Positions 1 to 64,000 of a stretch of 64,000 nt of DNA are shown one piece after another. The stretch comes from a virus. Below the pieces are notes generated by a model. The model was given only the letters and a program-made list of their open reading frames with translations. It had not been told where the DNA came from and did not search any database. The position numbers were made by a program, and so were the translations under genes. Numbering within the stretch: position 1 is the first letter of the stretch; the number at the start of each line of letters is the position of its first letter. The stretch lies in the IMG/VR virus record IMGVR_UViG_3300035698_014689, positions 1 to 64,000 of that record; one strand, 5' to 3'.

Positions 1-19
1 AATGCAAGTCGTTTTAAAA

Positions 20-154
20 TTATTTTCTCTTAAATTTTCCAACCACTTTTTTATTGGCACGATTGCACTTGCGTGCATTCACATGATCAGACTCCTCCGA
101 ACGAGTTTGTACATCCTTAACCGACTTCCCATAACGTCTTTCCTGCTTAGTCAT
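20..154 (-). CDS. small basic protein, 44 aa, unknown function
   Basis: The ORF begins with tandem ATG codons (157 and 154). The second is preferred because the AGGAG ribosome site sits 6 nt upstream, inside the recurrent leader TTTAAATAGGAG. The product is rich in Lys and Arg, contains a single Cys, and ends in a KFKRK tail. No family is recognised. It is the most promoter-distal gene of the short operon starting near 1.07 kb. Confidence 0.55.
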   Translation of the reverse strand: MTKQERRYGKSVKDVQTRSEESDHVNARKCNRANKKVVGKFKRK

Positions 155-275
155 CATCCACTCCTATTTAAACGACTATTTAAAAACATGACCACAGCCC
201 ACGAATATGCACACAAACCACATACATGCACACACACGCATGAGCTGGGATCATTCTTTAAATGATTTTTTTCAT
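154..275 (-). pseudogene. possible tiny gene broken at an A-run
   Basis: A very strong ribosome site (AGGAGGAGG) precedes ATG at 275, but the frame as given stops after five codons. Adding one base to the seven-base run at 266-272 opens about 40 codons that end on the TGA overlapping the next start (ATG at 154). The reading is Cys-rich then hydrophobic. The underlying DNA is GT-rich low-complexity sequence, so coding status is uncertain. Confidence 0.3.
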
Positions 276-302
276 AATACACCTCCTCCTTTTATTTTCT
301 TT

Positions 303-575
303 TCAGGCTCCCTCTGTCTCCTTTTCCATTTGATTGATCAATTCCATAGCTTCCGTAAAATCCCTCCCACAAATATCAAGCATTGCAGGGAAAGAACCAC
401 AGACTCTAGGCCTATCAGGACTTTCAAATAAATTACAGAGATTCTTTTCCGTCAAGTGCACACAGCGTTCTCCAGCTTTCTTCCCTTCAGGTAATGCAGG
501 AAAGGCAGGACTAATACTGATTGCTATACAACAAGCTCCACAGGCCCTGCATTCTAATCTGTTTGCTTTCTCCAT
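303..575 (-). CDS. YkgJ-like cysteine-cluster protein
   Basis: A 90-residue protein with an N-terminal CRACGACC cluster, then further Cys in CVHL, NLCNL and PRVCG contexts. This is the spacing of the YkgJ/UPF0153 family, small proteins proposed to bind zinc or an iron-sulfur centre; their reaction is not established. The start at 575 is the second of two adjacent ATGs and fits GGAGG at 5 nt better than 578. Family assignment is from motif spacing only. Confidence 0.7.
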   Translation of the reverse strand: MEKANRLECRACGACCIAISISPAFPALPEGKKAGERCVHLTEKNLCNLFESPDRPRVCGSFPAMLDICGRDFTEAMELINQMEKETEGA

Positions 576-590
576 CATTTCCTCCCCAAA

Positions 591-827
591 TTATCTACCA
601 TTTTTCAAATGTCTCAGCAGTTTCCATACTTTATAGTCAGCCACTCCCTCGACCTCACTGAAATCCAACTTCCCGAATACTTCCAAGATTTCATTACACT
701 CCACCTCGGAACCACCGAACACAGTGTTCCAGTTTCGATACTTGTCCTGCTGTTCCACATGATGCGTGTTAACTAGACTTGGATACTCCATCTTACTCAC
801 TTTCCTGTCAATGATGTGCTTACTCAT
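591..827 (-). CDS. hypothetical protein, 78 aa
   Basis: Begins MSKHIIDRKV after the leader AAAATAGGAGTAAAAG, a good ribosome site. The product is hydrophilic and mildly acidic with several aromatic residues and a C-terminal VWKLLRHLKNGR helix. No known motif is seen. It lies 13 nt upstream of the YkgJ-like gene and 14 nt after the 51-residue gene, consistent with one operon. Confidence 0.6.
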   Translation of the reverse strand: MSKHIIDRKVSKMEYPSLVNTHHVEQQDKYRNWNTVFGGSEVECNEILEVFGKLDFSEVEGVADYKVWKLLRHLKNGR

Positions 828-841
828 CTTTTACTCCTATT

Positions 842-997
842 TTAAAATGCTCCACAATCACGAGGTCTCACAGTATAAATTTGTCTGATGGAACGATTCA
901 ATATGATCCAGCCCACAGCATCAGCTCTGTTCTTTGCTGGTATCACAGTGCGAACCATTTCACCAGCCCCGTCCATATATCGTACAGTCCAACTCAT
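842..997 (-). CDS. small hypothetical protein, 51 aa, first gene of left operon
   Basis: An ORF starting MSWTVRYMDG with ribosome site AGGAGGAAATG. The second of two adjacent ATGs (997) gives 5-nt spacing. The product has a basic middle (KNRADAV, NRSIRQ) and ends RPRDCGAF. It is the first gene behind a promoter/leader block nearly identical to the one in front of the 46-residue gene at 15.1 kb. No family is recognised. Confidence 0.6.
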   Translation of the reverse strand: MSWTVRYMDGAGEMVRTVIPAKNRADAVGWIILNRSIRQIYTVRPRDCGAF

Positions 998-999
998 CA

Positions 1000-1110
1000 T
1001 TTCCTCCTATTTAAAAACATAAAACACATTTCACATACAGAGAATATACGTGTATCAAAAACATTTACAAGTACTGAAACTAACAAATTTCTTTTATTTT
1101 TAAATAGGTG
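1000..1110 (-). repeat. duplicated promoter/leader block, left copy
   Basis: About 100 bp that closely matches 15190-15295 on the same strand. Shared blocks on the minus strand are AAAAATAAAAG, CAGTACTTG/AAGTACTTG, TTCTCTGTATG, TGAAATGTGTTTTA and TTTAAATAGGAGGAAAT. The copies differ by short indels between the GTGTTTTA block and the ribosome site. Each copy stands directly before a small gene that opens a left-running gene series. Confidence 0.75.
1043..1070 (-). promoter_or_regulatory. sigma70-like promoter, TTGTAA-N16-TATATT
   Basis: On the minus strand the -35-like TTGTAA (1065-1070) and -10-like TATATT (1043-1048) are separated by 16 bp. The element lies inside the duplicated leader block; the corresponding bases of the other copy read TTGCAT-N16-TATGTT. 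It would drive the genes from 997 leftwards. The call comes from consensus and position only. Confidence 0.55.
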
Positions 1111-1120
1111 TAATCCTCTT

Positions 1121-1148
1121 TATATAATAGGGAGGGAAAAACAAACAA
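1121..1148 (-). promoter_or_regulatory. possible second upstream promoter, TTGTTT-N16-TATATA
   Basis: The minus strand carries TTGTTT (1143-1148), 16 bp, then TATATA (1121-1126), about 50 bp upstream of the first candidate. The same 16-bp spacer is used. The surroundings are AT-rich, so chance is a real alternative. Confidence 0.35.
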
Positions 1149-1366
1149 CACACACGAGCAAAAATTTTAGAGGATAAGACTTTTATAACTCTGTGTGAAC
1201 ACGTTTGGTTTATTGATCCACAGTCCAGTCCAGTAACAACGTCTCAGTACGTGCCCTTACGTTCAATCAACATCACACAATTTTATACTTGCCCTTACGT
1301 GCCCTTACGTTCCAGAACGGTTGATGAAATAGTCTAACGTATCACTCTATCGATTGGCAACCAGAA

Positions 1367-1412
1367 AAAAAACAAAAAAACAAAAAAAGAATAAAGGTGC
1401 TTAGTTACACCT
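1367..1412 (-). terminator. possible intrinsic terminator
   Basis: On the minus strand an AGGTG/CACCT stem with an 8-nt loop (1395-1412) is followed by TTTATTC and then long T-runs. It could end the left-running early transcript that passes the SLOG gene. The stem has only 5 bp, so this is weaker than the terminators at 9.9 and 43.45 kb. Confidence 0.35.
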
Positions 1413-1946
1413 CGGATCGTCTCCTAAAATAAATGGGCATCTCTCTCATATTTTCACTCTCATCGGAATCGTATCACATCATTCACTACACTATATATAG
1501 TAGGTCTATGTCGTCCCATACGTAACAGACGGTACAGATCAACATATAAAGTTATACGAATACGTGCTCGATGTTGTTACAGACAGTACAGAACGGAACA
1601 GAACTACATATGGTATAGTCTAAACGTAGCGAATAGAAGAGAGAGAGAGATAGAAGGAAAGCGTTCGAGAGAAAGTATACTTAGTGATACGACGTCCTTA
1701 TGACGATGCAGGCATAGCATAGCATACACAACGTATCCAACGTATGATCATCTCAATAGTCATCAATATATCATCATCAATAGTATCTCTATCTCTATAT
1801 AGTTATAAGTCATACCGGCCCACGTACTCTAGTCATAGTCATATAGTCATGCCTCCCGCCCTTAGCACCATATATGTGTGTGCAAGAGCATTCTTTCGAT
1901 ATGTCGTATTCGGCCTTATCAGCTTATGTCATCATCACCGCAATGT

Positions 1947-1962
1947 GTGCAATCATGTGCAC
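1947..1962. promoter_or_regulatory. dyad GTGCA-N6-TGCAC (perfect)
   Basis: GTGCA ATCATG TGCAC lies in the noncoding region. The spacer is identical to that of the copy at 34384. It is one of eight perfect copies in the window and a candidate operator for a phage regulator. Confidence 0.55.
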
Positions 1963-2418
1963 AGGGGGTCTTATACTCTTATGTCGTTCCATACGTCCCA
2001 TACGTAACAGCTGTATAGGACTGTATAACTCATATCACACATGTGTCATAGGGATCAAGTGGAGGGGGTCTGGATATATACCCATACAAGGGTCTTTATC
2101 ATCCCGCGGTAGATCAGGGACATAGGGGGCCTTTTCATCGTCTCTTAAATAACAGGGGGGCAGGGGTCTTTTATCCATGCTTCGATACCATCGTATTAAC
2201 TCGTCATCCCACCCCCCCTCCCATGCACGTCCATATGAGCAGATGTTTTCAGGAGCTTCTGTCTCTTATGATAGAACCATTACTATAGTTCGCATGATTC
2301 TCACATTTGCAGGTGTCAGTGCAATCAGTTTTAACTCCTTCCACGGCAAGATTTTAGCGTGCAATCAACGTAGTTTTGAGTATGTTAATATACAAAATAT
2401 CTTAATTGCACGAATAGA

Positions 2419-2434
2419 GTGCATTTAATTGCAC
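2419..2434. promoter_or_regulatory. dyad GTGCA-N6-TGCAC (perfect)
   Basis: GTGCA TTTAAT TGCAC touches the stop codon of the SLOG gene, at the boundary of the early gene train and the noncoding region. Nearby half-sites (GTGCAATC near 2317 and 2360) add to the clustering. Confidence 0.55.
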
Positions 2435-2784
2435 TAATTAACGGTGATTTTCGTCACTTTCAGGTCGTGTTTTTCGGCAAGATTTATCATGTGAGAAGTG
2501 CCTTTAGAATAACCATCCCAAAGAGCCAGCAGAGCATCGGCATATTCGGCCATTTGAGCGTTCCTTCTATACCCTGCGGACTTTCCATATTCCTCCCATT
2601 CAGCAGGGAAGAGTTTTAGCGGAATATCAAGCTCTTTCGCCAATCTCTCACCAAGAGCATCAACACCCCTTGCCCCTCCTGAGACAATCTCAGTAATCTC
2701 GCAGATGTCGATGTTTCCCTCCACCATGAGACAGAGGTAATCATAATCAGTGAATGTTCTAGTTCCCGCGATGATCAGTTTCAT
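2434..2784 (-). CDS. SLOG-family protein (YspA/DUF2493-like)
   Basis: A 116-residue protein beginning MKLIIAGTRTF with a central VSGGARGVDALGERLA segment and FPAEW, GYRRNAQM, LLALWDG and SKGTSHMI motifs. This is the pattern of YspA-like/DUF2493 members of the SLOG Rossmann-fold superfamily, which are thought to bind nucleotide-derived ligands and are also related to DprA. The ribosome site GGGGGAG precedes ATG at 2784. It is the last gene of the early train. The ligand is unknown. Confidence 0.8.
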   Translation of the reverse strand: MKLIIAGTRTFTDYDYLCLMVEGNIDICEITEIVSGGARGVDALGERLAKELDIPLKLFPAEWEEYGKSAGYRRNAQMAEYADALLALWDGYSKGTSHMINLAEKHDLKVTKITVN

Positions 2785-2796
2785 TTCTTCTCCCCC

Positions 2797-2981
2797 TTAT
2801 TTATCGCCCGCCGTTATCGCATCTTTCATTGCTGATCCACACCAATTACAAAAATCGACGCTAAGCCTGCAATGATAATTACATTCTGGATCTGAACAAA
2901 TCATCATTAAAGGTTCACGTCCTTCAAACATTTTTTAAGTTTCAATCGTCGTTCTTCATCTATTTGTTTTTTTGCGTTCAT
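2797..2981 (-). CDS. small zinc-ribbon protein, frame-interrupted
   Basis: ATG at 2981 overlaps the preceding stop (ATGA). The frame as given ends after 24 codons, but adding one base to the six-base run at 2931-2936 joins it to a downstream frame ending at 2797, giving about 61 residues. The second half holds two Cys pairs (CSDPEC and CNWCG) typical of a zinc ribbon. Alternatively a second ORF starts at the ATG in the run, though no good ribosome site precedes it. Confidence 0.5.
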
Positions 2982-3244
2982 GCTATTTCTCCCTCTATTT
3001 TGTCATATTTATCGCAAGTGCCGCACAAGCCCTCTTTTAGCTCATGCTCTTCTATATACTTTTCATACTCTGTAAACATCTCCTCGCTAGGTTTTGCGCC
3101 ACGCTGGCAGTCAAAGGGGTCTTCTGGGATCTGCTTGCCGTCTTTAGTGCAAATCCAGCTCCCCATGTAGGTAGCTACTTCACATGTAGATTCGCAAAAG
3201 ACACAATTTCCACAGCACTCGGCTTTTCTGTAATTATTTTTCAT
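2978..3244 (-). CDS. cysteine-rich small protein, 88 aa
   Basis: Contains CCGNCVFCES, a later TWICT-like Cys, DCQRG, and a C-terminal GLCGTCDKY pair. Nine Cys in 88 residues suggest bound zinc. The ribosome site GAGGAG lies in the end of the upstream gene, and the stop overlaps the next ATG. No named family is assigned. Confidence 0.65.
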   Translation of the reverse strand: MKNNYRKAECCGNCVFCESTCEVATYMGSWICTKDGKQIPEDPFDCQRGAKPSEEMFTEYEKYIEEHELKEGLCGTCDKYDKIEGEIA

Positions 3245-3245
3245 G

Positions 3246-3410
3246 CTATTTCTCCTCTTGAATGTTTTTCGCTTCTCTTCGCTCTTTTCTGGCAGTCAAT
3301 CGTTTAGTGTATTTACCTGTCGCTTCGCCTCCTGAATGCAGTCTGGATTTCCAATATTCCCGTCCAACTCCTATTTTAGCGCGCTTTTCCTTGTGTCGAG
3401 TCCTGCTCAT
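3246..3410 (-). CDS. small basic protein, 54 aa
   Basis: ATG at 3410 overlaps the upstream stop as ATGA, with GGGGGAG as ribosome site. The product begins MSRTRHKEKR and contains VGREYWKSR and LTARKERREAK segments. The strong positive charge and aromatic patch would suit nucleic-acid or ribosome binding, but this is inference. No domain is recognised. Confidence 0.6.
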   Translation of the reverse strand: MSRTRHKEKRAKIGVGREYWKSRLHSGGEATGKYTKRLTARKERREAKNIQEEK

Positions 3411-3699
3411 TTCTCCCCCTTTATCTTTATCTTCAGCACGAGTTCGTATAGTGCGTCGATTAATTCATCCTCACTTATCAGTATTGCCGAAATCATATAT
3501 TTATAGTAATGTAAATTATTCTCGCGGATCCACTCAATCAGCTCGCCGATGGTGGGGGCTGGGGTTAAATGGTCTCTGCCATTTATTAATTGCGAATAGA
3601 AACAGCAGTATTTAGGACATGTATAGACATAGGTGTTCCGATATTTATTCCAGCGTCCATTAGGCTTTTTGCCTGTTCAAAATTTACTTTCTGTTTCAT
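3407..3699 (-). CDS. hypothetical protein of about 97 aa, frame-interrupted
   Basis: ATG at 3699 overlaps the upstream stop and has GGGGGAG upstream. The frame as given stops early. One extra base in the five-base run at 3666-3670 links MKQKVNFEQAK to a long downstream frame containing YVYTCPKYCC, PTIGELIEWIRE and a C-terminal acidic helix. TIGELIEWI-type segments are common in small phage proteins of unknown function. Confidence 0.55.
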
Positions 3700-3971
3700 T
3701 TCTCCCCCTTGAGTGCTTCGTCTGCTATTTTACATAGTTCTGTATATCCATTCTCTCCGTGATGGTCTCTCATCTCCTCCAGCGCCGTGCGGAGGCATAC
3801 AACTTTCCCCCTTAATTCATTACGTGCGTGAATCGTTCCCAACAAGGTTTTATCCAACTCCTCGTTGCGCTTCTGTAGCTCTATTATGGCGTTACTCGCC
3901 CAATCTGGCTCCGCTCTACACAGCCTTTTTATCGAAATTTCTTTCCCATCTATATCAAAATACTTTTTCAT
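3696..3971 (-). CDS. hypothetical coiled-coil protein, 91 aa
   Basis: Starts MKKYFDIDGKEISIKRL. Residues about 30-75 form a heptad-like segment (IIELQKRNEELDKTL, LRTALEEMRDHH), and the product ends EALKGEK. Both ends overlap neighbours by 4 nt, implying translational coupling. No function is assigned. Confidence 0.6.
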   Translation of the reverse strand: MKKYFDIDGKEISIKRLCRAEPDWASNAIIELQKRNEELDKTLLGTIHARNELRGKVVCLRTALEEMRDHHGENGYTELCKIADEALKGEK

Positions 3972-4159
3972 TTCTCAACCTCCCTCATTTTTTGCGCTAT
4001 TTCTTTTAGCTTTTGAGCGCAATCGTCAAAAGCCTTATCTACATACCCCATAGACCACCCATTCGCCACCGACTGTTGATTGTCGGCCACCATGCCCGCA
4101 ACTTCAGCATTTACTGCAAACGCCTCTACCATCAATGATTCTACTGTTTCAGTTTTCAT
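3968..4159 (-). CDS. hypothetical protein, 63 aa
   Basis: ATG at 4159 overlaps the upstream stop (ATGA); AAGGA provides a ribosome site. The sequence is acidic to neutral and predicted helical (VEAFAVNAEVAGMVADN, CAQKLKEIAQKMREVE). It sits within the run of tightly coupled small genes. No family is recognised. Confidence 0.55.
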   Translation of the reverse strand: MKTETVESLMVEAFAVNAEVAGMVADNQQSVANGWSMGYVDKAFDDCAQKLKEIAQKMREVEK

Positions 4160-4245
4160 CTTTGTTCCTTTTTACATATCGGACACCTTGTCTCATCCTT
4201 ATCCAACCACCAATTGCAGTGGGGGACACCGTTTTTTAGTTTCAA
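4156..4245 (-). CDS. 29-aa zinc-knuckle microprotein, TTG start
   Basis: A short ORF opened by TTG at 4245, with GGGGGGAGG 8 nt upstream; an ATG seven bases closer to the Shine-Dalgarno lies in a different frame and stops after 17 codons. The product contains HCNWW and CPICKKEQR, a one-zinc knuckle-like arrangement. It ends in an ATGA overlap with the next gene, which supports the frame. Confidence 0.5.
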   Translation of the reverse strand: MKLKNGVPHCNWWLDKDETRCPICKKEQR

Positions 4246-4310
4246 TTTTCATACCTCCCCCCTTTTCTCAGCTAGCGTGTCCGGTGCTTGAGCGGCCCAT
4301 TTAGCGTGTA

Positions 4311-4484
4311 TCAACTCCGCTTGCTTCGTGTGTCTTTGAGGGAAACAACTGGTTGCACATCATTCTCCAGCCTCTCCTTTTGCAGAGTAGTCAAATCCCC
4401 GAACGTCAACGGAACGTCATAACCAGCCAGCAGTGCCTCCTCATGCGATTTGAACATTCCCACATTCCCAGTTTCACTTTGCAT
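4311..4484 (-). CDS. hypothetical protein, 57 aa
   Basis: ATG at 4484 is chosen over the in-frame codon at 4502 because AGGAGG stands 6 nt upstream of it. The product reads MQSETGNVGMF then SHEEALLAGYDVPLTFGDL, a compact acidic-to-neutral sequence without known motifs. Its start overlaps the end of the 40-residue zinc-ribbon gene. Confidence 0.55.
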   Translation of the reverse strand: MQSETGNVGMFKSHEEALLAGYDVPLTFGDLTTLQKERLENDVQPVVSLKDTRSKRS

Positions 4485-4596
4485 CGTCAGCCTCCTTTGC
4501 ATTTAACCAGCATTTCTCACAAATCAAAGTTCCTTTCCAAAAGTGCAGAACCTTCGGATTTTTCTTCTTACATTCATTGCAATCATTATAACTCAT
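4474..4596 (-). CDS. 40-aa zinc-ribbon microprotein
   Basis: A short ORF starting MSYNDCNECKKKNP with a second pair CEKC near residue 32, giving a CxxC-CxxC zinc ribbon. Its ATG overlaps the stop of the upstream membrane microprotein (ATGA), and its own end carries the ribosome site of the next gene. It may be a nucleic-acid or protein-binding zinc module. Confidence 0.55.
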   Translation of the reverse strand: MSYNDCNECKKKNPKVLHFWKGTLICEKCWLNAKEADDAK

Positions 4597-4742
4597 AGCA
4601 CTCCATTTTCTATGAAAAGATTCGGATGTTCTCCCGAGCGCATCTCACGATCCAACTCAAACCAGTTTCCCACAACAAAGAACTCCCTCTCTTGCATCTT
4701 TGAAAGCAAGAACAGCACATATAATATCAATAAAAATATCAT
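4593..4742 (-). CDS. 49-aa membrane microprotein
   Basis: ATG at 4742 with GGAGG 7 nt upstream. The first 15 residues (MIFLLILYVLFLLSK) form one hydrophobic helix or signal anchor, followed by a charged tail. The start overlaps the stop of the HTH gene and the stop overlaps the next ATG. A host-membrane-acting role is possible but unproven. Confidence 0.55.
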   Translation of the reverse strand: MIFLLILYVLFLLSKMQEREFFVVGNWFELDREMRSGEHPNLFIENGVL

Positions 4743-4966
4743 TCTTTTTCCTCCTCCATTCTACGCCTTCTTATCCTTTCCTTCAGTCTCTTTAGCGTTC
4801 TTTGTCGCGATCTCTCCCTGATAATCGTGTGAACCGTCTGATCCGATACCCCGCATGTCTTGGCGATTTGTGAGACATTCTGCGTACTCTCATAATAGAA
4901 TTGCAGTGCAGATTCCTCCAATTCCTCACGAGTGGCGTATCTTCCTGTTGTCTTAGGTCGTCCCAT
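4739..4966 (-). CDS. small HTH DNA-binding protein
   Basis: A 75-residue protein with MGRPKTTGRY at the N-terminus and a homeodomain-like helix-turn-helix at about residues 28-52 (VSQIAKTCGVSDQTVHTII), followed by a basic RRRR tail. The pattern matches resolvase/transposase-type HTH domains that occur alone in phage regulators. A role as early transcription regulator is inferred; it is a candidate reader of the dyad sites. Confidence 0.7.
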   Translation of the reverse strand: MGRPKTTGRYATREELEESALQFYYESTQNVSQIAKTCGVSDQTVHTIIRERSRQRTLKRLKERIRRRRMEEEKE

Positions 4967-5312
4967 CTTCCCTCCCCTGCTCTTTGAAGGCCTTTCTTCT
5001 CGCCATCAAAACATCAACAGCCCTCATCAATAAGTCACTCTCATCCCCGTGGAAATAATTCCTACCGTGTGTCAATTTAGAGATACCATCAATCACGCCT
5101 TGTATCTCCTCGACAGCCTCTTCACAAGTACGGGTAGAACCTTCGGAGACCAACTCCTTGAAACGTGATCTTGCGAACCACTTGGGAGACTGATCAAGCA
5201 GGACTATTTTAAATAACCCGTTCACCTCGTCCAAAACAGTATAACAATCCTCATCACATAAATAATTCGAATCCCTATCAACACACTTGACTGTTCTGAT
5301 TTTCGTCATCAT
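4953..5312 (-). CDS. hypothetical protein, 119 aa
   Basis: Begins MMTKIRTVKCVDRDSN; the second ATG (5309) is equally possible after AAGGAGTAA. The middle (EVNGLFKIVLLDQSPKWF) looks like a small beta-barrel segment, followed by a helical C-terminal half with DLLMRAVDVLMARR. Its stop overlaps the HTH gene start. No family is assigned. Confidence 0.6.
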   Translation of the reverse strand: MMTKIRTVKCVDRDSNYLCDEDCYTVLDEVNGLFKIVLLDQSPKWFARSRFKELVSEGSTRTCEEAVEEIQGVIDGISKLTHGRNYFHGDESDLLMRAVDVLMARRKAFKEQGREDGTT

Positions 5313-5692
5313 TTACTCCTTCTTTTACATGTGGCGAGGACTTTCTGATAAATCTTCTCCGTATCAAAAAACGCTTTTCTGCTTTTAGCCCACGGAGACC
5401 GTAGGTACTTCAAGTATTCTTTCCAAGCCTGTTTCTTAGTTGTTCGAATTCCCACAGGCAAGTCATCCCCGACTGTGAATTTATCCCTCCACATCGGATC
5501 GATTGACCGAACCCAGCCATAATCATAATGCTTCTTGGACATCTTCCCCCATGTGCAAACATTCTTTTGAATCAGATAAACCACATCCTTTCGTATGCTG
5601 GACACCACATGAATTCTCGTCTCACACTTTCCATCGTCATCCGCACGGACGGAATACAGTTCTTTTCCAACTGTCATCTTAGGTGCTTTCAT
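5309..5692 (-). CDS. hypothetical protein, about 127 aa
   Basis: Starts at the second of two ATGs (5692), 7 nt from AGGAG in the leader TTTAAATAGGAG. The product is basic with many Trp and Tyr residues (YDYGWVRSIDPMWRDKF) and a Lys-rich C-terminus. It overlaps the next gene by 4 nt. Nucleic-acid binding is conceivable from charge only. Confidence 0.6.
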   Translation of the reverse strand: MKAPKMTVGKELYSVRADDDGKCETRIHVVSSIRKDVVYLIQKNVCTWGKMSKKHYDYGWVRSIDPMWRDKFTVGDDLPVGIRTTKKQAWKEYLKYLRSPWAKSRKAFFDTEKIYQKVLATCKRRSK

Positions 5693-5718
5693 CATTTTTC
5701 TCCTATTTAAAACACAAT

Positions 5719-6260
5719 TTAACCTGCAATGATTGAAATACAGACAACATGAGCCATCTCTAATTTATACAAACAATACTTGAACGTCCCACCCGTATTA
5801 AAAAAGTCGTCAACAACTAGCACATTCTTACTCGCACACTCATAAAGAAGTCCAGTATCAAGTAGTGACGTGTCAAACTTCCTTCCGATACCATAACGAG
5901 TCCCCTCAGTGCTCCCGAAAAGTTTTACATAAGGAATATCAGAATACTTACTGATATATCTTGCTATGGAAACAGAAGAGCCTGACTTCTGTGGAGGGGT
6001 CGTTATAACATCAAACCTCCCCCTCACTAAATGTGCAATCAGTTGCATCTTTTTCTTAACAAGCCAAAACTGGGTGAAACTTCTATCCTTTTTGCACTTC
6101 TTCAGCATTCGCAATATAGACTTATGCTCAGACCCCCGCAGTGTGCAATATGATATGACCTCGTAAACCCTGCGAGGGGTGAGAGAACCAACCAGCAGTA
6201 AGTCAGCGCCAAGAACTCTTTCCCTTTATATTTATCTATGATTTCAGGAAGCATTGCCAT
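5719..6260 (-). CDS. phosphoribosyltransferase-like protein, frame-interrupted
   Basis: The C-terminal part contains VLVVDDFFNTGGTF, the PRPP-binding signature of type I phosphoribosyltransferases (ComF/salvage group). The open frame extends upstream without ATG through GADLLLVGSLTPRRV. One added base near 6217-6225 joins it to MAMLPEIIDKYKGK, whose ATG at 6260 has GAGGAG 7 nt upstream and overlaps the previous gene. Full length would be about 180 residues. A role in nucleotide salvage or host nucleotide manipulation is inferred. Confidence 0.7.
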
Positions 6261-6551
6261 CACTTCTCTCCTCGTTATGCCTTTCCTTAAATTTGTCAAT
6301 CTTACTTTCAACAGGATTCTTGGCCCTCCAATCTTCAGCGGCGCACAGTAAAGGAGCCCACTTCATATAATCCCGTCTCGTCCTCGGGTCTTGGAAAAAC
6401 TGTTTGAAATCACCTAACCGATAAGCCTTCGGATCGGTTCACGGTCTAACGGATCATAGTGCCAATACCAATCACCTACTGAAACCACTCTTTCCTCACC
6501 ACGAACCGAGGACACTTTTGGCACTGCTTTCGTTATTTCAGCTTTTGTCAT
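6244..6551 (-). CDS. hypothetical protein of about 102 aa, frame-interrupted
   Basis: ATG at 6551 has GGAGAAAAT upstream and a perfect GTGCA dyad just beyond. The frame stops after RRLIG. Adding one base near 6429-6433 joins DPLDREPIR to a second frame reading KAYRLGDFKQFFQDPRTRRD and ending at 6244. The joined protein is Trp- and Arg-rich. Overlap of its end with the phosphoribosyltransferase ATG supports the joined frame. Confidence 0.55.
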
Positions 6552-6565
6552 ATTTTCTCCAATTC

Positions 6566-6581
6566 GTGCAATTGAGTGCAC
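6566..6581. promoter_or_regulatory. dyad GTGCA-N6-TGCAC (perfect)
   Basis: GTGCA ATTGAG TGCAC lies in the 40-bp gap between two genes, directly upstream of the ribosome site of the gene starting at 6551. In an mRNA it would also form a 5-bp hairpin next to the Shine-Dalgarno. Confidence 0.6.
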
Positions 6582-6590
6582 TTTTAATCA

Positions 6591-6842
6591 TCACCTTCTC
6601 CTCTTAATGAAAAACTTTTTAATCAATTCCCGAGCGGTCAGTTCCTTGGCTCCCCACATCACGGCCTTCTCCCGTTTCTTCAATCCAACCTTGTAATGCG
6701 TGACAGGGCCTTTCTGACGCTTATCCAATATGGACAGTCCAATTCCATGAGCCAACTCGTCAAGCTCCTCGGAAGTGTCCGCACATAAATGGCAGAACTC
6801 ATCACCGTCACGAGGTTCGTACATAGTGTCAACATAAACCAT
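6591..6842 (-). CDS. DUF4031-family protein
   Basis: An 83-residue protein starting MVYVDTMYEP, with FCHLCADTSEELDELA, a THYKVGL segment and a conserved GAKELTARELI end. This follows the DUF4031 layout (VYVD, HLxAD, GA-x-E-x-TxREL). ATG at 6842 is preferred over the TTG at 6854 because GAGGG is 5 nt upstream and family members start here. The family occurs in phages and bacteria; its function is unknown. Confidence 0.75.
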   Translation of the reverse strand: MVYVDTMYEPRDGDEFCHLCADTSEELDELAHGIGLSILDKRQKGPVTHYKVGLKKREKAVMWGAKELTARELIKKFFIKRRR

Positions 6843-6850
6843 ACGAACCC

Positions 6851-7063
6851 TCAAACAGATTTGCAGTGATCTGCTTCGAATTGCTTACGCTCATCCTTTC
6901 TGCGCTTCTCTTTCATGGCACGATCAGATTGAATGGCTGACTCATGCGTACTGCATACAGGCACTTCAGTGTGATCCTTCTCAACACTTGACATGAAAAT
7001 AGTCGGTACATCCTTCCCACAAATAGCACAGACAGCTGTATTCTTTTTCCAGCGTTTTCCCAT
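6851..7063 (-). CDS. small zinc-finger protein, 70 aa
   Basis: Residues 11-16 carry VCAICG and residues 36-41 carry VCSTHE, giving a CxxC...CxxH zinc site. The C-terminal half is a highly charged helix (KEKRRKDERKQFEAD). The gene starts MGKRWKKN after AAGGAGATTGAG. It is one of at least five small zinc-type proteins in this early region. Confidence 0.65.
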   Translation of the reverse strand: MGKRWKKNTAVCAICGKDVPTIFMSSVEKDHTEVPVCSTHESAIQSDRAMKEKRRKDERKQFEADHCKSV

Positions 7064-7083
7064 AATCTCAATCTCCTTTTTTG

Positions 7084-7281
7084 TTATTCTACAAACTGGA
7101 AAACCGAAATGATTTCACTCTCTTCTACTCCCAACAAATCAGCCGCCTCACACAGCTCTTTTGCCAATACAATGGCATCCCCATTACACAATCTGCCTTC
7201 AATCCCGCCTTCATCCAAACAACTGTCTGATTCAACTGTTTCCCAGTAATACTCACCTCGTAATTTGAAAACTAAAAACAT
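7084..7281 (-). CDS. small acidic protein, 65 aa
   Basis: Starts MFLVFKLRGEYYWETVE and is strongly acidic overall, with an alanine-rich helix (DAIVLAKELCEAADLL) and an ISVFQFVE end. GAGGAG is the ribosome site. Small acidic phage proteins sometimes mimic DNA or inhibit host enzymes, but nothing specific is seen here. Confidence 0.6.
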   Translation of the reverse strand: MFLVFKLRGEYYWETVESDSCLDEGGIEGRLCNGDAIVLAKELCEAADLLGVEESEIISVFQFVE

Positions 7282-7336
7282 TTTCTCACTCCTCTATTAT
7301 TTTAAAACCTTCACCACACACGGACGTATACCCAGA

Positions 7337-7489
7337 TCACCAGAGCAATTTAAACTCTTTCTTATACTCGGAGAGAGCACAGGCATTCACTTTGATTAAC
7401 CCCTCAAGCCTTTTCTTTTCAATCTTATCCTCAGCGTACAGAGGGACGCACAGGATAGCCAGCAGTAACATCAACGACAGCTTTCTCAT
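7337..7489 (-). CDS. 50-aa secreted or periplasmic microprotein
   Basis: ATG at 7489 follows AGGAGG at 5 nt; that ribosome site lies in the last codons of the FkbM gene. Residues 1-20 (MRKLSLMLLLAILCVPLYAE) form a clear signal peptide with a likely cut after LYA, leaving about 31 residues with one Cys. The position right after FkbM suggests co-expression. Function unknown. Confidence 0.65.
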   Translation of the reverse strand: MRKLSLMLLLAILCVPLYAEDKIEKKRLEGLIKVNACALSEYKKEFKLLW

Positions 7490-7490
7490 C

Positions 7491-8126
7491 TTAACCTCCT
7501 AATTTAAAGATTACGTTCTTAAATTCTTTCGTCTCATCAAACTCAAACCATTTGCTGAAACCATACAAAGACAGCACAGAGGACAGGGACTTCTCAGAAG
7601 GCTCACCACAACGTCGTGGGAGCTTCGAAACCTCTACGAGTACCCATTTGATGCAACCCGATCTCAACGTCCTCACACCTCCTTTCAGAACGTTCAACTC
7701 ACTTCCCTCAATATCCATCCACAAAAAAGACTTTCTCGAAATGGGAACCACACGAGCGAATGTGTCCAATGTATAGAATGGAGCGAGTTGAACACCATCA
7801 CCAACCACCTTCAATCTCTTTTTAGGCTCCAAGAGACTCGTGTTTCCCTGATCCTTAGTCAAGAGCAGAGACAACAACTGATCAGCCTTGTGAAGCCCGA
7901 AAGGATATAGTCTCCCCTGATAATCATCAACCCTCTGCACAAAGGTAATAATCTGTGGCTCGAAGCCGATGATTTCAATGTCAGGGAACCACTCCTTGAA
8001 CTGCTCTGCTTCATTATGTGGTTTCTGTCCCACTCCAACATTCAGGAGCAAACTAGGAGCCACGTCTAATTTATGCAGGATTGCGGATATATCAATCTTA
8101 TGCTTTTTTCTTGGTAGCTTTGCCAT
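7491..8126 (-). CDS. FkbM-family methyltransferase
   Basis: A 211-residue protein with the FkbM layout: SAM-binding LLLNVGVGQ near residue 27, GFEPQ, a later YTLDTFA segment, then WMDIEGSELNVLKGG near residue 136 (the MDIEGxE motif). FkbM enzymes methylate hydroxyl groups, often on sugars or small metabolites, and are frequent partners of glycosyltransferases. With the glycan genes elsewhere in the window, methylation of a virion or host glycan is a reasonable inference. Confidence 0.85.
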   Translation of the reverse strand: MAKLPRKKHKIDISAILHKLDVAPSLLLNVGVGQKPHNEAEQFKEWFPDIEIIGFEPQIITFVQRVDDYQGRLYPFGLHKADQLLSLLLTKDQGNTSLLEPKKRLKVVGDGVQLAPFYTLDTFARVVPISRKSFLWMDIEGSELNVLKGGVRTLRSGCIKWVLVEVSKLPRRCGEPSEKSLSSVLSLYGFSKWFEFDETKEFKNVIFKLGG

Positions 8127-8522
8127 TTTTCTTTTCCTGTTTCTCTTTCAATGTAACAGCGGATTGATCCAGCACAGAACTCTTTTCAATGCCTTCTTTC
8201 TACGTCCAGCGGCATTTGATGTTTCAGACAGTTCCTTGAGTGAAGGCTCATCCTTTTTCACCTTATCAGCCAGCTTCTTCCGAAGCTCTTTGGCCATCTT
8301 CTGTGCGGCTTCATCTGCCTCACGCTTTTCCTTGGAACGTTTCTGCAATGCCAGCAACAAGTCATTCATCAAGTCATCCGCAATCTTTTGCGCATGGTCG
8401 TCTTGACCTGAAGCGGATAAGAACGCACAACCTTTCTGATCAATTCCCAGCAGTATAGCGCCCTGCGCTTTCGTATCCCTTCTGAACCTCACGCACCATC
8501 CCTTCACATTTGATTCCGTCAT
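8098..8522 (-). CDS. coiled-coil hypothetical protein, frame-interrupted near its end
   Basis: ATG at 8522 with AGGGAGAA upstream. Residues about 45-100 are a Lys/Glu/Ala-rich coiled coil. The frame as given ends at 8148 in an atypical WINPLLH tail. One added base in the run at 8197-8199 continues the charged composition (GIEKSSVLDQSAVTLKEK) to a stop at 8098, overlapping the FkbM start by 29 nt. Unknown function. Confidence 0.55.
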
Positions 8523-8538
8523 CCTTTTTCTCCCTTTA

Positions 8539-9467
8539 TTAAAACGGAGGCTCATCCTCCACAATTGCTTCATCCTCAGACATAGTCTTATCCAATAGAA
8601 CTATCGCCTCCTCAGCATCAAAATGTTTGCGCAGTTTCGCCAAAGCTTCCATCTTATTTCCTGCTTCCGTCAAATACCTGCTAATCTCAACAAAAGGATC
8701 AGCATCAGAGATCGCCTTCATCAATCTTTTGATACCCTCCTTTTGCTTTTCAACGTGGACTATTTTATCATTCTGTTTCATTACCATTGTCAGGAGCATC
8801 TTTAACATTAGCACAGCGGAGAAGATATTCTCATCACAGTAGTAGTTTCCTGTTGCGAGAATACCAACCGTCTCCAGCCCATTTGTAATCAAGGAGTCGA
8901 ACTGCTCAATGTTATCAATGCAATCATCCGATGCACGTGTTGACAGCTTCTCCATAGCGTCAGTAAATTGTTTCACCAGCTCATCAATTAAGGCGTTAAT
9001 CTCATCCGTGGTGAAGGGACGACGAAGTAATTCACACGTGATGCTGATGCCTAAGTCAGCATTCTCATACTGATCCTTCGTGAGTGAATATACGCATCCT
9101 GTAGCGTCCAATAATCGATGAAGACTGGAAGCAATTCCATCCCCTTTTCTCTTCATTGTCAATTCCTCTTTTGGGATACATGTCTTATCATCAATATCGT
9201 AAAATCTTCGTTCTGAAAGAGCCTTGACACTCTCCTCTAAAAGCTCTCTCGATAACACGGGGGAGTCACTTGACGACTCCTTTTCCATAAGGGCCAAAGT
9301 GTCGAGGGAGTCTTTAACAAGAGTCGTGCACTCGGGCATCACAGCAGAGGGAACTGCCGTTGACTTCAACATGGTGCACTCCAAGTGCTTGCGAAAAGGC
9401 CCCAGCAGAGCCAATGTGTCACCGAGCTCTGAGGGGTCAGTCCTGATGTTTTCCTTTTATCAGTCAT
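8539..9467 (-). CDS. large hypothetical helical protein, frame-interrupted near its start
   Basis: The main frame (end 8539) encodes about 290 helical, Asp/Glu/Lys-rich residues with TLALMEKESS, KRLMKAISDADPF and LDKTMSEDEAIVEDE. It has no good start. ATG at 9467, in ATGA overlap with the upstream stop, opens MTDKRKTSGLTP, and one extra base in the four-base run at 9433-9436 joins it to SELGDTLALLGPF in the main frame. The joined protein is about 308 residues. No family is recognised. Confidence 0.6.
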
Positions 9468-9847
9468 CTCACCATTTTCAGTGAGGGAGCACCCTGCTTC
9501 ACAGTCCGAAGGGCAACGAGTTCTTTAGAAGCCTGTGTGTCCGCTTCAATGAACTTCTCAACCTCGCTTAGACGCTCTTTCAAGTCAATCCTGAACAATT
9601 CCAGTCCATTCGGCATATCCTCCACCAATTTCTCCAATGCGTCCTTATCCTTATAGGACACGTTCTGACGGAATGTGACCTCAAAGGCATGTTCGTCACC
9701 AGTCACTTTCTCAACACCACGGGCCTTGTATGGAGCGTGACTCAACACGCCCTCAATCACTGCCTGCTTACGCTTTTTCAGATGTGCCTCTTCAATAAGA
9801 ATGGCAGACCAGTCCTCAGCGAGTTTGTCGATTCTGTCTCCTGACAT
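9464..9847 (-). CDS. hypothetical protein, 127 aa
   Basis: ATG at 9847 is chosen over 9880 because GGAGTAAGG lies just upstream. The product has an N-terminal helix (RIDKLAEDWSAILIEEAHLKK), a central beta-like block (AFEVTFRQNVSYKDKDAL), a helix (DLKERLSEVEKFIE) and ends GAPSLKMVR. The organisation resembles a frequent phage early protein group of unknown function. It is first after the 9.9-kb terminator. Confidence 0.65.
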   Translation of the reverse strand: MSGDRIDKLAEDWSAILIEEAHLKKRKQAVIEGVLSHAPYKARGVEKVTGDEHAFEVTFRQNVSYKDKDALEKLVEDMPNGLELFRIDLKERLSEVEKFIEADTQASKELVALRTVKQGAPSLKMVR

Positions 9848-9874
9848 ATTCCTTACTCCTTTTACTAAATAGAA

Positions 9875-9890
9875 GTGCATTCAGTTGCAC
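9875..9890. promoter_or_regulatory. dyad GTGCA-N6-TGCAC (perfect)
   Basis: GTGCA TTCAGT TGCAC sits between the terminator at 9901-9929 and the gene starting at 9847. A site right after a terminator and before a new gene set is where an operator-controlled promoter would be expected. Confidence 0.6.
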
Positions 9891-9900
9891 TCCTGCGACC

Positions 9901-9929
9901 AAAAAAAGAGGCCCTTGAAAAAGAGCCTC
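9901..9929 (-). terminator. intrinsic terminator
   Basis: On the minus strand GAGGCTCTT, a short loop and AAGGGCCTC form a 9-bp stem with one U-G pair, followed directly by seven T. It stands 14 nt after the stop of the 114-residue gene and would end or attenuate the operon read from 10.4 kb. Confidence 0.85.
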
Positions 9930-9942
9930 ATAAACGGTGATT

Positions 9943-10287
9943 TTACATCAACCAAGTAGTGGCAAAGGATTTCCCTTTTATCATCTGTACTTCTTGGGAA
10001 ACATGCTTGTTGTTAGACCAGTTGGAGTTTTCCAACCCATAACGTTCTAGTTCCAAAATCCGAGAAAACTCCCAGCCCCTGACTATCAAAAAACTTTTGT
10101 ACAAGTTAAGTGTCTCCTGACCATAAATTCCGAAGAGGTCAAAAAGCTGTTTGAAAGTACGAATAACCCATTGCATATCAGAAGACTCTTCCTCGGAAGC
10201 ATTCAGGAAAACAGGCTCTGATCCTTTTTCCTCAACATAAGTCTTAATCCACTGATCCAACTCCCTGACTGTCTTTGCGATTAACAT
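9943..10287 (-). CDS. hypothetical protein, 114 aa
   Basis: ATG at 10287 is favoured over 10314 because the in-frame codons between them contain the ribosome site GGAGG, 8 nt upstream. The product begins MLIAKTVRELDQWIKTYVEE, is acidic in the first half (ASEEESSDMQWVI) and has a helical middle. It is a single gene between a candidate promoter (10.34 kb) and a terminator. Unknown function. Confidence 0.65.
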   Translation of the reverse strand: MLIAKTVRELDQWIKTYVEEKGSEPVFLNASEEESSDMQWVIRTFKQLFDLFGIYGQETLNLYKSFLIVRGWEFSRILELERYGLENSNWSNNKHVSQEVQMIKGKSFATTWLM

Positions 10288-10336
10288 CTCAATTTCCTCC
10301 AATTTAAAACACATTTGACAGGGAACCTTTCCCCAT

Positions 10337-10364
10337 CATCTAAAATAAGGATGACTCGTGTCAA
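10337..10364 (-). promoter_or_regulatory. candidate promoter, TTGACA-N16-TAGATG
   Basis: Minus strand TTGACA (10359-10364), 16 bp, TAGATG (10337-10342). A small perfect hairpin (GGGAA CCT TTCCC, 10321-10333) follows immediately and would lie at the 5' end of the mRNA. The leader downstream repeats AAATGTGTTTTAAAT as in the duplicated blocks at 1.0 and 15.2 kb. Confidence 0.5.
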
Positions 10365-10384
10365 TTCTTTTGTCAAATCTTTTT

Positions 10385-10687
10385 TCAATTTTTCGTCGAA
10401 GTTTCGTCAACAAGGTCATCAGATTCGATTCTTCTTCTCTCATCCAGTGTGATGTAGAAGTCACGTTCGAGTTTCTCAAGAGCGGGTTTTTCAGAGTAGA
10501 AGACTTCAACACAATCAGCTGATCTACGGGGGAAGTGTGAGCGGAGTAACAGCAAACGCTCTTTATACATGCAACGTGTGATCTCCTCTTTCATGGGGGA
10601 GCCTTCTTTTGTGTCCACCCACGCAACTCCGTACTGAGTTTCCATGAACTGCTTAAATTCAGGTATCAAGTTCTTGTCTAAATTCAT
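10385..10687 (-). CDS. hypothetical protein, 100 aa
   Basis: Starts MNLDKNLIPEFKQFMETQYG after AAAGGAGTAAGCA. It is rich in Arg/Glu pairs (CMYKERLLLLRSHFPRRSAD, LDERRRIESDD) and ends VDETSTKN. It directly follows the two small paralogous genes and probably shares their transcript. No known motif. Confidence 0.6.
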   Translation of the reverse strand: MNLDKNLIPEFKQFMETQYGVAWVDTKEGSPMKEEITRCMYKERLLLLRSHFPRRSADCVEVFYSEKPALEKLERDFYITLDERRRIESDDLVDETSTKN

Positions 10688-10690
10688 TGC

Positions 10691-10903
10691 TTACTCCTTT
10701 TTTGTTATTTCTATACCACGGGCTTTGGCCTTGTCCTCCAATTCCTTAACCCGTTCAGGATTGAAAGCTCTGTGCAATTCACGAGCTATTTCAAACCCAA
10801 GGGAGGTGTCTATTCCCAACTGCGACTTTACTGTAACCGTTCTTTTGATTTCTTCAATGAGCCACATGTCTTTTTGTCTGACATTTATCTTTATTTGGGG
10901 CAT
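10691..10903 (-). CDS. small paralogous protein A, possible ribbon-helix-helix type
   Basis: A 70-residue protein: short basic beta-like start (MPQIKINVRQKDMWLIEEI), then a helix-turn with DTSLGFEIARELHRAF. It is similar to the next gene upstream, which has DNWLFEML and KTSVGAEVKRILKEEL at matching positions. A beta strand followed by two helices and a T-S-x-G turn would fit ribbon-helix-helix DNA binding, but that is inference. It overlaps the neighbour by 13 nt. Confidence 0.6.
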   Translation of the reverse strand: MPQIKINVRQKDMWLIEEIKRTVTVKSQLGIDTSLGFEIARELHRAFNPERVKELEDKAKARGIEITKKE

Positions 10904-11103
10904 TCTCCGTACTCCTTTTTATAGTCTTTCACCAGTTCCTCTTTAAGAATCCTTTTCACTTCAGCACCAACAGATGTTTTCTCCCCTGCGGCTTCCCGCA
11001 ATTGTACTCGCTGTTCAAGCATTTCAAACAGCCAGTTGTCATCATCGTTAACCCACGTTGACAAGTGCTTACCCTTTCTTTTATACCCGCCGAATTTAAC
11101 CAT
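10891..11103 (-). CDS. small paralogous protein B, possible ribbon-helix-helix type
   Basis: A 70-residue paralogue of the neighbouring gene, starting MVKFGGYKRKGKHLSTWVND. The shared core is D-x-W-L-x-E followed about 20 residues later by T-S-x-G-x-E-x-x-R-x-L. The N-terminus is more basic than in the paralogue. It starts 2 nt after the VWA gene ends, so it is probably co-transcribed with the MoxR/VWA pair. Confidence 0.6.
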   Translation of the reverse strand: MVKFGGYKRKGKHLSTWVNDDDNWLFEMLEQRVQLREAAGEKTSVGAEVKRILKEELVKDYKKEYGECPK

Positions 11104-11104
11104 A

Positions 11105-13465
11105 TCAGAATCTTTCCCTTCCTACTCCGAAAATCATTTTCTGGAGAAGCTTAGACAGTTGCGGAATCAGCGAGCCCATATCCTCAAACTTGATATAATG
11201 CTTGAACATTGATTCAGGATTAGCGGCTCCTATCGCAATCTGCATAATATGAACACCCTTCTTGGCAATATCATCCACGGATTTTTTCGTGGCCATCTTC
11301 GCCTCGTGACCTCCATAAGCACGACCGCTGGGCATTCCATCAGACAGCACCAGCATGAGCTTATTCGAGTGATCTGCATTTGCTAGAAATTCCTTCCCCA
11401 CAGTCTCTATCGCCTTATGGTCGTAGTTTTCCATGCAGTCCCGCCCGAAAAATGCAAGAGCCGACCTATCCTTTCGTTTTTTGCTGTAGTAGCGTCTGAT
11501 CAAACAGTTTTCGTTGTTTTCCCCGTAGGATGTGTGACTATAAATATGCAGGTCAATCCTCGGGATAGTCAACAGTGCCTCTTGCATTGCGAAGGCCATT
11601 GTCAAGGCTTTCTCAGCTTTGCATAATCTACCCTCAAAGTCTCCAACATAACCCATTGAACCACTTTCGTCGAGCAATAAACAAATACTCAAACCAACAG
11701 CCCGATGTCGCTCGGTAGTGCAGAACAAACGGGAAGTTGTTTTCGCCAAAGCCAGTCTTCGCTTATCCAGTTTCCCCTCACGCTTATCCCGAAACTTCCT
11801 TTCCAAGTCAGCCAGTCTCATACTGAAAACCCGTTGCATCTTCCTGATATGTGGACGACAAACCTTTTTCAATTTCTTGTAGGTCTCGTCAGTGTCTCCC
11901 TTTATCTTTGGCTCAACAGTAGCAACAGCACGTTCCCGCCCGAACTCATATCCCGTTTCCTCTACTGTGAATTTCTCCTCCTCAAGTGAACGAACACCAG
12001 CCCTGATTTTTTCCTCAACGGCATCAGCAAGAGTCATCTCGTCAATTCTCGATGCTTTGGTGAACTCCTCACCTCCATAACAACCCAGTTCCTTCCTCAA
12101 TTTCTCCGCGGCCTCAACATCCGCTTTCAATTCTTTAATCTCCTTTTTCAACTCTGCCTTTAGCTTCTCCTCCTCATGCTCAAGTTTCGCATCAGAACCC
12201 GCTTCAATTTTACGACCCATCTTTTCAGCATACTTTTTCTCTTTCTTGGCAATCTCAGTTTTAGCTCTTCTCAACTCCTCCTCAAGTTTCATCTCCTCTT
12301 TGATTGCTTTGATTTCTTCAGATGTGAAGGGCGTGGAAGAGGGGGAGCCACCACAGGACTCGCCCTCACCATCCGACCCTTCAGATTCAGGGGAGGGCTT
12401 TTCCTCAGTCCCACCATCCGAATCATCTCCCGATTCAGGCTTCCCAGCGCCTTCAGAGCTCTCAGACCCTCCCTCCGAGGTATCAGAGGATGGATAGCCT
12501 GAACCTCCCTCAGGTTTTCTCATTTCCTCGGGTTTGATCAATATCCCGAACATATCCAACAAGCTGTGAATCAATTGCTCTAATTTCAGAACATCCTCCC
12601 ACGTCTCCAATTGTCCGGAAGCGTCCATCATAAATTCATATGGATTGACTCCATCCCGTTCGAATTTTTTCATGGCGATTGTCAGCAACTGGGGACTCCT
12701 GAGAGCCATCATAACAATTGCGTGCGCTTTACTTCTTGGAGTCATGGGAGGATGCTCTTCACCAGTCTTCTCATCCGTGTAACCATCCCACTGCTTTATG
12801 ACATCAATAAGGTTATCCTCAAAAACAGCCTTTCTTGTTGCGGCTAGATAAAAGGCGAATCCATCACTTCTTTTAACGGCTATTATCTCAATTCGAACAT
12901 CCTCCACCAAGTTCAGACGCCCCTTCTTCTCAAAAACCTCATAGAAGTTTTCGTGCAACGGATGTGCCAGTATCCCCTTCCTCTCTTCAATCCACTTCGT
13001 AAACCCTTGGCTGGATAAAAGATGTTCAGCCTCGTGTATTCCGATGCCAGCATAAACATTCAATCTTTCTTTCGGATCAACTTTTTCGTACATTTCTTTT
13101 CCTAGGAATATCTGAGCACGCCCTCCGAGAACACCCTTGGCGGCTGATCCGCCAACCATATCAGTAGTGCAGATTTTAACGTCCACAGGAGCGGGAACAC
13201 CATGTATTCTTATCAGGTTATAGACGAAGTTTCGAATCTTTGTTAATTCGATTGCATCAGCTTCAGGAGTCATCTCTTTATGAGAGTCACGAAAACCAAA
13301 AAAGCTCCTTCCGAAGTAACCCTCCATTCTGTCTAGAGAATCATCAATCTCCCACCGATCAAAAAGCTCATCATTCTCATCGGCAATCCGCTTTGCCAGT
13401 TTCTTAGGTGCTTTCTTTTTCCCAGCGCCTTTCACAGCTTTCTTTATTTTTTCAATCATTGCCAT
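11105..13465 (-). CDS. metallopeptidase-like/VWA-domain protein, CobT-like partner of MoxR
   Basis: A 786-residue protein. Residues 138-200 carry GIGIHEAEH (HExxH at 144-148) and LVEDVRIE, a zinc-peptidase-like set as in DUF2201-type proteins. Residues about 320-400 are low-complexity Ser/Glu/Gly, followed by coiled coil. The C-terminus is a von Willebrand A domain with MIDAS DESGS (D599) and a later VLSDGMPSG. Such proteins pair with MoxR/CobS AAA+ ATPases, here the next gene upstream, to remodel target complexes. The phage target is unknown. Confidence 0.85.
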   Translation of the reverse strand: MAMIEKIKKAVKGAGKKKAPKKLAKRIADENDELFDRWEIDDSLDRMEGYFGRSFFGFRDSHKEMTPEADAIELTKIRNFVYNLIRIHGVPAPVDVKICTTDMVGGSAAKGVLGGRAQIFLGKEMYEKVDPKERLNVYAGIGIHEAEHLLSSQGFTKWIEERKGILAHPLHENFYEVFEKKGRLNLVEDVRIEIIAVKRSDGFAFYLAATRKAVFEDNLIDVIKQWDGYTDEKTGEEHPPMTPRSKAHAIVMMALRSPQLLTIAMKKFERDGVNPYEFMMDASGQLETWEDVLKLEQLIHSLLDMFGILIKPEEMRKPEGGSGYPSSDTSEGGSESSEGAGKPESGDDSDGGTEEKPSPESEGSDGEGESCGGSPSSTPFTSEEIKAIKEEMKLEEELRRAKTEIAKKEKKYAEKMGRKIEAGSDAKLEHEEEKLKAELKKEIKELKADVEAAEKLRKELGCYGGEEFTKASRIDEMTLADAVEEKIRAGVRSLEEEKFTVEETGYEFGRERAVATVEPKIKGDTDETYKKLKKVCRPHIRKMQRVFSMRLADLERKFRDKREGKLDKRRLALAKTTSRLFCTTERHRAVGLSICLLLDESGSMGYVGDFEGRLCKAEKALTMAFAMQEALLTIPRIDLHIYSHTSYGENNENCLIRRYYSKKRKDRSALAFFGRDCMENYDHKAIETVGKEFLANADHSNKLMLVLSDGMPSGRAYGGHEAKMATKKSVDDIAKKGVHIMQIAIGAANPESMFKHYIKFEDMGSLIPQLSKLLQKMIFGVGRERF

Positions 13466-13486
13466 TTTCTCGTCCTCATATTAAAC

Positions 13487-13502
13487 GTGCAATCAAGTGC
13501 AA
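13487..13502. promoter_or_regulatory. dyad GTGCA-N6-TGCAA (one mismatch)
   Basis: GTGCA ATCAAG TGCAA lies in the short gap between the MoxR stop and the VWA start, just upstream of the VWA ribosome site GAGGACGAG. One base departs from the perfect dyad. Confidence 0.45.
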
Positions 13503-13513
13503 TCCACAAACTC

Positions 13514-14908
13514 TTACATATAACTTTCTTTCTGAAAAATTTGGATCACTTTCACCCGTTCAGAATCCTCCCCACCCTCCTTCTCAAAACATCCAAAGAT
13601 GGAGGCTTCAATTGCGGCCTTTCTTGAAACGCTGTCATTCAGCATCTCACAGCAGTCTAAAAGCATTCTCGTCGAGATCATGGTATTGTACTCACCCTCC
13701 ACCGCCAGACTTCTCTGGGATGCGGCTATCTTGACCAGCTTTTTGATTTCGCCTGTCGGAACTGTCGGGAATCGGAGACGAATAATACGCTCCTCCTCGG
13801 CCTGAGGGGGATAGTCTAAATCAATTTTTACTTTGAATCTATCCAGAAGAGCCCTGTCCAAGGCCATCGTTCCAGTATACTCAACCCCGACGTTCGCTGT
13901 CGCCATGAAGGAAACTGCTTTCCCCTTATAAATTACAGAACCATCCTCCGACTCATCTAAGCTCATATATTCCTGTCTATCCATCAAGGGGAGTATCAGA
14001 TTAAAAGCATCGCTAGGAGCTCGTGTAATCTCGTCCCACAGCATAACACCCGAGGGCTTTTGCACAGATTGAACAAAACGGGATTGATTGAAGAACGTCC
14101 CTTTTTCAGCATTGAAGTGCGTGCTTCCTATCAAACTGGTTCTAGCTTCAGTCATTGCTCCGAAGTTGAAAGGCTCACATTCCACACCAAGGGCCTCAGC
14201 AACCAAGTAAACCAACTCGGATTTTCCTGAACCTGTCGGGCCTGTCAGGATTGCGTGTTTTCCACGATTACCACACCATAAGAGCTTCTCCCAGTTTTCC
14301 TTGGTGACGAAGAACTCTTCGGGAGTCTTCAAATCTTTCCAAACCATTCCAGTAGGTTTCGCGGGCTTGATCTCAGTCACATCTTTCTCAACAACAGGAG
14401 CACCCTCATTCTTCACAACCCGTTCGACAAAATCATCGGTCTCAATAGCCTTTGTCACATCGTCATTCACTAAGGGAAGGTCACGCATGAAAGCGTTCGT
14501 CAACTCCCTAGAAATTCTTGAGTGCGTTCTTATATCGCCCTCACCCATAGAGGAATAATTCTTCCCCTCCTTCATAGCTTGCAATATCTGCCATAGGTGA
14601 ACATCTTCTTTCGGCGGAGTCAAGAGAAAGAGTGAATCAGCTTCCAAGTTCTCAAGGACTCCTATGTCCTCTTTCTTTTCAGATAAGTCAAAGATAGTGT
14701 TTTTCTTCCCATCATTAACTCCCGACCATAACCCTCTCTTCACAATTGCAACATGCTCACAACTGCCCTTGACTCGGTGAGCGGCGCATTGGCAAGTCAA
14801 CTTTGTCTTATCTGATTTCACAGCAAAACCAATTTTAAGCGTCATGTCTGTGTTAAGAGCATGAACCACATATTTGATCCCAGCTTCAATTACTTGTACA
14901 AGATACAT
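13514..14908 (-). CDS. AAA+ MoxR/CobS-like ATPase with N-terminal SWIM zinc finger
   Basis: 464 residues. Residues 39-52 hold C39-x-C41...C50-x-H52, a SWIM zinc finger, usually a nucleic-acid or protein-binding module. Residues about 205-430 are the AAA+ core: Walker A GPTGSGKS (223-230), Walker B GVMLWDE (D292 E293), a sensor-1-like FMATAN, and ALLDRFKVKI. MoxR ATPases work with VWA proteins, and the next gene downstream is one. The ribosome site AATAGGAGGAAATTCG is strong. Confidence 0.9.
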   Translation of the reverse strand: MYLVQVIEAGIKYVVHALNTDMTLKIGFAVKSDKTKLTCQCAAHRVKGSCEHVAIVKRGLWSGVNDGKKNTIFDLSEKKEDIGVLENLEADSLFLLTPPKEDVHLWQILQAMKEGKNYSSMGEGDIRTHSRISRELTNAFMRDLPLVNDDVTKAIETDDFVERVVKNEGAPVVEKDVTEIKPAKPTGMVWKDLKTPEEFFVTKENWEKLLWCGNRGKHAILTGPTGSGKSELVYLVAEALGVECEPFNFGAMTEARTSLIGSTHFNAEKGTFFNQSRFVQSVQKPSGVMLWDEITRAPSDAFNLILPLMDRQEYMSLDESEDGSVIYKGKAVSFMATANVGVEYTGTMALDRALLDRFKVKIDLDYPPQAEEERIIRLRFPTVPTGEIKKLVKIAASQRSLAVEGEYNTMISTRMLLDCCEMLNDSVSRKAAIEASIFGCFEKEGGEDSERVKVIQIFQKESYM

Positions 14909-14951
14909 TCGAATTTCCTCCTATTAAAACTATTACTACAGGTTTCACCAT
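14886..14951 (-). CDS. possible 21-aa leader peptide overlapping the MoxR start
   Basis: ATG at 14951, with GAGGAAATAGTG upstream, opens 21 codons (MVKPVVIVLIGGN...) that run through the MoxR ribosome site and end inside the MoxR gene in another frame. Translation through the site could affect MoxR initiation. It may equally be chance. Confidence 0.25.
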   Translation of the reverse strand: MVKPVVIVLIGGNSNVSCTSN

Positions 14952-15049
14952 CACTATTTCCTCACAAAAATAAAATTTCCCTCCTATTTGAAACATAAAA
15001 TAATCAAGGGGTAGCCTCACTTTATTGTGAGACCACCAGTTTGAAAATT

Positions 15050-15190
15050 CTAGTGACCTGTGAGACTAACAACCATATAACCACCAACGGGCGAGGCATT
15101 AAAAGCAATGCACTCCCTAACTAATTGAGCTGTGAAAATTGACAACGCCTTGAGCCCCTCGGAATCCATTTCAAATTTAACAGTACCCAT
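15050..15190 (-). CDS. 46-aa hypothetical protein, first gene after the duplicated leader
   Basis: ATG at 15190 after AGGAGGAAATC. The product reads MGTVKFEMDSEGLKALSIF then TAQLVRECIAFNASPVGGYM and ends VSLTGH. It has no family. Its upstream 100 bp are the second copy of the block before the 51-residue gene at the left end, so the two small genes share control but not sequence. Confidence 0.6.
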   Translation of the reverse strand: MGTVKFEMDSEGLKALSIFTAQLVRECIAFNASPVGGYMVVSLTGH

Positions 15191-15295
15191 GATTTCCTCC
15201 TATTTAAAACACATTTCAGCATACAGAGAACATATGTGTGTCAATAAATAATGCAAGTACTTTAACGAAGAAATTTCCTTTTATTTTTCACATTT
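15190..15295 (-). repeat. duplicated promoter/leader block, right copy
   Basis: Matches 1000-1110 over about 100 bp on the same strand, including AAAAATAAAAGGAAATTT, AGTACTTG, TTCTCTGTATG, TGAAATGTGTTTTA and the ribosome site. It is placed just after the stop of the winged-helix gene and before the MoxR/VWA operon. Confidence 0.75.
15229..15256 (-). promoter_or_regulatory. sigma70-like promoter, TTGCAT-N16-TATGTT
   Basis: Minus strand TTGCAT (15251-15256), 16 bp, TATGTT (15229-15234), at the same relative position as TTGTAA-N16-TATATT in the left copy of the block. An alternative -35 TTGACA begins 11 bp further downstream but gives only a 15-bp spacer to TATGCT. Confidence 0.55.
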
Positions 15296-15321
15296 CTCTT
15301 TTTTAGGTTGGAGCGGCTCCT

Positions 15322-16104
15322 CTACCAATCAGTCAAACCATCTCCTTCAACTTGCCCCGTGGACACCCTGTCCTTCAAAGAGACTCCTAATCGTCCTGAA
15401 TCATGGAACTCCCTGACCCTGTTCCAGTGTATACTAGAGCCAATTATGGAAATAGTGGGACGGGGATCGCTTATACCGAGCTTTCCCTTCAGCTTAGTCC
15501 AGTTTTCAAACAGGAACACGAACACCTTGTCAACGTAGTCATAATCGTTATTCGTCCACTTCAAGGGCCTACCCATATAAGTAAGTGTTTTTCCATCAGC
15601 GAATTGCTTACACTCCTCCCCGAATTTCATTTCATACAATTCTTTGAAGCGATTGAATAAAGCTGTGGCCGTTCCTTTGGAGACTTTCTTTTCGGGCTTC
15701 TTACCCATCGACTTGGCGATTCGGATAGCGGAGATATTTTTCTGATCATCCTCCATCTTTATGCGTGCTTTTTGGACGTTATTCAGAATGACTTTCTCAT
15801 CCCGCTTTTTCTTGGTCTCGTACTTCTTCACCCCAGCTTGGAGAATCAAATCTAGGAAATAATCATCCGCTGTCTTTAAGATGATATTATCGTCAACCAC
15901 TTTCACCCAGTTAAGTCTTTTCAAAGTATCGAAATGTCTTTTAACAGTTGTACTATTCAGCCCTGATTGAGTCACTACATTCTCATACTCCACAGCACCG
16001 TAATAAACATCCTGAGCCCTACAAAGTAAGTACAGGAATACAGCTTCTTTTTTGACTGACGTGATGGTCTCGGACTCAAGAAGCTCCTTCGTGAAAATCT
16101 GCAT
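15322..16104 (-). CDS. winged-helix protein, replication-initiator or regulator type
   Basis: A 260-residue protein. The N-terminal 90 residues form a winged helix (AVFLYLLCRAQDVYYGAV, VVTQSGLNSTTVKRHFDTL, WVKVVDDNIILK). A lysine-rich linker follows, then an FNRFKELYEMKFGEECK and DYVDKVFVFLFENWTKL domain like the C-terminal part of phage replication-initiation proteins. It lies alone behind its own promoter at 16.15 kb. Initiator versus transcription factor cannot be settled from the sequence. Confidence 0.6.
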   Translation of the reverse strand: MQIFTKELLESETITSVKKEAVFLYLLCRAQDVYYGAVEYENVVTQSGLNSTTVKRHFDTLKRLNWVKVVDDNIILKTADDYFLDLILQAGVKKYETKKKRDEKVILNNVQKARIKMEDDQKNISAIRIAKSMGKKPEKKVSKGTATALFNRFKELYEMKFGEECKQFADGKTLTYMGRPLKWTNNDYDYVDKVFVFLFENWTKLKGKLGISDPRPTISIIGSSIHWNRVREFHDSGRLGVSLKDRVSTGQVEGDGLTDW

Positions 16105-16148
16105 CGTTTCCTCCTATTTCTCGCAATTTAAACCCCATTCTCAAAATA

Positions 16149-16176
16149 ACCATAAACTCTGTTCGGATAAAAGCAA
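16149..16176 (-). promoter_or_regulatory. sigma70-like promoter, TTGCTT-N16-TATGGT
   Basis: Minus strand TTGCTT (16171-16176), 16 bp, TATGGT (16149-16154), in the gap between the baseplate-like gene and the winged-helix gene. It marks the probable border between structural and early regions. The leader contains two ribosome-like GGAGG/GAGAA words before ATG 16104. Confidence 0.6.
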
Positions 16177-16178
16177 GT

Positions 16179-16197
16179 AGACAAACCTTATTTGTCT
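16179..16197. promoter_or_regulatory. perfect inverted repeat next to a -35 box
   Basis: AGACAAA CCTTA TTTGTCT, 7-bp arms with a 5-nt loop, lies 2 bp upstream of the -35 element. No T-run follows on either strand, so an operator is likelier than a terminator. Confidence 0.5.
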
Positions 16198-16213
16198 CGA
16201 TTATTATCCACCT

Positions 16214-17614
16214 CTAAGTGGGCGTGTTATTCAGCCTGACGAATCCATAAGAAGACTCCAACGTGGCACTTGCTGAATTATATGACATACCGATGGAATA
16301 CAGCAGACACTTATATGACAGGGACTCGACTAACAGTGGAACTTGTACGACTGTATTCAACTCCATCAAATCAGGAATAAAAGGGCCTTTGGCTGACAAA
16401 GTACGACCCGACAGCAGAGCATCAAATAACGCCCTCTCACCGATCTCAGTTGCCTTAGCCGTGTCCTGAATATAAACGTTGTCAATAGTCATATAACGAA
16501 AGCCCGAAAGAGCCAGTTGAGCCGAGTCAGTAACGAGAACCTCAATCCTGTGCTCCGTCTGCTCGTCATCATGTTTCGCTATCTGCTCATCCCTTCTCCG
16601 TCCCATCATAGGGCCGTCGATACTCGCTTTCTTATCCATCGTCTTATTCGTTCCCTCTCCCAGTCCCGCAACACTGGAAGGGGCTCCAGCAGTAGTTCCA
16701 ACCTCGGGACGAGCTTCGATAGTGAAGACGACATTATTCATTGACGTGGAGCTGAACGTTCCAGTGAGCGCAACGTTGATCTGATTTCCCACAACACTCT
16801 CGACGACCCCCGAGTCCGCATCCCCCGAAATGATCGTCACCAGTGCGTTCATTGCCTGCTCTCGTGTGAAATTCCCCACCCCAGTGACAGCGACAACTGC
16901 GGTCGTGGTACTCGTAGATGAAAATTCCGTGGATTGACCATCGACTAAAGTTGACTTTCCTATATCTGAGCCAACAACATATCTTCCTCTCACCCTACAG
17001 AGGCTCGCCGTATAATTCTCAGAATCGGACAGACTCACCGGAGCCTGCAAGTCACCCTCGTCCAAAGTATACTCGACAGCGGAAGCATCATCCTTCTTCA
17101 AAGCCGTCACCAATTGACCCTGTCTGTTGATAAACATTTCAACATTACAAGCGTCCGCTATCTTCCTCACAGCGGTCAACAAAGAGTTCTCTGATATGTT
17201 GATGTCGCTAAAGGTCTCGGAATTATCGACAGAAACATCGAAATAAGCTGGGAGGACTCCTCCATAGGTTCCAAGTATGTATGCGAGTAAAGCGGAGCCA
17301 GTCATCGACTCAATCGTCTCCGACGTGATGGGACGGTGTCCCAGCAATTCAGGAATTGTGTTGACACCAATACTCACCGCCGAACTTCCCAGCAAATCAA
17401 AGGGAGGGGAAACGGAAACAACCCTTCCCAGAAAAGCCACGTATTCAGTGACTCCCCTTATAGCTGTCAGTGTCACCCGTTGACCGATGAGATTCTCAGT
17501 GTGTAAGGAATACTTGTTATCAGTATTATTAAGAATCACGGAAGCTGACGAACTGCTTTTTAAATCACGGCCCGTCCTCCAACTAATTATATCCTGCTTT
17601 ATTACACTAGCCAT
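16214..17614 (-). CDS. baseplate/tail hub-like protein
   Basis: A 466-residue protein beginning MASVIKQDIISWRTGRDL, with SASVILNNTDNKYS early on, typical of phage tail proteins that define an orthogonal beta domain at the tail tip. The middle holds LLAYILGTYGG, DVSVDNSETFSDINI, LLTAVRKIADACNVEMFI and GQLVTALKK, as in hub proteins of the gpD/gp27 type. The C-terminus ends SSYGFVRLNNTPT. It follows the tail gene set, which fits a distal tail role. It overlaps the 1219-residue glycosyltransferase by 8 nt. Confidence 0.65.
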   Translation of the reverse strand: MASVIKQDIISWRTGRDLKSSSSASVILNNTDNKYSLHTENLIGQRVTLTAIRGVTEYVAFLGRVVSVSPPFDLLGSSAVSIGVNTIPELLGHRPITSETIESMTGSALLAYILGTYGGVLPAYFDVSVDNSETFSDINISENSLLTAVRKIADACNVEMFINRQGQLVTALKKDDASAVEYTLDEGDLQAPVSLSDSENYTASLCRVRGRYVVGSDIGKSTLVDGQSTEFSSTSTTTAVVAVTGVGNFTREQAMNALVTIISGDADSGVVESVVGNQINVALTGTFSSTSMNNVVFTIEARPEVGTTAGAPSSVAGLGEGTNKTMDKKASIDGPMMGRRRDEQIAKHDDEQTEHRIEVLVTDSAQLALSGFRYMTIDNVYIQDTAKATEIGERALFDALLSGRTLSAKGPFIPDLMELNTVVQVPLLVESLSYKCLLYSIGMSYNSASATLESSYGFVRLNNTPT

Positions 17615-20600
17615 CTAACAAATCTCCTAATTTCATAACTTTTCTATTCACAAAAACGACCTCTTCCATTGAGAAAATACCTGACCCTCTCAACCTCTCA
17701 GGAGCTTTTCTCACAGCAACGAGAAACTTCTCATACAAAGGCGTTGCCACTCTGCGTAAAGTGCAACCTACACACCTTTTTCCAATAGCCTGAAAACCCT
17801 CCACCTTCTTCCTCACGTCATCAAAAGCGGGAAGCAGTTCGGGATAAACTCCCAAAACGGCGGTCTGCTTTTCCCAAAGCATGACACCATCCAGAGGCTT
17901 TTTTTCAACAGTCCGAATACGATGAGCTCTGTCAACAGGAGGGATAGGCGTAGGAGCGGGAGAGGGAAAGTGAGTTGGATCGTACGAACCACCCTTAAAC
18001 GGATCAACATTCACAGGCAGGCCAACCAACGCTGGTCGCACCACACCTCGTTTTTCCCCAGCAGTTTTACTCGGAGCATTCTTCTTGATTACGGATGCTT
18101 GAACGGAAGCGTTCACCCTCTTAGCTTGACGCTTCTTTTTCAATGCTAGATACATACCATCGGTACGCTCTTTCTCACTTAAATAAGTTTTCTTCTCAAC
18201 ATAGGTTACTGCTTCCTGCAAATCAACATAATCAAAAGCAGTCAAACCGCTACTCTCAACACAATTAAAAACTTGAACATTGTAAAAATCCAACTGCTCT
18301 TTAACAAGACTGAAAAATGTGTTGAGCATTCGATACGTTCTATTATTCGAACGACAACCTCCAGCGGATTTCCCCTGATCAAAAGCGTAAGGCTGTTCAT
18401 GTTCCATCTTGAAATCAGCACCAACAAGGAAAATCTTACGAAATCCTAGAACAACGAGCAACTTCATAGCAACCATCATAACACTACGAAGATTCGAGTA
18501 TGATTCTTTCCTATCCTCATCATTGATCTTAGTTGAACCAGTCAAACCCCACGAAAATTTATCATCGTCCAGCCACTGATCAACAACTGATGTTTTATTA
18601 CGATAATACTCAAGGACATTCGGACAATTCTTAGGTCGTATATTCGCTTCCTCATCCTTAATGGAATCCCATAAAGCTTGTTTGCTATGACCTCTTGATA
18701 TAAATTTCGTGATAGTCGGGTCTTTCCAAATACTCAGACAAAATCTGCTCGGTTCATCCACACATGTCCACAGGTCTGGACGAACCACCGAAGGACTGTT
18801 ATTCACTCCCATTTTCATGACTTTAGACTTATTCAAAAGGGAAGCTCTATCCTCCGTGGTACTTGGGCCGCTCAATATGAGGAAACACGAGGCATCCTTA
18901 TAAGAATCAACAAAGTCAATTGGAGTGGTAACACCCTCCCTGATGAAAACTGGATGTGAAGAGTCCTTTTTCCTGAGTGATTTGAAGGGCATATCCTCCA
19001 CTTCGAATTTCGAGAATAATTCCTGATAAAGAACCACATCCTCACCTATCCATGAACGTAATACACTCCAGTCAGGAGTATCAAAAGGCCAACCCTTTCT
19101 CGGATTGTGACCGATAGTATGTCCTTTTCGACAATCAGGCAGATTCTTAATTCCAACCGTGTACTTGACTTTGGAGGAAAACATCTTTTTCCTACCCTCA
19201 AAAGCATTCCAAAGAAGACGATCAACATACATGGACTTCTTCCCACAAACTCTCAACAAATCAGAAATAACAGACCGTCTAAAACCAGTCTGACACCATG
19301 CGGCATTGCTCTTGCTTCCTACCACCTTATACTGAGGAACGTCCCCCTTAAAAGAATAATAAGGAACGGTCTTCTGTCCATACAAATCAAACTCGTTCAA
19401 ACCCTCTGCAACCGTCTGAAGGTATTCAGGGTGATACCAGTCATCATCCTCGACAATAATCACTTTCTCGCCCGTCACATGCTTCAGAGCCTCCATCATA
19501 TTAACAGGCAGAGTATGTTTTGGATCATCCTCCCTAGGCTCCCTCCTAATATACTGAATGTTCATGCCCTGAACCAACTCCTCGGGGAGAGGTGTTTTAC
19601 CATCATCTACAACGATCCATTGAATGAAAGATTGCGTCTGTCTACTCATCCAAGTTCTACACAAAGTGAATGCTGATAATCTATCACCAGTGGGCGTGAT
19701 AATTGTGATACTCTCTTTCACCTTCGTTATATCGTCCACTCGAACCACTGAAAAGGCATCTCCGCCCTTCCCAGCTAAAAGGGGTTTTTCAGGGAAGCTC
19801 CAAGCATTGAAATAATTGATAAGCTGTTCTGTCTTCCCCTTGATGTTTCTAAGAGAGGGAGCATTCAATATCTTAGACGAAATATCATCGCGAACATAAC
19901 TCAAGTGGTGCATCTCTAACTCATCTCTTTGAAATTCCCTGACTTCTCCCTCGACTGACAAACCTCTTGAAGGATCGATATGAAAACTTGACTGATACTT
20001 GACATCAAAAGAAACACCACTACGAATTTTTTGAATAAAAGGAACATAGTATTCTTGCTTGGGCTCCAGTCGATAATAAGGTTTTTTCCAATAAGTGACC
20101 ATCCTACAAACAGACGTGTCAAAACCCTCTTTCTGCATCAAGCTCTTCGCTGAAGCAAATTGAATCGGCTCATAAAGCTCATCGGCTCCCATAAGCATGA
20201 AGTGAGTCATACCGAGTTTTCTCAATCTCTCCAGTCCTATATTCGCCTTAGTTATCTCCTGCCTTTTAGCACAGGCTTTCGTTGGAGTGTACTTGAGCAT
20301 TGAATCTATTCGACCCTCTTTTTTCAGGCCCCTCAATAAAGGCAGAAGCCTCTCAGTGCAGGGATTTCCCACAAAAGACTTCTCCTGATAAAGAACAAGT
20401 ATATGATCAGCGTTCTCCCTTACGGAAGTGATCGAAAGAGGTAGATTTTCCTCCCCATTGAAAACGGTGTAGATTATTCCCAACCTCATCTTTTTCCCCT
20501 CATAAAAAGAGGTGTGAAGCCAGTCCTCACCTATGTCAAAAAAAGACCTCATCTCATCCGAGACAGCATTATCAATCATGCCTATTTTCTTTTGCTCTTC

Positions 20601-21266
20601 ACGAATGATTTTACTTATCCCCTCAACAGTGAAATCGTGGGGAATTGAGGCTGGAGTATCTGTATTGCAGACAGTCTTAATTCCCATCAAACCCATCTCT
20701 ATGACACTGTTCGGCAAACCATCTTTTTTAGTCAAACGTAAACCCAAAAAGCATTGCTTATAAAGAGAGTGCATCTCCTTCCAGTCAAAACTCTGCAAAG
20801 AAGAGCAGAGAAACTCTATGTCGGGGTGCTTCGCCATCACAGCTTCACACAAATCAAAACCAAAACTCTTTTTTCTTCTTTCAGACCCGTAATAAATATA
20901 TATCTTATTCCCTTTTTTGACTGGAACAAATGGATCATGTAAAGTGTGAGTGACATGCAATAAAATACTTTCGCTGGTAAACATCTCAAGGCGAGCTTTC
21001 ATCTGATTAGAGATAGCAATATGAAATATGTTTTCTCTTTGAAAAAGACTGGGGTGTTTCTGCGCAACTGCGAGGTCGGAACCCATCCAAACAATCACAA
21101 CGAGTCCTTTATGATCCAACACAAAAGAAACGTCACTACTGTCATAAACTCCGAAACAGACGACAGGGTTGGAACTAGACGTGCAATCTGAAAAGCCAAA
21201 TTTTTTCCTCAGATGTGGCTCAAAGAATCGAACGGAATCACTCACATGAAATTGCGTTATTTTCAT
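17607..21266 (-). CDS. multidomain glycosyltransferase, 1219 aa
   Basis: At least four domains in series. Residues about 30-255: GT-B/GT4-like (IYYGSERRKKSFGFDL, GLPNSVIEMGLMGIKTV). 262-465: GT2-like (LGIIYTVFNGEENLPLSI, MGADELYEP). 518-720: GT2 (SITIITPTGDRLSAF, VEDDDWYHPEYL with acidic triad near 607). 785-1010: DUF115/Maf-like domain (FLILSGPSTTED, GFRKIFLVGADF). The C-terminal region has a CVGC pair. The gene lies between Cys/Trp-rich tail proteins and a hub protein and probably glycosylates virion or host glycans. Confidence 0.85.
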   Translation of the reverse strand: MKITQFHVSDSVRFFEPHLRKKFGFSDCTSSSNPVVCFGVYDSSDVSFVLDHKGLVVIVWMGSDLAVAQKHPSLFQRENIFHIAISNQMKARLEMFTSESILLHVTHTLHDPFVPVKKGNKIYIYYGSERRKKSFGFDLCEAVMAKHPDIEFLCSSLQSFDWKEMHSLYKQCFLGLRLTKKDGLPNSVIEMGLMGIKTVCNTDTPASIPHDFTVEGISKIIREEQKKIGMIDNAVSDEMRSFFDIGEDWLHTSFYEGKKMRLGIIYTVFNGEENLPLSITSVRENADHILVLYQEKSFVGNPCTERLLPLLRGLKKEGRIDSMLKYTPTKACAKRQEITKANIGLERLRKLGMTHFMLMGADELYEPIQFASAKSLMQKEGFDTSVCRMVTYWKKPYYRLEPKQEYYVPFIQKIRSGVSFDVKYQSSFHIDPSRGLSVEGEVREFQRDELEMHHLSYVRDDISSKILNAPSLRNIKGKTEQLINYFNAWSFPEKPLLAGKGGDAFSVVRVDDITKVKESITIITPTGDRLSAFTLCRTWMSRQTQSFIQWIVVDDGKTPLPEELVQGMNIQYIRREPREDDPKHTLPVNMMEALKHVTGEKVIIVEDDDWYHPEYLQTVAEGLNEFDLYGQKTVPYYSFKGDVPQYKVVGSKSNAAWCQTGFRRSVISDLLRVCGKKSMYVDRLLWNAFEGRKKMFSSKVKYTVGIKNLPDCRKGHTIGHNPRKGWPFDTPDWSVLRSWIGEDVVLYQELFSKFEVEDMPFKSLRKKDSSHPVFIREGVTTPIDFVDSYKDASCFLILSGPSTTEDRASLLNKSKVMKMGVNNSPSVVRPDLWTCVDEPSRFCLSIWKDPTITKFISRGHSKQALWDSIKDEEANIRPKNCPNVLEYYRNKTSVVDQWLDDDKFSWGLTGSTKINDEDRKESYSNLRSVMMVAMKLLVVLGFRKIFLVGADFKMEHEQPYAFDQGKSAGGCRSNNRTYRMLNTFFSLVKEQLDFYNVQVFNCVESSGLTAFDYVDLQEAVTYVEKKTYLSEKERTDGMYLALKKKRQAKRVNASVQASVIKKNAPSKTAGEKRGVVRPALVGLPVNVDPFKGGSYDPTHFPSPAPTPIPPVDRAHRIRTVEKKPLDGVMLWEKQTAVLGVYPELLPAFDDVRKKVEGFQAIGKRCVGCTLRRVATPLYEKFLVAVRKAPERLRGSGIFSMEEVVFVNRKVMKLGDLLDG

Positions 21267-21275
21267 CTCTTTTCC

Positions 21276-21893
21276 TTACTTTAATACTTTCGCACAATGC
21301 TCTTTCGGCAACATCAAATGCGGAAAGAAAGGTGCAACCAATTGCATCGCATCCTCATCTGCTTTCTCCAATCCACCTTTCTCTCCATTCGTGGTCATAT
21401 CAAGCCATGATTGAATGAAAACAGACTCCTTCTTAAAACCTATGATCCGTGGATCAATAGGAACCTTGAAATTATTCACAACTGAATTGACTGAAGGAAA
21501 AATGCTTGCCCATTTTAAAAGCCTTTTATACTTCACGTGATCAGTCAGTAATATATGCTCAGTATTCATAAAAAGCAAACCGGAATCATCAAGCTGTTTC
21601 CAAATAGTGCTAGGGAAACTTTTGAAAATCGTGCCGTTCCGCACAAAAAGAGTCAACTCAAAAGGAGTGTATCTCAAACCTCTGACCAACAGAATCCTCG
21701 GAGAAATACCTGCCGCTTTAATTACCTGACAATCAAGATCGAATCTTTTCTTCAGATCAGCTACGACGAGAAGGTCAATGCCATCCATATACACCTTCAC
21801 TGGTCCATCATAAAATAGCCTCAAAGATTTCAGTGTGTCTTCAAATTCACTCGCTTCGTCAGCCATCACGAACATCAAAATTCCCTTACTCAT
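21276..21893 (-). CDS. small GT-A-like glycosyltransferase
   Basis: A 205-residue protein; ATG at 21893 is chosen because AGGAG lies 6 nt upstream. The start MSKGILMFVMADEASEFEDTL resembles the nucleotide-binding strand of GT8-like enzymes, and the later VPIDPRIIGFKKESVFIQSW and MNTEHILLTDH segments fit a sugar-transfer fold. A clear DxD is not seen, so activity is uncertain. It is coupled to the 1219-residue enzyme. Confidence 0.5.
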   Translation of the reverse strand: MSKGILMFVMADEASEFEDTLKSLRLFYDGPVKVYMDGIDLLVVADLKKRFDLDCQVIKAAGISPRILLVRGLRYTPFELTLFVRNGTIFKSFPSTIWKQLDDSGLLFMNTEHILLTDHVKYKRLLKWASIFPSVNSVVNNFKVPIDPRIIGFKKESVFIQSWLDMTTNGEKGGLEKADEDAMQLVAPFFPHLMLPKEHCAKVLK

Positions 21894-21907
21894 TCTGTAC
21901 TCCTTTA

Positions 21908-23809
21908 TTAAGTGTAAATCGGCGGATAAGTTCCAGCACAAGCGTCCTTCGGAGACGATACCGTCCAGTCGGAGGTGATCGGCCCCTGTCTACGAACCTT
22001 CAGCACTGATCTTGGATCACCTGTGGCAGGGCTTGAATAATTCTCGATCACAGGACAGACATCATCTCTAAAAACAATAGTCGGCCCTACGACTATACAG
22101 TCATCATGACCCATGATCGTCCCAGTTGCATTCAGTCCACTATAATAATAATAAGACCAATAATAATAACCTCTAACCCACGGCCCGTCAATAGGCTCCA
22201 AACCACGCGGCTCAGGAACAGATGAAAGACATAAACAAGTCGATAAATCGGGCAGAGCATCCACCGCCTCGGAACTTGATCCGTCAGGGGGACAGACATA
22301 ATCCTCGGGACTCCAATCATCATAAGAAGACTCTGAACTGTTGACTGGTATTTCTCCTGACAACTCCTGTGTTCCCTCCCCATTATTATATATGCCAAGA
22401 ACATCTTTAAATGGTAATCTCTTTCCAATAAATCGAACATCATCAAGCTCAATCAAAACAGTGCTATTTGCGGAAAAAATGGCGGATGTTCTCAAGGGCT
22501 CCTGAGTTAAGTCCGTGGGCCAGTCATAAGTCTGATAAAGCTGGGTTATATACTGGCCTAACCACATATCACTAAACGTCCAAAATTCGTCCATGAAATA
22601 AACATCATTAGTCTGCGTGTAACTAGACCAAGGAGTGAGCTTCCTCGCATCGAGATAAACCTCCAAACCATCTTCCTCGGAAACATTCGCCACTACATTA
22701 TAGAATGTGTCGGGATCATAGTCCTGAGGCGTTGACATAAATACCGCTCTTGATCGCATAGAGGGGGAGTAACTAACATTCACAGCCAACTGTCCACCAG
22801 TGATCACGAGCGAGATTTGAAACTGACTTCTGTGATCATGTCGATAGTAATCCGTCCAACGACAATCCATAGCACAGATATACTGAGCATAAGGACGAGT
22901 CTCGCCACTGGGAAAGTCGGGAATCATCGCCCAAGCTGAGACGGAAAAAGCTTTCCCCATTGTCTCATTGAACCGCTGACGCAACTGGACTGCTGGACTT
23001 GCTTGAGAACCTGACAAACGGATAGCACCTGCGATTTTACCCTCAACACCCTCAACATTACCAGTTACAACCGTACCATCTATCCCAAGGTCATTCCCTA
23101 TGACTTCACTGCCTGCAACAGCTGATTCTGAAGGCTGTGAAACACTGCTGTCGAAGTCATCCATTCTATAATGAGCCACAATATCGTCAGCAACAGTCCA
23201 CAACGTGTCCTTAACACACAAATCACCCCACCAGTGCCAAGTGCAAACACCCTCGTCACAATCCTCGTAAATCCACTTATTCGCATCATCCTCATTCTGC
23301 TTCTTTTCACATGTATAAATCAAACTTTCAGCTGTGTAACTCCAAACATCAAAAACAGAATCGTATGTCACATCAGTGTAACACCTAAGCTCCTCCTCAA
23401 ACTCCTGTGATGAGAATGAAGAAACAGGATCATCAGATTCATCTACACTGATTGAATCACCACTACTCAATTCGGGCCAGTCACAAATTCCACATTCAGA
23501 ATAATCTGGCCACGATGAGGGTCGCGCCTCTCCTATGCAATCAGGATAAACGAAAGTCTCACCACTCACCCATGTCCATTGACACGTTCCCGCCTCTACA
23601 TCCAAAGCCGAGAGAGTCCATGTATCTATTCTTGATTCTCGGTCACTTTTCGTACAACCAGCGGCTGTCTTCACAGCAGTCTTAACCTCATCACTCTCAG
23701 AGCAATAAAGTGTTACATGCCATACTGGATGACTCAACGTCGCATCCGCTAAAGTGCAGTCACCTATCGGAGGCATCGTATCAGGTTGGTCGTTACATTC
23801 ATAAGCCAT
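21908..23809 (-). CDS. LamG-containing Cys/Trp-rich tail protein (paralogue 3)
   Basis: 633 residues. Residues 27-91 carry the HPVW module (HPVWHVTLYC...CQWTW...YPDCIG). Residues 143-198 carry the CYT module (RCYTDVTYDSVFDVW ... WIYEDC ... CTWHWWGDLC). Residues about 205-470 form a laminin-G-like domain (DIVAHYRMDDF, FSVSAWAMI). A Tyr-rich segment (YYYWSYYYYSG) lies near the end. Location after the tape measure and the LamG fold suggest a surface-exposed receptor- or glycan-binding tail protein. Confidence 0.75.
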   Translation of the reverse strand: MAYECNDQPDTMPPIGDCTLADATLSHPVWHVTLYCSESDEVKTAVKTAAGCTKSDRESRIDTWTLSALDVEAGTCQWTWVSGETFVYPDCIGEARPSSWPDYSECGICDWPELSSGDSISVDESDDPVSSFSSQEFEEELRCYTDVTYDSVFDVWSYTAESLIYTCEKKQNEDDANKWIYEDCDEGVCTWHWWGDLCVKDTLWTVADDIVAHYRMDDFDSSVSQPSESAVAGSEVIGNDLGIDGTVVTGNVEGVEGKIAGAIRLSGSQASPAVQLRQRFNETMGKAFSVSAWAMIPDFPSGETRPYAQYICAMDCRWTDYYRHDHRSQFQISLVITGGQLAVNVSYSPSMRSRAVFMSTPQDYDPDTFYNVVANVSEEDGLEVYLDARKLTPWSSYTQTNDVYFMDEFWTFSDMWLGQYITQLYQTYDWPTDLTQEPLRTSAIFSANSTVLIELDDVRFIGKRLPFKDVLGIYNNGEGTQELSGEIPVNSSESSYDDWSPEDYVCPPDGSSSEAVDALPDLSTCLCLSSVPEPRGLEPIDGPWVRGYYYWSYYYYSGLNATGTIMGHDDCIVVGPTIVFRDDVCPVIENYSSPATGDPRSVLKVRRQGPITSDWTVSSPKDACAGTYPPIYT

Positions 23810-23820
23810 TTTATTTTCCT

Positions 23821-24738
23821 TTATTCACAACAACACATCGCCACATAATAACCGCCATCATATATCACATAATGCGACTGAGAACAGGCCCCTGTATAAC
23901 CATACCAAGGGGGAAATACAGTAGCGCAATAATTATCACAATCAGCGGCTCCAGCGGCATCCGCTTCAGCATAAGTATCATAACCAGCATAAAGTTCGGG
24001 AGAACAACCAGCTGTGCAAGCAGTGGGAGGCTCCGGTTCTGAACTCGGTGGCGGATCAGAACTCGGTGGTGGATCAGAACTCGGTGGTGGATCAGAACTT
24101 GGTGGTGGTGGTGCTGAACCACTTGAATCATCTGAATCAGAAGGTTCTATACACTCGTCGCCCCACCAGTGCCAATTACATACTCCGCCCGTCTCACCAT
24201 CATAAATCCACTCATGCAGAGGTTCATTGAGATACCCTCCCGACTTATTCACACACGTCATCGTCAGGTTAGCCGGATTATCTTTCTTCCATTGATTGAA
24301 AGTCGCATCAAACCACTGCTCCGTATAACAACGCATATCCTCATACGCGTCCGTCTCCTCCTCTCCCGACGAATAGTCATCACTGCCGTCCGACAACAGA
24401 ATTGAATCACTTGAGTCAACGCAAGTGCATTGCGAATAATCGGGCGTTGACGTCGGACTATCGTTTCCAAGGCATTCAGGCCATTGATACTCCTGCGAGC
24501 AGACCCATCTCCACACACACGTCGTATCATCGTCTAGGATCAACTCCCACACGTCGTAATCGTAATTCGAGTAAGTTGTACAAGTGGAACTCGTTTTGAC
24601 CGCCACATCCGCTCCACAGAGCAATGTCACCTTCCAAACAGGATGACGCATCGTCGGATCAGCGGACGGACAAACCCCTGTGTCGGGATATGCCGAAGGT
24701 GTCTCCGCATTACAAACTTTTCCTGTACAATCAGCCAT
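23821..24738 (-). CDS. Cys/Trp-rich tail protein with PPPSSD repeats (paralogue 2)
   Basis: 305 residues. HPVW module at 31-90 (HPVWKVTLLC...CVWRWVC...WPECLG), CYT module at 136-197 (RCYTEQWFDATFNQW ... WIYDGETGGVCNWHWWGDEC), then a PPPSSD repeat linker at about 209-237, and a Cys-rich tail ending CCCE. The linker looks extended and is a plausible acceptor for O-glycans made by the neighbouring enzymes, which is inference. It starts 11 nt from its paralogue. Confidence 0.75.
   Translation of the reverse strand: MADCTGKVCNAETPSAYPDTGVCPSADPTMRHPVWKVTLLCGADVAVKTSSTCTTYSNYDYDVWELILDDDTTCVWRWVCSQEYQWPECLGNDSPTSTPDYSQCTCVDSSDSILLSDGSDDYSSGEEETDAYEDMRCYTEQWFDATFNQWKKDNPANLTMTCVNKSGGYLNEPLHEWIYDGETGGVCNWHWWGDECIEPSDSDDSSGSAPPPPSSDPPPSSDPPPSSDPPPSSEPEPPTACTAGCSPELYAGYDTYAEADAAGAADCDNYCATVFPPWYGYTGACSQSHYVIYDGGYYVAMCCCE
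24041..24112. repeat. 18-bp tandem repeat, 4 copies
   Basis: Four consecutive 18-bp units of the type GAACTCGGTGGTGGATCA (plus strand) encode PPPSSD on the minus strand; the last unit is diverged. Copy-number changes here would lengthen or shorten a linker in the tail protein without changing frame. Confidence 0.85.
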
Positions 24739-24756
24739 CTTCTTTTCCCCTTTTTC

Positions 24757-25605
24757 CTAGAACATACAATCGTCGTCTTGACAGAGAGTATGCGTCGCAT
24801 AAGGACCACTAATAATCTCTCTGACAGTGTGGATCATACACAACCCTGTGCCGGGGTTAAACATTGAGCAGAAGCAAGGGTCTTCGCCTTCAGTGAAATA
24901 AATGCAGAACGTATCCAAACCAACCAGATCGCCAGCAGTAGGATCGGTGTAGCCTGGAACATAACTCCAAACCTTGCAACAGTACCAGCCAGCTTCAAGG
25001 GGCTCGGAACTACTTACGTCTACACATTCATCACTCCACCTATGCCAGTAACAAATCCCGCTAGAACTATTATCTCCATCATAAATCCAAACATTCAAAG
25101 CCTCAGCTTTCGTCCTCACTCTACATGACCAAGTCAACTTATCCAAACTAGACTTACTCCATTGATCAAATATCGCATCATAATTAAGAGTCGTATAACA
25201 ATTACATTCTTGTTCCTCAGAGGGAATATCAGAAGGGGGCGGTTCAGGAGAATCGGACGGAGGCACAGATATCGATGTCTCACAATCACAATCAATAGGG
25301 AATTCGGGAGGTGTCTTCAAACCACCTCCCCCTTCACAGTCCTCCCCAGCTTGACAACCAAGAGAACCATCCCCGCAGGTTATCAACTCATATAAACATA
25401 AAACACTCGTCTGTGATTTCAAATACCAAGGGACTTCAGTACAAGCGGAAACACATTGAGAACTTACGGCTGAAACCGTTCCCCATGTGCCAGCAACGCA
25501 ATCATACGTAACCTGATAAGTCCACATGCAGTAACGCACCTCGGACTCACTTGTTCCGCCACTCGACTCACAACAGTCACACTGATTTTTAATTTGTAAT
25601 GCCAT
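24757..25605 (-). CDS. Cys/Trp-rich tail protein (paralogue 1)
   Basis: 282 residues. The N-terminal part has a diverged W-x-V-T-x-x-C module (CMWTYQVTYDC ... TWGTV ... CVSACTEVPW). A Pro/Ser linker (PPSDSPEPPPSDIPS) follows, then the CYT module at 134-195 (CNCYTTLNYDAIFDQW ... VWIYDGDNSSSGICYWHRW). About 22 Cys suggest disulfides or metal ligands. It belongs with the next two genes to a tandem paralogue set of unknown family. Confidence 0.75.
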   Translation of the reverse strand: MALQIKNQCDCCESSGGTSESEVRYCMWTYQVTYDCVAGTWGTVSAVSSQCVSACTEVPWYLKSQTSVLCLYELITCGDGSLGCQAGEDCEGGGGLKTPPEFPIDCDCETSISVPPSDSPEPPPSDIPSEEQECNCYTTLNYDAIFDQWSKSSLDKLTWSCRVRTKAEALNVWIYDGDNSSSGICYWHRWSDECVDVSSSEPLEAGWYCCKVWSYVPGYTDPTAGDLVGLDTFCIYFTEGEDPCFCSMFNPGTGLCMIHTVREIISGPYATHTLCQDDDCMF

Positions 25606-25612
25606 TCCATAC

Positions 25613-26623
25613 CTATCCTACAAAAGCGATACCATTTCTAAACTTAAGCGTCAACGCCTCTATTAAATAACAGCCATCAACCTCCCCAGTGATAACGGCA
25701 AAATCCCACGTGCCAGTCAATCTATCACCAACCTGTTGATCAGAGCCTCCCGAACCCCCTCCCGAACCCCCTCCTGAACCTCCTGAACCACCCGAATCCT
25801 CATCCAGTCCATCAACTGTGACATCAATCGTGGTAACGCACTCTACGCCCACGTCTATTTCGTGAACATATTCAATCGTATATGTGCCTTTTTCAGTGTC
25901 GGGGCCTATGGAATAAGACGTGCCAAGTTGATTCGTCGTGGAGTCTAACGAGAACGGCCCTGCGGGATTTCCCGAGGCCATCCTCCAAAAAACCGTATTC
26001 ACTGGTGAGCATTCAGTATCATAAGAAGGGGCGGCGATCAACGAACCCCCTACATCAGTGTCCCTATTCACGGACTGCGCTCCTGACAAAGCGACTATCA
26101 CTGAAACACAAGAAGTGCAGGCAGGTGAGGGGCCTCCACTCTGATCCGTATAAGAAAAACTTGTTTCCTGAAAACTACTCCCACTTGGCTCATCACTAGA
26201 CTCCTCAGTCTCAGGCAAACCAACACCACCCGAAGGAATATACAACTTGAACGTCCATGCTTCGGAAGCTTCAGATGCGCATCCGTCATCACTATAAGCG
26301 ATCACCCGCCAATAATGGGCTGTATCAAGAAAAAGATCTTCCCCATATTCAAAAGTTTTCGCTAAAGTCTCAGAGGATAAAATCTTATAACCCTTGGTCT
26401 GCGTTCCTCTGAAATCCGAAGACAGTCCAAATTGCAAAACATAAAAATCCGCATCAACTACAGCTTGCCATTTTACAGTAACATCATTTCCTGAATAAGC
26501 TACGACAGTCTCAGCTTGATCCAACGGAGACAAAAGAAGTGGCGTTGCGAGAATGCAGTTACTAAATAACGTCTCATCCTCAATTAAAACAATCGTATCA
26601 TTTATCAGCAATTCAGTGCTCAT
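25613..26623 (-). CDS. fibronectin/Ig-like distal tail protein
   Basis: 336 residues. Residues about 28-130 look like a fibronectin type III domain (LLSPLDQAETV, VTVKWQAVVDADFYVLQF, HYWRVIAYSDDG). A Ser/Glu linker and a second Ig-like domain (VFWRMASGNPAGPFSLDST, GTYTIEYVHEID) follow. A Gly/Ser repeat (GGSGGSGGGSGGG) precedes a compact C-terminal beta domain. Such domains are common on exposed phage tail surfaces. It overlaps the next structural gene by 4 nt. Confidence 0.7.
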   Translation of the reverse strand: MSTELLINDTIVLIEDETLFSNCILATPLLLSPLDQAETVVAYSGNDVTVKWQAVVDADFYVLQFGLSSDFRGTQTKGYKILSSETLAKTFEYGEDLFLDTAHYWRVIAYSDDGCASEASEAWTFKLYIPSGGVGLPETEESSDEPSGSSFQETSFSYTDQSGGPSPACTSCVSVIVALSGAQSVNRDTDVGGSLIAAPSYDTECSPVNTVFWRMASGNPAGPFSLDSTTNQLGTSYSIGPDTEKGTYTIEYVHEIDVGVECVTTIDVTVDGLDEDSGGSGGSGGGSGGGSGGSDQQVGDRLTGTWDFAVITGEVDGCYLIEALTLKFRNGIAFVG

Positions 26624-26991
26624 ACAGCCGTACCCCAGCTAGACGTTGAAATTATCTGAAAAGAACCCGACACATCGAAAAGACCAGCGGCATACGCCTT
26701 CGGAGAGTCAAAGATCAAGAATTTTACCGTGTGTGCGTCTCCCCAGTAGCCTGTGAACGATAAGTCGGGACTAAGGGGATCATTGAACAGTGTCAGGAGT
26801 TCAACGTATTCAGCCCTCGTAGCGGCTTGAATATCCCACCCTATCGAAGAGTCACCCGCCACAATCGTGGGAGCAGTGTGTATTCTGATCCCTCCAGCAG
26901 TCTGAACAACCTTCTTTCTTTTGGAAGGAACAGCGGGCTTATAAGAAAACTGACAGGGCAGTGTCACCGAACCAATATGCGCTTGTAACAT
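26620..26991 (-). CDS. distal tail protein
   Basis: 123 residues; ATG at 26991 shares a base with the tape-measure stop (TGATG), and the GGAGG site lies in that gene's end. The sequence (MLQAHIGSVTLPCQFSYKPA, VQTAGGIRIHTAP, GWDIQAATRAEYVEL, GYWGDAHTVKFLIFD) has the beta-rich composition of small tail-tip proteins encoded just after the tape measure. The role is from position and composition. Confidence 0.6.
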   Translation of the reverse strand: MLQAHIGSVTLPCQFSYKPAVPSKRKKVVQTAGGIRIHTAPTIVAGDSSIGWDIQAATRAEYVELLTLFNDPLSPDLSFTGYWGDAHTVKFLIFDSPKAYAAGLFDVSGSFQIISTSSWGTAV

Positions 26992-29900
26992 CAAATACCT
27001 CCGTTAAATGCTTTCTTCTCAAACTCGTTTTGAATAACCCGTTTCAACTCCTCAACGTCCACATTATTATTCACGTTCATATCCAGTTTACGATTATCGT
27101 TTAGATTTCTCACACCCTGAGAACCATGTCCACCTATTCCCCCAACATTAGACGAGGCCAAACGATCCACAGGACTTGAACCCGCTCCAAGCAGTTTGGA
27201 GAGTTGTGACGAGGGTGACTGCGGGAGAACGTACTCCCCAGCATGAAGCAGATAATCCTGTGTCTTATCAATAAATCCGCCAATAGCTTTCGAACGCTTC
27301 TTCTCCTTTGAAGCAGAATCCACGGAACTCTTCAACTCAGTGGCTTTCAGCATCAAAGCCTCTATCCTAGCCATTGCCTGAGTGACGAATGCTTCGACGG
27401 CTCCCCAACCAGTCTGTAATCCCGTCAGCAAAGCGTTCATCATGGAGATACCAGCCTCGGTCATCTTCGGAACCTGAGACATCACGACCTCTTGTATTTT
27501 AACAACAGTTTCCTGCACGCCAATCTCAGTCTCTGCGGAAGCTGTTTTAATTCCTTCCATGTCAACCTGAGTCTCTTCCTTCTGAACCTCAACCTTCGCC
27601 TTAATCTCATCTGATTTGGCGGCCAATTCATCCCAGCGTGCCATCTCTTTTTCTGTCATATCCTCTTTCTGAGATAAGTCCTCGAATTCCTTGGCATCCT
27701 CCTTGCTCAATTTCTTGGCAGGAGCATCCTCGGCATCAGGGAGAGCTGTAGGCTTAGAAAGAGTTGAGTCGGCCTCCGTCTTATCATCACCAGTCAATTT
27801 CTTTTTCGCACCGTCGATAAGATCATTTGTAGCCTTCGCTAATTCTTTCATACTGGCTTTCAAGTCATCCTGACGTTTCATCTCCAATTGATGCGCTTTC
27901 TCAGCTCCTGCGAGTTGAGCCTTCAGATCGTTGAGTTTCTTCGTCCTAGCAACCTCGGCCAATCTAGCCAGTTCCTTCTCTGCGGCAACTGCGGCTTTCT
28001 TAGCATCAGGAATAGCCTTACGAGCTTTTTTCTCATCAGACCACATCTTCCTTCGTTCCGCATCAAGGTCACGAAGATCAGACTTATATTTTGCGATCTT
28101 ACGATCCTGTGTTGCCTCCCCTCTGCCATCCTTAGGACGCTTCTTTTGTCCCTCTTCAAACATTCTTCTTTGAATGGCCTGCATTTTCTTTTCTATGGAC
28201 AAACGCTTACGATGTGACTGCGTGGCAACACGTTCATTAGCACTAATCTTTTTGTTGGCTTCGGAAAGAATATCCTGAGTGGCTTTTTTATGTGCGTTAT
28301 CCTGTAAACGAACTACCTCTGAAGCAATCTGTTCACGCAAAGACAAAATCGTAGTCATCAAGTCATGTGTCTTTTGAACGGAGTCCTTAAACTCAGCGGC
28401 ATTATCATTCATCTTTTGTTGATGAAGATCAATCTGCTGTTGATTCTTCTGATCCGCACTTGCTTGGGCCTGTTCTACGTCCGCATCATAATACTCATTG
28501 AGCATGTCGAGTTTCGTCTGCTGTTGAAAAGACAGTCCCTCAGTACCCGAAGCGATGGCATCCAGTTTCCCCTTCTCGGCAATACGCTCATCAGCAGATA
28601 ATCCAACCAACTTCGCACGAACGCTTTCCTGATTCTTCAAGTCACCTAATTGCCGTTTCGTGAGTATCAAGGCTTTCTGCTCCTCATCGGTCAACCATCC
28701 ACGTGCTTTTTTGATGTCATTGAGACGCTGTATCTGAGCATCTAATTGAGCCGTCCCCATACCTCCCACATTCATGCTGAAAAGGGCTTGGAATTGTTTC
28801 AATGTATTCTTCGCTTGACCGCTGACCTTTCCTAGTAGGTCATAAATATATTCGATACCACCAGTCATAACCTTAATAGCAGTTTGAACGACGGGACTAT
28901 TAAAAACGGAAACTAAGACAGCCCCGAATTTAACGAAATACGTCATAACCTTGATCAGGACTTCGATAAGTGAGAGAAGCAGGCCTATCACCATTCCTAA
29001 CGATTTTCCCACGACCGTACCCATCCAACCCATGACACCCTTAATTGAATCTCCGAAAGAGCCAAACTCTCCCCCAGCAAATCCAAGTAACTCACCAAGA
29101 GAAGAGAAAAATTCACCAAGGGCTTGACCAAGACTATTGAAAGAGTTTTTAATCGGGCCCCAAAAGCTAAGAAGCGCCTGCCAAAAGTTCTTGAAATATC
29201 CAGTAGCGGCTTCTACTCCAAATTCTATCACTCCCCACACGACACTTAGAACACTGGCAAAAGCTCGAAAACCTTCCTCAACAACAGACATCCCACTTGT
29301 CAAACCACTAAAGTCCAACTCCCCAAACATCTGCTGAACCTCGGCAATCGTTTTAACGATGGTATTGAAAATCCGCATGACGATAGGGCCAATAGCAGAC
29401 CACACGATCTCTATACCTGTTTTAATCACATCAACGAGACCGCCGATCAATCCGATAACCATTGCGATCCCGCCTTGAACGACACTCACCACAATTTTCC
29501 ATAACTGCTGAATTCTCAGGAGAAACTCTTTCCCAGTATCGGTGGCGAACATCTTTTTCAATGTTGCGATGATTGTGTCAGCAACAGAGACAACACCAGC
29601 GGCTAATGCTTTGAATATGCCTATCACACCGCCTATCATGCTCTTTATTCCGTTCATCAGTTCCATTTGTTTCATAAAGCCTAAAATCGCTTTGTGCGAC
29701 TTTATAATAACAGTGGCGAAAACAGCGAACGCCGCTCCGATAGCGACAACGACCGCAATAATAGGAGCCAAAGATGCAAGGCTAACACTTCCGACTGCCG
29801 CTAAGATACCTCCAACGAAAGAGATCGCACCAGCAACGGCAGTGAGCAGAAAAGAGACCAGTATCAAAGAGCCTCCGATACCCGCCAAAGCAGTTCCCAC

Positions 29901-31121
29901 AGCCGTACCTATTATAAGAATTGAACCAACGAGCTCCTGATTCAATTTGATCCAACGAACCATCGGCTGAATGATATTATAATTCAGGAACGTAATCATC
30001 TTCTTCATACCCGAAGATTCCAAGGCTTTTCCTATCGAAGCAAACATCGCCTCCATCGTAGAGGAAAGCAGAACCATCGAACCCTCAAGAGTATCGAGGT
30101 TGTCGCTCTCTCTTTGTGCGGCTGAAGCGGCTCCATCCATAGCCCTCATTATATTATCGGCCTCTGCTGGCATAGCTTGCATCACAGCGAGAGTAGTCAA
30201 ACCCCTGACCCCGAATAAACGGGAAGCTTTCGCCATACGTGTCAAACCCGCTTCAGCAACGTTCTCCATTGCTTTCTTCAGACCAACCGCCTTAGGATCG
30301 ATGTCCTCCATCGTTTTCCCAACCGAGGCAAGACGTGCTTTTACGAGATTCAAATCCTCGGCACTTCTTGCGGGAAGGGCTACTAATTTCTCATACACTT
30401 GACGTAAACCAGTGGCGGATAGACGACCTGATCCAATAATCTTATTCACAGCTCCAAAGGTTGCGAGAAGTTCTCTTTGTGATTGATCCGTTTTTCCCAC
30501 CTGAACAGCAACCCCCGCCATCTGCTTCATAAAGAATTCAAGGTCGGGAGCCTCTACACGTGCGGCGGCTTGTAAGTCGGTTAAGTTATTAACAACACGT
30601 GAGATATTTCGTGCGCTGTATTTCGCTGTCTTATCCATACCAGCTGAAAACATCTCGATACTTGAGATTGCTATTCCAGTGGCTTGGGGAAGTTCTACTC
30701 CAAGAGCTCCAGCGAGCTGTAAAGTATAAGTATTCATTTGCAGAATGGCTTCTCTATTAGTTATCCCCGAAGAGACAATAAGACGAGTCGCCTCCCACAG
30801 CTGTTTTTGCGTCCATTTAGTCTTTAAACCAAGTTCCTCAATTGAATCACCCAGTTTATTCCAATCGCCCTGAGAGGCCCCTGCAATTGATCGTGCCTCC
30901 TGCATTTGCTGTTGAATACCAGCCCACGTGGATAAGCCCTTCTTAGCGATCAGTCCAAAGGTTCCAGCAATTGCGGCTCCCGCCATTGTGAATTGCATAC
31001 CAGCGGAACGCATTGCGGCTCCAGCGGAAGCGACCTTTGCGGATAACGCACTAAGCTGTGTAACTGCCATCGTGGTATCAGCACGAACAGTTAAAATCGC
31101 TTCTCCTAGAGACTTAGACAT
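26991..31121 (-). CDS. tail tape measure protein
   Basis: 1376 residues. It has an N-terminal chaperone-binding-like helix region, a TP901-type phage domain (ATRLIVSSGITNREAI, LPQATGIAISSIEMFSAG, about residues 90-330), hydrophobic stretches near 400-480 and 550-720, and long coiled coils with Lys/Glu/Ala near 900-1150. The C-terminus has AIGGFIDKTQDYLLHAGEYVL. The length predicts a tail of roughly 200 nm by the usual relation, an inference. It overlaps the second chaperone frame by 8 nt. Confidence 0.9.
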   Translation of the reverse strand: MSKSLGEAILTVRADTTMAVTQLSALSAKVASAGAAMRSAGMQFTMAGAAIAGTFGLIAKKGLSTWAGIQQQMQEARSIAGASQGDWNKLGDSIEELGLKTKWTQKQLWEATRLIVSSGITNREAILQMNTYTLQLAGALGVELPQATGIAISSIEMFSAGMDKTAKYSARNISRVVNNLTDLQAAARVEAPDLEFFMKQMAGVAVQVGKTDQSQRELLATFGAVNKIIGSGRLSATGLRQVYEKLVALPARSAEDLNLVKARLASVGKTMEDIDPKAVGLKKAMENVAEAGLTRMAKASRLFGVRGLTTLAVMQAMPAEADNIMRAMDGAASAAQRESDNLDTLEGSMVLLSSTMEAMFASIGKALESSGMKKMITFLNYNIIQPMVRWIKLNQELVGSILIIGTAVGTALAGIGGSLILVSFLLTAVAGAISFVGGILAAVGSVSLASLAPIIAVVVAIGAAFAVFATVIIKSHKAILGFMKQMELMNGIKSMIGGVIGIFKALAAGVVSVADTIIATLKKMFATDTGKEFLLRIQQLWKIVVSVVQGGIAMVIGLIGGLVDVIKTGIEIVWSAIGPIVMRIFNTIVKTIAEVQQMFGELDFSGLTSGMSVVEEGFRAFASVLSVVWGVIEFGVEAATGYFKNFWQALLSFWGPIKNSFNSLGQALGEFFSSLGELLGFAGGEFGSFGDSIKGVMGWMGTVVGKSLGMVIGLLLSLIEVLIKVMTYFVKFGAVLVSVFNSPVVQTAIKVMTGGIEYIYDLLGKVSGQAKNTLKQFQALFSMNVGGMGTAQLDAQIQRLNDIKKARGWLTDEEQKALILTKRQLGDLKNQESVRAKLVGLSADERIAEKGKLDAIASGTEGLSFQQQTKLDMLNEYYDADVEQAQASADQKNQQQIDLHQQKMNDNAAEFKDSVQKTHDLMTTILSLREQIASEVVRLQDNAHKKATQDILSEANKKISANERVATQSHRKRLSIEKKMQAIQRRMFEEGQKKRPKDGRGEATQDRKIAKYKSDLRDLDAERRKMWSDEKKARKAIPDAKKAAVAAEKELARLAEVARTKKLNDLKAQLAGAEKAHQLEMKRQDDLKASMKELAKATNDLIDGAKKKLTGDDKTEADSTLSKPTALPDAEDAPAKKLSKEDAKEFEDLSQKEDMTEKEMARWDELAAKSDEIKAKVEVQKEETQVDMEGIKTASAETEIGVQETVVKIQEVVMSQVPKMTEAGISMMNALLTGLQTGWGAVEAFVTQAMARIEALMLKATELKSSVDSASKEKKRSKAIGGFIDKTQDYLLHAGEYVLPQSPSSQLSKLLGAGSSPVDRLASSNVGGIGGHGSQGVRNLNDNRKLDMNVNNNVDVEELKRVIQNEFEKKAFNGGI

Positions 31122-31476
31122 TTTCCTCTCCTTTTACATCAAAACCGAGTGTACCCATTTGAGAAGCAGTATGGGGCTCAACCTCAGATTCTCCATCCCC
31201 GTTCATCATGCCCACGTATCTATCAAACTCATTCTTATCTGCATGATACGCCATCCTGACTGACTGAGACAGAGCTAAAAGAAAACGTCCTTCCTTCTTC
31301 TGAGATTCCCGAATCAAGATTCGAAATTGACCTAATGTAAGTCTCCATACATGCTCCAACCTATAACTGGGACAGTCGTGTAAGACAGTAAAAATTTGTT
31401 CCGAGATAGTGACTTGAACTTGAGCCTCATCCGACAGCTCGTCTAGTTCGTCATCAGCATCTCCTTCAGATCGAAA
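31114..31476 (-). CDS. tail assembly chaperone, frameshift extension (GT-type)
   Basis: This frame opens at the slippery site inside the upstream chaperone and runs 120 codons to 31114 with no ATG of its own near the start. After the slip it reads RSEGDADDELDELSDEAQVQ then TISEQIFTVLHDCPSYRLEH. The arrangement is the gpG/gpGT pattern: the shift product carries the C-terminal domain that recruits the tail tube to the tape measure, whose gene follows directly. A TTG at 31359 is not needed. Confidence 0.8.
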   Translation of the reverse strand, partial: FRSEGDADDELDELSDEAQVQVTISEQIFTVLHDCPSYRLEHVWRLTLGQFRILIRESQKKEGRFLLALSQSVRMAYHADKNEFDRYVGMMNGDGESEVEPHTASQMGTLGFDVKGEENV

Positions 31477-31832
31477 AAAACGTTCTTCAATTCCATGATG
31501 TCATTGACCTGTAAAAAGGCTTTGATAACCTTCATAACATCAACGATTGAGAACTGATCATAAAACGTCACTTCCTTATCTGTGACCTGAGCGAGAATCC
31601 TTTTGAAAGTCGGGATCATTACAGGACTCGAAAATAGTGCGATAATCGTCGCTGAATCATTTCCTTTCAAAGACTTGTCATCGACGGCTCCGAAAATCGT
31701 TATGAATTCCGAAATCAGAATCTGAATATCCTCAAGAACCAACTCTCTAACAGAAATCTCGCCACGAGCGGTTGTAACCTCTTTTTTACTAGCGAACAGG
31801 CTGTCCTGCTTCTTTGCTTTTTTCAGTGTCAT
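31443..31832 (-). CDS. tail assembly chaperone (G-type)
   Basis: 129 residues, mostly helical (ISVRELVLEDIQILISEF, STIIALF-like core, IVDVMKVIKAFLQVNDIMEL). The position between the tail tube and tape measure and the -1 slippery site near the 3' end identify it as the short chaperone form. A -1 shift at codons 119-120 yields a fusion of about 239 residues. Confidence 0.85.
   Translation of the reverse strand: MTLKKAKKQDSLFASKKEVTTARGEISVRELVLEDIQILISEFITIFGAVDDKSLKGNDSATIIALFSSPVMIPTFKRILAQVTDKEVTFYDQFSIVDVMKVIKAFLQVNDIMELKNVFFDLKEMLMTN
31473..31479 (-). promoter_or_regulatory. programmed -1 frameshift site T TTT TTC
   Basis: The minus-strand heptamer T TTT TTC sits in the zero frame as TTT TTC (Phe119-Phe120) and slips to TTT TTT in the -1 frame, matching the XXXYYYZ rule. 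The zero frame ends 28 nt later at TAG; the -1 frame continues to 31114. Confidence 0.85.
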
Positions 31833-31850
31833 AATCTGATATTCCTTTGC

Positions 31851-32120
31851 TTACTTTTTTTGACGAAGAGCTTCATGCAGAATGTTCCGAACATCCACGC
31901 CTGCTCTTGCGAAATCTTTCGGTTCTACGAGTGAGTTTCGATTGTAATAATCCTTACGGATCAGACTGATCTCCTCAGGCTTCAGCTTCGAGGAGAAAAC
32001 AAAGAAAATTGTCACCCCACGAGTTCCTCTTTCCCTTGTCTCCACTTTCTCGAAATCGATCGCTTCCTGAACCCACAGGAAGGATGCCTCTTCAACGTCT
32101 TTCGTTTCTATCCGTACCAT
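31851..32120 (-). CDS. DUF5659-like protein
   Basis: 89 residues: TKDVEEASFLWVQEAIDFEK, ERGTRGVTIFFVFSSK, then KDYYNRNSLVEPKDF. This matches the DUF5659 outline (T-x-D-x-x-x-A-x-x-L, a V-x-F-x-F strand, YYN). The family's function is unknown, and its presence between tail tube and chaperone genes is not unusual for phages. Assignment is from motif order only. Confidence 0.55.
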   Translation of the reverse strand: MVRIETKDVEEASFLWVQEAIDFEKVETRERGTRGVTIFFVFSSKLKPEEISLIRKDYYNRNSLVEPKDFARAGVDVRNILHEALRQKK

Positions 32121-32167
32121 ACCTTACTCCTAACTTTTAGGAAATTAAACCATACTCATACCAGCTA

Positions 32168-32635
32168 TTAAGCGGCAGGAGTACTGACGAGTGTTCCAAA
32201 CTGACCAACAGAGTTCTTCAGGCATTCGAATTCGACTTCGAGTGCAACCTCCGCCTCACGACTCCACATGACTTCGGAGTTTCCGATAGAGACGGCTCTA
32301 TCAAAAGCGAAAGTGAGCGTTGCACCAGCAGGGCCCGGCCCCACTACCCCGACAGTGTGCTCATTGACCACATTTCCCCACCCCGCTCCTAAAGAGCCAA
32401 GAGGCAAATCCCACGACATATAAAGGTTCGCAAGCGAGGCCTCCAACAGCGTGGTCTTAACCAACATTTTTTCCATTGTCTTCGACTTCTTGATCAAACC
32501 CACAAGCTGATCGCAAGCCACGTCCAAATACTCACGTTCACTGCGAACGGAAATTCCATCTTTGGTGAAACCGATGTCTACGCTATCAACTGTGATGACA
32601 GCAGGCCCAACTACCACATTAGCTGTGTTACCCAT
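32168..32635 (-). CDS. major tail tube protein
   Basis: 155 residues with ANVVVGPAVITVDSVDIGF, then an EREYLDVACDQLVGL and VKTTLLEASLANLYMSW pattern that recurs in phage tail tube subunits (the strand-loop-helix of the tube fold). It is placed directly before the chaperones and after the tail terminator. A strong ribosome site (AAGGAGTAGCATC) suits a high-copy structural protein. Confidence 0.75.
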   Translation of the reverse strand: MGNTANVVVGPAVITVDSVDIGFTKDGISVRSEREYLDVACDQLVGLIKKSKTMEKMLVKTTLLEASLANLYMSWDLPLGSLGAGWGNVVNEHTVGVVGPGPAGATLTFAFDRAVSIGNSEVMWSREAEVALEVEFECLKNSVGQFGTLVSTPAA

Positions 32636-32646
32636 GATGCTACTCC

Positions 32647-33084
32647 TTATTTATACGACCACTTAACGGTGACGATCATCCTACATTCCCACTTGTCTAG
32701 CTCATCATTGCGTACTATTTTGCCTACTTCGTCAATCTCTGACCACCTACAATACACCTGTGCGTTTGAAAAGTCAAGGAAAGCTTTGCTTTCATTTGCA
32801 TTTTCGAACAAAGACTCAATCTGCCTGACCACATCCGCACAGTCTACTTGTGTACCTGAATGACAGAGAAAAAAGTATAGATCAGTCTCTCTCAATTTAT
32901 TTGTATCCGAACCTCCTGTTTTAATAGTATAATTCTCTTCAAAGAATAAGCCCGTTTTATAAGGGGCGGTCTGCGAATCAGAACGTGTTATATTTATCTT
33001 ACTTGTCGAATTATAACCAAGGAGAGTCGTCAACGTGGAATCCGCCACGAGCTTATCAGATATTGCTTTCCAAAAGTACTTCAT
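32647..33084 (-). CDS. tail terminator/completion protein
   Basis: 145 residues beginning MKYFWKAISDKLVADSTLTT LLG, typical of tail terminator proteins (lambda gpU/SPP1 gp17 type), with a central strand pair (DLYFFLCHSG), a helix DCADVVRQIESLFENA, and a C-terminal CRMIVTVKWSYK strand. Gene order (adaptor, gp10-like, terminator, tube) supports the role. Confidence 0.75.
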   Translation of the reverse strand: MKYFWKAISDKLVADSTLTTLLGYNSTSKINITRSDSQTAPYKTGLFFEENYTIKTGGSDTNKLRETDLYFFLCHSGTQVDCADVVRQIESLFENANESKAFLDFSNAQVYCRWSEIDEVGKIVRNDELDKWECRMIVTVKWSYK

Positions 33085-33086
33085 AA

Positions 33087-33578
33087 TTATGTTCCTAATC
33101 TAACCCTCATACGCAAAACAAAGTCATCGGCAAGACGGCCCTCCTCTGTATTAAACGCTTTCATTAAATATGGACGAGCCTCCACACCTTTCTTCTCTAT
33201 TGATTGAAAAATTCTGAAGGCGGTCAACCCTACGTGTTTCGGCTGTAACTTCCGTGCAACCCACGCTCTCAACTTAGCCAAGTCAGGAGAGTGAGGCCCA
33301 CGTCCCTGCTCAACATCCAAACCGTAATCAACTCCAATCGAGCCCACATCAATCGCGGCGCTAAACACGGATGCAGAAAAACCAATACGTGTGCGGATAT
33401 TTCTGAATAAGTTGCCTGAGTCCACAGACTTGTTCTCTCTTATGTTTCGTCTTATCTGAGGAACGAGAACAGCTTGAACAGACGTATTGAGAATCGGTGC
33501 AACAGCGGGAGCTCCCAAAGCTGTGACTAAGGACTTTATATGAACCTTGGACGTATCAAATTTTACTGACATTATCAT
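33087..33578 (-). CDS. HK97 gp10-like tail completion protein
   Basis: 163 residues with the gp10 pattern: N-terminal helix, LVPQIRRNIRENKSVDSGNL FRNI, a beta block (DVGSIGVDYGLDVEQGRGPH) and VEARPYLMKAF near the C-terminus (the RPF/RPY-like motif). The protein forms the neck between head and tail. It overlaps the head-closure gene by 4 nt. Confidence 0.8.
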   Translation of the reverse strand: MIMSVKFDTSKVHIKSLVTALGAPAVAPILNTSVQAVLVPQIRRNIRENKSVDSGNLFRNIRTRIGFSASVFSAAIDVGSIGVDYGLDVEQGRGPHSPDLAKLRAWVARKLQPKHVGLTAFRIFQSIEKKGVEARPYLMKAFNTEEGRLADDFVLRMRVRLGT

Positions 33579-33907
33579 ATCTGCTCCACATGAAGGGTAA
33601 CGTGATGATACTCACCACTGGCATCCCTCTGCCTCTGTGCAAAGAGAACATCATATTTAAACGTGCCGTCATCCACCTTATACACTCTACCTCGTACGAA
33701 CTTATCCGTATTCGTCGTTATAACTTGCCACATCTTCTCCGAATCTTTCCCAGCATAAGTTGTGAGCAGTTCGGCTTTCATTTTCGTAAAGCGACACAGA
33801 AGCGTCTCTTGAACGGTGCTTTCCGTAGGTATGACAGTACCGAAGCTGGAGTCAGCCTTTCCAATCTCAATCACATCTATCGTATCTGTTAGGCCACTGG
33901 TAAACAT
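33575..33907 (-). CDS. head closure/adaptor protein
   Basis: 110 residues; ATG at 33907 is preferred to 33925 because GAGG lies 8 nt upstream. The sequence is a small beta-barrel type (DTIDVIEIGKADSSFGT, TLLCRFTKMKAELLTTYAG, RGRVYKVDDGTFKYDVLF, HHVTLHVEQI), as in SPP1 gp16/HK97 head-closure proteins. The position before the gp10-like gene agrees. Confidence 0.7.
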   Translation of the reverse strand: MFTSGLTDTIDVIEIGKADSSFGTVIPTESTVQETLLCRFTKMKAELLTTYAGKDSEKMWQVITTNTDKFVRGRVYKVDDGTFKYDVLFAQRQRDASGEYHHVTLHVEQI

Positions 33908-34335
33908 TTTTTGTACCTCGCGCATTCCTCCGATCCTTCAACAAAAGAATCCCACCCGTCATCCGTCTCAGTTCCAATATAATACTTGTTCGTTCTCAGG
34001 TATCTCAACGTCCGCATAAATTCGTTATTGCTTTGATAGCGCACTATCTGATTCATATTAAAAAGCAAGTGCAAATTAGCTATGTGATATTCCCTTTTCG
34101 TTTTCTCGAAAAAGAAGCTTATATCATGTGGCAAAGAAGCCAGTGTGACATCTACACCGTAAACAGTCTTAGGTATATAATCATTCCACCAATCCCCCGT
34201 GGCTCCGATACCATTCCAAATCTCATACAATTCGTCGTTCGTTACGTGCATGAAGTACTCAGGCAAAAGAAAGTCATACCTCTGACAGGCTAATTTCAAA
34301 TCATACTCATGTCTATTATCATATCTGAAATTCAT
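33889..34335 (-). CDS. hypothetical protein with weak phospholipase A2-like pattern
   Basis: 148 residues; ATG at 34335 follows GGTGAGGGGG. The segment IWNGIGATGDWWNDYIPKTV, then YGVDVTLASLPHDISFF, recalls small phage proteins with a PLA2-like fold (NGxGxxGW...IPDxxxGxDxxxAxxxHD). The HD pair is kept, but the usual Cys before it is Leu-Pro here and the Tyr is Phe, so catalysis is doubtful. It interrupts the neck gene cluster. Confidence 0.4.
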   Translation of the reverse strand: MNFRYDNRHEYDLKLACQRYDFLLPEYFMHVTNDELYEIWNGIGATGDWWNDYIPKTVYGVDVTLASLPHDISFFFEKTKREYHIANLHLLFNMNQIVRYQSNNEFMRTLRYLRTNKYYIGTETDDGWDSFVEGSEECARYKKCLPVA

Positions 34336-34383
34336 TGAGTCCCCCTCACCTAAGTAAAAACACCTACGAACGTACGAGCGGAA

Positions 34384-34399
34384 GTGCAATCATGTGCAC
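34384..34399. promoter_or_regulatory. dyad GTGCA-N6-TGCAC (perfect)
   Basis: GTGCA ATCATG TGCAC lies in the gap after the lipoprotein gene and upstream of the gene starting at 34335. The spacer is the same as in the copy at 1947. Confidence 0.6.
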
Positions 34400-34406
34400 G
34401 CCACAC

Positions 34407-34817
34407 CTATTCAGGAACGAGCTTTTTCGGAAAAGGTTCACGCATCTTCGAGCCCGCACAGACCATCTTGACAAACTCAGCTATTATCTTAACTGATTCT
34501 GCTGGTGACTCATTCGATCCTGCAATATATACTATGCAGACATTTCCAGCACTGAGATCACTAGAAAACATTCCCCACATTGACTTCCTTCTTGAGTAAG
34601 CGAACATGGCGGGAAATTTCTCCTCCTCCTTATACGGACGCTGAAACAGCAGAGCATTAGCACCCCCACCAGCGACAACCTCGGGAATAAATTTATCTGT
34701 GAGCGTCACCTTAAAAGCATCCGATGAACCAGCGGCTCCCCACGATTTCTGACCAATTGAACAGCCAGTCAAAAAAATCAAAGCCACACTGAATAGAAGC
34801 ATGAATAAAAATCTCAT
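34407..34817 (-). CDS. small lipoprotein, 136 aa
   Basis: ATG at 34817 with AAGGAG 5 nt upstream. Residues 1-19 (MRFLFMLLFSVALIFLTGC) are a lipoprotein signal with lipobox LTGC and Cys19. The mature part is moderately basic with FKVTLTDKFIPEVVAGGG and NVCIVYIAGSNESPAESVK. A phage lipoprotein next to a membrane protein could act in superinfection exclusion, lysis or host surface change; none is demonstrated. Confidence 0.75.
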   Translation of the reverse strand: MRFLFMLLFSVALIFLTGCSIGQKSWGAAGSSDAFKVTLTDKFIPEVVAGGGANALLFQRPYKEEEKFPAMFAYSRRKSMWGMFSSDLSAGNVCIVYIAGSNESPAESVKIIAEFVKMVCAGSKMREPFPKKLVPE

Positions 34818-34845
34818 AAACACTCCTTCTTTATTTACTTACTAT

Positions 34846-34932
34846 TTAGCGAGGGGGAGGACAACCACCACGTCCTCTACCCGTTCCTCTTCCACCACCG
34901 CCTCTTGGCCCCGTCCCATCTCTGTTCGGCAT
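34846..34932 (-). CDS. 28-aa Gly/Arg microprotein (DUF5320-like)
   Basis: ATG at 34932 with AGGAG 6 nt upstream; the product starts MPNRDGTGPRGGGGRGTGRG and ends GCPPPR. The core DGTGP, TGRG and terminal GC match DUF5320-type glycine-rich microproteins (family pattern GDGTGPxGxGPxTGRGxGxC), common in bacteria, archaea and their phages and of unknown function. It lies between a membrane protein and a lipoprotein gene and is easily missed for its size. Confidence 0.6.
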   Translation of the reverse strand: MPNRDGTGPRGGGGRGTGRGRGGCPPPR

Positions 34933-34947
34933 CTCACACACTCCTTT

Positions 34948-35205
34948 TCACGCACAACCGTGATGTCTATCTATCATATCTCTTATCAACGGAACACACT
35001 GCTCTTTATGCTGGGCGACTTTTAAGTCGAACGTATTATGGAGCTCTTGATCAGTCCTAACGTTCGTCAACTTCGACTTGATTTCCTCTATATCATCCTT
35101 GAGAGGTGTTATCATAAGTTTCACGATGAAAAACGTAGCACCCGAAATCGCTGAGACCAGCATAATTCCAAATGCACCGGCACTGAAAAACAGACTCCAA
35201 TCCAT
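34948..35205 (-). CDS. single-pass membrane protein with coiled coil, holin-like possibility
   Basis: 85 residues; ATG at 35205 follows AGGAGG at 5 nt. Residues about 5-32 (LFFSAGAFGIMLVSAISGAT and following) are one membrane helix, then a heptad segment (LKDDIEEIKSKLTNVRTDQE) and a hydrophilic tail with two Cys. Size and topology fit small holin or membrane-anchor proteins, but no lysin gene is nearby, so the role is open. Confidence 0.6.
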   Translation of the reverse strand: MDWSLFFSAGAFGIMLVSAISGATFFIVKLMITPLKDDIEEIKSKLTNVRTDQELHNTFDLKVAQHKEQCVPLIRDMIDRHHGCA

Positions 35206-35217
35206 CACGCCCTCCTT

Positions 35218-35565
35218 TTACTCAAAGTCACTCATTGACAACTGATTTCTCCAATAACCAACAGAGGTTATCGCTATCTTGACTCCTGACGCTACGAGAG
35301 CATCAAAATACTGAAGCGGATCATCCATTTCAGGTGTGATGGATTTCGCCGCTGTGATTAACGGCGCGAGTTCATCTAAAGTATACACCTTGTCTGAACC
35401 ATTACCACCAAGCAAATCACATTCTTCTCCAGTAATCGCATAAGCATCAACAACTATCCGCATACCCTCCTGAGAACGGTGATACCAAAAATGGAATTCA
35501 AGTCGATTCTTGTCATCGGTTTGCAGACTTGTTGGAACCTCTTTCGTCGTTCTGAATTTCAACAT
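35218..35565 (-). CDS. hypothetical protein, 115 aa, fibre-associated by position
   Basis: Starts MLKFRTTKEVPTSLQTDD. The middle has a FHFWYHRSQEGMRIVVDAYA beta-type segment, and the C-terminus has QYFDALVASGVKIAITSV. It stands 2 nt after the next gene and downstream of the large fibre gene, so it may be a small virion or fibre-assembly protein. No family is recognised. Confidence 0.55.
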   Translation of the reverse strand: MLKFRTTKEVPTSLQTDDKNRLEFHFWYHRSQEGMRIVVDAYAITGEECDLLGGNGSDKVYTLDELAPLITAAKSITPEMDDPLQYFDALVASGVKIAITSVGYWRNQLSMSDFE

Positions 35566-35566
35566 A

Positions 35567-36034
35567 TCAAACTCCTTTTATTTTACGTTTCACCGCATCT
35601 ACATCCATATCTACAGCTTCGACTGCGGCTACGGTAAGCGGATGTTCCATGTCCAAATCTGTAGTAGCTACCCAGCGTTCAGCGAATTTAGCATCTTGCA
35701 TTAAGACGTCAAATTTAGCACGTTCCACAGGAAGCTCATCAAGTGCTTCAAGAATATCTAACTTGGATAACTTGATCATAGCGTCAAGTTTTTGCTGTAT
35801 GGTCAAATGTGAGCCAGCTACTTCATCTATGACCCACTGAATAGATTCAGGATTACGAAATCCCTGTCCTTCATATACCACAAATGGAAAAGCTGTAGGA
35901 ATAGGCTGATTAGACAATCTATACTGCAATTGTGCATTAGTATCACCATACCAATCAATTACAAGATTACCTTGACTGAACTGCTCAACAAAATCTCTGC
36001 TTACTGCGTCATATTTATTATGTAAAATTATCAT
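35567..36034 (-). CDS. hypothetical protein, 155 aa, possible fibre chaperone
   Basis: Overlaps the fibre gene stop by 4 nt. It has an N-terminal mixed region (FVEQFSQGNLVIDWYGDTNA, FPFVVYEGQGF) and a helical C-terminal half (HLTIQQKLDAMIKLSKLDIL EALDEL). Tail fibre assembly proteins often follow the fibre gene in this way, but the sequence gives no proof. Its base composition is AT-rich like the fibre gene. Confidence 0.5.
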   Translation of the reverse strand: MIILHNKYDAVSRDFVEQFSQGNLVIDWYGDTNAQLQYRLSNQPIPTAFPFVVYEGQGFRNPESIQWVIDEVAGSHLTIQQKLDAMIKLSKLDILEALDELPVERAKFDVLMQDAKFAERWVATTDLDMEHPLTVAAVEAVDMDVDAVKRKIKGV

Positions 36035-38517
36035 AATTGTATATCCTGTATTGAACCTGCACCACCATCACCACCATCATGACTAGAAACAGATATTCCT
36101 GCTTCCCCACCATCTACATTCATAGTATTTTCATTCTTACCTTTATGAGCAACAACGACAGAACCACCACCACTTGCTCCACCTGTGCATTGAACCCAAC
36201 CTGTAAAACCAGATGAATTACTACCTTTACTTGTTATAGTTCCATCACCTAAAATATCACTAGCACAGCATATAATAAGTAGTCCGCCAACTCCCCAACC
36301 GCCTCTAGTTGTAAGACTCCTGGACGGTGCATAATTACGTGATGGATTACCTACACCAGGAGATGGTCCTGTCTCACTGTTTCCTCCACCTATACCCCCA
36401 TATGGTTCAGGTGGCGAAGAAACCCACCCCTGATTACCAGAACTAGAAGGCCCACCTGCAAAACAAGTACCTGCTATACCATCAAATAAATAAATGTTAT
36501 TACCATAACCCCACCCACCGCAACCACCGCCCCCAGTCTGACCAGTCATTCCTGCTACACCATCAACACCAGCCCCAATAGCTATTTGCTTAGTAGCACC
36601 TACGCCACCAATCCTAGGAATTGTCACAAGTTGACCATTACCACGTAAAGCAGGAAACAATCCTTGTATTAATTTCATCGCATTACCGCATCCGTCAAAT
36701 ACAGCAGATTCCTGTACGTCAGTACCTACAACATTACGGAATGTAAATTGAATGCCATCTATGTCAACTGAATTTCCATCTGTAGGAGCTACAGGAGTTT
36801 CAATAGTATACAGGGTTGTGCTATTGCCAAAAAGCAAAAGTTGTGAAATAGCAAGTCGAGTCCCGTCATCTGCAACTATCTTCACCCTATAATACCGATA
36901 TTCCCAATATGTACTCGCTGTAAATGTTTTTGTCAAACTATTACTAGCATCAACAAAAGTCTGTTCACTTAGGTCATTCATATCAGTTAAAAAATTATCA
37001 TCAGAACCTTGAAGCGTTATAGTAATATTATAATACCCAACATATCCATAACCATGACCAGATGGGCCGACAGTCTGTGCTTTATATATCTTTTTAGAAA
37101 CACCGAAATCTACTCCAACATACATAGTAGCGTAGGGTTGTATATAAGTGCAAGAAGAGCCTGTTTTTACCAATGTGCCGTCAAAAGCGTTAGACAATGC
37201 GGATGTTGAAGTACCAATTAATGTATAACCATCAGTAGCAACATCTATCCAGCCACCTTTTTCAGGGCTAACAGGATTAGCATGACAACCACGTGAGGTC
37301 ATAGTAATATCACCATGATTAACCAATCCTGTTTTAGTATTAATGCCAATGGTCAGCCCACGACACCTATCAGACGTTGTGTATAAATGACCTTCAGGAA
37401 TTGTAACAGTAGAGAATTGTTTAACTACCATATCACCATCTTCAACACTGCTCGCAAGTACACCCTCAAAAAACTCGATTTCAGATATAATAAAATAATT
37501 AGGATTAACTGTCCCACTCATACGAATTGCATGATAAAGATAAGAATCTGACGAATCAGCACAAATTTCTACAATATCATCAAGAGTATAATCCGATTTA
37601 ATAGTCTGACTGCCTAAATCTGTCCAGTCAGTACCATTATTTGAGCTCATTAATGTCAGTGTTAGCACCCCTGTATATAAAGCAGGATAGGAAAATCCAT
37701 AATCAGTAGAAGCATAACAAAGAACTCTCGATACAATCTTGGCATCCTGCCATTGTTTGCCTACATAAAAATCATTAGGACCATAACATGATGCTGTTGA
37801 TGTTGCTGTAGTACTTCCATTAAAAGCATTTAATTCTCTAGCTGTTGCTGTATCTATAACACTACCAACATAAGGAGGTAATTGCTGAACACCTACAGCA
37901 TTTTCAACGGGTTCATAAAACTCCATCTCAACAATTTGCATTTGTCCTGCCACATCAACTACAAGCCTGACTCTATGATAAAGATAAGGTGTAATTGAAG
38001 AAGAATTAATTTCACAGCAGGTAATGCGAGCAAACGTGTAATCAGTATACGATTGAGAACCTAAAGAAACTTCTTCTCCTGCCCATGCACCAGTATCACT
38101 CCCCTCTAAATAAAACGTCATCGAAGAATTTATACTATATTGAAATCCTCGGTCACTTGCGCCAAACAAAATAGCCCTGCTAATGACTCTTTTAGTAGCC
38201 CACGCTTTCCCTAAATAACAAGTAAGACCTGACGTTGTATAAGATGTCAGCCCTCTAGTAGCGGTTCCAACATACACTCCATTCCACGCAAGATAAGCGT
38301 CTATCATAGTTGCATTTGATATAACTGTACCATCAGATGCCGAAATAAATTGATTAAGAGTCTGTCTATCTCCATCGTCAGAACCATCACCATACCAGTT
38401 TCTACCTTCAGGAGGGCGTCTACGCATCTTATATTCCCAAGCATTATTAGACCGTTTCCATTCATCGGAAACAGTCTCCTTCTTAGGAATAATTATAGCA
38501 TGTGATTCATTAGACAT
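36031..38517 (-). CDS. large fibre/adhesin with discoidin-like repeats and Gly-rich tip
   Basis: 828 residues; ATG at 38517 follows the upstream stop, with GGAGG in that gene's end. Residues about 60-560 show at least three repeats of a discoidin/F5-8C-like pattern (Y-L-Y-H-x-x-R then ISEIEFFE or IVEMEFYE). The last 200 residues are Gly-rich (TGGGGCGGWGYGN, GGASGGGSVVVAHKG), as in phage receptor-binding tips. Third-position A/T content is higher than in neighbours, suggesting acquisition. Confidence 0.75.
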   Translation of the reverse strand: MSNESHAIIIPKKETVSDEWKRSNNAWEYKMRRRPPEGRNWYGDGSDDGDRQTLNQFISASDGTVISNATMIDAYLAWNGVYVGTATRGLTSYTTSGLTCYLGKAWATKRVISRAILFGASDRGFQYSINSSMTFYLEGSDTGAWAGEEVSLGSQSYTDYTFARITCCEINSSSITPYLYHRVRLVVDVAGQMQIVEMEFYEPVENAVGVQQLPPYVGSVIDTATARELNAFNGSTTATSTASCYGPNDFYVGKQWQDAKIVSRVLCYASTDYGFSYPALYTGVLTLTLMSSNNGTDWTDLGSQTIKSDYTLDDIVEICADSSDSYLYHAIRMSGTVNPNYFIISEIEFFEGVLASSVEDGDMVVKQFSTVTIPEGHLYTTSDRCRGLTIGINTKTGLVNHGDITMTSRGCHANPVSPEKGGWIDVATDGYTLIGTSTSALSNAFDGTLVKTGSSCTYIQPYATMYVGVDFGVSKKIYKAQTVGPSGHGYGYVGYYNITITLQGSDDNFLTDMNDLSEQTFVDASNSLTKTFTASTYWEYRYYRVKIVADDGTRLAISQLLLFGNSTTLYTIETPVAPTDGNSVDIDGIQFTFRNVVGTDVQESAVFDGCGNAMKLIQGLFPALRGNGQLVTIPRIGGVGATKQIAIGAGVDGVAGMTGQTGGGGCGGWGYGNNIYLFDGIAGTCFAGGPSSSGNQGWVSSPPEPYGGIGGGNSETGPSPGVGNPSRNYAPSRSLTTRGGWGVGGLLIICCASDILGDGTITSKGSNSSGFTGWVQCTGGASGGGSVVVAHKGKNENTMNVDGGEAGISVSSHDGGDGGAGSIQDIQL

Positions 38518-38518
38518 C

Positions 38519-38944
38519 TTAGAGATTTCCTCCAATAGCCGTAAGTGTTACAGTCTTTGCGGCTGTGACGGTTGCGACAGCCCCAACTTGTATCTCTTCG
38601 CCTACGCCAAGAAGGATCGCACCATCATCACGCTTGTTAAGAAAAGGAAGGTCTACTACATTAAGCAGAGAAACTGCTGGTACAACTCCATCAGTCCCTG
38701 ACAGTGTAGGAACATTTACCGAACCTATCAGCCAAGCTGTCGCTCCATCATAAAAATACACCTGCAGGATAACCGCGGCAGTGTCGTCGGATACCGCAAC
38801 GATGTCTTGAATAATTGTACCATCCGTTGCTCCTTCCACTACTGATTTCAAATCGGTAGTGTCAGCGGGTACTATTGTATTTCCTACTTGCGTATTGTCC
38901 GCGACTGTTAAAGCACTCGTTATAAATTGCGGTGTTGCTGACAT
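38519..38944 (-). CDS. virion protein, beta-rich, 141 aa
   Basis: Ala/Thr/Val-rich product (MSATPQFITSALTVADNTQV, IQDIVAVSDDTAAVILQVYF, TAAKTVTLTAIGGNL) with the composition of small capsid decoration or collar proteins. Gene position between a fibre-like protein and the head-tail connector supports a structural role. No named family is seen. Confidence 0.55.
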   Translation of the reverse strand: MSATPQFITSALTVADNTQVGNTIVPADTTDLKSVVEGATDGTIIQDIVAVSDDTAAVILQVYFYDGATAWLIGSVNVPTLSGTDGVVPAVSLLNVVDLPFLNKRDDGAILLGVGEEIQVGAVATVTAAKTVTLTAIGGNL

Positions 38945-38946
38945 GA

Positions 38947-39330
38947 TTAAAATCCTCCATAAAGATTTCTTGCTGTTAATAAATTGGCGGCCATTCCCCC
39001 ACCACCACTCGATGTGGCTACCTCGTCGATAGCCGCTTGAACCTCATCGGCAGTTAATCCCGAAGTCGAATTATCATAACTTATAGCAGTGGCTGGATGA
39101 CTATCTGAGTTCGTACGTCCAGTCAAACTATTATGATCAGGAGTCTCACTCCCACCACTTACTTCTCCCCACGCGCCATTCCCCCACGCATACAAAGAGG
39201 GCGCTCCAGCGATATTCGCCACGAAAGCGAAATCTCCATCTGTCCCCACAGAAACCAAAGTAGTCAACTCCAGCAAAGTCGGGAAAGATCCACGATAAAA
39301 TTTGAATTGAAAACCTTTTTCTGTTATCAC
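38947..39330 (-). CDS. short tail-fibre/appendage-like protein, 127 aa
   Basis: Contains DHNSLTGRTNSDSHPATAIS followed by YDNSTSGLTADEVQAAIDE, a segment frequent in phage fibre and appendage proteins, and ends ARNLYGGF. The N-terminal half has LVSVGTDGDFAFVANIAGAP and LYAWGNGAWGEV. It is probably a virion surface component. Confidence 0.6.
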   Translation of the reverse strand: MITEKGFQFKFYRGSFPTLLELTTLVSVGTDGDFAFVANIAGAPSLYAWGNGAWGEVSGGSETPDHNSLTGRTNSDSHPATAISYDNSTSGLTADEVQAAIDEVATSSGGGGMAANLLTARNLYGGF

Positions 39331-39334
39331 AAGA

Positions 39335-39631
39335 CTACCTCTTATTTATAGAGAAAAATAAACTTACTTCTCTCGAACCCGACACCGAACGCAACATAAG
39401 AAGATTCGAAGCGGTATGAACGTCAAAATCAATCCCCAGTTCCAAACCACCACCAAGATTAACCCAGTCATCACTAGCATTAGCACCACGCATCTCAACA
39501 CTTGAAATAACCTGAGGCATGATCATAACAGCTAGAACATCCTCACCGTGTAAAATCTTCGTGACATCCAGCACTACGGGAGTCGTGGTAACTGTCTGTA
39601 CTATCGTCCTCATTCCATTTGCTTGCAACAT
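39335..39631 (-). CDS. hypothetical virion protein, 98 aa
   Basis: Starts MLQANGMRTIVQTVTTTPVV and is a predicted beta protein (LAVMIMPQVISSVEMRGANA, LRSVSGSREVSLFFSINKR). Located between the connector and the appendage protein. No family is assigned. Confidence 0.55.
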   Translation of the reverse strand: MLQANGMRTIVQTVTTTPVVLDVTKILHGEDVLAVMIMPQVISSVEMRGANASDDWVNLGGGLELGIDFDVHTASNLLMLRSVSGSREVSLFFSINKR

Positions 39632-39648
39632 GACATTCTCCTATATAA

Positions 39649-40371
39649 TTAAACAGCCATAAATAAATCCGCGTAATTGACAAAACCCGAAAGGATGCGG
39701 TCAACTTCAACAAAGCCCGTGATCGTGACAACTCCATCATCTCTGCTCACGACACCAGAACCACCCTCTCCCCCAGCACTATAAGAAACTTGATAATCCG
39801 TCCACAATTCCTGAGTCTTATTCCCCTCTACCATATCTGAAAAGGACTTCTCTCCGATACCCGCTTTATCAGGGCCGAGAGAAAGGCAGATAGTCAAAAG
39901 AATCGTGGCTTTTTTGATCAGATCAGGGACGGTCGCTTCGCCGAACGTTCCAACTACTTTAATGTTTCGACGGCCTCTAGGCCAAACGCCTGCGCCTGAA
40001 CGTGAACGTATGTTATACGTGCCCGTGTTGATCAAAATAGAATGAACCTCGGAAACGTAATCAGTGGGTTGCAGATAAGTGTGCTCAACGGAGCCATCGA
40101 AATCAATCTCTTGAACGGAGACAAGGGAAACTATTCTGTAAGGATAACCACCATCTTGGGCGAGGAAAAGACTCTCCCCTCCATTTCCATTGACGATGAC
40201 GGTATCTTCTTTCGGATAAAAAATGTCATTACAGCCACTCTCGATCTTAACCTCAGACTCGTCAATCAAGGCTTGCAGTTGCACATCCGACCAACCAGTG
40301 AAATCGAGAACAGTGGAGCTCTCTGTAGGGCGATAATCCTTCACCTCTTGGACTGTGGCATAGTTACTCAT
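39649..40371 (-). CDS. head-tail connector protein
   Basis: 240 residues. MSNYATVQEVKDYRP, then VQLQALIDESEVKIESGCN and a GGYPYRIVSLVSVQEIDFDG block are typical of gp6/gp15-type head-tail connectors, whose first helices bind the portal. The later IKKATILLTICLSLGPDK helix also fits. The ribosome site is GGAG at 7 nt. It lies downstream of the capsid gene, separated only by the three-domain glycosyltransferase. Confidence 0.75.
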   Translation of the reverse strand: MSNYATVQEVKDYRPTESSTVLDFTGWSDVQLQALIDESEVKIESGCNDIFYPKEDTVIVNGNGGESLFLAQDGGYPYRIVSLVSVQEIDFDGSVEHTYLQPTDYVSEVHSILINTGTYNIRSRSGAGVWPRGRRNIKVVGTFGEATVPDLIKKATILLTICLSLGPDKAGIGEKSFSDMVEGNKTQELWTDYQVSYSAGGEGGSGVVSRDDGVVTITGFVEVDRILSGFVNYADLFMAV

Positions 40372-40408
40372 TGTGAAACTCCGTTAACGATAAGTGAAAC
40401 GGGAAACA

Positions 40409-43372
40409 TCATCCCGTCAATGTCCTGAATGCTTTCAATACCGTATCCGTACTTAGTTTCTCCATGCACTCTACTTTACAGTCGCTCTTAACCAAGTCCT
40501 TTTTGACTGATCCCCAGCAGTGGCAATCGTGCTCTGACTCAACGTTCACCAGCGTGTCATAAGAGGACAACCACGCCTTACTGCTTCCCCCGAATAGTGC
40601 CACTGTGGGCTTATCCAAAGCGAAAGCCAGATGAATCGCTAAAGTGTCAACGCTAACAACATACTGCATAGACTCGATATTTTCAACCAATTCTTTGAAG
40701 TTTTTTGATCTTTTATCCTTCAGACCCCGTATCAAAGGCGTTTTGGCTAATCCTAATTGATGACAGGTGAACCCGTCCGCTTTCAGTCTCCTCGCTAATT
40801 CCAGCCATTTGGACTTGGGCCACTCTTTTATTCGTCGATCAGCATCTTGGTTCATTTGCATGAAGAAGCCAACGCTTTTCTCCAAAGGCGTGGCGGAAAT
40901 ACGTTTTGGCAGATCAGAGATTGAACCACCCATTCCATTGACTATATGAACCTTCTGCTCCCAGCAACCGTTGTAATCCACTGGAATCTCCAAAGAGTCC
41001 TGAAGCGGATCAACGGACACCGATACATTATCCAAGAACATCTTGACGATCTCAAAACAGCCTTCACGTGTTTGATAATTTATCTTGGCTAAAGGGAAAA
41101 ATTCCTGTGTCTTTTTAACGAGGGCGAAGGACATATAAATATCTCCAGCTCCATACTCACGATGGAAGTTCACCCGCCCTTTTCGATAAGCCTCGGGATA
41201 AGAATCACCAAGTGTTTTCCGTATCAATTGGCGATACTTCGGAATGACAGAATCAATCGTACATTCCGCCATAACTTTTCTTTGCAGTTTGATGCCGTCA
41301 GTCTTCCTTATACGTGTGATTTCACTCCGTAAGGAGTCCAAGACAGGCATCCCAGCTTGCGACTCCACAAACCTCATTTCCTTCTCGAAAAAGATGGGAA
41401 GCGCACCAACTTTTGTGGCGATGACAGGAACGCCAAAATATCCAGCCTCAAGACAGACCATAGGAAAGCCCTCTTCCCTTGACAAAACAACGAGTGCGTC
41501 AATGCTTTTAAAGAACGTTCCAATATTGCGGCTTCTCGGCAGAAATTTAACTCTATCCGCATAACCTCCATCCTTGGCTATATTCTCAAGTAAAGTCAGG
41601 GAAATTTCATCGGTCTCCATTCCCTGCACGACAAGATTGCAATCAAGTGCACTCATGTTCTCTACAAGCCAACGGACGTTTTTATTGTAATCAAATCGTC
41701 CTAAGAAGCCTATCGTCGTGCCTTTCTCAAACATCTTTTTACTCTCGCCTGAAAAGGCCGTTACTGGCAGAGGATTCGGAATAAAGATAGACTCGGGAAT
41801 CTTCTCACTTATAACAGGGGACACACAGGTCGTGGAGTCGATAACGTCTCTCCACTTCTCAGTGAATTTCACGCCCTCCTCGTCATAGTGAGTATGAACT
41901 ACCCTGATTGATAAGGGTCTGAGATTTCTCATTGTCTTCAATGAGATGGGAATCGCTTCATTCATACCATACCACAGAACAGCATCCTGCTTCTCGAACT
42001 CATCAGTTGCCAGTTCAGAGCCACCTTTGAAGATAACGTTGTCAAAACGACTCAGGAGCTCCTCCTTGATTGACATCTGTTTTCTTGGTTCGATCGAATC
42101 AAAGGCGATCACGGTAACATCAAAGAACTTCTTCAGGCCCTCGGCGATCGTCATCATGCAGGTCTCCCCTCCACCTAGAACCATATGAGGGAAAACGACA
42201 GCTATCTTCTGAACCCGCTTAATAAAATTCAAATCTCTTTGGCGACTACTCTTCAAAGGCTGGCCCTTACGATCTTGGAACCACTGAGACTCGTGCTCAA
42301 TAGGCCCGACCGTTCCCTTAATGGCTTGAACCACATCCTGAGGACTTATCGACAGCATACAGGAGTAACCGTTATTGCAATCGGAAGGCCTCCTCCTTCG
42401 ACAACCCACACAATCAAAGCTGGACTTCAGCGGATGAACAGTAGCGTACCTTCCAGCAACAGCATGAGGACTTGAAGGGCCAAACAAAGCAATCGTCTCC
42501 AGTCCGATCATTCCAGCAAGATGCAGAAAACAGCTATCAACGCAGACGAAATAATTGCAGACAAACATTAAACGAACCTGCTCAAGAACGCTGAAACCAG
42601 TGCAGTCCACAACACCCTCTAATCCGAGACTATCCTGACCGAAAACAAGCACTTCGAAATCACTCCTCTTAACAATCTCTATGAACGCCCTCCAATTTTC
42701 CGCTGACCAGTCTCTGTGCAAAGCGGAGGATTTCGGATGTATTCCAATCACTTTTCTCTTTCCAAAATTGTGAGCTATCTCCAGCGTCTTGTCCAATGTT
42801 CTAGGCATGTTTATAGGAACCTTGGCGACTGGACAGTTATCAAGCCCTACCATCTGATACGCTCGTTCGTAATAATCGTGACCTGTGATTGTTTTATCCG
42901 TCTCAATCATAAAATCGGACAAGTCCAAAATCATATCAAACTGATCTTGGAAACGCACGTCGTTAGTTCGCTGTATGTCAACGAATTCATCGACAAAGGG
43001 GAATAATGGGGTGAAGGGTATAAAACTCTCACAAACGGCTAATACGACTCTGCATTCGACCTTTTTCAGGTATCGTACAACAGAGGTCACAATCAGAGTG
43101 TCTCCAATCCCACCAGCATTCTTAACGAGGATCGTCATCTTATGCCAATTTTTTGGTAAGGTTCTAAACACGTCCATAGGAGGCTTCGAGAATCCCTCAA
43201 GAAGTGTTTCCCCTTCAGAGGCTGGCTCGATAACTTCAATGAATTTACCTGTGAGTAAAAGCTTTCTTCCCTCGGGGGAACTGACCTCAGTGGGCTCCGC
43301 ATCGTCCAAACTGAGAACCTGCTTGGTGAAAGGCGTAGTATATCCTGATGCTCCAACTAGACGAATTAACAT
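40409..43372 (-). CDS. three-domain glycosyltransferase (GT9-GT4-GT9)
   Basis: 987 residues. After a small N-terminal domain, residues about 79-360 are heptosyltransferase-like GT9 (ILVKNAGGIGDTLIVTSVVR, HPKSSALHRDW, FVCVDSCFLHLAGMIGLETIALFGP). About 390-715 are GT4 (FPHMVLGGGETCMMTIAEGL, FLGRFDYNKNVRW, REEGFPMVCLEAGYFGVPVI). About 730-985 are a second GT9-like domain (GAGDIYMSFALVKK, VSVDTLAIHLAFALDKPTVALFGG). It sits between the capsid and connector genes with its own promoter. Confidence 0.9.
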   Translation of the reverse strand: MLIRLVGASGYTTPFTKQVLSLDDAEPTEVSSPEGRKLLLTGKFIEVIEPASEGETLLEGFSKPPMDVFRTLPKNWHKMTILVKNAGGIGDTLIVTSVVRYLKKVECRVVLAVCESFIPFTPLFPFVDEFVDIQRTNDVRFQDQFDMILDLSDFMIETDKTITGHDYYERAYQMVGLDNCPVAKVPINMPRTLDKTLEIAHNFGKRKVIGIHPKSSALHRDWSAENWRAFIEIVKRSDFEVLVFGQDSLGLEGVVDCTGFSVLEQVRLMFVCNYFVCVDSCFLHLAGMIGLETIALFGPSSPHAVAGRYATVHPLKSSFDCVGCRRRRPSDCNNGYSCMLSISPQDVVQAIKGTVGPIEHESQWFQDRKGQPLKSSRQRDLNFIKRVQKIAVVFPHMVLGGGETCMMTIAEGLKKFFDVTVIAFDSIEPRKQMSIKEELLSRFDNVIFKGGSELATDEFEKQDAVLWYGMNEAIPISLKTMRNLRPLSIRVVHTHYDEEGVKFTEKWRDVIDSTTCVSPVISEKIPESIFIPNPLPVTAFSGESKKMFEKGTTIGFLGRFDYNKNVRWLVENMSALDCNLVVQGMETDEISLTLLENIAKDGGYADRVKFLPRSRNIGTFFKSIDALVVLSREEGFPMVCLEAGYFGVPVIATKVGALPIFFEKEMRFVESQAGMPVLDSLRSEITRIRKTDGIKLQRKVMAECTIDSVIPKYRQLIRKTLGDSYPEAYRKGRVNFHREYGAGDIYMSFALVKKTQEFFPLAKINYQTREGCFEIVKMFLDNVSVSVDPLQDSLEIPVDYNGCWEQKVHIVNGMGGSISDLPKRISATPLEKSVGFFMQMNQDADRRIKEWPKSKWLELARRLKADGFTCHQLGLAKTPLIRGLKDKRSKNFKELVENIESMQYVVSVDTLAIHLAFALDKPTVALFGGSSKAWLSSYDTLVNVESEHDCHCWGSVKKDLVKSDCKVECMEKLSTDTVLKAFRTLTG

Positions 43373-43413
43373 TTCAGTCTCCTATTTCATTATCCGTTAC
43401 TTACCATTCATTA

Positions 43414-43441
43414 AGAATAACACACAACTTTTAAAATACAA
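43414..43441 (-). promoter_or_regulatory. sigma70-like promoter, TTGTAT-N16-TATTCT
   Basis: Minus strand TTGTAT (43436-43441), 16 bp, TATTCT (43414-43419). It begins where the terminator after the capsid gene ends and would restart transcription for the glycosyltransferase and tail genes. Confidence 0.6.
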
Positions 43442-43476
43442 ATAAAAAAGCCCCTCTTTCCGAAGAAAGAAGGGCT
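43441..43476 (-). terminator. strong intrinsic terminator after the capsid gene
   Basis: On the minus strand AGCCCTTCTTTC, a TTCG tetraloop, GAAAGAGGGGCT and then TTTTTTATT: a 12-bp stem with one U-G pair and a T-run, 25 nt after the capsid stop. It should insulate the highly expressed capsid transcript from the glycosyltransferase gene. Confidence 0.92.
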
Positions 43477-43500
43477 GAACCAAGGTAGAGAGATTCACAC

Positions 43501-44496
43501 TTATCCAGCGTAGTCCGTTCCAGACTCGGAAACGTTATGCGCTATTACACACATATCTCTGTTCTCGACTTGGAAGTCCGCACGGAAGTGGATTGTAACT
43601 TCCCACATATCTTTACGAGGCTGACGATCCCACTCAATCGTGATGTCACGCTGAATGAAATAAATCAGGTTCTGCAAAGGTGTCAGGATTATCTTCGTTC
43701 CATCGGAGACAGATGTTCCGATCGAAAGGTCTTCAGGCATCAACGGAACGTCCACCATCGGAATTCCAAGAGGACTCCGATTAACGTTACCCTGAGTAGC
43801 TGTATCACCAGCTCCAGTCTCAACTTCCGATATGTCCCACATCCACTTGTCATACACTGACGTAGGAGTCAGGAAACGATAAGCGGGCTTCGCAACACGA
43901 TAGCGTGATGGAATCTTGCGCTTCATGTCATAGAAGAGCTTCTTGGAGGAAGCTTTCCCACCAGCATTGATCTGCTGTGCGGCAGGCGTATTGTCGGTCA
44001 GTATCTTGACGATACCATCATTCGGGCCGAGAAGGTTATTCTCTTTCGATTGCAGATCACCAGTGGTGAGAGACTCATCACCTTCGATAAACGCCATCTC
44101 ACTGTCGATGGAGATACGCTTCGAGAACATTGTCAGGAGCGTGTCACGAATGCTACGCCCTTCCAAGTTGTCCTCAGTGAAGTCGGTGGTCAAATCAAAC
44201 GCAGAACGGTACTTCTCAGTACTGTAATGAATCTTACTCTCAGACGGCACATTCGTCGTGACGGAAGTAGTGGTATCAGCACCCTCTGTCACGATGTTAC
44301 CGAGATCAAGTTTATTTATGTCACCTTTCTGATGATTGATTCTGCGAGTACGAACCTTTTTGATAAGGGTCGAAGTATCGATAACGAGATCGATGAAACG
44401 GTTCGCTTGCTGGGTATTCAGAACGGAGTTGGGAAGGTTTGCTTCGTCAATCTCGCTCTTCGTCATCAACTTGTTCACATCTAGTTTGTCGCTCAT
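43501..44496 (-). CDS. major capsid protein
   Basis: 331 residues: an N-terminal arm (MSDKLDVNKLMTKSEIDEAN), an RFIDLVIDTSTLIKKVRTRR segment, and a C-terminal LQNLIYFIQRDITIEWDRQP / DMWEVTIHFRADFQVENRDM pair typical of HK97-fold major capsid proteins. It follows a protease-scaffold gene and is followed by a strong terminator. No N-terminal delta domain is evident, agreeing with a separate scaffold. Confidence 0.85.
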   Translation of the reverse strand: MSDKLDVNKLMTKSEIDEANLPNSVLNTQQANRFIDLVIDTSTLIKKVRTRRINHQKGDINKLDLGNIVTEGADTTTSVTTNVPSESKIHYSTEKYRSAFDLTTDFTEDNLEGRSIRDTLLTMFSKRISIDSEMAFIEGDESLTTGDLQSKENNLLGPNDGIVKILTDNTPAAQQINAGGKASSKKLFYDMKRKIPSRYRVAKPAYRFLTPTSVYDKWMWDISEVETGAGDTATQGNVNRSPLGIPMVDVPLMPEDLSIGTSVSDGTKIILTPLQNLIYFIQRDITIEWDRQPRKDMWEVTIHFRADFQVENRDMCVIAHNVSESGTDYAG

Positions 44497-44554
44497 TTTT
44501 CAGTCCTCTTTTTCAAGTTTAAAATCACACATTCATTCGACGATCAGCCCTCTG

Positions 44555-45595
44555 TTAAAAAGGCCACGTATCCGAGAAGACATCATTCTTGGATTTCGAA
44601 ACGACTGGAGGAGTGTTATCCTCTTCCCGTGCGTCATCACCAACAACGGTTTTCTTCATCTCCTGCATCTCCTCAGTCACATCTTGCAGACCTTTAGAGA
44701 GCGTTGTCAACGCACCCAAGAAAGCCCCATGTTCTTGCCCTGCGGGAGTTCCCAGAGATTTCACCAACTCAGTCGCTGGCACATCCTCGGTCACTTCTTT
44801 CTTGGCATCCACTGATTTCGTCTCGGGCTCAGGGATAGGCTCAGTCTTCGTTTCCGTTTTCAATTTCGTATCTGTTTCCTTACTGATGACTTCGGGAGTT
44901 TCCCCAGCTTCCTTCATCGCAGTCGTGTTAGAATCCCTTCCACCAGTATTAGCGGGGAGAGTCTGACCTGACGGAGCAGGAGCTGACGGTTTCTCTTCTA
45001 AAAGGGCATCTTCCTTTTTAAGAGTCAAACTTTCATCCATAAGACCCGCTGAGTTCGCCATTTTAGCAATCTCGGGTTTTATGGCATCAAGTACTTGAGC
45101 GGCGACTGTCTTACCCATTTCAGTAAGAACGGTTTGATGATCAGCGGCTTTGATCTGCGCCTGCTCTGTCGTTAGAATCACACAAAGCTCTTTCACGAGA
45201 TTCTGAAGGTCAGGAACCTCATTTGGTGCATCCCAGACAGCCTCTTCAAAAGCACTGAAAGATTTGAAGATTTCTGCTACACGCGACCACTTGGTGCTAT
45301 TCATTATATCCAACTGCTCAGTCACGCCTTTCGCCACGGGCTCCTTAGCAGGTACGTCATCCGTTTTTTCCGCAGAACCCTCGGCCTCTTTTTTCTCGGA
45401 CTCCTCAATGGGCTCTTTTTTTGGTTTTTCCGCATCCTTCGTTTCAGGAGAGGTTTTCGTCTCTTTTTTAGCCGCTGTTTCCTTGGCGGGAGTTGCCTCA
45501 GTTTCAGTCTCAGCGGATTTCGTTTCAGGAGTCGTTACTGCTTCTTTTACCGTCACAGAAGATTCCTGACCGTCCTTCGTCTTTTTGTTCGCCAT
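44555..45595 (-). CDS. nested scaffold protein from internal start
   Basis: Within the protease-scaffold gene and in the same frame, ATG at 45595 (codon 313, MANKKTKDGQE) has AAAGGAG 7 nt upstream, an ideal ribosome site. The product of 346 residues is just the scaffold region. This is the lambda C/Nu3 logic of making free scaffold from a nested start. Production from this start is inferred. Confidence 0.65.
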   Translation of the reverse strand: MANKKTKDGQESSVTVKEAVTTPETKSAETETEATPAKETAAKKETKTSPETKDAEKPKKEPIEESEKKEAEGSAEKTDDVPAKEPVAKGVTEQLDIMNSTKWSRVAEIFKSFSAFEEAVWDAPNEVPDLQNLVKELCVILTTEQAQIKAADHQTVLTEMGKTVAAQVLDAIKPEIAKMANSAGLMDESLTLKKEDALLEEKPSAPAPSGQTLPANTGGRDSNTTAMKEAGETPEVISKETDTKLKTETKTEPIPEPETKSVDAKKEVTEDVPATELVKSLGTPAGQEHGAFLGALTTLSKGLQDVTEEMQEMKKTVVGDDAREEDNTPPVVSKSKNDVFSDTWPF

Positions 45596-46531
45596 TTCTT
45601 GACTCCTTTGTTCTAACATTTCCAAATCCTGTAAAAACTTAATCCTTTCGGAGAACTCTCCGTGGGATTTCATCATACCATCCGTGATTTCTTTCCCTAC
45701 TATTAACTGTACTCCCGTCGCCATTTGCATGGATAACAGAGGGCACTCCTCATCAAAACACTCTTTCTTCAAATTAGTGTGAACCAATTCCCCGCCAGTT
45801 TTATCGACAGCGACGGACGAAGAAAAAGAATGATCAGCCAGCCATGTCTTCGCAGTTGCCTGCTCAAAAATAGTCGGCGAAAATCTGATCTGATGTATAC
45901 TCAACAAGTCGATTGACGTTTGCTTCTCATATTTCATTAAGTCCGAACCGAACTGAACGCCCTTGGCAATTTCAAAAGTAGAGGCGAAATTGTCAGGAAT
46001 ATGAACTAGGGAACACTCCCACAGGTCAATCGTCTTAGTTACGAATTTTTCCACCCCTCCAATAACAACTTTGGCTATTGAAGCGAGCCCTCTCCATGAG
46101 AACGTATTCAGAGTACCATTCTCAACCTCTTTCCATACCTCGGGAATAGTAACTTGGGCTTTGACCCAAAGGCCCCGACTTCCCACTACAACGTCAGGAC
46201 TTATTTCTTTGGAAAAAGTATCAATCGGAGAGCCGTCTTCTAAAGATATTCCCCACACGTCATCGGAGTCAATATCAACTATCTTTGCGACGGACGCTTG
46301 AGTGACAAGGCCTATGTTCACGTCGTTACCATTTTCATCTATCCACTTCTTGTGATTTCTTTGCAGTTGCGGATTGACCATAAAGCGGTCTAATAGGAAA
46401 GATTCAGGAGCAATTAAGTCCTGAGAACGGTCTGCGTTATTCATAGAAGCAAATCCTTTGACGATGTTGTTTCCTTCATCATCAACGGCTTTTTGCATGA
46501 TCGCATGGAACGTGAACGGTTGTCTAATCAT
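44555..46531 (-). CDS. prohead protease fused to scaffold domain
   Basis: 658 residues. Residues about 1-200 resemble U35/HK97-type prohead protease (IVKGFASMNNADRSQDLI, LQRNHKKWIDENG with a candidate catalytic His, TLNTFSWRGLAS with a candidate Ser, WECSLVHIPDN). Residues about 313-658 are a Lys/Glu/Thr-rich coiled scaffold with acidic repeats (ETKSAETETEATPAKE). A nested start for the scaffold lies at 45595. Promoter TTGTTT-N16-TATAAT is directly upstream. Confidence 0.85.
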   Translation of the reverse strand: MIRQPFTFHAIMQKAVDDEGNNIVKGFASMNNADRSQDLIAPESFLLDRFMVNPQLQRNHKKWIDENGNDVNIGLVTQASVAKIVDIDSDDVWGISLEDGSPIDTFSKEISPDVVVGSRGLWVKAQVTIPEVWKEVENGTLNTFSWRGLASIAKVVIGGVEKFVTKTIDLWECSLVHIPDNFASTFEIAKGVQFGSDLMKYEKQTSIDLLSIHQIRFSPTIFEQATAKTWLADHSFSSSVAVDKTGGELVHTNLKKECFDEECPLLSMQMATGVQLIVGKEITDGMMKSHGEFSERIKFLQDLEMLEQRSQEMANKKTKDGQESSVTVKEAVTTPETKSAETETEATPAKETAAKKETKTSPETKDAEKPKKEPIEESEKKEAEGSAEKTDDVPAKEPVAKGVTEQLDIMNSTKWSRVAEIFKSFSAFEEAVWDAPNEVPDLQNLVKELCVILTTEQAQIKAADHQTVLTEMGKTVAAQVLDAIKPEIAKMANSAGLMDESLTLKKEDALLEEKPSAPAPSGQTLPANTGGRDSNTTAMKEAGETPEVISKETDTKLKTETKTEPIPEPETKSVDAKKEVTEDVPATELVKSLGTPAGQEHGAFLGALTTLSKGLQDVTEEMQEMKKTVVGDDAREEDNTPPVVSKSKNDVFSDTWPF

Positions 46532-46557
46532 AGTCTCCCTCTAATTATAACACTTCA

Positions 46558-46585
46558 ATTATACCACCTCTTTGGAGAAAAACAA
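46558..46585 (-). promoter_or_regulatory. strong promoter, TTGTTT-N16-TATAAT
   Basis: Minus strand TTGTTT (46580-46585), 16 bp, consensus TATAAT (46558-46563). A leader of about 20 nt leads to ATG 46531. It is positioned to drive the protease-scaffold and capsid genes up to the terminator at 43.45 kb. Confidence 0.75.
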
Positions 46586-46658
46586 GTCGCCTCAATAAAA
46601 ATACTGTAATTGCACTTTGAACAAAAACAAGCGGAAAAATGAAAAAACCTTGAAATCA

Positions 46659-46674
46659 GTGCAACCAAGTGCAC
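46659..46674. promoter_or_regulatory. dyad GTGCA-N6-TGCAC (perfect)
   Basis: GTGCA ACCAAG TGCAC lies about 75 bp upstream of the capsid-operon promoter in a 180-bp gap; a half-site (TTGCAC) lies at 46611. The position fits an upstream regulator site. Confidence 0.6.
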
Positions 46675-46715
46675 TTCTGGTATCATGTCTAAAGTCAAAA
46701 CAAAACCAAATTCTT

Positions 46716-46931
46716 TCACCTCTTTCCAAATAATGCGTGTCTTTTAGCGGTGACTTCCATATCAAAATCAATATAAGAAGTCAACGTCCAATAATCAAAA
46801 ATAGCTCGCAATTCACTGACAATCTCTTTTATACTCAATTCATAATAAACACCTCGATACTCAGGAATCATTCTATGAACAAAAAAATCTCTTTCCTCCC
46901 CTTTTTCAGGCTTTCTCCAATCATTTAACAT
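46716..46931 (-). CDS. hypothetical protein, 71 aa
   Basis: ATG at 46931 overlaps the end of the minor head gene, whose last codons supply AAGGAGG. The product (MLNDWRKPEKGEERDFFVHR, then LSIKEIVSELRAIFDYWTLT) is mixed charged and probably helical. It is the last gene of the terminase-portal operon. Unknown. Confidence 0.6.
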   Translation of the reverse strand: MLNDWRKPEKGEERDFFVHRMIPEYRGVYYELSIKEIVSELRAIFDYWTLTSYIDFDMEVTAKRHALFGKR

Positions 46932-49626
46932 ATAAAACCTCCTTAACTACCCATTCTTTCTCTGGAAATGGGGTTGGAAATACTCGATGGCTAATCAAAA
47001 CATCATCTAGTTTGACCTCTACATTATATTTAAAAATCTTCTCCCCTTTCTGAGCTACTTTAGCCGCTTGAGTAGAACCACCACTAAATTCAGAGACTCC
47101 TATTCCTCCTACCTTCTTAACTACTAAACCTAAATGGCCCTCCGTATCTGCTCTACCAAGTATTCCAATATCTCCATACATCTGTGAAAATACTTTCTGC
47201 GATGTATCCTGCATCAACGATGCCGCTAATCTGAATTTCTCACCATGCGCACCATCAAGTGCCGCTTCAAAAATCTTCAAAGAACTATGACTGGCATCAT
47301 CACCAAAATAATTCTGCAAATTAAAACTCTTAGCATAATTCGTCGGATGAACCTTATACGCCAATCCTTCAGGAACCCACGAAGCTGTTACATTATAATC
47401 ATTCCCATATACAGTCCACTCCCCTTTAAAACCTTCAATATAATCGTCCCATCCTTTCTGTTTCGCATAAGTAGACGCTTCAGCTCTTGTTGCAAAGGAT
47501 TTCGATTGCAAATGAGGATATGAAACATTCTCCGCACGTACCATTTTATCTATATCAGCAGTCCCATTAAGCAAATCGAATTCAGTGCCTACACCCAATT
47601 TTGATGCCTCTTCTCTCATCCCTGTTCTAAGGGCCTGAGCCGCACTATAAGATTGCTCCTCTGTTTCAGCCAAAGCCGTCTTATCAATCAATCCATCCAA
47701 TGGCGAAACCACAGGAATCATAATTCCACCTGCTGGCCCACCAGTCCACGGCTGTAAAACAAGAGCCGGATCACTTAAATCAGGCTCTTCCACACATCTG
47801 CAATTATGACTTATTACACCATTAGCAATATAACTAAAATTATCTTCAACATGAAAGTTATAGAGGGACTGAACCCTAGATGTTTTCTTATATTCAATAC
47901 TTTTAATAGGAACCTCAATAAACTCATAAGCTCCTTCATGGTTCAAAGATAATAAAGACTGCTCATCTGATTCAATAAATTCATTTTTCCTCCCATATAA
48001 CCTATGTACAATCACATGGTCGGGGAATGCACTTAAAATCTCCACATCTCTTTTATGTTGCTTCTCTTTATCCTGATGCCAATACCATCCATCTATCTCT
48101 ATAAACCTCTTTTCGGATGGAACATAAAAATCTACAAATCTATTCCCTACAGAAAACTGTTCCTGAAAAACAACACCGCTCTTAACCAAGGAGTCACGAA
48201 ACAAAACCTCAATTTTCGTGGGGCCTTTCTTATTCCAACATGCGGGCTTACCTATTTTCCATAAATCAGAGGCTTTCATATAACCCCCTTCTCCATACTT
48301 CTCAACCAAACATTTGCGAGCACGTAAAGTTATACCATCAGCGTCTCTTACTCCTGAAGCATATTCACTCTTTAATTGCTCAGTCGTTTTCTTAGATGTA
48401 TTCTTTCGATGCTCAGGGTCCTTCCATTGATTAGAAGATGAGACATGACTTGAACAACTACGAGAACAATACTTGCGATAGTAGGGCATTTTCTTTCCAC
48501 ATAAAGGGCATCTACTTGCTCTCACATAAAGGACATCCTCAAGAGTCAGATTCTCAGCATTAACCCATCCCCCAGAAGTCAAGAATGGATGCTCCTCAGT
48601 AACAACTAAACTATTAGAAGCATACTTATTCTTCTCTCCAAATTTAATCCTCACAATTGGACGACCACTAGGAATCTTATACTTTCCTAAATAAGTCTCA
48701 AGAACCCTCTTATATTCTCCTGAATGAGTTAATACCAAATTTCCTACTTGAATATCCTTAATCTGCTTCTTCCCTTCTGAAGTCCAAATACCTACCTGAG
48801 GGTCAATGAAGCAATTTATTGCATCCGGTCCGTCTCCTACGTGCATCGCACCACTAGGATAAGATTCGGCAATTGGAATAAAACCCACGCTCTCATTGGC
48901 CTCGTGAGCGGGTCTGACACGCAAATCTCCCACAGTGAACCAACGTTTTCTCTCCACTCCAGAACGTTTGAACATCTCATAACGAGCCGTTCCAATAGCT
49001 GTCTGCACCTCTGTCTGCACAATCTTATACGCCCTTGCTGGATCAATACCCATCACCTCGATGACTTTCATCGTATCATAAACAGTATCACCGTTCTTAA
49101 AAATACCAGTGGCAATCTTCGCCTGAGCATTGTGAACCATTGTGTCAGTTGTGATCTTTGCCATCTCCAAAGCTCGTTGATCTAATTGCAGAATCAGCTC
49201 CTCGTCGGTCAGATCGAAAACGTAGGTGACTGGATCAGCCTTGCGTAGAACCCTCAAAGACTCAAAGGAGGAATCAATGCCAAATTCGAAGGCTTCCTCG
49301 TTCATTTCTCTCAAGAACTCTTTTACAGGCGTTGTGTCGGGATAATCAAAGGTCTTAAAGATGTCCTCGGCAAATTTCAGCCCTGCCTGCCTACGACTGG
49401 TTGGATTACGTATAACAGTGGACTCTTTATACGCCTCAAAGAACGCACGCTGTATTTTCAGCTGAAGTAATTGATCTGTGATAGGTTTCCACCACGAGGC
49501 GTATGTCTTCATAGTGGGAGGAATATAAGACCGTTCAAGCGTCATCCTCTCACCGCCAGTAGCAACCTTACTCAGCAAATAAAAATGAATCTGCCGACGT
49601 ATCTCATATTTCTCGGTACTATTCAT
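46921..49626 (-). CDS. minor head protein (Mu gpF/SPP1 gp7-like) interrupted by an intein
   Basis: 901 residues. The N-extein (1-271) has the head-morphogenesis fold ending in RVRPAHEANESVGFIPIAE and GDGPDAIN. After the intein (272-608) the C-extein resumes CRCVEEPDLSDP, restoring the family's conserved INCRC motif. The last 100 residues (YNVEVKLDDVLISHRVFPTP FPEKEW) faintly recall ADP-ribosyltransferase domains sometimes fused to this family. The spliced protein would be 564 residues. It starts 1 nt after the portal stop. Confidence 0.85.
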   Translation of the reverse strand: MNSTEKYEIRRQIHFYLLSKVATGGERMTLERSYIPPTMKTYASWWKPITDQLLQLKIQRAFFEAYKESTVIRNPTSRRQAGLKFAEDIFKTFDYPDTTPVKEFLREMNEEAFEFGIDSSFESLRVLRKADPVTYVFDLTDEELILQLDQRALEMAKITTDTMVHNAQAKIATGIFKNGDTVYDTMKVIEVMGIDPARAYKIVQTEVQTAIGTARYEMFKRSGVERKRWFTVGDLRVRPAHEANESVGFIPIAESYPSGAMHVGDGPDAINCFIDPQVGIWTSEGKKQIKDIQVGNLVLTHSGEYKRVLETYLGKYKIPSGRPIVRIKFGEKNKYASNSLVVTEEHPFLTSGGWVNAENLTLEDVLYVRASRCPLCGKKMPYYRKYCSRSCSSHVSSSNQWKDPEHRKNTSKKTTEQLKSEYASGVRDADGITLRARKCLVEKYGEGGYMKASDLWKIGKPACWNKKGPTKIEVLFRDSLVKSGVVFQEQFSVGNRFVDFYVPSEKRFIEIDGWYWHQDKEKQHKRDVEILSAFPDHVIVHRLYGRKNEFIESDEQSLLSLNHEGAYEFIEVPIKSIEYKKTSRVQSLYNFHVEDNFSYIANGVISHNCRCVEEPDLSDPALVLQPWTGGPAGGIMIPVVSPLDGLIDKTALAETEEQSYSAAQALRTGMREEASKLGVGTEFDLLNGTADIDKMVRAENVSYPHLQSKSFATRAEASTYAKQKGWDDYIEGFKGEWTVYGNDYNVTASWVPEGLAYKVHPTNYAKSFNLQNYFGDDASHSSLKIFEAALDGAHGEKFRLAASLMQDTSQKVFSQMYGDIGILGRADTEGHLGLVVKKVGGIGVSEFSGGSTQAAKVAQKGEKIFKYNVEVKLDDVLISHRVFPTPFPEKEWVVKEVLYVK
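47803..48813 (-). other. intein with VSR-like nuclease in the minor head gene
   Basis: 337 residues from Cys1 (CFIDPQVGIWTSEG) to the C-terminal HN, with Cys as the +1 residue. Block B is visible as VTEEHPFLTSGG and the C-terminal block as YNFHVEDNFSYIANGVISHN. The nuclease part has a zinc-like CPLCGKK...CSRSC pair followed by IEVLFRDSL, FVDFYVPSEKRFIEIDG and HRLYGRKNEF, a VSR/EDxHD-type core rather than LAGLIDADG. Confidence 0.9.
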
Positions 49627-49627
49627 T

Positions 49628-52414
49628 CTATCCTTCAGCCATCTTCTCGGCGATTTTATTCAATTTATCCCCAGCCAATTTCATCTCCGCTTCTGTTGGC
49701 ATCGCTTGAATCTCATCAACGAATAAAGGAATACCGCCAGTGAGAATAAAAGGCTTGTCCCCACCTTTAACTGGAGGCCCTAATTGAGCTATGTCACGGA
49801 TGTCATTTATACTGATCACACCCTTCTCCATGAACGCCAGCAGGTTCTCCCGCTGATTCGCTTTATCTGTGACATCCAAAGATTCGAAAACGATCTTAAC
49901 TGAAGTCGTTCCAAGTCCGTAATGGAAAAGCCTAGAAAGCATCTTCTCCCATCTACGTTGAAGAGGATCGACAATACGGTTCTTATAGTTGCTGGACTGT
50001 GCATCACCTTTACCAGAGCCAAGACTGGCTGAATCGGTCATCCCGACAATCGCGGCAGACATACCATGAGCAACCAAAATTGCTTCTTGATTATTCTTGC
50101 GTGTATCCTGAAAAGAACCCTCCTGCGTATCATCGGTCAACTTCTTAAATTCAACCTTGACATCCCCTCCAGCGGCTGGGATAGGAATGACGAGTGTTTT
50201 ATGCGCCTGCCCTTTTATATCCTGAGCGAAGTAACGCTGGATGACTTCCTTGACTTCGTTGGAAAGTTTCGCCCCAGTGATAATGACTGCATACTGCGGA
50301 ACTGCGTTATGATCGAAAAACTGCAAGAAAAAATCACGTATGTTGATATTCCCCATAATACTACCTATCGCAGGAATCACGTCGGGGACGCCATAATACA
50401 TCGACTTCGGATGTGGCTTTGTCAGCATCATTACTTCCGTCGCTGAATCTTGAAGTCTCGATACATCACTATTCAAATCATCCTTACCTTTCATGTTCCA
50501 TTTTCCAGCACTGAATTTGCCGTCCTTAGCGGGGTCGAAAGGCAGAGGATTATTATTTATGTCGGTTCTGTTCGGACTCAAAAGTTTTCTTCCAAAAGGC
50601 AGGTAGTAACGATAAGTGCCACTCTTGCCCGAATTTGCTCCCCCCAGTTCCGCGAAACCCGTCCAACCTTTAAGGACGCGCATCCGAGCCACAGGAATAT
50701 GATAGAGCCTTCGGATTTTCTTGTCCAGTGCTCGAACAACCTCTATAAAGCAATAACCCACAGACTCATAGTCAGTGGCGGCTTTTTCGAGCACACCCTC
50801 GAAGCGGTCGTTCTCATTGCAGTTCTCAATGAAATCCTCGACCTCAACACTCTGAGACGAGGATTCTGTGTCCTTCTCATCCTTATTCTTTTTAGCGATG
50901 ACATATTCACGACCAACGGCATCCATAACTTTCGTCTTCACGCAATTGTGAGTGACCAAGCCATTCGCTACAAAAGTGTGTGAACCCTCGACCTCAAGAT
51001 TGTAAACAGAGCCAGAAAAAGATTTCTGTTCAGAACTGATGACTTTTCTCAAAAGAACCTCACCAATACCTAATAGTGAAGTAAAACAATTTCTTTTCCG
51101 AGAATTAGTACATGACCCCACAGAATTGGAAAGGAAATCCTTAGCATCCTGACCTCTCAAATCAAGTCTATACACTCTTCTTTTTGAAATGGGCTGTTGC
51201 TCATAGACAGAAACATCATATCTCAAATAAGATAAAAGTGTGAATAACTGTTTAGATAATTCTTTGGAGGTAGTAACGAAAATACAATCACCATTCTTAT
51301 TGATATGGCCATCACCATCAAAATAAGAACGCAGAAGAATTAAAATCTGTCTCAACTCCAAACGAGCTAAGAAGTCTTTCTGAATTCTTTTTCCATAGCA
51401 AAACTTTCCACCCAAAAAGGTCATTAACTTATGAACATACGGTTTCGAACAAACAATCTTGCCTGTATTTTTCTCCTCATCAAAGTAAACCTTCGAAGTG
51501 GAGTCGAAACAATTACTTAATCCATTCATCACTCTTTGATGATAATCCTTCTCATCTTTGTGAAAAGTGAATACAGTCGAATAATTACATTGATATAAAT
51601 TACGTTTATTTATGAACTCATAATCAGAGCAACTTCCTTCCGCCAAATAAAACCCCAGTAATTCACAGAGCTCATCCGAGGCGACAATCTTCTGTCCCTG
51701 AAAAACGAGTGCTGTTTCATCAACCATTTTCCATAAAGGCAGGGAACCAACGATAAAATCCCCCACAGCAATCTCGGATGCGTTTTTCCAAGAAAGTAAT
51801 TCATTCGCCTTATCACTTAAAAGTACACCCTCTCCCGATAAGCCACTGACTCTTTTTTCTCTTGTTATCTTCGCTCTAAAATCAGCAAATGAACTGTCAA
51901 CTACTAAATAAGGATGCTCTGATGTAGAACTTATTGTTCTCAATCCATGAACATCTAAAAGAACAAGCTCCTCCTCCACATCAAATTTCATTACATCTGT
52001 TACTTCATAAAAATCATTGTTATGTGAAAGAACTCTTTCCCCCTTCTTAATAGAAGCAATAGAACGACTCTCTAAATCTTTCGTTAAAACAGTGACATCA
52101 TCGGTAAAGCAACGATAATGAACCTCGTCAACATCCAAAAACTTCGCCATCGTCTCAGGATCAAAGGGAGGGTAAACAATATCTTGTGACGTGACCTCGT
52201 CATCCTCGTCCTTGGTGTCGGGCTGATTAGAACCTTCCATCTCCTTCTCGATCAACGTCTTGGCTTGCTGACCCTTCTTCATCAAATCCTGTGCCGATAT
52301 GACCTCTCCATCCGACATAATAAAAGCAGAGTCCACAATCGGCTCATCACTTACAGAACTTTTCGTCATTACCTTATCTCTTTTCCGACCTACGCGTCTG
52401 TGTAACTTTCTCAT
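49628..52414 (-). CDS. portal protein interrupted by an intein
   Basis: 928 residues. The N-extein (1-101) ends FLDVDEVHYR; the C-extein starts CVKTKVMDAVGREY, a conserved portal stretch. Later portal features include YESVGYCFIEVVRALDKKI, LYHIPVARMRVLKG, YYGVPDVIPAIGSI and a KNRIVDPLQRRWEKML stem region. The spliced length of 539 is normal for portals. The start at 52414 has GGAG 6 nt upstream and follows the terminase gene by 13 nt. Confidence 0.88.
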   Translation of the reverse strand: MRKLHRRVGRKRDKVMTKSSVSDEPIVDSAFIMSDGEVISAQDLMKKGQQAKTLIEKEMEGSNQPDTKDEDDEVTSQDIVYPPFDPETMAKFLDVDEVHYRCFTDDVTVLTKDLESRSIASIKKGERVLSHNNDFYEVTDVMKFDVEEELVLLDVHGLRTISSTSEHPYLVVDSSFADFRAKITREKRVSGLSGEGVLLSDKANELLSWKNASEIAVGDFIVGSLPLWKMVDETALVFQGQKIVASDELCELLGFYLAEGSCSDYEFINKRNLYQCNYSTVFTFHKDEKDYHQRVMNGLSNCFDSTSKVYFDEEKNTGKIVCSKPYVHKLMTFLGGKFCYGKRIQKDFLARLELRQILILLRSYFDGDGHINKNGDCIFVTTSKELSKQLFTLLSYLRYDVSVYEQQPISKRRVYRLDLRGQDAKDFLSNSVGSCTNSRKRNCFTSLLGIGEVLLRKVISSEQKSFSGSVYNLEVEGSHTFVANGLVTHNCVKTKVMDAVGREYVIAKKNKDEKDTESSSQSVEVEDFIENCNENDRFEGVLEKAATDYESVGYCFIEVVRALDKKIRRLYHIPVARMRVLKGWTGFAELGGANSGKSGTYRYYLPFGRKLLSPNRTDINNNPLPFDPAKDGKFSAGKWNMKGKDDLNSDVSRLQDSATEVMMLTKPHPKSMYYGVPDVIPAIGSIMGNINIRDFFLQFFDHNAVPQYAVIITGAKLSNEVKEVIQRYFAQDIKGQAHKTLVIPIPAAGGDVKVEFKKLTDDTQEGSFQDTRKNNQEAILVAHGMSAAIVGMTDSASLGSGKGDAQSSNYKNRIVDPLQRRWEKMLSRLFHYGLGTTSVKIVFESLDVTDKANQRENLLAFMEKGVISINDIRDIAQLGPPVKGGDKPFILTGGIPLFVDEIQAMPTEAEMKLAGDKLNKIAEKMAEG
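50945..52111 (-). other. intein with LAGLIDADG endonuclease in the portal gene
   Basis: 389 residues from Cys1 (CFTDDVTVLTKD) to VTHN, with Cys +1. Block B: ISSTSEHPYLVVD. Two LAGLIDADG-type motifs: LLGFYLAEGS (about 151-160) and LRSYFDGDGHI (about 260-270). C-terminal blocks: VYNLEVEGSHTFVANGLVTHN region. All splicing residues are present, so it should be active both in splicing and in homing. Confidence 0.95.
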
Positions 52415-52427
52415 AACTGACTCCCAT

Positions 52428-54110
52428 TTATCCTACTGAAATATCCGCTAAAGTGTCGATAGAATTTACCATCATTTGAGATGCAATCAGATCATAATTG
52501 TCGGCATGACGTTGATGATCTTTCCGCTCCTTGCTCCAAATATACCGCACGTTACCACTTTTATCAACCTCTGATTGTCTTTTAGCAACCAACATCTCTT
52601 CAGTGTAATCCCCTCCCATGATAGCAGAGTAGTTCTCAGGCAGTACAACCTTCTGTTTTTTCATGGCAGAAAAAGAGCGGTCAAGAGAGGACGTTCGATC
52701 CACGGTAACAACACGAGCTTTCTTATCTTTCTTCAGTCTTGCGTCTTTACCCTCGCTTCCATATCGACACAACCACACAAAACAAGTAAACTCCTCCTGA
52801 ATCTCCTGAACCAATTTTGCTTCGGGCATACTGTCGATAACCATGCACCCCACATTGTACATATTTGAGAGCTCAAACAGCTCGGACTTATCTGTGACCT
52901 CACCAATGAAAGCGGCTATACGTGTTCCGTCATCCAAAACCCTTGATATTTTAACATCGAAATTCTTACCTACATCAACACCCATTGAACACGGCCCGAT
53001 ACTGCGGTTTCCTTCGACGTGAGCGCAACGACCATCCATCACGAATCGATACCCGTCCTCCTTTAAAGAATCAAGCAGTAAGGCCGAAAGGCACATCCCC
53101 GCTGGGCTGTAAGGAATACCTAAATCGGAATTGTGAAAATGCTGGTAAGCGGCATCATCCCCAAAAGAGTCCTCAAAGCGTTCAAACATCTCCGAGATGG
53201 AGTTGAGACGAGAGTTCATCATCGTCATAAGCCAACCCTCAATTTTACTATCGGGATTCTGCTCCAACCACTCACCTCCCCCATATCTGCTAAATGGATT
53301 GCCACAGTGACGACATACTGGACGAATCTCTTTCCCTGCTCTCCATGAATCATCCATAAGATCATAACCAGTTGGGAGACCTTCAATATCGTATTTTATA
53401 TCGACAATAGTACTGAACCAGTCCAACGAAACAAGTTCGTGGCAGGTGTCGCAAGCGACATGCCATTCCTGACGTGTTGACCGCAGGTAGTGCTTATTGA
53501 TCCCGTAGCCTTCTGTAGAGGGGTTTCCTATCCATCTTTTAAACTGAAAACGTGATCCCCTGAGTCTGTCCTCACCGTACTCAAGATTCAACTGGTCACA
53601 CTGGTCAACCTCCTCCACGTAAATAGCATCTGCAGGGAACTCTTTAAAATCTGAAATAACATTAGAACCCACATACTTGATTGTTCCTTTCCCGAACGAT
53701 TTCATAACCACGTTATCAACTGAGATCACCTCTGTCTTACGCTTCTGATATTCCTTGACCATTTGAAAACATTTATCAATACGATTCTGCACATAAGCAC
53801 CACGGGACTCAAACTTAGGTAGAACGAAAAAAACTGACATGCCCGTAGCGGCGCACGCAAAATGGTCGATAACTACGAACTCGGATTTCATGGATTGAAC
53901 AGAGCCTTGAAGAACCATCTGCGGAGCCGTCGATTCATACAGGGGGAGCAAGTGAGGATTATCTTTAAAATTCATGCGCTGACCATGCGTATTCAAGTGG
54001 TGATTTTTCGCAAAGTCAATACGCAACTCCTTCATCTTTAAAAGACGATCAACACGCTCAAGTGCCAACTCATCATCCATCTCATCGATAAAAGAGAATT
54101 CTTTAGACAT
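52428..54110 (-). CDS. terminase large subunit (GpA-like)
   Basis: 560 residues. Variant Walker A GSVQSMKSE (69-77), Walker B IYVEEVD (163-169), a zinc-binding region with CDTCH and CRHCG (about 220-275), and an RNase-H-like nuclease with GVDVGKNFDVKI and VIDSMPEAK. This is the GpA-type layout of the ATP-driven packaging motor that also cuts the DNA. It stands between the small subunit and the portal with 1-nt and 13-nt gaps. Confidence 0.92.
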   Translation of the reverse strand: MSKEFSFIDEMDDELALERVDRLLKMKELRIDFAKNHHLNTHGQRMNFKDNPHLLPLYESTAPQMVLQGSVQSMKSEFVVIDHFACAATGMSVFFVLPKFESRGAYVQNRIDKCFQMVKEYQKRKTEVISVDNVVMKSFGKGTIKYVGSNVISDFKEFPADAIYVEEVDQCDQLNLEYGEDRLRGSRFQFKRWIGNPSTEGYGINKHYLRSTRQEWHVACDTCHELVSLDWFSTIVDIKYDIEGLPTGYDLMDDSWRAGKEIRPVCRHCGNPFSRYGGGEWLEQNPDSKIEGWLMTMMNSRLNSISEMFERFEDSFGDDAAYQHFHNSDLGIPYSPAGMCLSALLLDSLKEDGYRFVMDGRCAHVEGNRSIGPCSMGVDVGKNFDVKISRVLDDGTRIAAFIGEVTDKSELFELSNMYNVGCMVIDSMPEAKLVQEIQEEFTCFVWLCRYGSEGKDARLKKDKKARVVTVDRTSSLDRSFSAMKKQKVVLPENYSAIMGGDYTEEMLVAKRQSEVDKSGNVRYIWSKERKDHQRHADNYDLIASQMMVNSIDTLADISVG

Positions 54111-54111
54111 A

Positions 54112-54684
54112 TTACATCCTTCTTCCGTGTTTCAGGAGGCGTTTAATCGAGGCCCTGATTTCGTCGGGTGTTCGCTGTTCATCAAGTAACTGTTGCTCGG
54201 TATCCTGATTCTGCTCAAGTGAGTCAAACAATTTCTCGGGAACATTCTTAGGTATTATACCAGTGTCCATCATAAGTTTGATCTTCATATCACGAGCTTT
54301 CAACGCGGCTGAATGAAATTTACTTTTATTCGGATCAACAACCTCAACCTCAGTGACTACCCCAGTAGAAGGATCAACAACTTTTTGTATCTTCTTATTT
54401 GACGTTGCAATCTCATGTAAAGCGACAGTTTCCATTTCATCAAGCCAGTGCAAGTGATCCGCGATTAACGTGACAGGATCGGTTTTAATGATCTCCTCAC
54501 GATACCTACGACCCAGTTCCTTGATGTCACGATAAATAGTGGCTGTGGAAACGCCTAACGATTTCGCTATTGCAGGAACGGACGCACCGCGCATTCTAAG
54601 ACTGGAAATCGTGTCCATCCTTTTCTCGCGTTCATCCTCCAGCAACTCCGTCTGAAGTGCAGGCATATTATTCGTCTCTTCCAT
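54112..54684 (-). CDS. terminase small subunit
   Basis: 190 residues with a helix-turn-helix at about 23-60 (ISSLRMRGASVPAIAKSLGV, STATIYRDIKEL) followed by long helices (VTLIADHLHWLDEMETVALH). Such DNA-recognising proteins with an HTH and an oligomerisation helix precede large terminases. It overlaps the ParB-like gene by 17 nt and ends 1 nt before the large subunit. Confidence 0.85.
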   Translation of the reverse strand: MEETNNMPALQTELLEDEREKRMDTISSLRMRGASVPAIAKSLGVSTATIYRDIKELGRRYREEIIKTDPVTLIADHLHWLDEMETVALHEIATSNKKIQKVVDPSTGVVTEVEVVDPNKSKFHSAALKARDMKIKLMMDTGIIPKNVPEKLFDSLEQNQDTEQQLLDEQRTPDEIRASIKRLLKHGRRM

Positions 54685-55444
54685 TTTTCAGCACCTCTAA
54701 CAAGTAGTCATTTATGTTCAGATCATTCTCTTTGATTACTTTGACCATCCCCTCTACCTCAAGCTTCAGCTCCTCCTGCATCATAACAAGCAGATGCGTT
54801 CTTCCCTTATAAGCGAAAAAGAGAAAATCACTTGGGACGGTCTCACCGTAATCCGCAAAGATATTATTCAGAACATCAGAAACCGCATCAACGGCCTCGA
54901 CCTCCTTCTTGCTATCCTTCATCAAAGTATCCATCCAGCTCTTATCTTTCTCCTCTTTATCCTGCAAGAGGTGCTTAGTGAATTCCTCCTCCGTATCAAA
55001 ACCCATCAAAGAGGGCATATCCTCTATGTCAACGGAATCACTTAACGAATTAACGAGCTCGGTGAACTTACGGTCGTTCAAATCACCTGTGAGCAGGTTT
55101 TTTCGGACTGTTTTCAGCTTCTGCTTTTCAACGTCATCCCACGGCTTGACAATAACAGGAATCTCCAACCAACCGAGAACACCAAGAACCTTCCATCTGT
55201 GCTCGCCTCCGATGATCATATAATGAGGGCCTTTTATTTCCGAACAGTTGCAGTTGACAACCTCAATCGCTCCGTCGAAGCCCTCCTCCTCGATCTCCTT
55301 GACGAGCTCGTTGAACTTTATGGCAGTCTGCTCATTCGGATTCCAAGGGTTCGGGTGAAGCTTGTCAACCGATACCATGATACTCTCATTGATTTTTCCG
55401 ACTGCTGGGACAACGTCCGCCTTCTTCTTTTTTTCCTTATCCAT
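54668..55444 (-). CDS. ParB/Srx-like nuclease-domain protein
   Basis: 258 residues. The ParB N-terminal fold appears as MVSVDKLHPNPWNPNEQT, ELVKEIEEEGFDGAIEVVN and IIGGEHRWKVLGVLG (GGEHR at 79-83, the nucleotide-binding motif). The C-terminal half is helical with a PSDFLFFAYKGRTHLLVMM segment. ParB-like proteins next to phage terminases are common; proposed roles are DNA binding, nicking or NTP hydrolysis. Ribosome site AAGGAGATAGGCG. Confidence 0.85.
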   Translation of the reverse strand: MDKEKKKKADVVPAVGKINESIMVSVDKLHPNPWNPNEQTAIKFNELVKEIEEEGFDGAIEVVNCNCSEIKGPHYMIIGGEHRWKVLGVLGWLEIPVIVKPWDDVEKQKLKTVRKNLLTGDLNDRKFTELVNSLSDSVDIEDMPSLMGFDTEEEFTKHLLQDKEEKDKSWMDTLMKDSKKEVEAVDAVSDVLNNIFADYGETVPSDFLFFAYKGRTHLLVMMQEELKLEVEGMVKVIKENDLNINDYLLEVLKNGRDE

Positions 55445-55474
55445 CGCCTATCTCCTTTTTCTTACATGTATATA

Positions 55475-55937
55475 CTATAGCCTGCTTTTGATCATTTGCA
55501 TCTGATTCTTTACAAAAATGTCCGCACTCTCACACATCTCCGACACTAACTGGGGAAAAGAGCATTCAGGCTCCCACCCCAACTCCTCCCGAACACCACT
55601 GCTATCACCGCATAAAACATCAATCTCAGCCTCACGAAAAAACTTGGCATTGATTGAAACAACGGAGCCATCTAAATCGAAGAAAGCCAGCCAATAAATG
55701 AATCTGATGAACATCCGCACTGCCAAAATTCTTCCACAGAAGAAGTGCCTCTCCTTCGACACAAAGAAAATACTCTTTGAATTCAGGGTGAGAATGAAAT
55801 CCTCTTTTCTTCCCTTTCGTAATATGAACAAGACTGAACTCTAAAACAGGCTCGTCGGGGAGCCATGTGAAAATACCTCCTCTGCCATCAATAACGGTAT
55901 TCTTATTACACGTAGAATAAATTATTTTAGTAGACAA
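55475..55937 (-). pseudogene. cupin::GDP-mannose 4,6-dehydratase chimeric remnant
   Basis: TTG at 55937 starts 1 nt after the aminotransferase stop with AGGAGG 7 nt upstream. The first 65 residues are a sugar-isomerase/epimerase-type cupin half (GGIFTWLPDEPV, GKKRGFHSHPEFKEYFLCVE). The last 60 residues, in another frame, are the C-terminal end of a GDP-mannose 4,6-dehydratase (KFFREAEIDVLCGDSSG, REELGWEPECSFPQLVSEM). Two one-base additions near 55765 and 55745 join them through TSSVEEFLAVRM. Each enzyme lacks most of its active site. Confidence 0.6.
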
Positions 55938-55938
55938 G

Positions 55939-57096
55939 TCACGCCCTCCTACATTCTGAAGCAAGTTCGAAGCAAGCACACCTGACATCATCTTCAGTCA
56001 ATGATGGACTGCTTGGCAAGCAGACTATGTTTCTCCACAGAAAATCAGCCTCCCCAGTACACAAAACATGTCTCGCCTCTGTTGGAGCGAGTGTTTCAAT
56101 CGGATAAAATCCGGGCCTACACTCTATTCCCTTCTCTATTAAAGCGAGTCCAATACTCTCAGCGGAACGTCCACCATCCTTCAAAACAAAGCAGTTCAAC
56201 CAAGCAACAGCATAAACGGAGTCATCACTTAAATAATCAGAGGGGGACTGGAAGTAACCAAACTCGGTTAACCCAATACTCTCAGCCTCTCTACGATAAA
56301 GCTCAGCAATACACCTACGTCTATGCAAATGCTTTTGAACATCCTCAACGGCGGCAAGAGCCACAGCTGACACTAAATTTGACAGCAACCAGTTGTTTCC
56401 CTCGACATTCGTGAAATACTTGTCCCACAGTCCCTTCGCCACACGTCCCCTGTCAGCGATAATATCAGCTTGTTTAATCAGCTCCTCATCAAAAGAGACA
56501 ATCACCCCAGCTTCACAGCTTCCAACCAATTTTTCCGCCCTGCAAGAAAACGTGGCAACACCCCCTATACGTGCAATTGAGTGCATCTCTCCCGATTTCC
56601 TTATTTTCGCCCCGTGAGCCTCCGAACAGTCATTCACTAAAAAGATGCTATTCCGATCACATAAGGAATCTATTGCAAGCGTGTCCTTTGCTGGCGTGCC
56701 ATACAGGTGAACAAGGATCACAGCCGATATATCATATTCGAGGATTGCACGTTTCAAAAGACGCACATCCATACCAAACGTATCCCTCTCCACATCCACA
56801 ACTACTGGTACGAGACCTGCACCCTTAACAGCCTGCCCTATTGCAGAGCACGTATAACTGGGAATAACCACCAACGATCCCTTTGGCAAGCCCCGAGTCA
56901 TAAGAGCAATCTGCAAGGCGGCAGTCCCAGTATTCACGGCCTTGGCGAAGGGAACATCCACAAACTCAGCAAACGCCTTTTCAAATCTCTTAGAGAAATC
57001 TCCTCGACAAGCTAACCAAGTGGTATCAAAAACCTCCGATACGTACGCACGCATTTTCAGCGTGACGGAGGGCTCATTCAGACGTAACTTTTTCAT
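55939..57096 (-). CDS. DegT/DnrJ/EryC1/StrS-family aminotransferase
   Basis: 385 residues, full family length. Substrate/PLP features: VNTGTAALQIALMTRGL (about 54-70), VIPSYTCSAIGQAV, Asp156 in VNDCSEAHGA, and the Schiff-base Lys189 in CRAEKLVGSCEAG. The C-terminus has RPGFYPIETLA. The enzyme transfers an amino group to a nucleotide-linked keto-sugar. It lies among glycosyltransferase genes, which suggests that the phage makes or modifies an amino-sugar donor. Confidence 0.88.
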   Translation of the reverse strand: MKKLRLNEPSVTLKMRAYVSEVFDTTWLACRGDFSKRFEKAFAEFVDVPFAKAVNTGTAALQIALMTRGLPKGSLVVIPSYTCSAIGQAVKGAGLVPVVVDVERDTFGMDVRLLKRAILEYDISAVILVHLYGTPAKDTLAIDSLCDRNSIFLVNDCSEAHGAKIRKSGEMHSIARIGGVATFSCRAEKLVGSCEAGVIVSFDEELIKQADIIADRGRVAKGLWDKYFTNVEGNNWLLSNLVSAVALAAVEDVQKHLHRRRCIAELYRREAESIGLTEFGYFQSPSDYLSDDSVYAVAWLNCFVLKDGGRSAESIGLALIEKGIECRPGFYPIETLAPTEARHVLCTGEADFLWRNIVCLPSSPSLTEDDVRCACFELASECRRA

Positions 57097-58565
57097 CCTT
57101 CACTCCTTTTGCATCCAGCGCCTCTAAATCAAAAACGGGATACTCTTTTAAACATGTGTCTTTTGCGAATGCACAAAACTGCCTATAGCAATTATTCCAA
57201 GACTCTTTCTTCATAGAGCCCGCTCCCATTTGATCAACATTCTTATACATCTCTTTCATCTCCCGCACAACCTCCTGAAGCTCAGGCCATTCGTTTGCAC
57301 CTCTTTTTTCGCCTCTTTCAGTATTTTAGTGCACAGGTGAGTCACAAAGGGTTTCGACCTAAAATGACTCATATCCGCTTCGTAATCCTCGTAAATCTTG
57401 TCGAACAGTGTTTTAATGCTGGCATCCAACGAATTATTCTCTTTTACCCACTGACCAAAGCCCTGAACCTTTTTGACTGCATCATCGTAGTTCATAATAG
57501 CGAAACGAAGCATCGCCCTCGCCTCATCCTCCGTGTCATAAAAGAATGGATATTCTGGAGGGAGCAACCCAGCATTATTCTTCCGATTAACTATAACGAT
57601 GAGACCAGCATAAATCTGCTCAAAAACGGCGCTAGGAAGCATACGCAGGGTCTGAGGAAAAATACTTATGTGAGACTGCACCATCACATCCCACGCTTCC
57701 TCCTGAGACAGGTCTGTGAAAAACTCGACCTCCTTCGCCTTTTCCTTCACAGAGGCAACCTTCCCACTTTTTGAGGGAGTCGTAACTTTGATCTCAACAT
57801 CCTTGCCAGTTTTATATGCCAAGTCGTAACACTCCGTAGCGAAATCACCTCCCTTCGTAGCGGTGAAACGACCACCAAAATAAAGAGTCGTTTTTTCAAA
57901 GCGTTTTCCTTTCGTTCTTTTCACGGCCTCATCGATGCTTTGAGTATTCAGAGCACCATTGAGAATTATTATCTTTTCCTGCATGGCTTTGACTCTGTCT
58001 GGTGCAACAAAGAATTTTGCTGAGTCCACAGCCTGCTTCTTTGAATATGCAGTCGCCAAAACAGGGTAGTCTATAAGCGAGTACGATAGGGAGTGCCATG
58101 CCATATTCGCATAATTCGCATTCGAGCATTCCGAGTCGTACATACTCTTCGTATTATAATCCCACAGAGCAACTCTAGGTGTGTGCCCCCACTGAGCTTG
58201 CCGAGCAACTCACACATCTTGCCAGCCTTCCCAGCGTTATTACTCAGAACCAAATCAAATGTCCCGTACTTGCCAACCCACGGATCAATCTGCTGAAAAA
58301 GCTCCTCCGAGAACATCCATTCATTTATATCTCTGTTGGAATAAAGCGGCACGAAGATTTTCTTTAAACGAGGCGCATCCCACTCGTCCTCAAATTTCCA
58401 ATAGTGCAGAGGGGAAACTCCCTCAACTTGCGGAAGTACCCAGTAAAAAAAGATGTCGTCTCGATACCGTGAAATTGACTGAATCAAAGACCTCGTTAAA
58501 GTGAAGCTGGAGTCAGCGTTCAGATTAGGCGGATACTCATAAGTGTTCAAAATAAGAATTCTCAT
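57074..58565 (-). CDS. glycosyltransferase, about 497 aa, frame-interrupted twice
   Basis: ATG at 58565 opens MRILILNTYEYPPNLNADSS. One extra base in the G5 run at 58186-58190 joins LLGKLSGG to HTPRVALWDYNTKSMY, and one in the six-base run at 57304-57309 joins KILKEAKK to GANEWPELQEVVREM, ending at 57074. The joined protein is a GT-B/GT4 type (TLYFGGRFTATKGGDF, LRMLPSAVFEQIYAGLIVIV). Its length then matches the neighbouring 486-residue enzyme. Start follows the previous stop by 1 nt. Confidence 0.75.
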
Positions 58566-58566
58566 A

Positions 58567-60027
58567 TTACTCCTTGATAAAGATACTCTCGTCCTTACGT
58601 ACCAGACAACCAGTGGCAAATAATGCTCTCTCAATTGAAATTCTATTCGATTTCAGGAATGCAGACATGAACTCCTCTTTCAGAGCCTTCTTACACGCCA
58701 TGTCATAAAAAACAGGGAGAGTTACCTCCTTACCCGCATTCTCTTTCATAACCTCGCCAAAGACAACGTCAAGACGGGCCACAGCACCCGACGCTCTGAA
58801 TCTGTCTCCCTGTCGCACATAACACTCCTCTAAAACATCAGACCAAAAGTGACCTATGTTCTCTAACGAGAAACGCTCACGATACCCCTCCAACCACGTC
58901 TTAACCTGATCCTTAACTTTCTTCGGATTACGTGCACATAAATGCACTAACAAATCAAAGTCCTTATCAGATTGAGCGATCAACGGGTAATCAGGAAAAC
59001 GACCCTTATTCCAAGGCTTCTCACGAATAACAGGAACCGCCCCAGAAAAAATAGCTTCAAACAGTGCGATGCCCGTTCCTTCGTATTCAGTCCACATAAG
59101 ATAGAAATCTATGTTCTTTAAATTCTCAATATAATCCGCTCTCTTCACATTTGTCAGGAAAGTCAGACGTTCCCCTAAGTTCTCCCTCATGCCACAAATA
59201 ACGTCATGCGTTTCAGTGTCCAAATCTTGCTGAGTCATGCAATAAAAACCCACGTTCTTTTTCCCTACACAAGCGGACTTCACGGACTTTGCTAAATCAG
59301 ACCAGTGACGCTTCGACTCCATCGAACCAGCATGACCGAAAGTAGCTCTCTCCTCGGGTCTCTTATGGACTGGAACCTCATCCGAGGGCATACTAGGAAT
59401 AAATGAACGTGCGTTCAACTGTTGCTGTTTAACTGGTGACAGATATTGCTTTGCCAGTTTCGTGAGCCAGCCTTGATCCGCTTCAGTAAAATTCAAAGTC
59501 AGGTCAGAGGCTAACGCACTCGTTATGGATTGTAACTCCCCTTCAGGTGAGCCAAGTTTCGGAAGGTTCTTATCCGCTCCAGACTCGCTCAGAAAATTCA
59601 AAATACTTGGCGAGATATGAGGAAATACGTATTTATTCCCCCCGAAATCGTGGGGCATCATCTGAGCGGCTAACTGCTGATTTGCAGTGTAATACCACGA
59701 CACGAATAAATCCACCCTGCGGGAGTCCTTACTCGCAAGCCACTGTAACATCTCGGGATGAAATAACGGAGGTGCAACACCATTAAATCCGTCCTGTCCT
59801 TTACGAGCCTCAGCACCGTGACAGGTGAAGGGAAGAAACTCTATATCCAGTCCATCGAAGAAGCCATCCACCTGAATCTCACTCTCCTCGTCGGGATGGA
59901 AAAATATCCAGTGGACATCAGACCTGACTTTATTGACGGACTGAATTATCGAGCGTGAAAAAACGCATTGACTTATTCCGTCCATTCGCTTCGCAGTATA
60001 TCCCCACCATAAAAAACATACATTCAT
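58567..60027 (-). CDS. glycosyltransferase (GT4-like), 486 aa
   Basis: ATG at 60027 is chosen over 60084 because GAGGTGATTCAA precedes it and it lies just after the upstream stop. The product starts MNVCFLWWGYTAKRMDGISQ, has a linker, then TFGHAGSMESKRHWSDLAK, VGFYCMTQQDLD, and YEGTGIALFEAIFSGAVPVI (the E-x7-E motif of GT4). It presumably uses a nucleotide-sugar donor. It is part of the right-hand glycan cluster. Confidence 0.85.
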   Translation of the reverse strand: MNVCFLWWGYTAKRMDGISQCVFSRSIIQSVNKVRSDVHWIFFHPDEESEIQVDGFFDGLDIEFLPFTCHGAEARKGQDGFNGVAPPLFHPEMLQWLASKDSRRVDLFVSWYYTANQQLAAQMMPHDFGGNKYVFPHISPSILNFLSESGADKNLPKLGSPEGELQSITSALASDLTLNFTEADQGWLTKLAKQYLSPVKQQQLNARSFIPSMPSDEVPVHKRPEERATFGHAGSMESKRHWSDLAKSVKSACVGKKNVGFYCMTQQDLDTETHDVICGMRENLGERLTFLTNVKRADYIENLKNIDFYLMWTEYEGTGIALFEAIFSGAVPVIREKPWNKGRFPDYPLIAQSDKDFDLLVHLCARNPKKVKDQVKTWLEGYRERFSLENIGHFWSDVLEECYVRQGDRFRASGAVARLDVVFGEVMKENAGKEVTLPVFYDMACKKALKEEFMSAFLKSNRISIERALFATGCLVRKDESIFIKE

Positions 60028-60037
60028 TTGAATCACC

Positions 60038-61000
60038 TCAGATAGATTGAATTTCCTTGATGACTTTACCAAGGCGCTTGTCAATAAACCACTCGACTAA
60101 AGAGCAGAAATCATCAGCAAAGGATAAGGTCTCGGCCTTCTTTTCGTCATACAGAAGAGGGCCACACTTTTCAACTACTTCAGGATTGCATATATCGCTC
60201 AAAATCATAGGATATACGTTTGTCAAGTGTGAACAGATAACCATCCACCAACTATGACCGAATTCCTCCGCTGACTTGAAACCTGCTGACATCAATTTAT
60301 CAGCCCTGTTTCTCCAGAAAATTTTCAGGATTTCTTTTCCCGCGAAAGTATGCTGATCGAGTGCTGTTATCATCATCCCGTCCTTCTTCTTATCACACAC
60401 CTCAAATTGAATGGCATCCACTGGAGCCAGACATCCCTGACGTTCCGAGCACTCCAAGATGTAGGGAAGGAAAAGGGACTGCTTCTCATAATCCCACTTA
60501 TTAAAACAACGTTCGCAAAAATCAACTAAATCAGCATCATACCCCAGCTCCCTATAAATACTGAAACTTCCCTCAAGCAAACCACGCTTCATAAGGTATT
60601 GCAACTCCTCGGGAAATTTCTTGGATAAAGCCGTTTCATTATTTGCATTATAAGCGAGGGAAGAGAGCTCACGGGACTTTGGAGCGCCACAGAGTGAAAC
60701 GATCCACTGCTCTAATTCAGACCAGTTTTCTGAGTTGGGGTTCTTCTCCCATATTGGAGCGAATGTGGAGCAGACTCCAGCGCACTCCTCGAACATAATT
60801 GTCAACAGTCTGCGCCAAAGTGTGAAAGGATCATACAACCACACCATACGACCATATCGAACAGCGTCCTCAACGTTACCACGTCTAATCGCTTTTTGAA
60901 CGGCGCTTTTGCAGGTATAAAGGGCGGACTTACTGGGTTTCTCAACATCCTTCCATTCAGGGAAGAGATAGGGCTGTACTTTTGTTTCTATCTTACTCAT
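60038..61000 (-). CDS. protein resembling MgsA/RarA C-terminal domain
   Basis: 320 residues. The N-terminal segment ALYTCKSAVQKAIRRGNVED, then AVRYGRMVWLYDPFTLWRRL, LLTIMFEECAG, matches the C-terminal helical domain of MgsA/RarA/WHIP clamp-loader-like ATPases (SALqKaIRRGdvd...lwRRLlvIa.ED.G), and DQHTFAGKEILKIF recalls its later DxHTxxGK element. No ATPase domain is present. Phages carry free-standing versions; a DNA replication or repair role is inferred. Confidence 0.6.
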   Translation of the reverse strand: MSKIETKVQPYLFPEWKDVEKPSKSALYTCKSAVQKAIRRGNVEDAVRYGRMVWLYDPFTLWRRLLTIMFEECAGVCSTFAPIWEKNPNSENWSELEQWIVSLCGAPKSRELSSLAYNANNETALSKKFPEELQYLMKRGLLEGSFSIYRELGYDADLVDFCERCFNKWDYEKQSLFLPYILECSERQGCLAPVDAIQFEVCDKKKDGMMITALDQHTFAGKEILKIFWRNRADKLMSAGFKSAEEFGHSWWMVICSHLTNVYPMILSDICNPEVVEKCGPLLYDEKKAETLSFADDFCSLVEWFIDKRLGKVIKEIQSI

Positions 61001-61035
61001 TTCATTCCTTACTTTATATGACGATCACACCAAAT

Positions 61036-61063
61036 AGGATAAACTCTGTACACTGAAATACAA
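61036..61063 (-). promoter_or_regulatory. sigma70-like promoter, TTGTAT-N16-TATCCT
   Basis: Minus strand TTGTAT (61058-61063), 16 bp, TATCCT (61036-61041), in the short gap after the 252-residue gene. It uses the same -35 hexamer and spacer as the promoter at 43.4 kb. It would drive the MgsA-like and glycan genes. Confidence 0.55.
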
Positions 61064-61064
61064 G

Positions 61065-61823
61065 TCAGTCATCCGTTTTTGTTCTTGATATTGCGATGCT
61101 CTCTATTTTGCGTAATAGAAAGAACTGCTTGTCCGTGAGATAGCCTCTTTGCTCGAAGAAGTTAAGAAAATCAACAATGATTTTTCGTTCCTTCGTGTCC
61201 AACGCTTTACTCATAGAGTTAACAGCATCCAGCTTCTCCTTCACATCACTGCCAGCTTTTCGTAATGTGACAGGATCAATCAGCTCATCACCCTCACGTT
61301 TCATCATAAGATATTTTCCGCACTTGTTATTAAATGCGGCGACTTGTTTGGTGGTTGGAGTCTGCCCCTCTTTAGCAATCTTTCTGTGGAGGTCGGACAA
61401 GAATGAATCCTCACTGCCGTTATCCAAAGTATATGAGCCATCGTTGAACTCACAGAGGTTCTTGAAAAACTCAGGTTCGGCCATTGACAAGTCCTCAAGG
61501 AAAAACGCCAAGTCCTCCTCGGTGTCACCGTCTAATTTCGGTCTTCTTAATTTCTCATCCATCTCCTGACGAGCCTCCTCGGAGGATAAGAACATAACAT
61601 CCTTCAAAATCTGCTTGTATTGATCATCGGAAACAGTTTTCTCTAAACACTCCAAACAGAGCGTGACTGGAATCGCATCGTGGTCTGATTCATCTGAAAC
61701 AAAATAGCAGGCGGCTGACAAGACAACTAGATCAAAACATGCCTCACATTTCAGTGACTTCTGTTTCACATTCATTTCAAGGACTTCGAGGCCCGTCAGA
61801 GCCTCAATCAATTCATTGCTCAT
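61065..61823 (-). CDS. hypothetical protein with N-terminal zinc ribbon, 252 aa
   Basis: Residues 26-29 CEAC and about 57-60 CLEC form a four-Cys zinc ribbon. The remainder is acidic and helical (DEKLRRPKLDGDTEEDLAFF, RKIAKEGQTPTTKQVAAFNN, KERKIIVDFLNFFEQRGYL). The TTKQVAAFNNKC stretch could be a small helical DNA-associated domain. No family is named. Starts after GGAGGAAATTGGAAA. Confidence 0.6.
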   Translation of the reverse strand: MSNELIEALTGLEVLEMNVKQKSLKCEACFDLVVLSAACYFVSDESDHDAIPVTLCLECLEKTVSDDQYKQILKDVMFLSSEEARQEMDEKLRRPKLDGDTEEDLAFFLEDLSMAEPEFFKNLCEFNDGSYTLDNGSEDSFLSDLHRKIAKEGQTPTTKQVAAFNNKCGKYLMMKREGDELIDPVTLRKAGSDVKEKLDAVNSMSKALDTKERKIIVDFLNFFEQRGYLTDKQFFLLRKIESIAISRTKTDD

Positions 61824-61840
61824 TTTCCAATTTCCTCCAA

Positions 61841-62221
61841 TTAAATAAAGTTTCTCCTGACTAACTGATCAGTCATCCAGATGATCTTCACTGGCTTATT
61901 CAACATAAAAACATGATCAATCATACCATCACGGGTAAGACGAATCTGCGTATAAAAACCATCAGTAGGAGCTTTTATCTCCGTGTGTAGAGCACCTATG
62001 GAATGATCCTCATCACGAAAGAATAAAAAACCCAGTCCGTGCAATCGAGTGCACTCGATCTTAGCCCTTTCCGCAAACTTCGGCCACATCGCAATCTGTG
62101 ACTCTGTTTTCGGAACGACTTTTTTTGGATAGGGATCAGCCAAAACTGCGAAATTCTCATCAACGGGTTTCGACGAATAAATCTGCACACACTGACCATC
62201 TTTGTTCTTATATATTTTCAT
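61841..62221 (-). CDS. hypothetical protein, 126 aa
   Basis: MKIYKNKDGQCVQIYSSKPV, then KFAERAKIECTRLHGLGFLF and IRLTRDGMIDHVFMLNKPVK. A small alpha/beta protein without recognisable motif, in the unknown-gene block at the right. A perfect GTGCA dyad lies within it (62039-62054). Confidence 0.55.
   Translation of the reverse strand: MKIYKNKDGQCVQIYSSKPVDENFAVLADPYPKKVVPKTESQIAMWPKFAERAKIECTRLHGLGFLFFRDEDHSIGALHTEIKAPTDGFYTQIRLTRDGMIDHVFMLNKPVKIIWMTDQLVRRNFI
62039..62054. promoter_or_regulatory. dyad GTGCA-N6-TGCAC (perfect, intragenic)
   Basis: GTGCA ATCGAG TGCAC lies inside the 126-residue gene. Similar intragenic copies occur at 58932 (perfect), 56571, 41637 and 21332 (one mismatch each). 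Sites inside genes would suit a roadblock or organiser as well as a promoter operator. Confidence 0.45.
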
Positions 62222-62224
62222 TTT

Positions 62225-62680
62225 CTACTCCTCATACAAAACCTCACAAACCAAGCCCCTATTCGAAGAACTCGGACGTAAAACACGAATATCTTTGACG
62301 AAACGTTCGCCATCAATCACCGTGACCTTTTCAAACGTTCTCAAAGTCAAAAGACAGATCAAACCAAAAGGGCGACTGTGCAGATACCAGCCAGTTGCTC
62401 TATCATCTATTTTAGCATAACAGAACAGAGACTGGAATGGAGCACCATCACGTGTCTTCCAATCCTCGTAAACTTTAACGAGCTTCCCACCCTCGGAAAA
62501 CAGTCTATCACCTTCAACTGGAAGGCGCTTACTCAGCTCCTCAAAAGAGACACCTGACTTTTTCAAACTCTCTCTGTCATTCGAAGAGGATATTCGATCA
62601 GTCTGTGACTCCACGAGCTTCGATTTCAACTCCTTTTCCGAAGTGATGCCAAGCTCCTCCATTACCTCTTCTTTTTTCAT
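62225..62680 (-). CDS. hypothetical protein, 151 aa
   Basis: N-terminal helical and charged region (MKKEEVMEELGITSEKELKS) followed by a beta-rich domain (GDRLFSEGGKLVKVYEDWKT, ATGWYLHSRPFGLICLLTLR, VIDGERFVKDIRVL). It overlaps the upstream gene by 4 nt and is 3 nt from the next. No family is recognised. Confidence 0.6.
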   Translation of the reverse strand: MKKEEVMEELGITSEKELKSKLVESQTDRISSSNDRESLKKSGVSFEELSKRLPVEGDRLFSEGGKLVKVYEDWKTRDGAPFQSLFCYAKIDDRATGWYLHSRPFGLICLLTLRTFEKVTVIDGERFVKDIRVLRPSSSNRGLVCEVLYEE

Positions 62681-63057
62681 CTTACCTCCAAATTCACAAA
62701 TTTCAGATTCGGATCAAACCTAATGAACAAATCCTTAATATCCATGAGCAACAAATCCCTCCCCTTCAAGTCCCTGCCGTCATTCACACTAGCGATCAGG
62801 AAAGTGATGCAGACATTATCTTCCTTGATGTCGGAGATAACTCCCAAGGGAGCCTGAGCCATATTCTCAATCCTCCAGCGGATTTTATTTCCATTCGTCA
62901 CTGTGAGCGGGAGAGGTAATTTGCATCTGCCGAAAAGATGTACCACGGATGGTATGTGCCTCGTATCAACAATGAAGACGTGAGTGTGAATTTCCCTCAA
63001 CGCTGTGAACTCCTTCATCGATTTTATCTTGTCATCAATTGGTTTGAAATCATTCAT
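62677..63057 (-). CDS. hypothetical protein, 126 aa
   Basis: MNDFKPIDDKIKSMKEFTAL, a THVFIVDTRHIPSVVHLFGR strand-helix block, a KIRWRIENMAQAPLGVISD segment and LLMDIKDLFIRFDPN near the end. The compact alpha/beta protein has no clear motif. It overlaps both neighbours slightly, so it is co-translated. Confidence 0.6.
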   Translation of the reverse strand: MNDFKPIDDKIKSMKEFTALREIHTHVFIVDTRHIPSVVHLFGRCKLPLPLTVTNGNKIRWRIENMAQAPLGVISDIKEDNVCITFLIASVNDGRDLKGRDLLLMDIKDLFIRFDPNLKFVNLEVR

Positions 63058-63277
63058 GGATACTTACCTTTATGTTGCGTTCCTCATACTTTCTGAACTC
63101 CCACTGATAGCGTTTAAATAGTTCACACCCGCACCAAATAATAGTAACCCCATCTTTCGGCTTGGAAACAAAAGAGGAGTCGGGTTTTAACCCCTTCCTC
63201 TGACGTATCTGAATTTCGACATCTTTAATATCGAAATCCACGTCTTGCAACCAAAATGATGGAATCTCTTTTTTCAT
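63050..63277 (-). CDS. hypothetical protein, 75 aa
   Basis: MKKEIPSFWLQDVDFDIKDV, then a basic stretch (QIRQRKGLKPD) and TIIWCGCELFKRYQWEFRKY. Overlaps the SWIM gene stop by 4 nt. The Cys-Gly-Cys and aromatic residues hint at a small structured domain. Unknown. Confidence 0.6.
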   Translation of the reverse strand: MKKEIPSFWLQDVDFDIKDVEIQIRQRKGLKPDSSFVSKPKDGVTIIWCGCELFKRYQWEFRKYEERNIKVSIHE

Positions 63278-63657
63278 TTGATGTACACCACGAAATCTTT
63301 CCGTACACCAACGATCAGCATATCAGTGACAACCTTGGACTCGATTGTAACGGCTTCAACCCCTTCGGGGGGATCAGGAATCACATCCTGCTCTAAAATC
63401 GCTGTCAGCTCTTTCATAACCTCAGATGCTACATCTTTAGAAGCACCAGTGCCCACGAAAGTTCCTGCAATCATTTTTTGATGCCTGCAATCATTACCTC
63501 TTGAAGAGTCGAACGGACAAGAGCAGTAGAGGTCGGAGCAGATGTACTTACGAGTTACTTTCTCGGCTTCCATCCTTGTCACGTCGCCTTTTTCAAAGAT
63601 GTAGATTTCATCGAAGATTTCATACAGTTTTGAAATGTCAACCACTAACTTGCCCAT
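63274..63657 (-). CDS. SWIM zinc-finger protein, 127 aa
   Basis: ATG at 63657 is preferred to 63732 because AAGGAGAACGAG precedes it. C45-x-C47...C57-x-H59 (CSCPFDSSRGNDCRH) forms a SWIM zinc finger like that of the MoxR protein at 14.8 kb. The C-terminal part (VMKELTAILEQDVIPDPPEG, VVTDMLIVGVRKDFVVYIK) is alpha/beta. A nucleic-acid or protein-binding role is inferred. It opens the co-translated right-hand series. Confidence 0.75.
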   Translation of the reverse strand: MGKLVVDISKLYEIFDEIYIFEKGDVTRMEAEKVTRKYICSDLYCSCPFDSSRGNDCRHQKMIAGTFVGTGASKDVASEVMKELTAILEQDVIPDPPEGVEAVTIESKVVTDMLIVGVRKDFVVYIK

Positions 63658-63691
63658 CTCGTTCTCCTTTGTTTGATTTGCCGTTAATTGA

Positions 63692-64000
63692 TTACTTCTT
63701 CTCTTCAGCGAAGGCGGGGATGGTCTCAGCATCCGTTTTTTCGATCTTCAGCGTGATGCCAAAGGCCCGTTCGATGTTTTTAATATGAAGGTCAGCCCTG
63801 TCAAGAAGCGCGTCCACAGGCTCTGCACCCTCTTTAACCAACGCCCCAGCAATGAAGTCAGTGGCAACGAGGTCTAACAAGTGGCATGGCTTCTCACTCC
63901 CTGAAATCTTGGAAGCAAGTGCAAGAGCTGTTTCGATGTTCTTGTGTTGATCTTCGGTCAAGCTGAAAGTCATACGCTTGGTGAAATCTGTGACAGGTGC
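63692..64000 (-). CDS. C-terminal part of a ParB-like protein, cut by the window edge
   Basis: The frame remains open through 64000 (reading APVTDFTKR before MTFSLTEDQHKNIETALALA), so the Met at 63973 is probably internal. The visible 102 residues resemble the C-terminal helical domain found after ParB nuclease domains in phages (R-x-TFSLTEDQ...ALALA then LLDLVATDFIAGAL). The rest of the gene lies outside the window. Confidence 0.6.
   Translation of the reverse strand, partial: APVTDFTKRMTFSLTEDQHKNIETALALASKISGSEKPCHLLDLVATDFIAGALVKEGAEPVDALLDRADLHIKNIERAFGITLKIEKTDAETIPAFAEEKK

Follow-up and report, generated by a model that had tools for sequence, protein, structure and literature searches.

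The locus raises the question of what three consecutive genes of an uncultured virus, lying among tail genes and sharing small Cys/Trp-rich modules, may contribute to the particle, and how their common part and their different ends divide the work. The window analysed here, 64,000 nucleotides long, comes from an IMG/VR virus record (IMGVR_UViG_3300035698_014689) whose full length is 94,886 bases. P0003, P0002 and P0001 are real, adjacent genes of the minus strand, read in that order:

24757..25605, minus strand: P0003, 282 aa, with a Cys-rich N-terminus, a linker, module B and a unique Cys-rich C-terminus (residues 197-282)
23821..24738, minus strand: P0002, 305 aa, with module A, an acidic Ser-rich linker, module B, a PPPSSD linker and a Cys-rich C-terminus
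21908..23809, minus strand: P0001, 633 aa, with module A, a linker, module B, a putative LamG part of about 290 aa and a 143-aa C-terminus

An earlier note, made from the letters alone, had described the module B pattern in all three genes and a second module in two of them, and both descriptions agree with what was found. The pattern of module B is literally present in the genes at 21908, 23821 and 24757; 18 of its approximately 62 columns are invariant across the three proteins, and the pairwise local scores of 151, 147 and 153 are far above the shuffled maxima of 56, 60 and 48 (300 shuffles each). Module A is confined to P0001 and P0002, which align in a single block from about residue 5 to residue 200 with a score of 361, the shuffled maximum being 80. 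The N-terminus of P0003, compared as a third module A by profile and by shuffles, has a similar spacing of cysteines and a score that is not significant. The clear copies in the three proteins, five in number, are as follows:

25024..25200, minus strand: module B of P0003 (CYT...C-x-WH-x-W-x-D-x-C)
24472..24645, minus strand: module A of P0002 (HPVW...C-x-W-x-W...C)
24151..24330, minus strand: module B of P0002
23537..23731, minus strand: module A of P0001
23216..23383, minus strand: module B of P0001

Both modules contain four conserved cysteines, with C-x-W beginning at the third. Such a set of cysteines, together with the conserved His of module B, might be taken for a zinc-ribbon-like metal site assembled in the reducing cytoplasm instead of a disulfide-bonded core. 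Zinc ribbons usually have paired CxxC knuckles, however, whereas the cysteines here are scattered across some 60 residues with no such pairs, and no Pfam zinc family was matched, so that metal binding seems very improbable.

Profile-profile comparison of module A with module B gave an E-value of 0.0026. The match of module A of P0001 to the B profile was equalled by none of 2000 shuffles, and that of A1 to B1 by none of 500. A single domain probably gave rise to modules A and B as distant copies; the kinship is graded as probable and not as proven because the remaining A/B pairs were weaker. In the common part, P0001 and P0002 show 41% protein identity, and Cys and Trp account for 15 of the 39 invariant columns. 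The third codon positions of this part are merely 35-41% identical in all pairs, which indicates that the duplications are old. Judged by their sequences, P0001, P0002 and P0003 are old tandem paralogues within one genome. The similarity of P0001 and P0002 ends at about residue 200, P0003 joins them at module B and leaves them at the same point, and past it each of the three proteins has a different end. The idea of domain shuffling on an exposed tail surface, put forward in the earlier note, holds as regards a common part joined to different ends; no shuffling between phages is seen, and the sharing found is tandem paralogy in one genome.

The attached parts do differ in the way first described as far as the PPPSSD linker and the Cys-rich ends are concerned, but the LamG domain attributed to P0001 has no Pfam match:

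24041..24108, minus strand: PPPSSD linker of P0002, encoded by an 18-bp tandem repeat (3.8 copies)
22400..23197, minus strand: putative LamG-like stretch of P0001

By eye, residues 205-470 or so of P0001 resemble the plan of Laminin_G_3 (PF13385), a concanavalin-like lectin domain of phage tail proteins. Pfam matches to this family above the curated cut-off occur in the related phages G001 and G022, but not in P0001. Comparison with a profile of three LamG domains gave an E-value of 0.38, with contact just at a stretch resembling the LamG lYvdG strand; the comparison had little power, since the same set-up missed known LamG domains among themselves. The model of the 292-aa part had a pLDDT of 37.6, and at E<=0.001 it matched nothing in the PDB. 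The LamG identity of this putative domain is neither confirmed nor excluded. Homology of the ends of P0001, P0002 and P0003 to a Cys-rich end of G001 was also considered, and was unsupported by shuffling.

For the modules themselves, structure prediction had been proposed as a way to see a disulfide or metal core, and it did not yield a usable fold. AlphaFold2, run on the three-row alignment, reached a pLDDT of 37.3; the drawn strands form a Trp hairpin at like positions in both modules, but at this pLDDT the hairpin is no evidence. The Foldseek matches of the models of the modules and of the LamG part are meaningless at a pLDDT of about 37.

The genes surrounding P0001-P0003 are arranged in the order tape measure, Dit-like, FN3-like, P0003-P0002-P0001, GT2 region and hub:

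26991..31121, minus strand: tape measure protein, assigned by size, position and synteny
26620..26994, minus strand: P0005, Dit-like minor tail protein, conserved in nine relatives
25613..26623, minus strand: P0004, FN3-like, the first protein after Dit, with an N-terminal domain conserved in relatives
21276..21896, minus strand: 206-aa protein of the variable slot, with no family match
17607..21266, minus strand: 1219-aa protein of the variable slot, with a GT2 domain
16214..17614, minus strand: P0006, hub-type tail protein, which closes the slot

PHROG labels were obtained for the major tail protein region (32168), a tail assembly chaperone (31443), a tail protein (16214, hub-type), the capsid and the terminase, several of the matches being weak. 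The major capsid protein shows 28% identity to that of Streptomyces phage LukeCage (Stanwilliamsviridae), and the LukeCage order of capsid, major tail protein, chaperone, tape measure, a 131-aa minor tail protein and further minor tail proteins is the order of the window. Judging from these labels and this gene order, P0001-P0003 occupy the tail-tip end of an operon of siphovirus type, in accordance with their first description as tail proteins. Inspection of their N-termini revealed no signal-peptide-like stretch.

Several other genes of the phage deserve mention. An 834-aa protein encoded before the tail genes (36031-38535) gave an F5/8 type C-like (discoidin) hit that stays under the curated cut-off. 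Two adjacent head genes, for a Mu F-like protein and the portal (46921-49626 and 49628-52414), each contain an intein-like insert; Pfam Intein_splicing was matched in both inserts, the Mu F match staying under the curated cut-off, and the portal insert has a LAGLIDADG match and the Mu F insert a DUF559 match. At 11105-14908, a CobT-like VWA protein adjoins a protein whose N-terminus is SWIM-like (Cys/His) and which has AAA-type ATPase motifs; the two form a phage-encoded pair of the MoxR/VWA type, in which the SWIM/AAA neighbour was read from sequence. The phage is rich in glycan genes, which lie at 40409-43372, 55939-61000, 7491-8126 and 17607-21266; they include a GT9 plus GT1-type fusion, a DegT-type aminotransferase, weak GT1-like matches, an FkbM methyltransferase and the GT2 protein.

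The modules had been said to have no known name, and the profile searches bear this out. Neither module matched any Pfam family at E<=1 or any NCBIfam family at 0.1, and no PDB entry is related to them in sequence. The one PHROG match, to phrog_6163, a family of 84 positions, is marginal: it covers 29 residues of P0002 (176-204, E=0.0096), appears in one of the three paralogues and falls short of covering the module, and no function is attached to the family. Searches with tblastn gave no match in 50,697 phage records or 72,556 plasmids, and scans of IMG/VR and of 84,980 GTDB genomes with exact peptide seeds from module B and P0002 gave no confirmed relative. Scans of this kind, for which the seeds came from module B, P0002, MCP, hub and Dit, work only with exact peptides, and records very near the window may be missing from them, so that absence means no close relative and not no relative. 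Whole-record HMM searches for the modules in 25 relative records, which were weak for want of a positive control, returned nothing. The 44 matches to C-x-WH-x-W-x-D-x-C in IMG/VR DNA were rejected as relatives, most of them being in short frames and none having the rest of the module. As far as found, the modules form an orphan family confined to this phage. Hits confined to phage tails, which the earlier note had named as support for a new adhesion domain, did not appear; within the limited reach of the seed-based scans there is no homologue in other phages.

The surroundings of the modules can nevertheless be compared, since the scans with the Dit-like profile and the capsid protein led to nine uncultured phages with tail regions; L014 and L015 share one such region. 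In each of the nine, an FN3-like protein comes after the Dit-like gene; seven of the FN3-like proteins served to build the FN3 profile, which leaves the matches of L008/G001, L014 and L017 as the independent ones. A hub homologue lies further on in the window and in G001, L012, L013, L014, L016, L019 and L020. Where the hub was located, the content between the FN3 gene and the hub varies from phage to phage and the flanks are constant. For L017 and L018, in which the hub was not located, these genes are placed just as downstream of the FN3 gene. No homologue of the modules, of the LamG-like part or of the C-terminal parts of P0001-P0003 could be detected in the slots of the relatives, which encode unrelated Cys-rich proteins and, in most cases, also glycosyltransferases, methyltransferases or a sulfotransferase. 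Unrelated genes at this place are as expected for fast-changing host-contact genes. The scan of GTDB genomes with Dit gave no match, and therefore no host can be proposed.

Two of the relatives have unusual proteins at this place. In L018, the FN3 protein (7831-11733) has 1301 aa and 113 cysteines, with poly-Thr linkers between C-x-W-x-W units; like P0001-P0003, it is Cys/Trp-rich with low-complexity linkers and its unusual part is placed after the FN3 domain. For its C-terminal 511 aa, tblastn found nothing in the phage collection, and its C-x-W-x-W units show no demonstrable homology to modules A and B beyond composition. In L017, an 885-aa protein encoded after the FN3 gene (11919-14573) contains about 320 residues of mucin-like Ser/Thr repeats and is followed by a sulfotransferase-like gene.

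The enzymes encoded downstream of the FN3 gene in the relatives (GT1, GT2, GT17, methyltransferase, sulfotransferase), together with the mucin-like Ser/Thr runs of L017 and the poly-Thr runs of L018, suggest another role for the slot, that of a virion-glycosylation cassette decorating Ser/Thr/Pro-rich linkers of the tail tip, in which the Cys/Trp modules would be protease-resistant spacers. Glycans on phage particles have a precedent in mycobacteriophages Che8 and Rita, for whose major capsid proteins they are reported (PMC11256854, citing Freeman et al. 2023). The argument from proximity is, however, weakened by the glycosyltransferases elsewhere in this phage, since proximity may reflect a general richness in such genes; moreover, no cassette enzyme was found in G001, and host glycans or DNA may be what the enzymes modify. 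Virion glycosylation is here a live but weaker idea, and a slot devoted to it, with the modules as spacers, appears quite unlikely. A broader version, also unlikely, is that the region from FN3 to hub is a dedicated, fast-exchanged cassette, in which orphan Cys/Trp multi-module proteins are paired with glycan-modifying enzymes of their own to give each phage a self-designed glycosylated adhesive tip, modules A and B being a new small fold born in this lineage.

With chances that we consider about even, P0001-P0003 are tandem paralogues of a tail-tip attachment protein with a common docking base and variable ends contacting the host. The common N-terminal base would consist of one or two small Cys/Trp modules, in each of which the four conserved cysteines would probably form disulfides once the cell has lysed and Trp side chains would pack the core. 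These bases would dock at the same site of the virion, near the FN3-like protein and Dit, and the different C-terminal parts, partly on flexible Ser/Pro/Asp linkers, would reach the host surface. Several tips on one base may allow one particle to recognise several or changing surface glycans.

This arrangement is of a known kind. For phage receptor-binding proteins (tail fibres and tailspikes), a conserved N-terminal anchor with a distal receptor-binding part is documented (PMC12692247). P0001-P0003 likewise have a common N-terminal half and different C-terminal halves, and they are tandem genes of the tail operon, beside Dit and before the hub gene, in a slot that changes while its flanks stay. 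Unlike known anchors, the one here would be a Cys/Trp-rich orphan module, and host binding and a trimeric fibre form are putative. The kind of system is thus known, and the sequence family is an orphan.

The position of the modules is central to the choice between a base and a binder. Carbohydrate-binding modules, too, are typically small Cys-rich domains with exposed Trp, and on that view the common part would be the binder. The Cys/Trp modules would then themselves be adhesive and lectin-like, their repetition giving avidity for a host polysaccharide and the ends being accessory. The retention of Trp, His and Asp in C-x-WH-x-W-x-D-x-C of module B, the repetition of the modules, their joining by flexible Ser/Pro/Asp stretches and the handling of glycans by neighbouring genes of the slot are consistent with this possibility, which we regard as tenable yet doubtful: no carbohydrate-binding family and no sequence-related solved structure was matched, and the common part is N-terminal and constant, whereas a binder is expected to vary. 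Because the common part is N-terminal and the variable part C-terminal, the modules are as plausible a docking base as an adhesive surface. The docking base is preferred on account of the common N-terminal half, the different ends, the linkers, the tail-tip operon and the changing slot; it has against it that P0003 lacks a demonstrable module A, which leaves module B alone as common to all three proteins.

If the docking-base reading is right, P0001-P0003 would represent another, sequence-novel solution to the common problem of equipping one siphovirus tail with several receptor-binding tips, and the slot between the FN3 protein and the hub would be a fixed place at which to look for new adhesins in related uncultured phages. 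Glycosylation of the tail becomes a testable idea through the presence of glycosyl-, methyl- and sulfotransferases at the same location.

Follow-up and report, generated by a model that had tools for sequence, protein, structure and literature searches.

Two predicted inteins with different nuclease classes in the adjacent MuF and portal genes of an intein-rich phage

Two adjacent head genes of an uncultured phage, coding for a MuF-type minor head protein and for the portal protein, each contain a long internal segment resembling an intein, which raises the questions of whether these segments are mobile inserts removed by protein splicing, whether they arrived together or separately, and how unusual such a pair is. 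The genes lie in a window of 64,000 bases (positions 1 to 64,000 of the record IMGVR_UViG_3300035698_014689, which is 94,886 bases long as a whole). The original prediction had assigned inteins of two nuclease classes to the two genes, and the open reading frames, the intein boundaries and the spliced lengths of 564 and 539 amino acids that it gave proved to be correct to the base. The features are the following.

46921..49626, minus strand: MuF-type minor head protein precursor (Phage_Mu_F), 901 amino acids, 564 when spliced
48814..49626, minus strand: head N-extein, 271 amino acids, ending in GPDAIN
47803..48813, minus strand: predicted head intein, 337 amino acids, with HINT, Cys4 and EDxHD/Vsr-type nuclease parts
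48520..48813, minus strand: N-terminal part of the head HINT domain, about residues 1-98, with T72xxH75
48454..48510, minus strand: Cys4 motif CPLC...YCSRSC (C102, C105, C116 and C120), invariant in 14 of 14 aligned sequences
47941..48219, minus strand: EDxHD/Vsr (DUF559) nuclease core, about residues 199-291, with E202, D228, E239, D241, H246 and R255
47803..47928, minus strand: C-terminal part of the head HINT domain, about residues 296-337, ending in VISHN
46921..47802, minus strand: head C-extein, 293 amino acids, starting with CRCVEEP
49628..52414, minus strand: portal protein precursor, 928 amino acids, 539 when spliced
52112..52414, minus strand: portal N-extein, 101 amino acids, ending in VDEVHYR
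50945..52111, minus strand: predicted portal intein, 389 amino acids, with HINT and LAGLIDADG nuclease parts, ending in VTHN
51635..51658, minus strand: first LAGLIDADG-type motif, LGFYLAEG, residues 152-159, from sequence reading and alignment with two inteins of Eggerthella phage LE2-3
51308..51337, minus strand: second LAGLIDADG-type motif, LLRSYFDGDG, residues 259-268, inside the Pfam LAGLIDADG_3 match
49628..50944, minus strand: portal C-extein, 438 amino acids, starting with CVKTKV

Removal of the segments in silico improved the family matches of both host proteins. With Phage_Mu_F, the head protein scored 23.5 bits before the removal (profile positions 12-86) and 32.2 bits after it (12-110 of 112), which places the spliced protein above the Pfam cut-off of 29.6 as a member of the family, and its match to phrog_2468 rose from 46.3 to 57.4 bits. 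For the portal protein, the match to phrog_12 increased from 137.9 bits (116-428) to 145.0 bits (69-429) and that to Phage_portal from 81.2 to 84.0 bits. Alignment of the exteins with homologues revealed intein-free counterparts for both sites. The spliced portal query matched 179 phage records, and 59 of the 60 listed cross the splice point in one piece; the spliced head query matched 212 records at E values of up to 0.1, a weak level, and all 25 of those listed cross the splice point, some of them by three residues only. Among the matches listed, most MuF and portal homologues are without an intein. Taken with the existence of full-length relatives, these restored family matches mean that the predicted inteins are not chance calls. 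Both insertion points had also been described as conserved motifs, which is well borne out for IN/CRC (the slash marks the splice junction), at the end of the Phage_Mu_F domain, and less so for HYR/C: two aligned Streptomyces phage portals read HYSAVKAKV and HAAAVKAKV where the window has HYR/CVKTKV, and the +1 cysteine of this site is therefore not conserved.

The head intein, with the junctions IN/CFIDPQ...VISHN/CRC, has a G+C content of 37.1%, compared with 43.5% in its exteins. It scores 30.8 bits with Pfam Intein_splicing, below the cut-off of 35.8, 28.2 bits with PT-HINT (cut-off 27.7) and 22.2 bits with DUF559 (cut-off 20.6); NCBIfam intein_Cterm is above its cut-off in both inteins. 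In an alignment of 14 rows, comprising the window and 13 relatives, the block B residues T72xxH75 and the Cys4 motif, a probable zinc-binding site, are invariant, as are D228, E239, D241, H246 and R255 of the nuclease, while E202 is nearly so, and all of these residues are intact in the window. EDxHD is the name of the nuclease motif word, the last Asp of which is retained (RD) in the window, L043 and L056 and replaced (RQ) in the other rows. When a profile built from the 14 sequences was compared with solved structures, the matches were 3r3p, listed as 'Mobile intron protein' and which we take to be I-Bth0305I (1.4e-11), 3hrl (4.3e-10) and Vsr (1cw0, 2.6e-4). The residue of 3r3p aligned to D228 is not Asp; the conserved E...D...ExDGxxWH residues are present in the head intein, which is related in sequence to I-Bth0305I and Vsr. 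An AlphaFold model based on the 14-row alignment has a mean pLDDT of 78.3, and its fold matches are inteins, with gp41-1 (6qaz) the best (Foldseek E value 6.1e-6) and VIA-align Z scores of up to 17.8; the 50 VIA-align rows shown are HINT-fold entries, the nuclease part having been judged by sequence profile and not by fold. Within the C-terminal block VEDNFSYIANG, a Phe stands in place of the Asn, Glu or His seen in the relatives, a substitution that might weaken splicing of the head intein.

The portal intein, with the junctions HYR/CFTDDV...VTHN/CVK and a G+C content of 36.3% against 45.9% in its exteins, exceeds the Pfam cut-offs for both Intein_splicing (39.8 bits, cut-off 35.8) and LAGLIDADG_3 (28.6 bits, cut-off 22.5). 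Its sequence can be read as retaining block B (STSEH, a T-x-x-H motif) and both acidic LAGLIDADG residues, and its best structure match is PI-PkoII (2cw7, E value 1.8e-5). The HINT fold is here assigned by profile; a single-sequence AlphaFold model with a pLDDT of 34 was not used.

Both segments thus combine the features of class 1 inteins, namely Cys1, TxxH, a terminal His-Asn followed by Cys +1 and the interruption of a continuous host protein, together with a HINT fold indicated by model and fold matches for the head intein and by profile for the portal intein. The splice residues and the two nuclease classes originally proposed, the latter supported by profile matches and alignment, were thereby confirmed. 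With a probability of about 90%, the segments are class 1 homing inteins, one in each gene and acquired separately, and the precursors splice to a 564-residue MuF-type protein and a 539-residue portal protein. The signature splice and nuclease residues are intact, and both inteins are probably active. After translation, the HINT domain would excise itself from each precursor: Cys1 would undergo an N-S acyl shift, Cys +1 would take over the N-extein, and cyclization of the terminal Asn would be followed by joining of the exteins. The middle domain of each intein would act as a homing endonuclease that cuts intein-free alleles of co-infecting phages, and repair of the cut allele would copy the intein in. 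That head assembly needs both splicing events would be a reasonable inference.

Separate acquisition can be assessed from the relatives of each intein, which were searched for individually. Those of the head intein came from single-sequence and alignment scans of a viral collection, seeded with intein motifs and not with exteins. The widest scan returned 39 loci, 28 with the HINT N-terminal part, two cut at the contig start with the HINT C-terminal part and nine with the nuclease only; L023-L034, from an earlier scan, are repeats of these loci, and L017-L021 were left out of the locus analysis, their open frame being identical to that of L016. Judged by the sequence at the site, the host is a MuF-type head gene for 29 of the 30 loci that have a HINT part, the exception being L055, which is 23% identical and lies in another gene. 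These 29 loci represent 16 distinct MuF alleles, to which the window adds a seventeenth, in a count that leaves out L053, L057 and L059, cut by contig ends. Phage_Mu_F is above its cut-off in 11 of the 16 (seven of nine proteins in one profile run, and L023/L043, L026/L044, L031/L050 and L033/L052). It reaches 19.6 bits, below the cut-off, in L038, where the domain is interrupted by a further mini-intein, while L016, L022, L034/L054 and L048, for which Pfam gave no match, are matched by PHROG head-morphogenesis and minor-head families. A genome scan with the head-intein alignment gave only two nuclease-only matches. As far as these sequences tell, the lineage, present in many unrelated phages, is nearly confined to a single family of head genes, a restriction not proven to be exclusive, as only loci bearing the pattern could be found by the scan.

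The portal intein has different kin. It is 26% identical to the portal intein of LE2-3 and 29% identical to a second intein of that phage, and a scan with an alignment of the three returned 12 loci, with varied host genes in the ten that were read; going by sequence reading, these include methyltransferase-like (L073 and L074) and peptidase-like (L075) genes and a portal-like gene interrupted at another place (L072). The EDxHD relatives are therefore bound to MuF genes and the LAGLIDADG relatives occur in unrelated genes, and because the two inteins of the window differ in both kin and habits, separate acquisition, as originally proposed, is supported. When viral contigs were scanned with single proteins, namely the terminase, the portal intein and the C-extein of the portal, no near relative of the phage emerged, and no close relative of either window intein was found.

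Within the MuF lineage, the insertion sites lie close together. In aligned MuF domains, the +1 cysteine belongs to the CxxC...CxC motif of MuF in the 17 distinct alleles, including that of the window. It is the third cysteine (N/CRC or similar) in the window, L038, L041, L042, L044, L045, L050, L056, L058 and, on the evidence of its N side only, L052; the fourth in L037, L039 and L043; and the second, within CxxC, in L016, L022, L034/L054 and L048. The same gene of L038 contains an additional 129-residue HINT-only mini-intein at the first cysteine, at most a candidate member of the lineage. This cysteine pattern is expected in part, since splicing chemistry favours Cys at +1. Of the 91 pairs formed by 14 complete members, 87 show greater similarity between the inteins than between the aligned MuF exteins (median 40% versus 22%), which indicates that the head-intein lineage has spread laterally. 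It is about an even call whether these loci form a distinct, undescribed lineage of contiguous EDxHD and Cys4 inteins that has specialized on MuF genes across unrelated phages and moved between neighbouring motif cysteines, three of the four being used. If so, they would offer a natural series for a homing nuclease shifting its target by a few codons within one domain, with the window phage as one carrier.

The nuclease has not been kept throughout the lineage: L034/L054 and L058, of 197 amino acids each, have lost all or most of its core. Such nuclease-deleted members, together with a Gordonia phage MuF intein at the same site that lacks a recognizable nuclease, lend some weight to the view that the inteins of the window splice but that their nucleases are dead, so that they are inherited passengers no longer capable of homing. 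The window head intein, however, keeps the invariant nuclease residues, the Cys4 motif and E202, and neither of the acidic LAGLIDADG residues has been lost from the portal intein, as its sequence is read. In L016/L022, moreover, the only pair of relatives close enough for comparison, the nuclease is under purifying selection, with a dN/dS of 0.13 for the nuclease region and 0.11 for the HINT parts. Five other pairs were tried: in L042/L045, where synonymous change was close to saturation, the values were 0.15 and 0.37, and the remaining four pairs were saturated. Loss of homing by both window inteins is accordingly judged unlikely.

The adjacency of the two inteins invites a functional reading, in which a single nuclease carries both inteins with it or both invaded jointly. 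Only 2131 bp of extein DNA separate the two insertion points, a plausible distance for co-conversion, and repair after a single cut could carry the neighbouring intein along; co-conversion of flanks is mentioned in an excerpt of one report (PMC3943268). Against this, a search with an intein profile, one that missed an intein-holding record (G013), showed no portal intein beside the lineage intein in any of the 17 virus records, most of them fragments, that contain the lineage or the outlier L055. Besides, the record is rich in inteins. Outside the window it contains four more, two in RecA (HNH and LAGLIDADG), one in an SF2 helicase (LAGLIDADG) and one (HNH) in a DNA-ligase-like gene disrupted by a frame shift within the intein; in total, five genes hold six inteins, of three nuclease classes. 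When five intein genes are shuffled among 100-150, an assumed range, with all genes treated as equal and unclustered, an adjacent pair arises in 19-13% of cases. Adjacency as a special event was therefore rejected, a functional link between the two inteins is improbable, and their description as uncommon does not stand as worded, given the further inteins of the record, the odds of a chance pair and the precedent of LE2-3. Both are ordinary kinds of mobile insert in an intein-rich phage. In the same 94,886 bases, no group I intron was matched in Rfam at the gathering score and no tRNA gene was found.

A role as post-translational switches that would hold back maturation of the portal and MuF proteins and time head assembly through the metal or redox state has been considered as well, a regulatory role having been suggested for the Mu F intein of Methylococcus in an excerpt of its description (PMC517821). 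The use of a MuF-motif cysteine as the +1 residue in 17 distinct alleles would fit such a role, but Cys +1 is a chemical requirement and the site alone proves nothing; most of the listed MuF and portal homologues lack an intein, which argues against any general need for a switch, and this explanation appears very improbable. MuF proteins often bear C-terminal effector domains, and that the MuF HINT domain is a toxin-processing PT-HINT that cleaves off the C-terminal part, as its score just above the PT-HINT cut-off and an ART-PolyVal domain in the MuF protein of L033 might suggest, is scarcely credible, since the segment lies inside the Phage_Mu_F domain itself, splits it precisely between N and CRC so that removal restores it to position 110 of 112, ends in HN/C with the penultimate His and +1 Cys of an intein, contains a homing-type nuclease and is followed by only 12-22 amino acids in some relatives.

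Two separately acquired homing inteins remain the preferred reading, and each has counterparts among known systems. An intein in the same head-protein family is present in the Mu gpF (MuF) gene of a Mu-like prophage of Methylococcus capsulatus (Ward et al., 2004; PMC517821); the excerpt of that report describes it as lacking a recognizable endonuclease, and the likeness concerns the family of the host protein. Closer still are the Gordonia phages SchottB, Lennon, Barsten and their relatives (Kroosvirus and Vividuovirus), in which the MuF intein occupies the identical site, VIN/C...HN/CRC. Among nine such records, with three proteins read, the HINT N-terminal part is up to 39.6% identical to that of the head intein, yet these inteins, of 275 amino acids, contain no EDxHD, Cys4 or LAGLIDADG nuclease that could be recognized (SchottB being the one tested), and, unlike in the window, the neighbouring portals that were read have no intein. 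The nuclease domain of the head intein resembles instead that of I-Bth0305I-type EDxHD endonucleases (3r3p, 1.4e-11). I-Bth0305I is a mobile-intron nuclease, whereas that of the head intein is part of a single, contiguous intein. In 2009, Dassa et al. reportedly described EDxHD nucleases associated with split inteins in 'fractured genes'; the literature searched yielded no account of a MuF gene with an EDxHD intein, and a prior description in that work is possible.

Portal inteins are known from cluster C1 mycobacteriophages (Kelley et al., 2016; PMC5050341), which, going by an excerpt of that report, resemble the portal intein of the window in their host gene. Eggerthella phage LE2-3 has inteins both in its portal gene and in a gene close by, and its LAGLIDADG-like portal intein lies, by eye, within about one codon of the site used in the window. 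PI-PkoII (2cw7) is, like the nuclease of the portal intein, a LAGLIDADG intein endonuclease, presumably archaeal and from a host gene other than portal. Set beside these systems, both inteins are ordinary, and what is new here and worth following is the MuF-bound lineage of the head intein. It provides a small natural set with one nuclease type, one domain, three micro-sites and both nuclease-carrying and nuclease-deleted members, in which site choice, target shift and nuclease loss can be tested in one system, and it reminds annotators that MuF and portal proteins of 900-1000 amino acids can be inflated by inteins.

Beyond the window, the complete viral record (G000, 94,886 bases) carries inteins in several further genes and a candidate homing endonuclease, located in the stretches L006 and L007.

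Features of G000 beyond the window (positions within L006 or L007 in brackets; slashes mark extein/intein boundaries)
66484-67383 (L006 2484-3383), minus strand: candidate GIY-YIG homing endonuclease with an HTH
69277-72315 (L006 5277-8315), minus strand: RecA gene with two inteins
74015-76591 (L006 10015-12591), minus strand: SF2 helicase (ResIII/DEAD) gene with a LAGLIDADG intein ending HN/S
85485-87552 (L007 5485-7552), minus strand: DNA-ligase-like gene with an HNH intein, KEDG/C...HN/CRYS

One RecA intein, which contains an HNH_3 nuclease, is inserted at the P-loop (PES/C...HN/CGKT), and the other, with LAGLIDADG_3, is bounded by VEG/C...HN/T. The HNH intein of the DNA-ligase-like gene is broken by a frame shift within its nuclease region, attributable to an assembly error, to real decay or to a two-piece gene, which might undergo trans splicing. 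The GIY-YIG candidate, which scored 19.1 bits, below the cut-off of 22.6, is probably a free-standing homing endonuclease with an HTH.

Inteins were also found in other viral records. At locus L038 (3945-6704), a single gene for the MuF minor head protein is interrupted twice: at the first cysteine of CxxC sits a HINT-only mini-intein of 129 aa, and at HPY/CRC an intein of the EDxHD type. The 42.8-kb virus contig G017 (loci L058 and L069) carries a MuF mini-intein with a reduced nuclease; another of its inteins interrupts a clamp-loader-like gene (LDE/C...HN/CHKL). At L055 (5845-7215), a distant EDxHD-type intein (23%) resides in a short gene, the 52-aa N-terminal side of which gave no match in a PHROG search; its C-extein, CPVDTGRLRAS, has a motif that suggests an HK97 gp10-type neck protein.

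Within the window, a 987-aa protein encoded downstream of the capsid gene (40409-43372) combines heptosyltransferase (GT9) and GT4 glycosyltransferase domains. The C-terminal 293 aa of the spliced MuF protein (46921-47802) have no Pfam match of their own; the end of this part (FPTPFPEKEWVVKEV) may be similar to the ADP-ribosyltransferase-type tails of MuF proteins.
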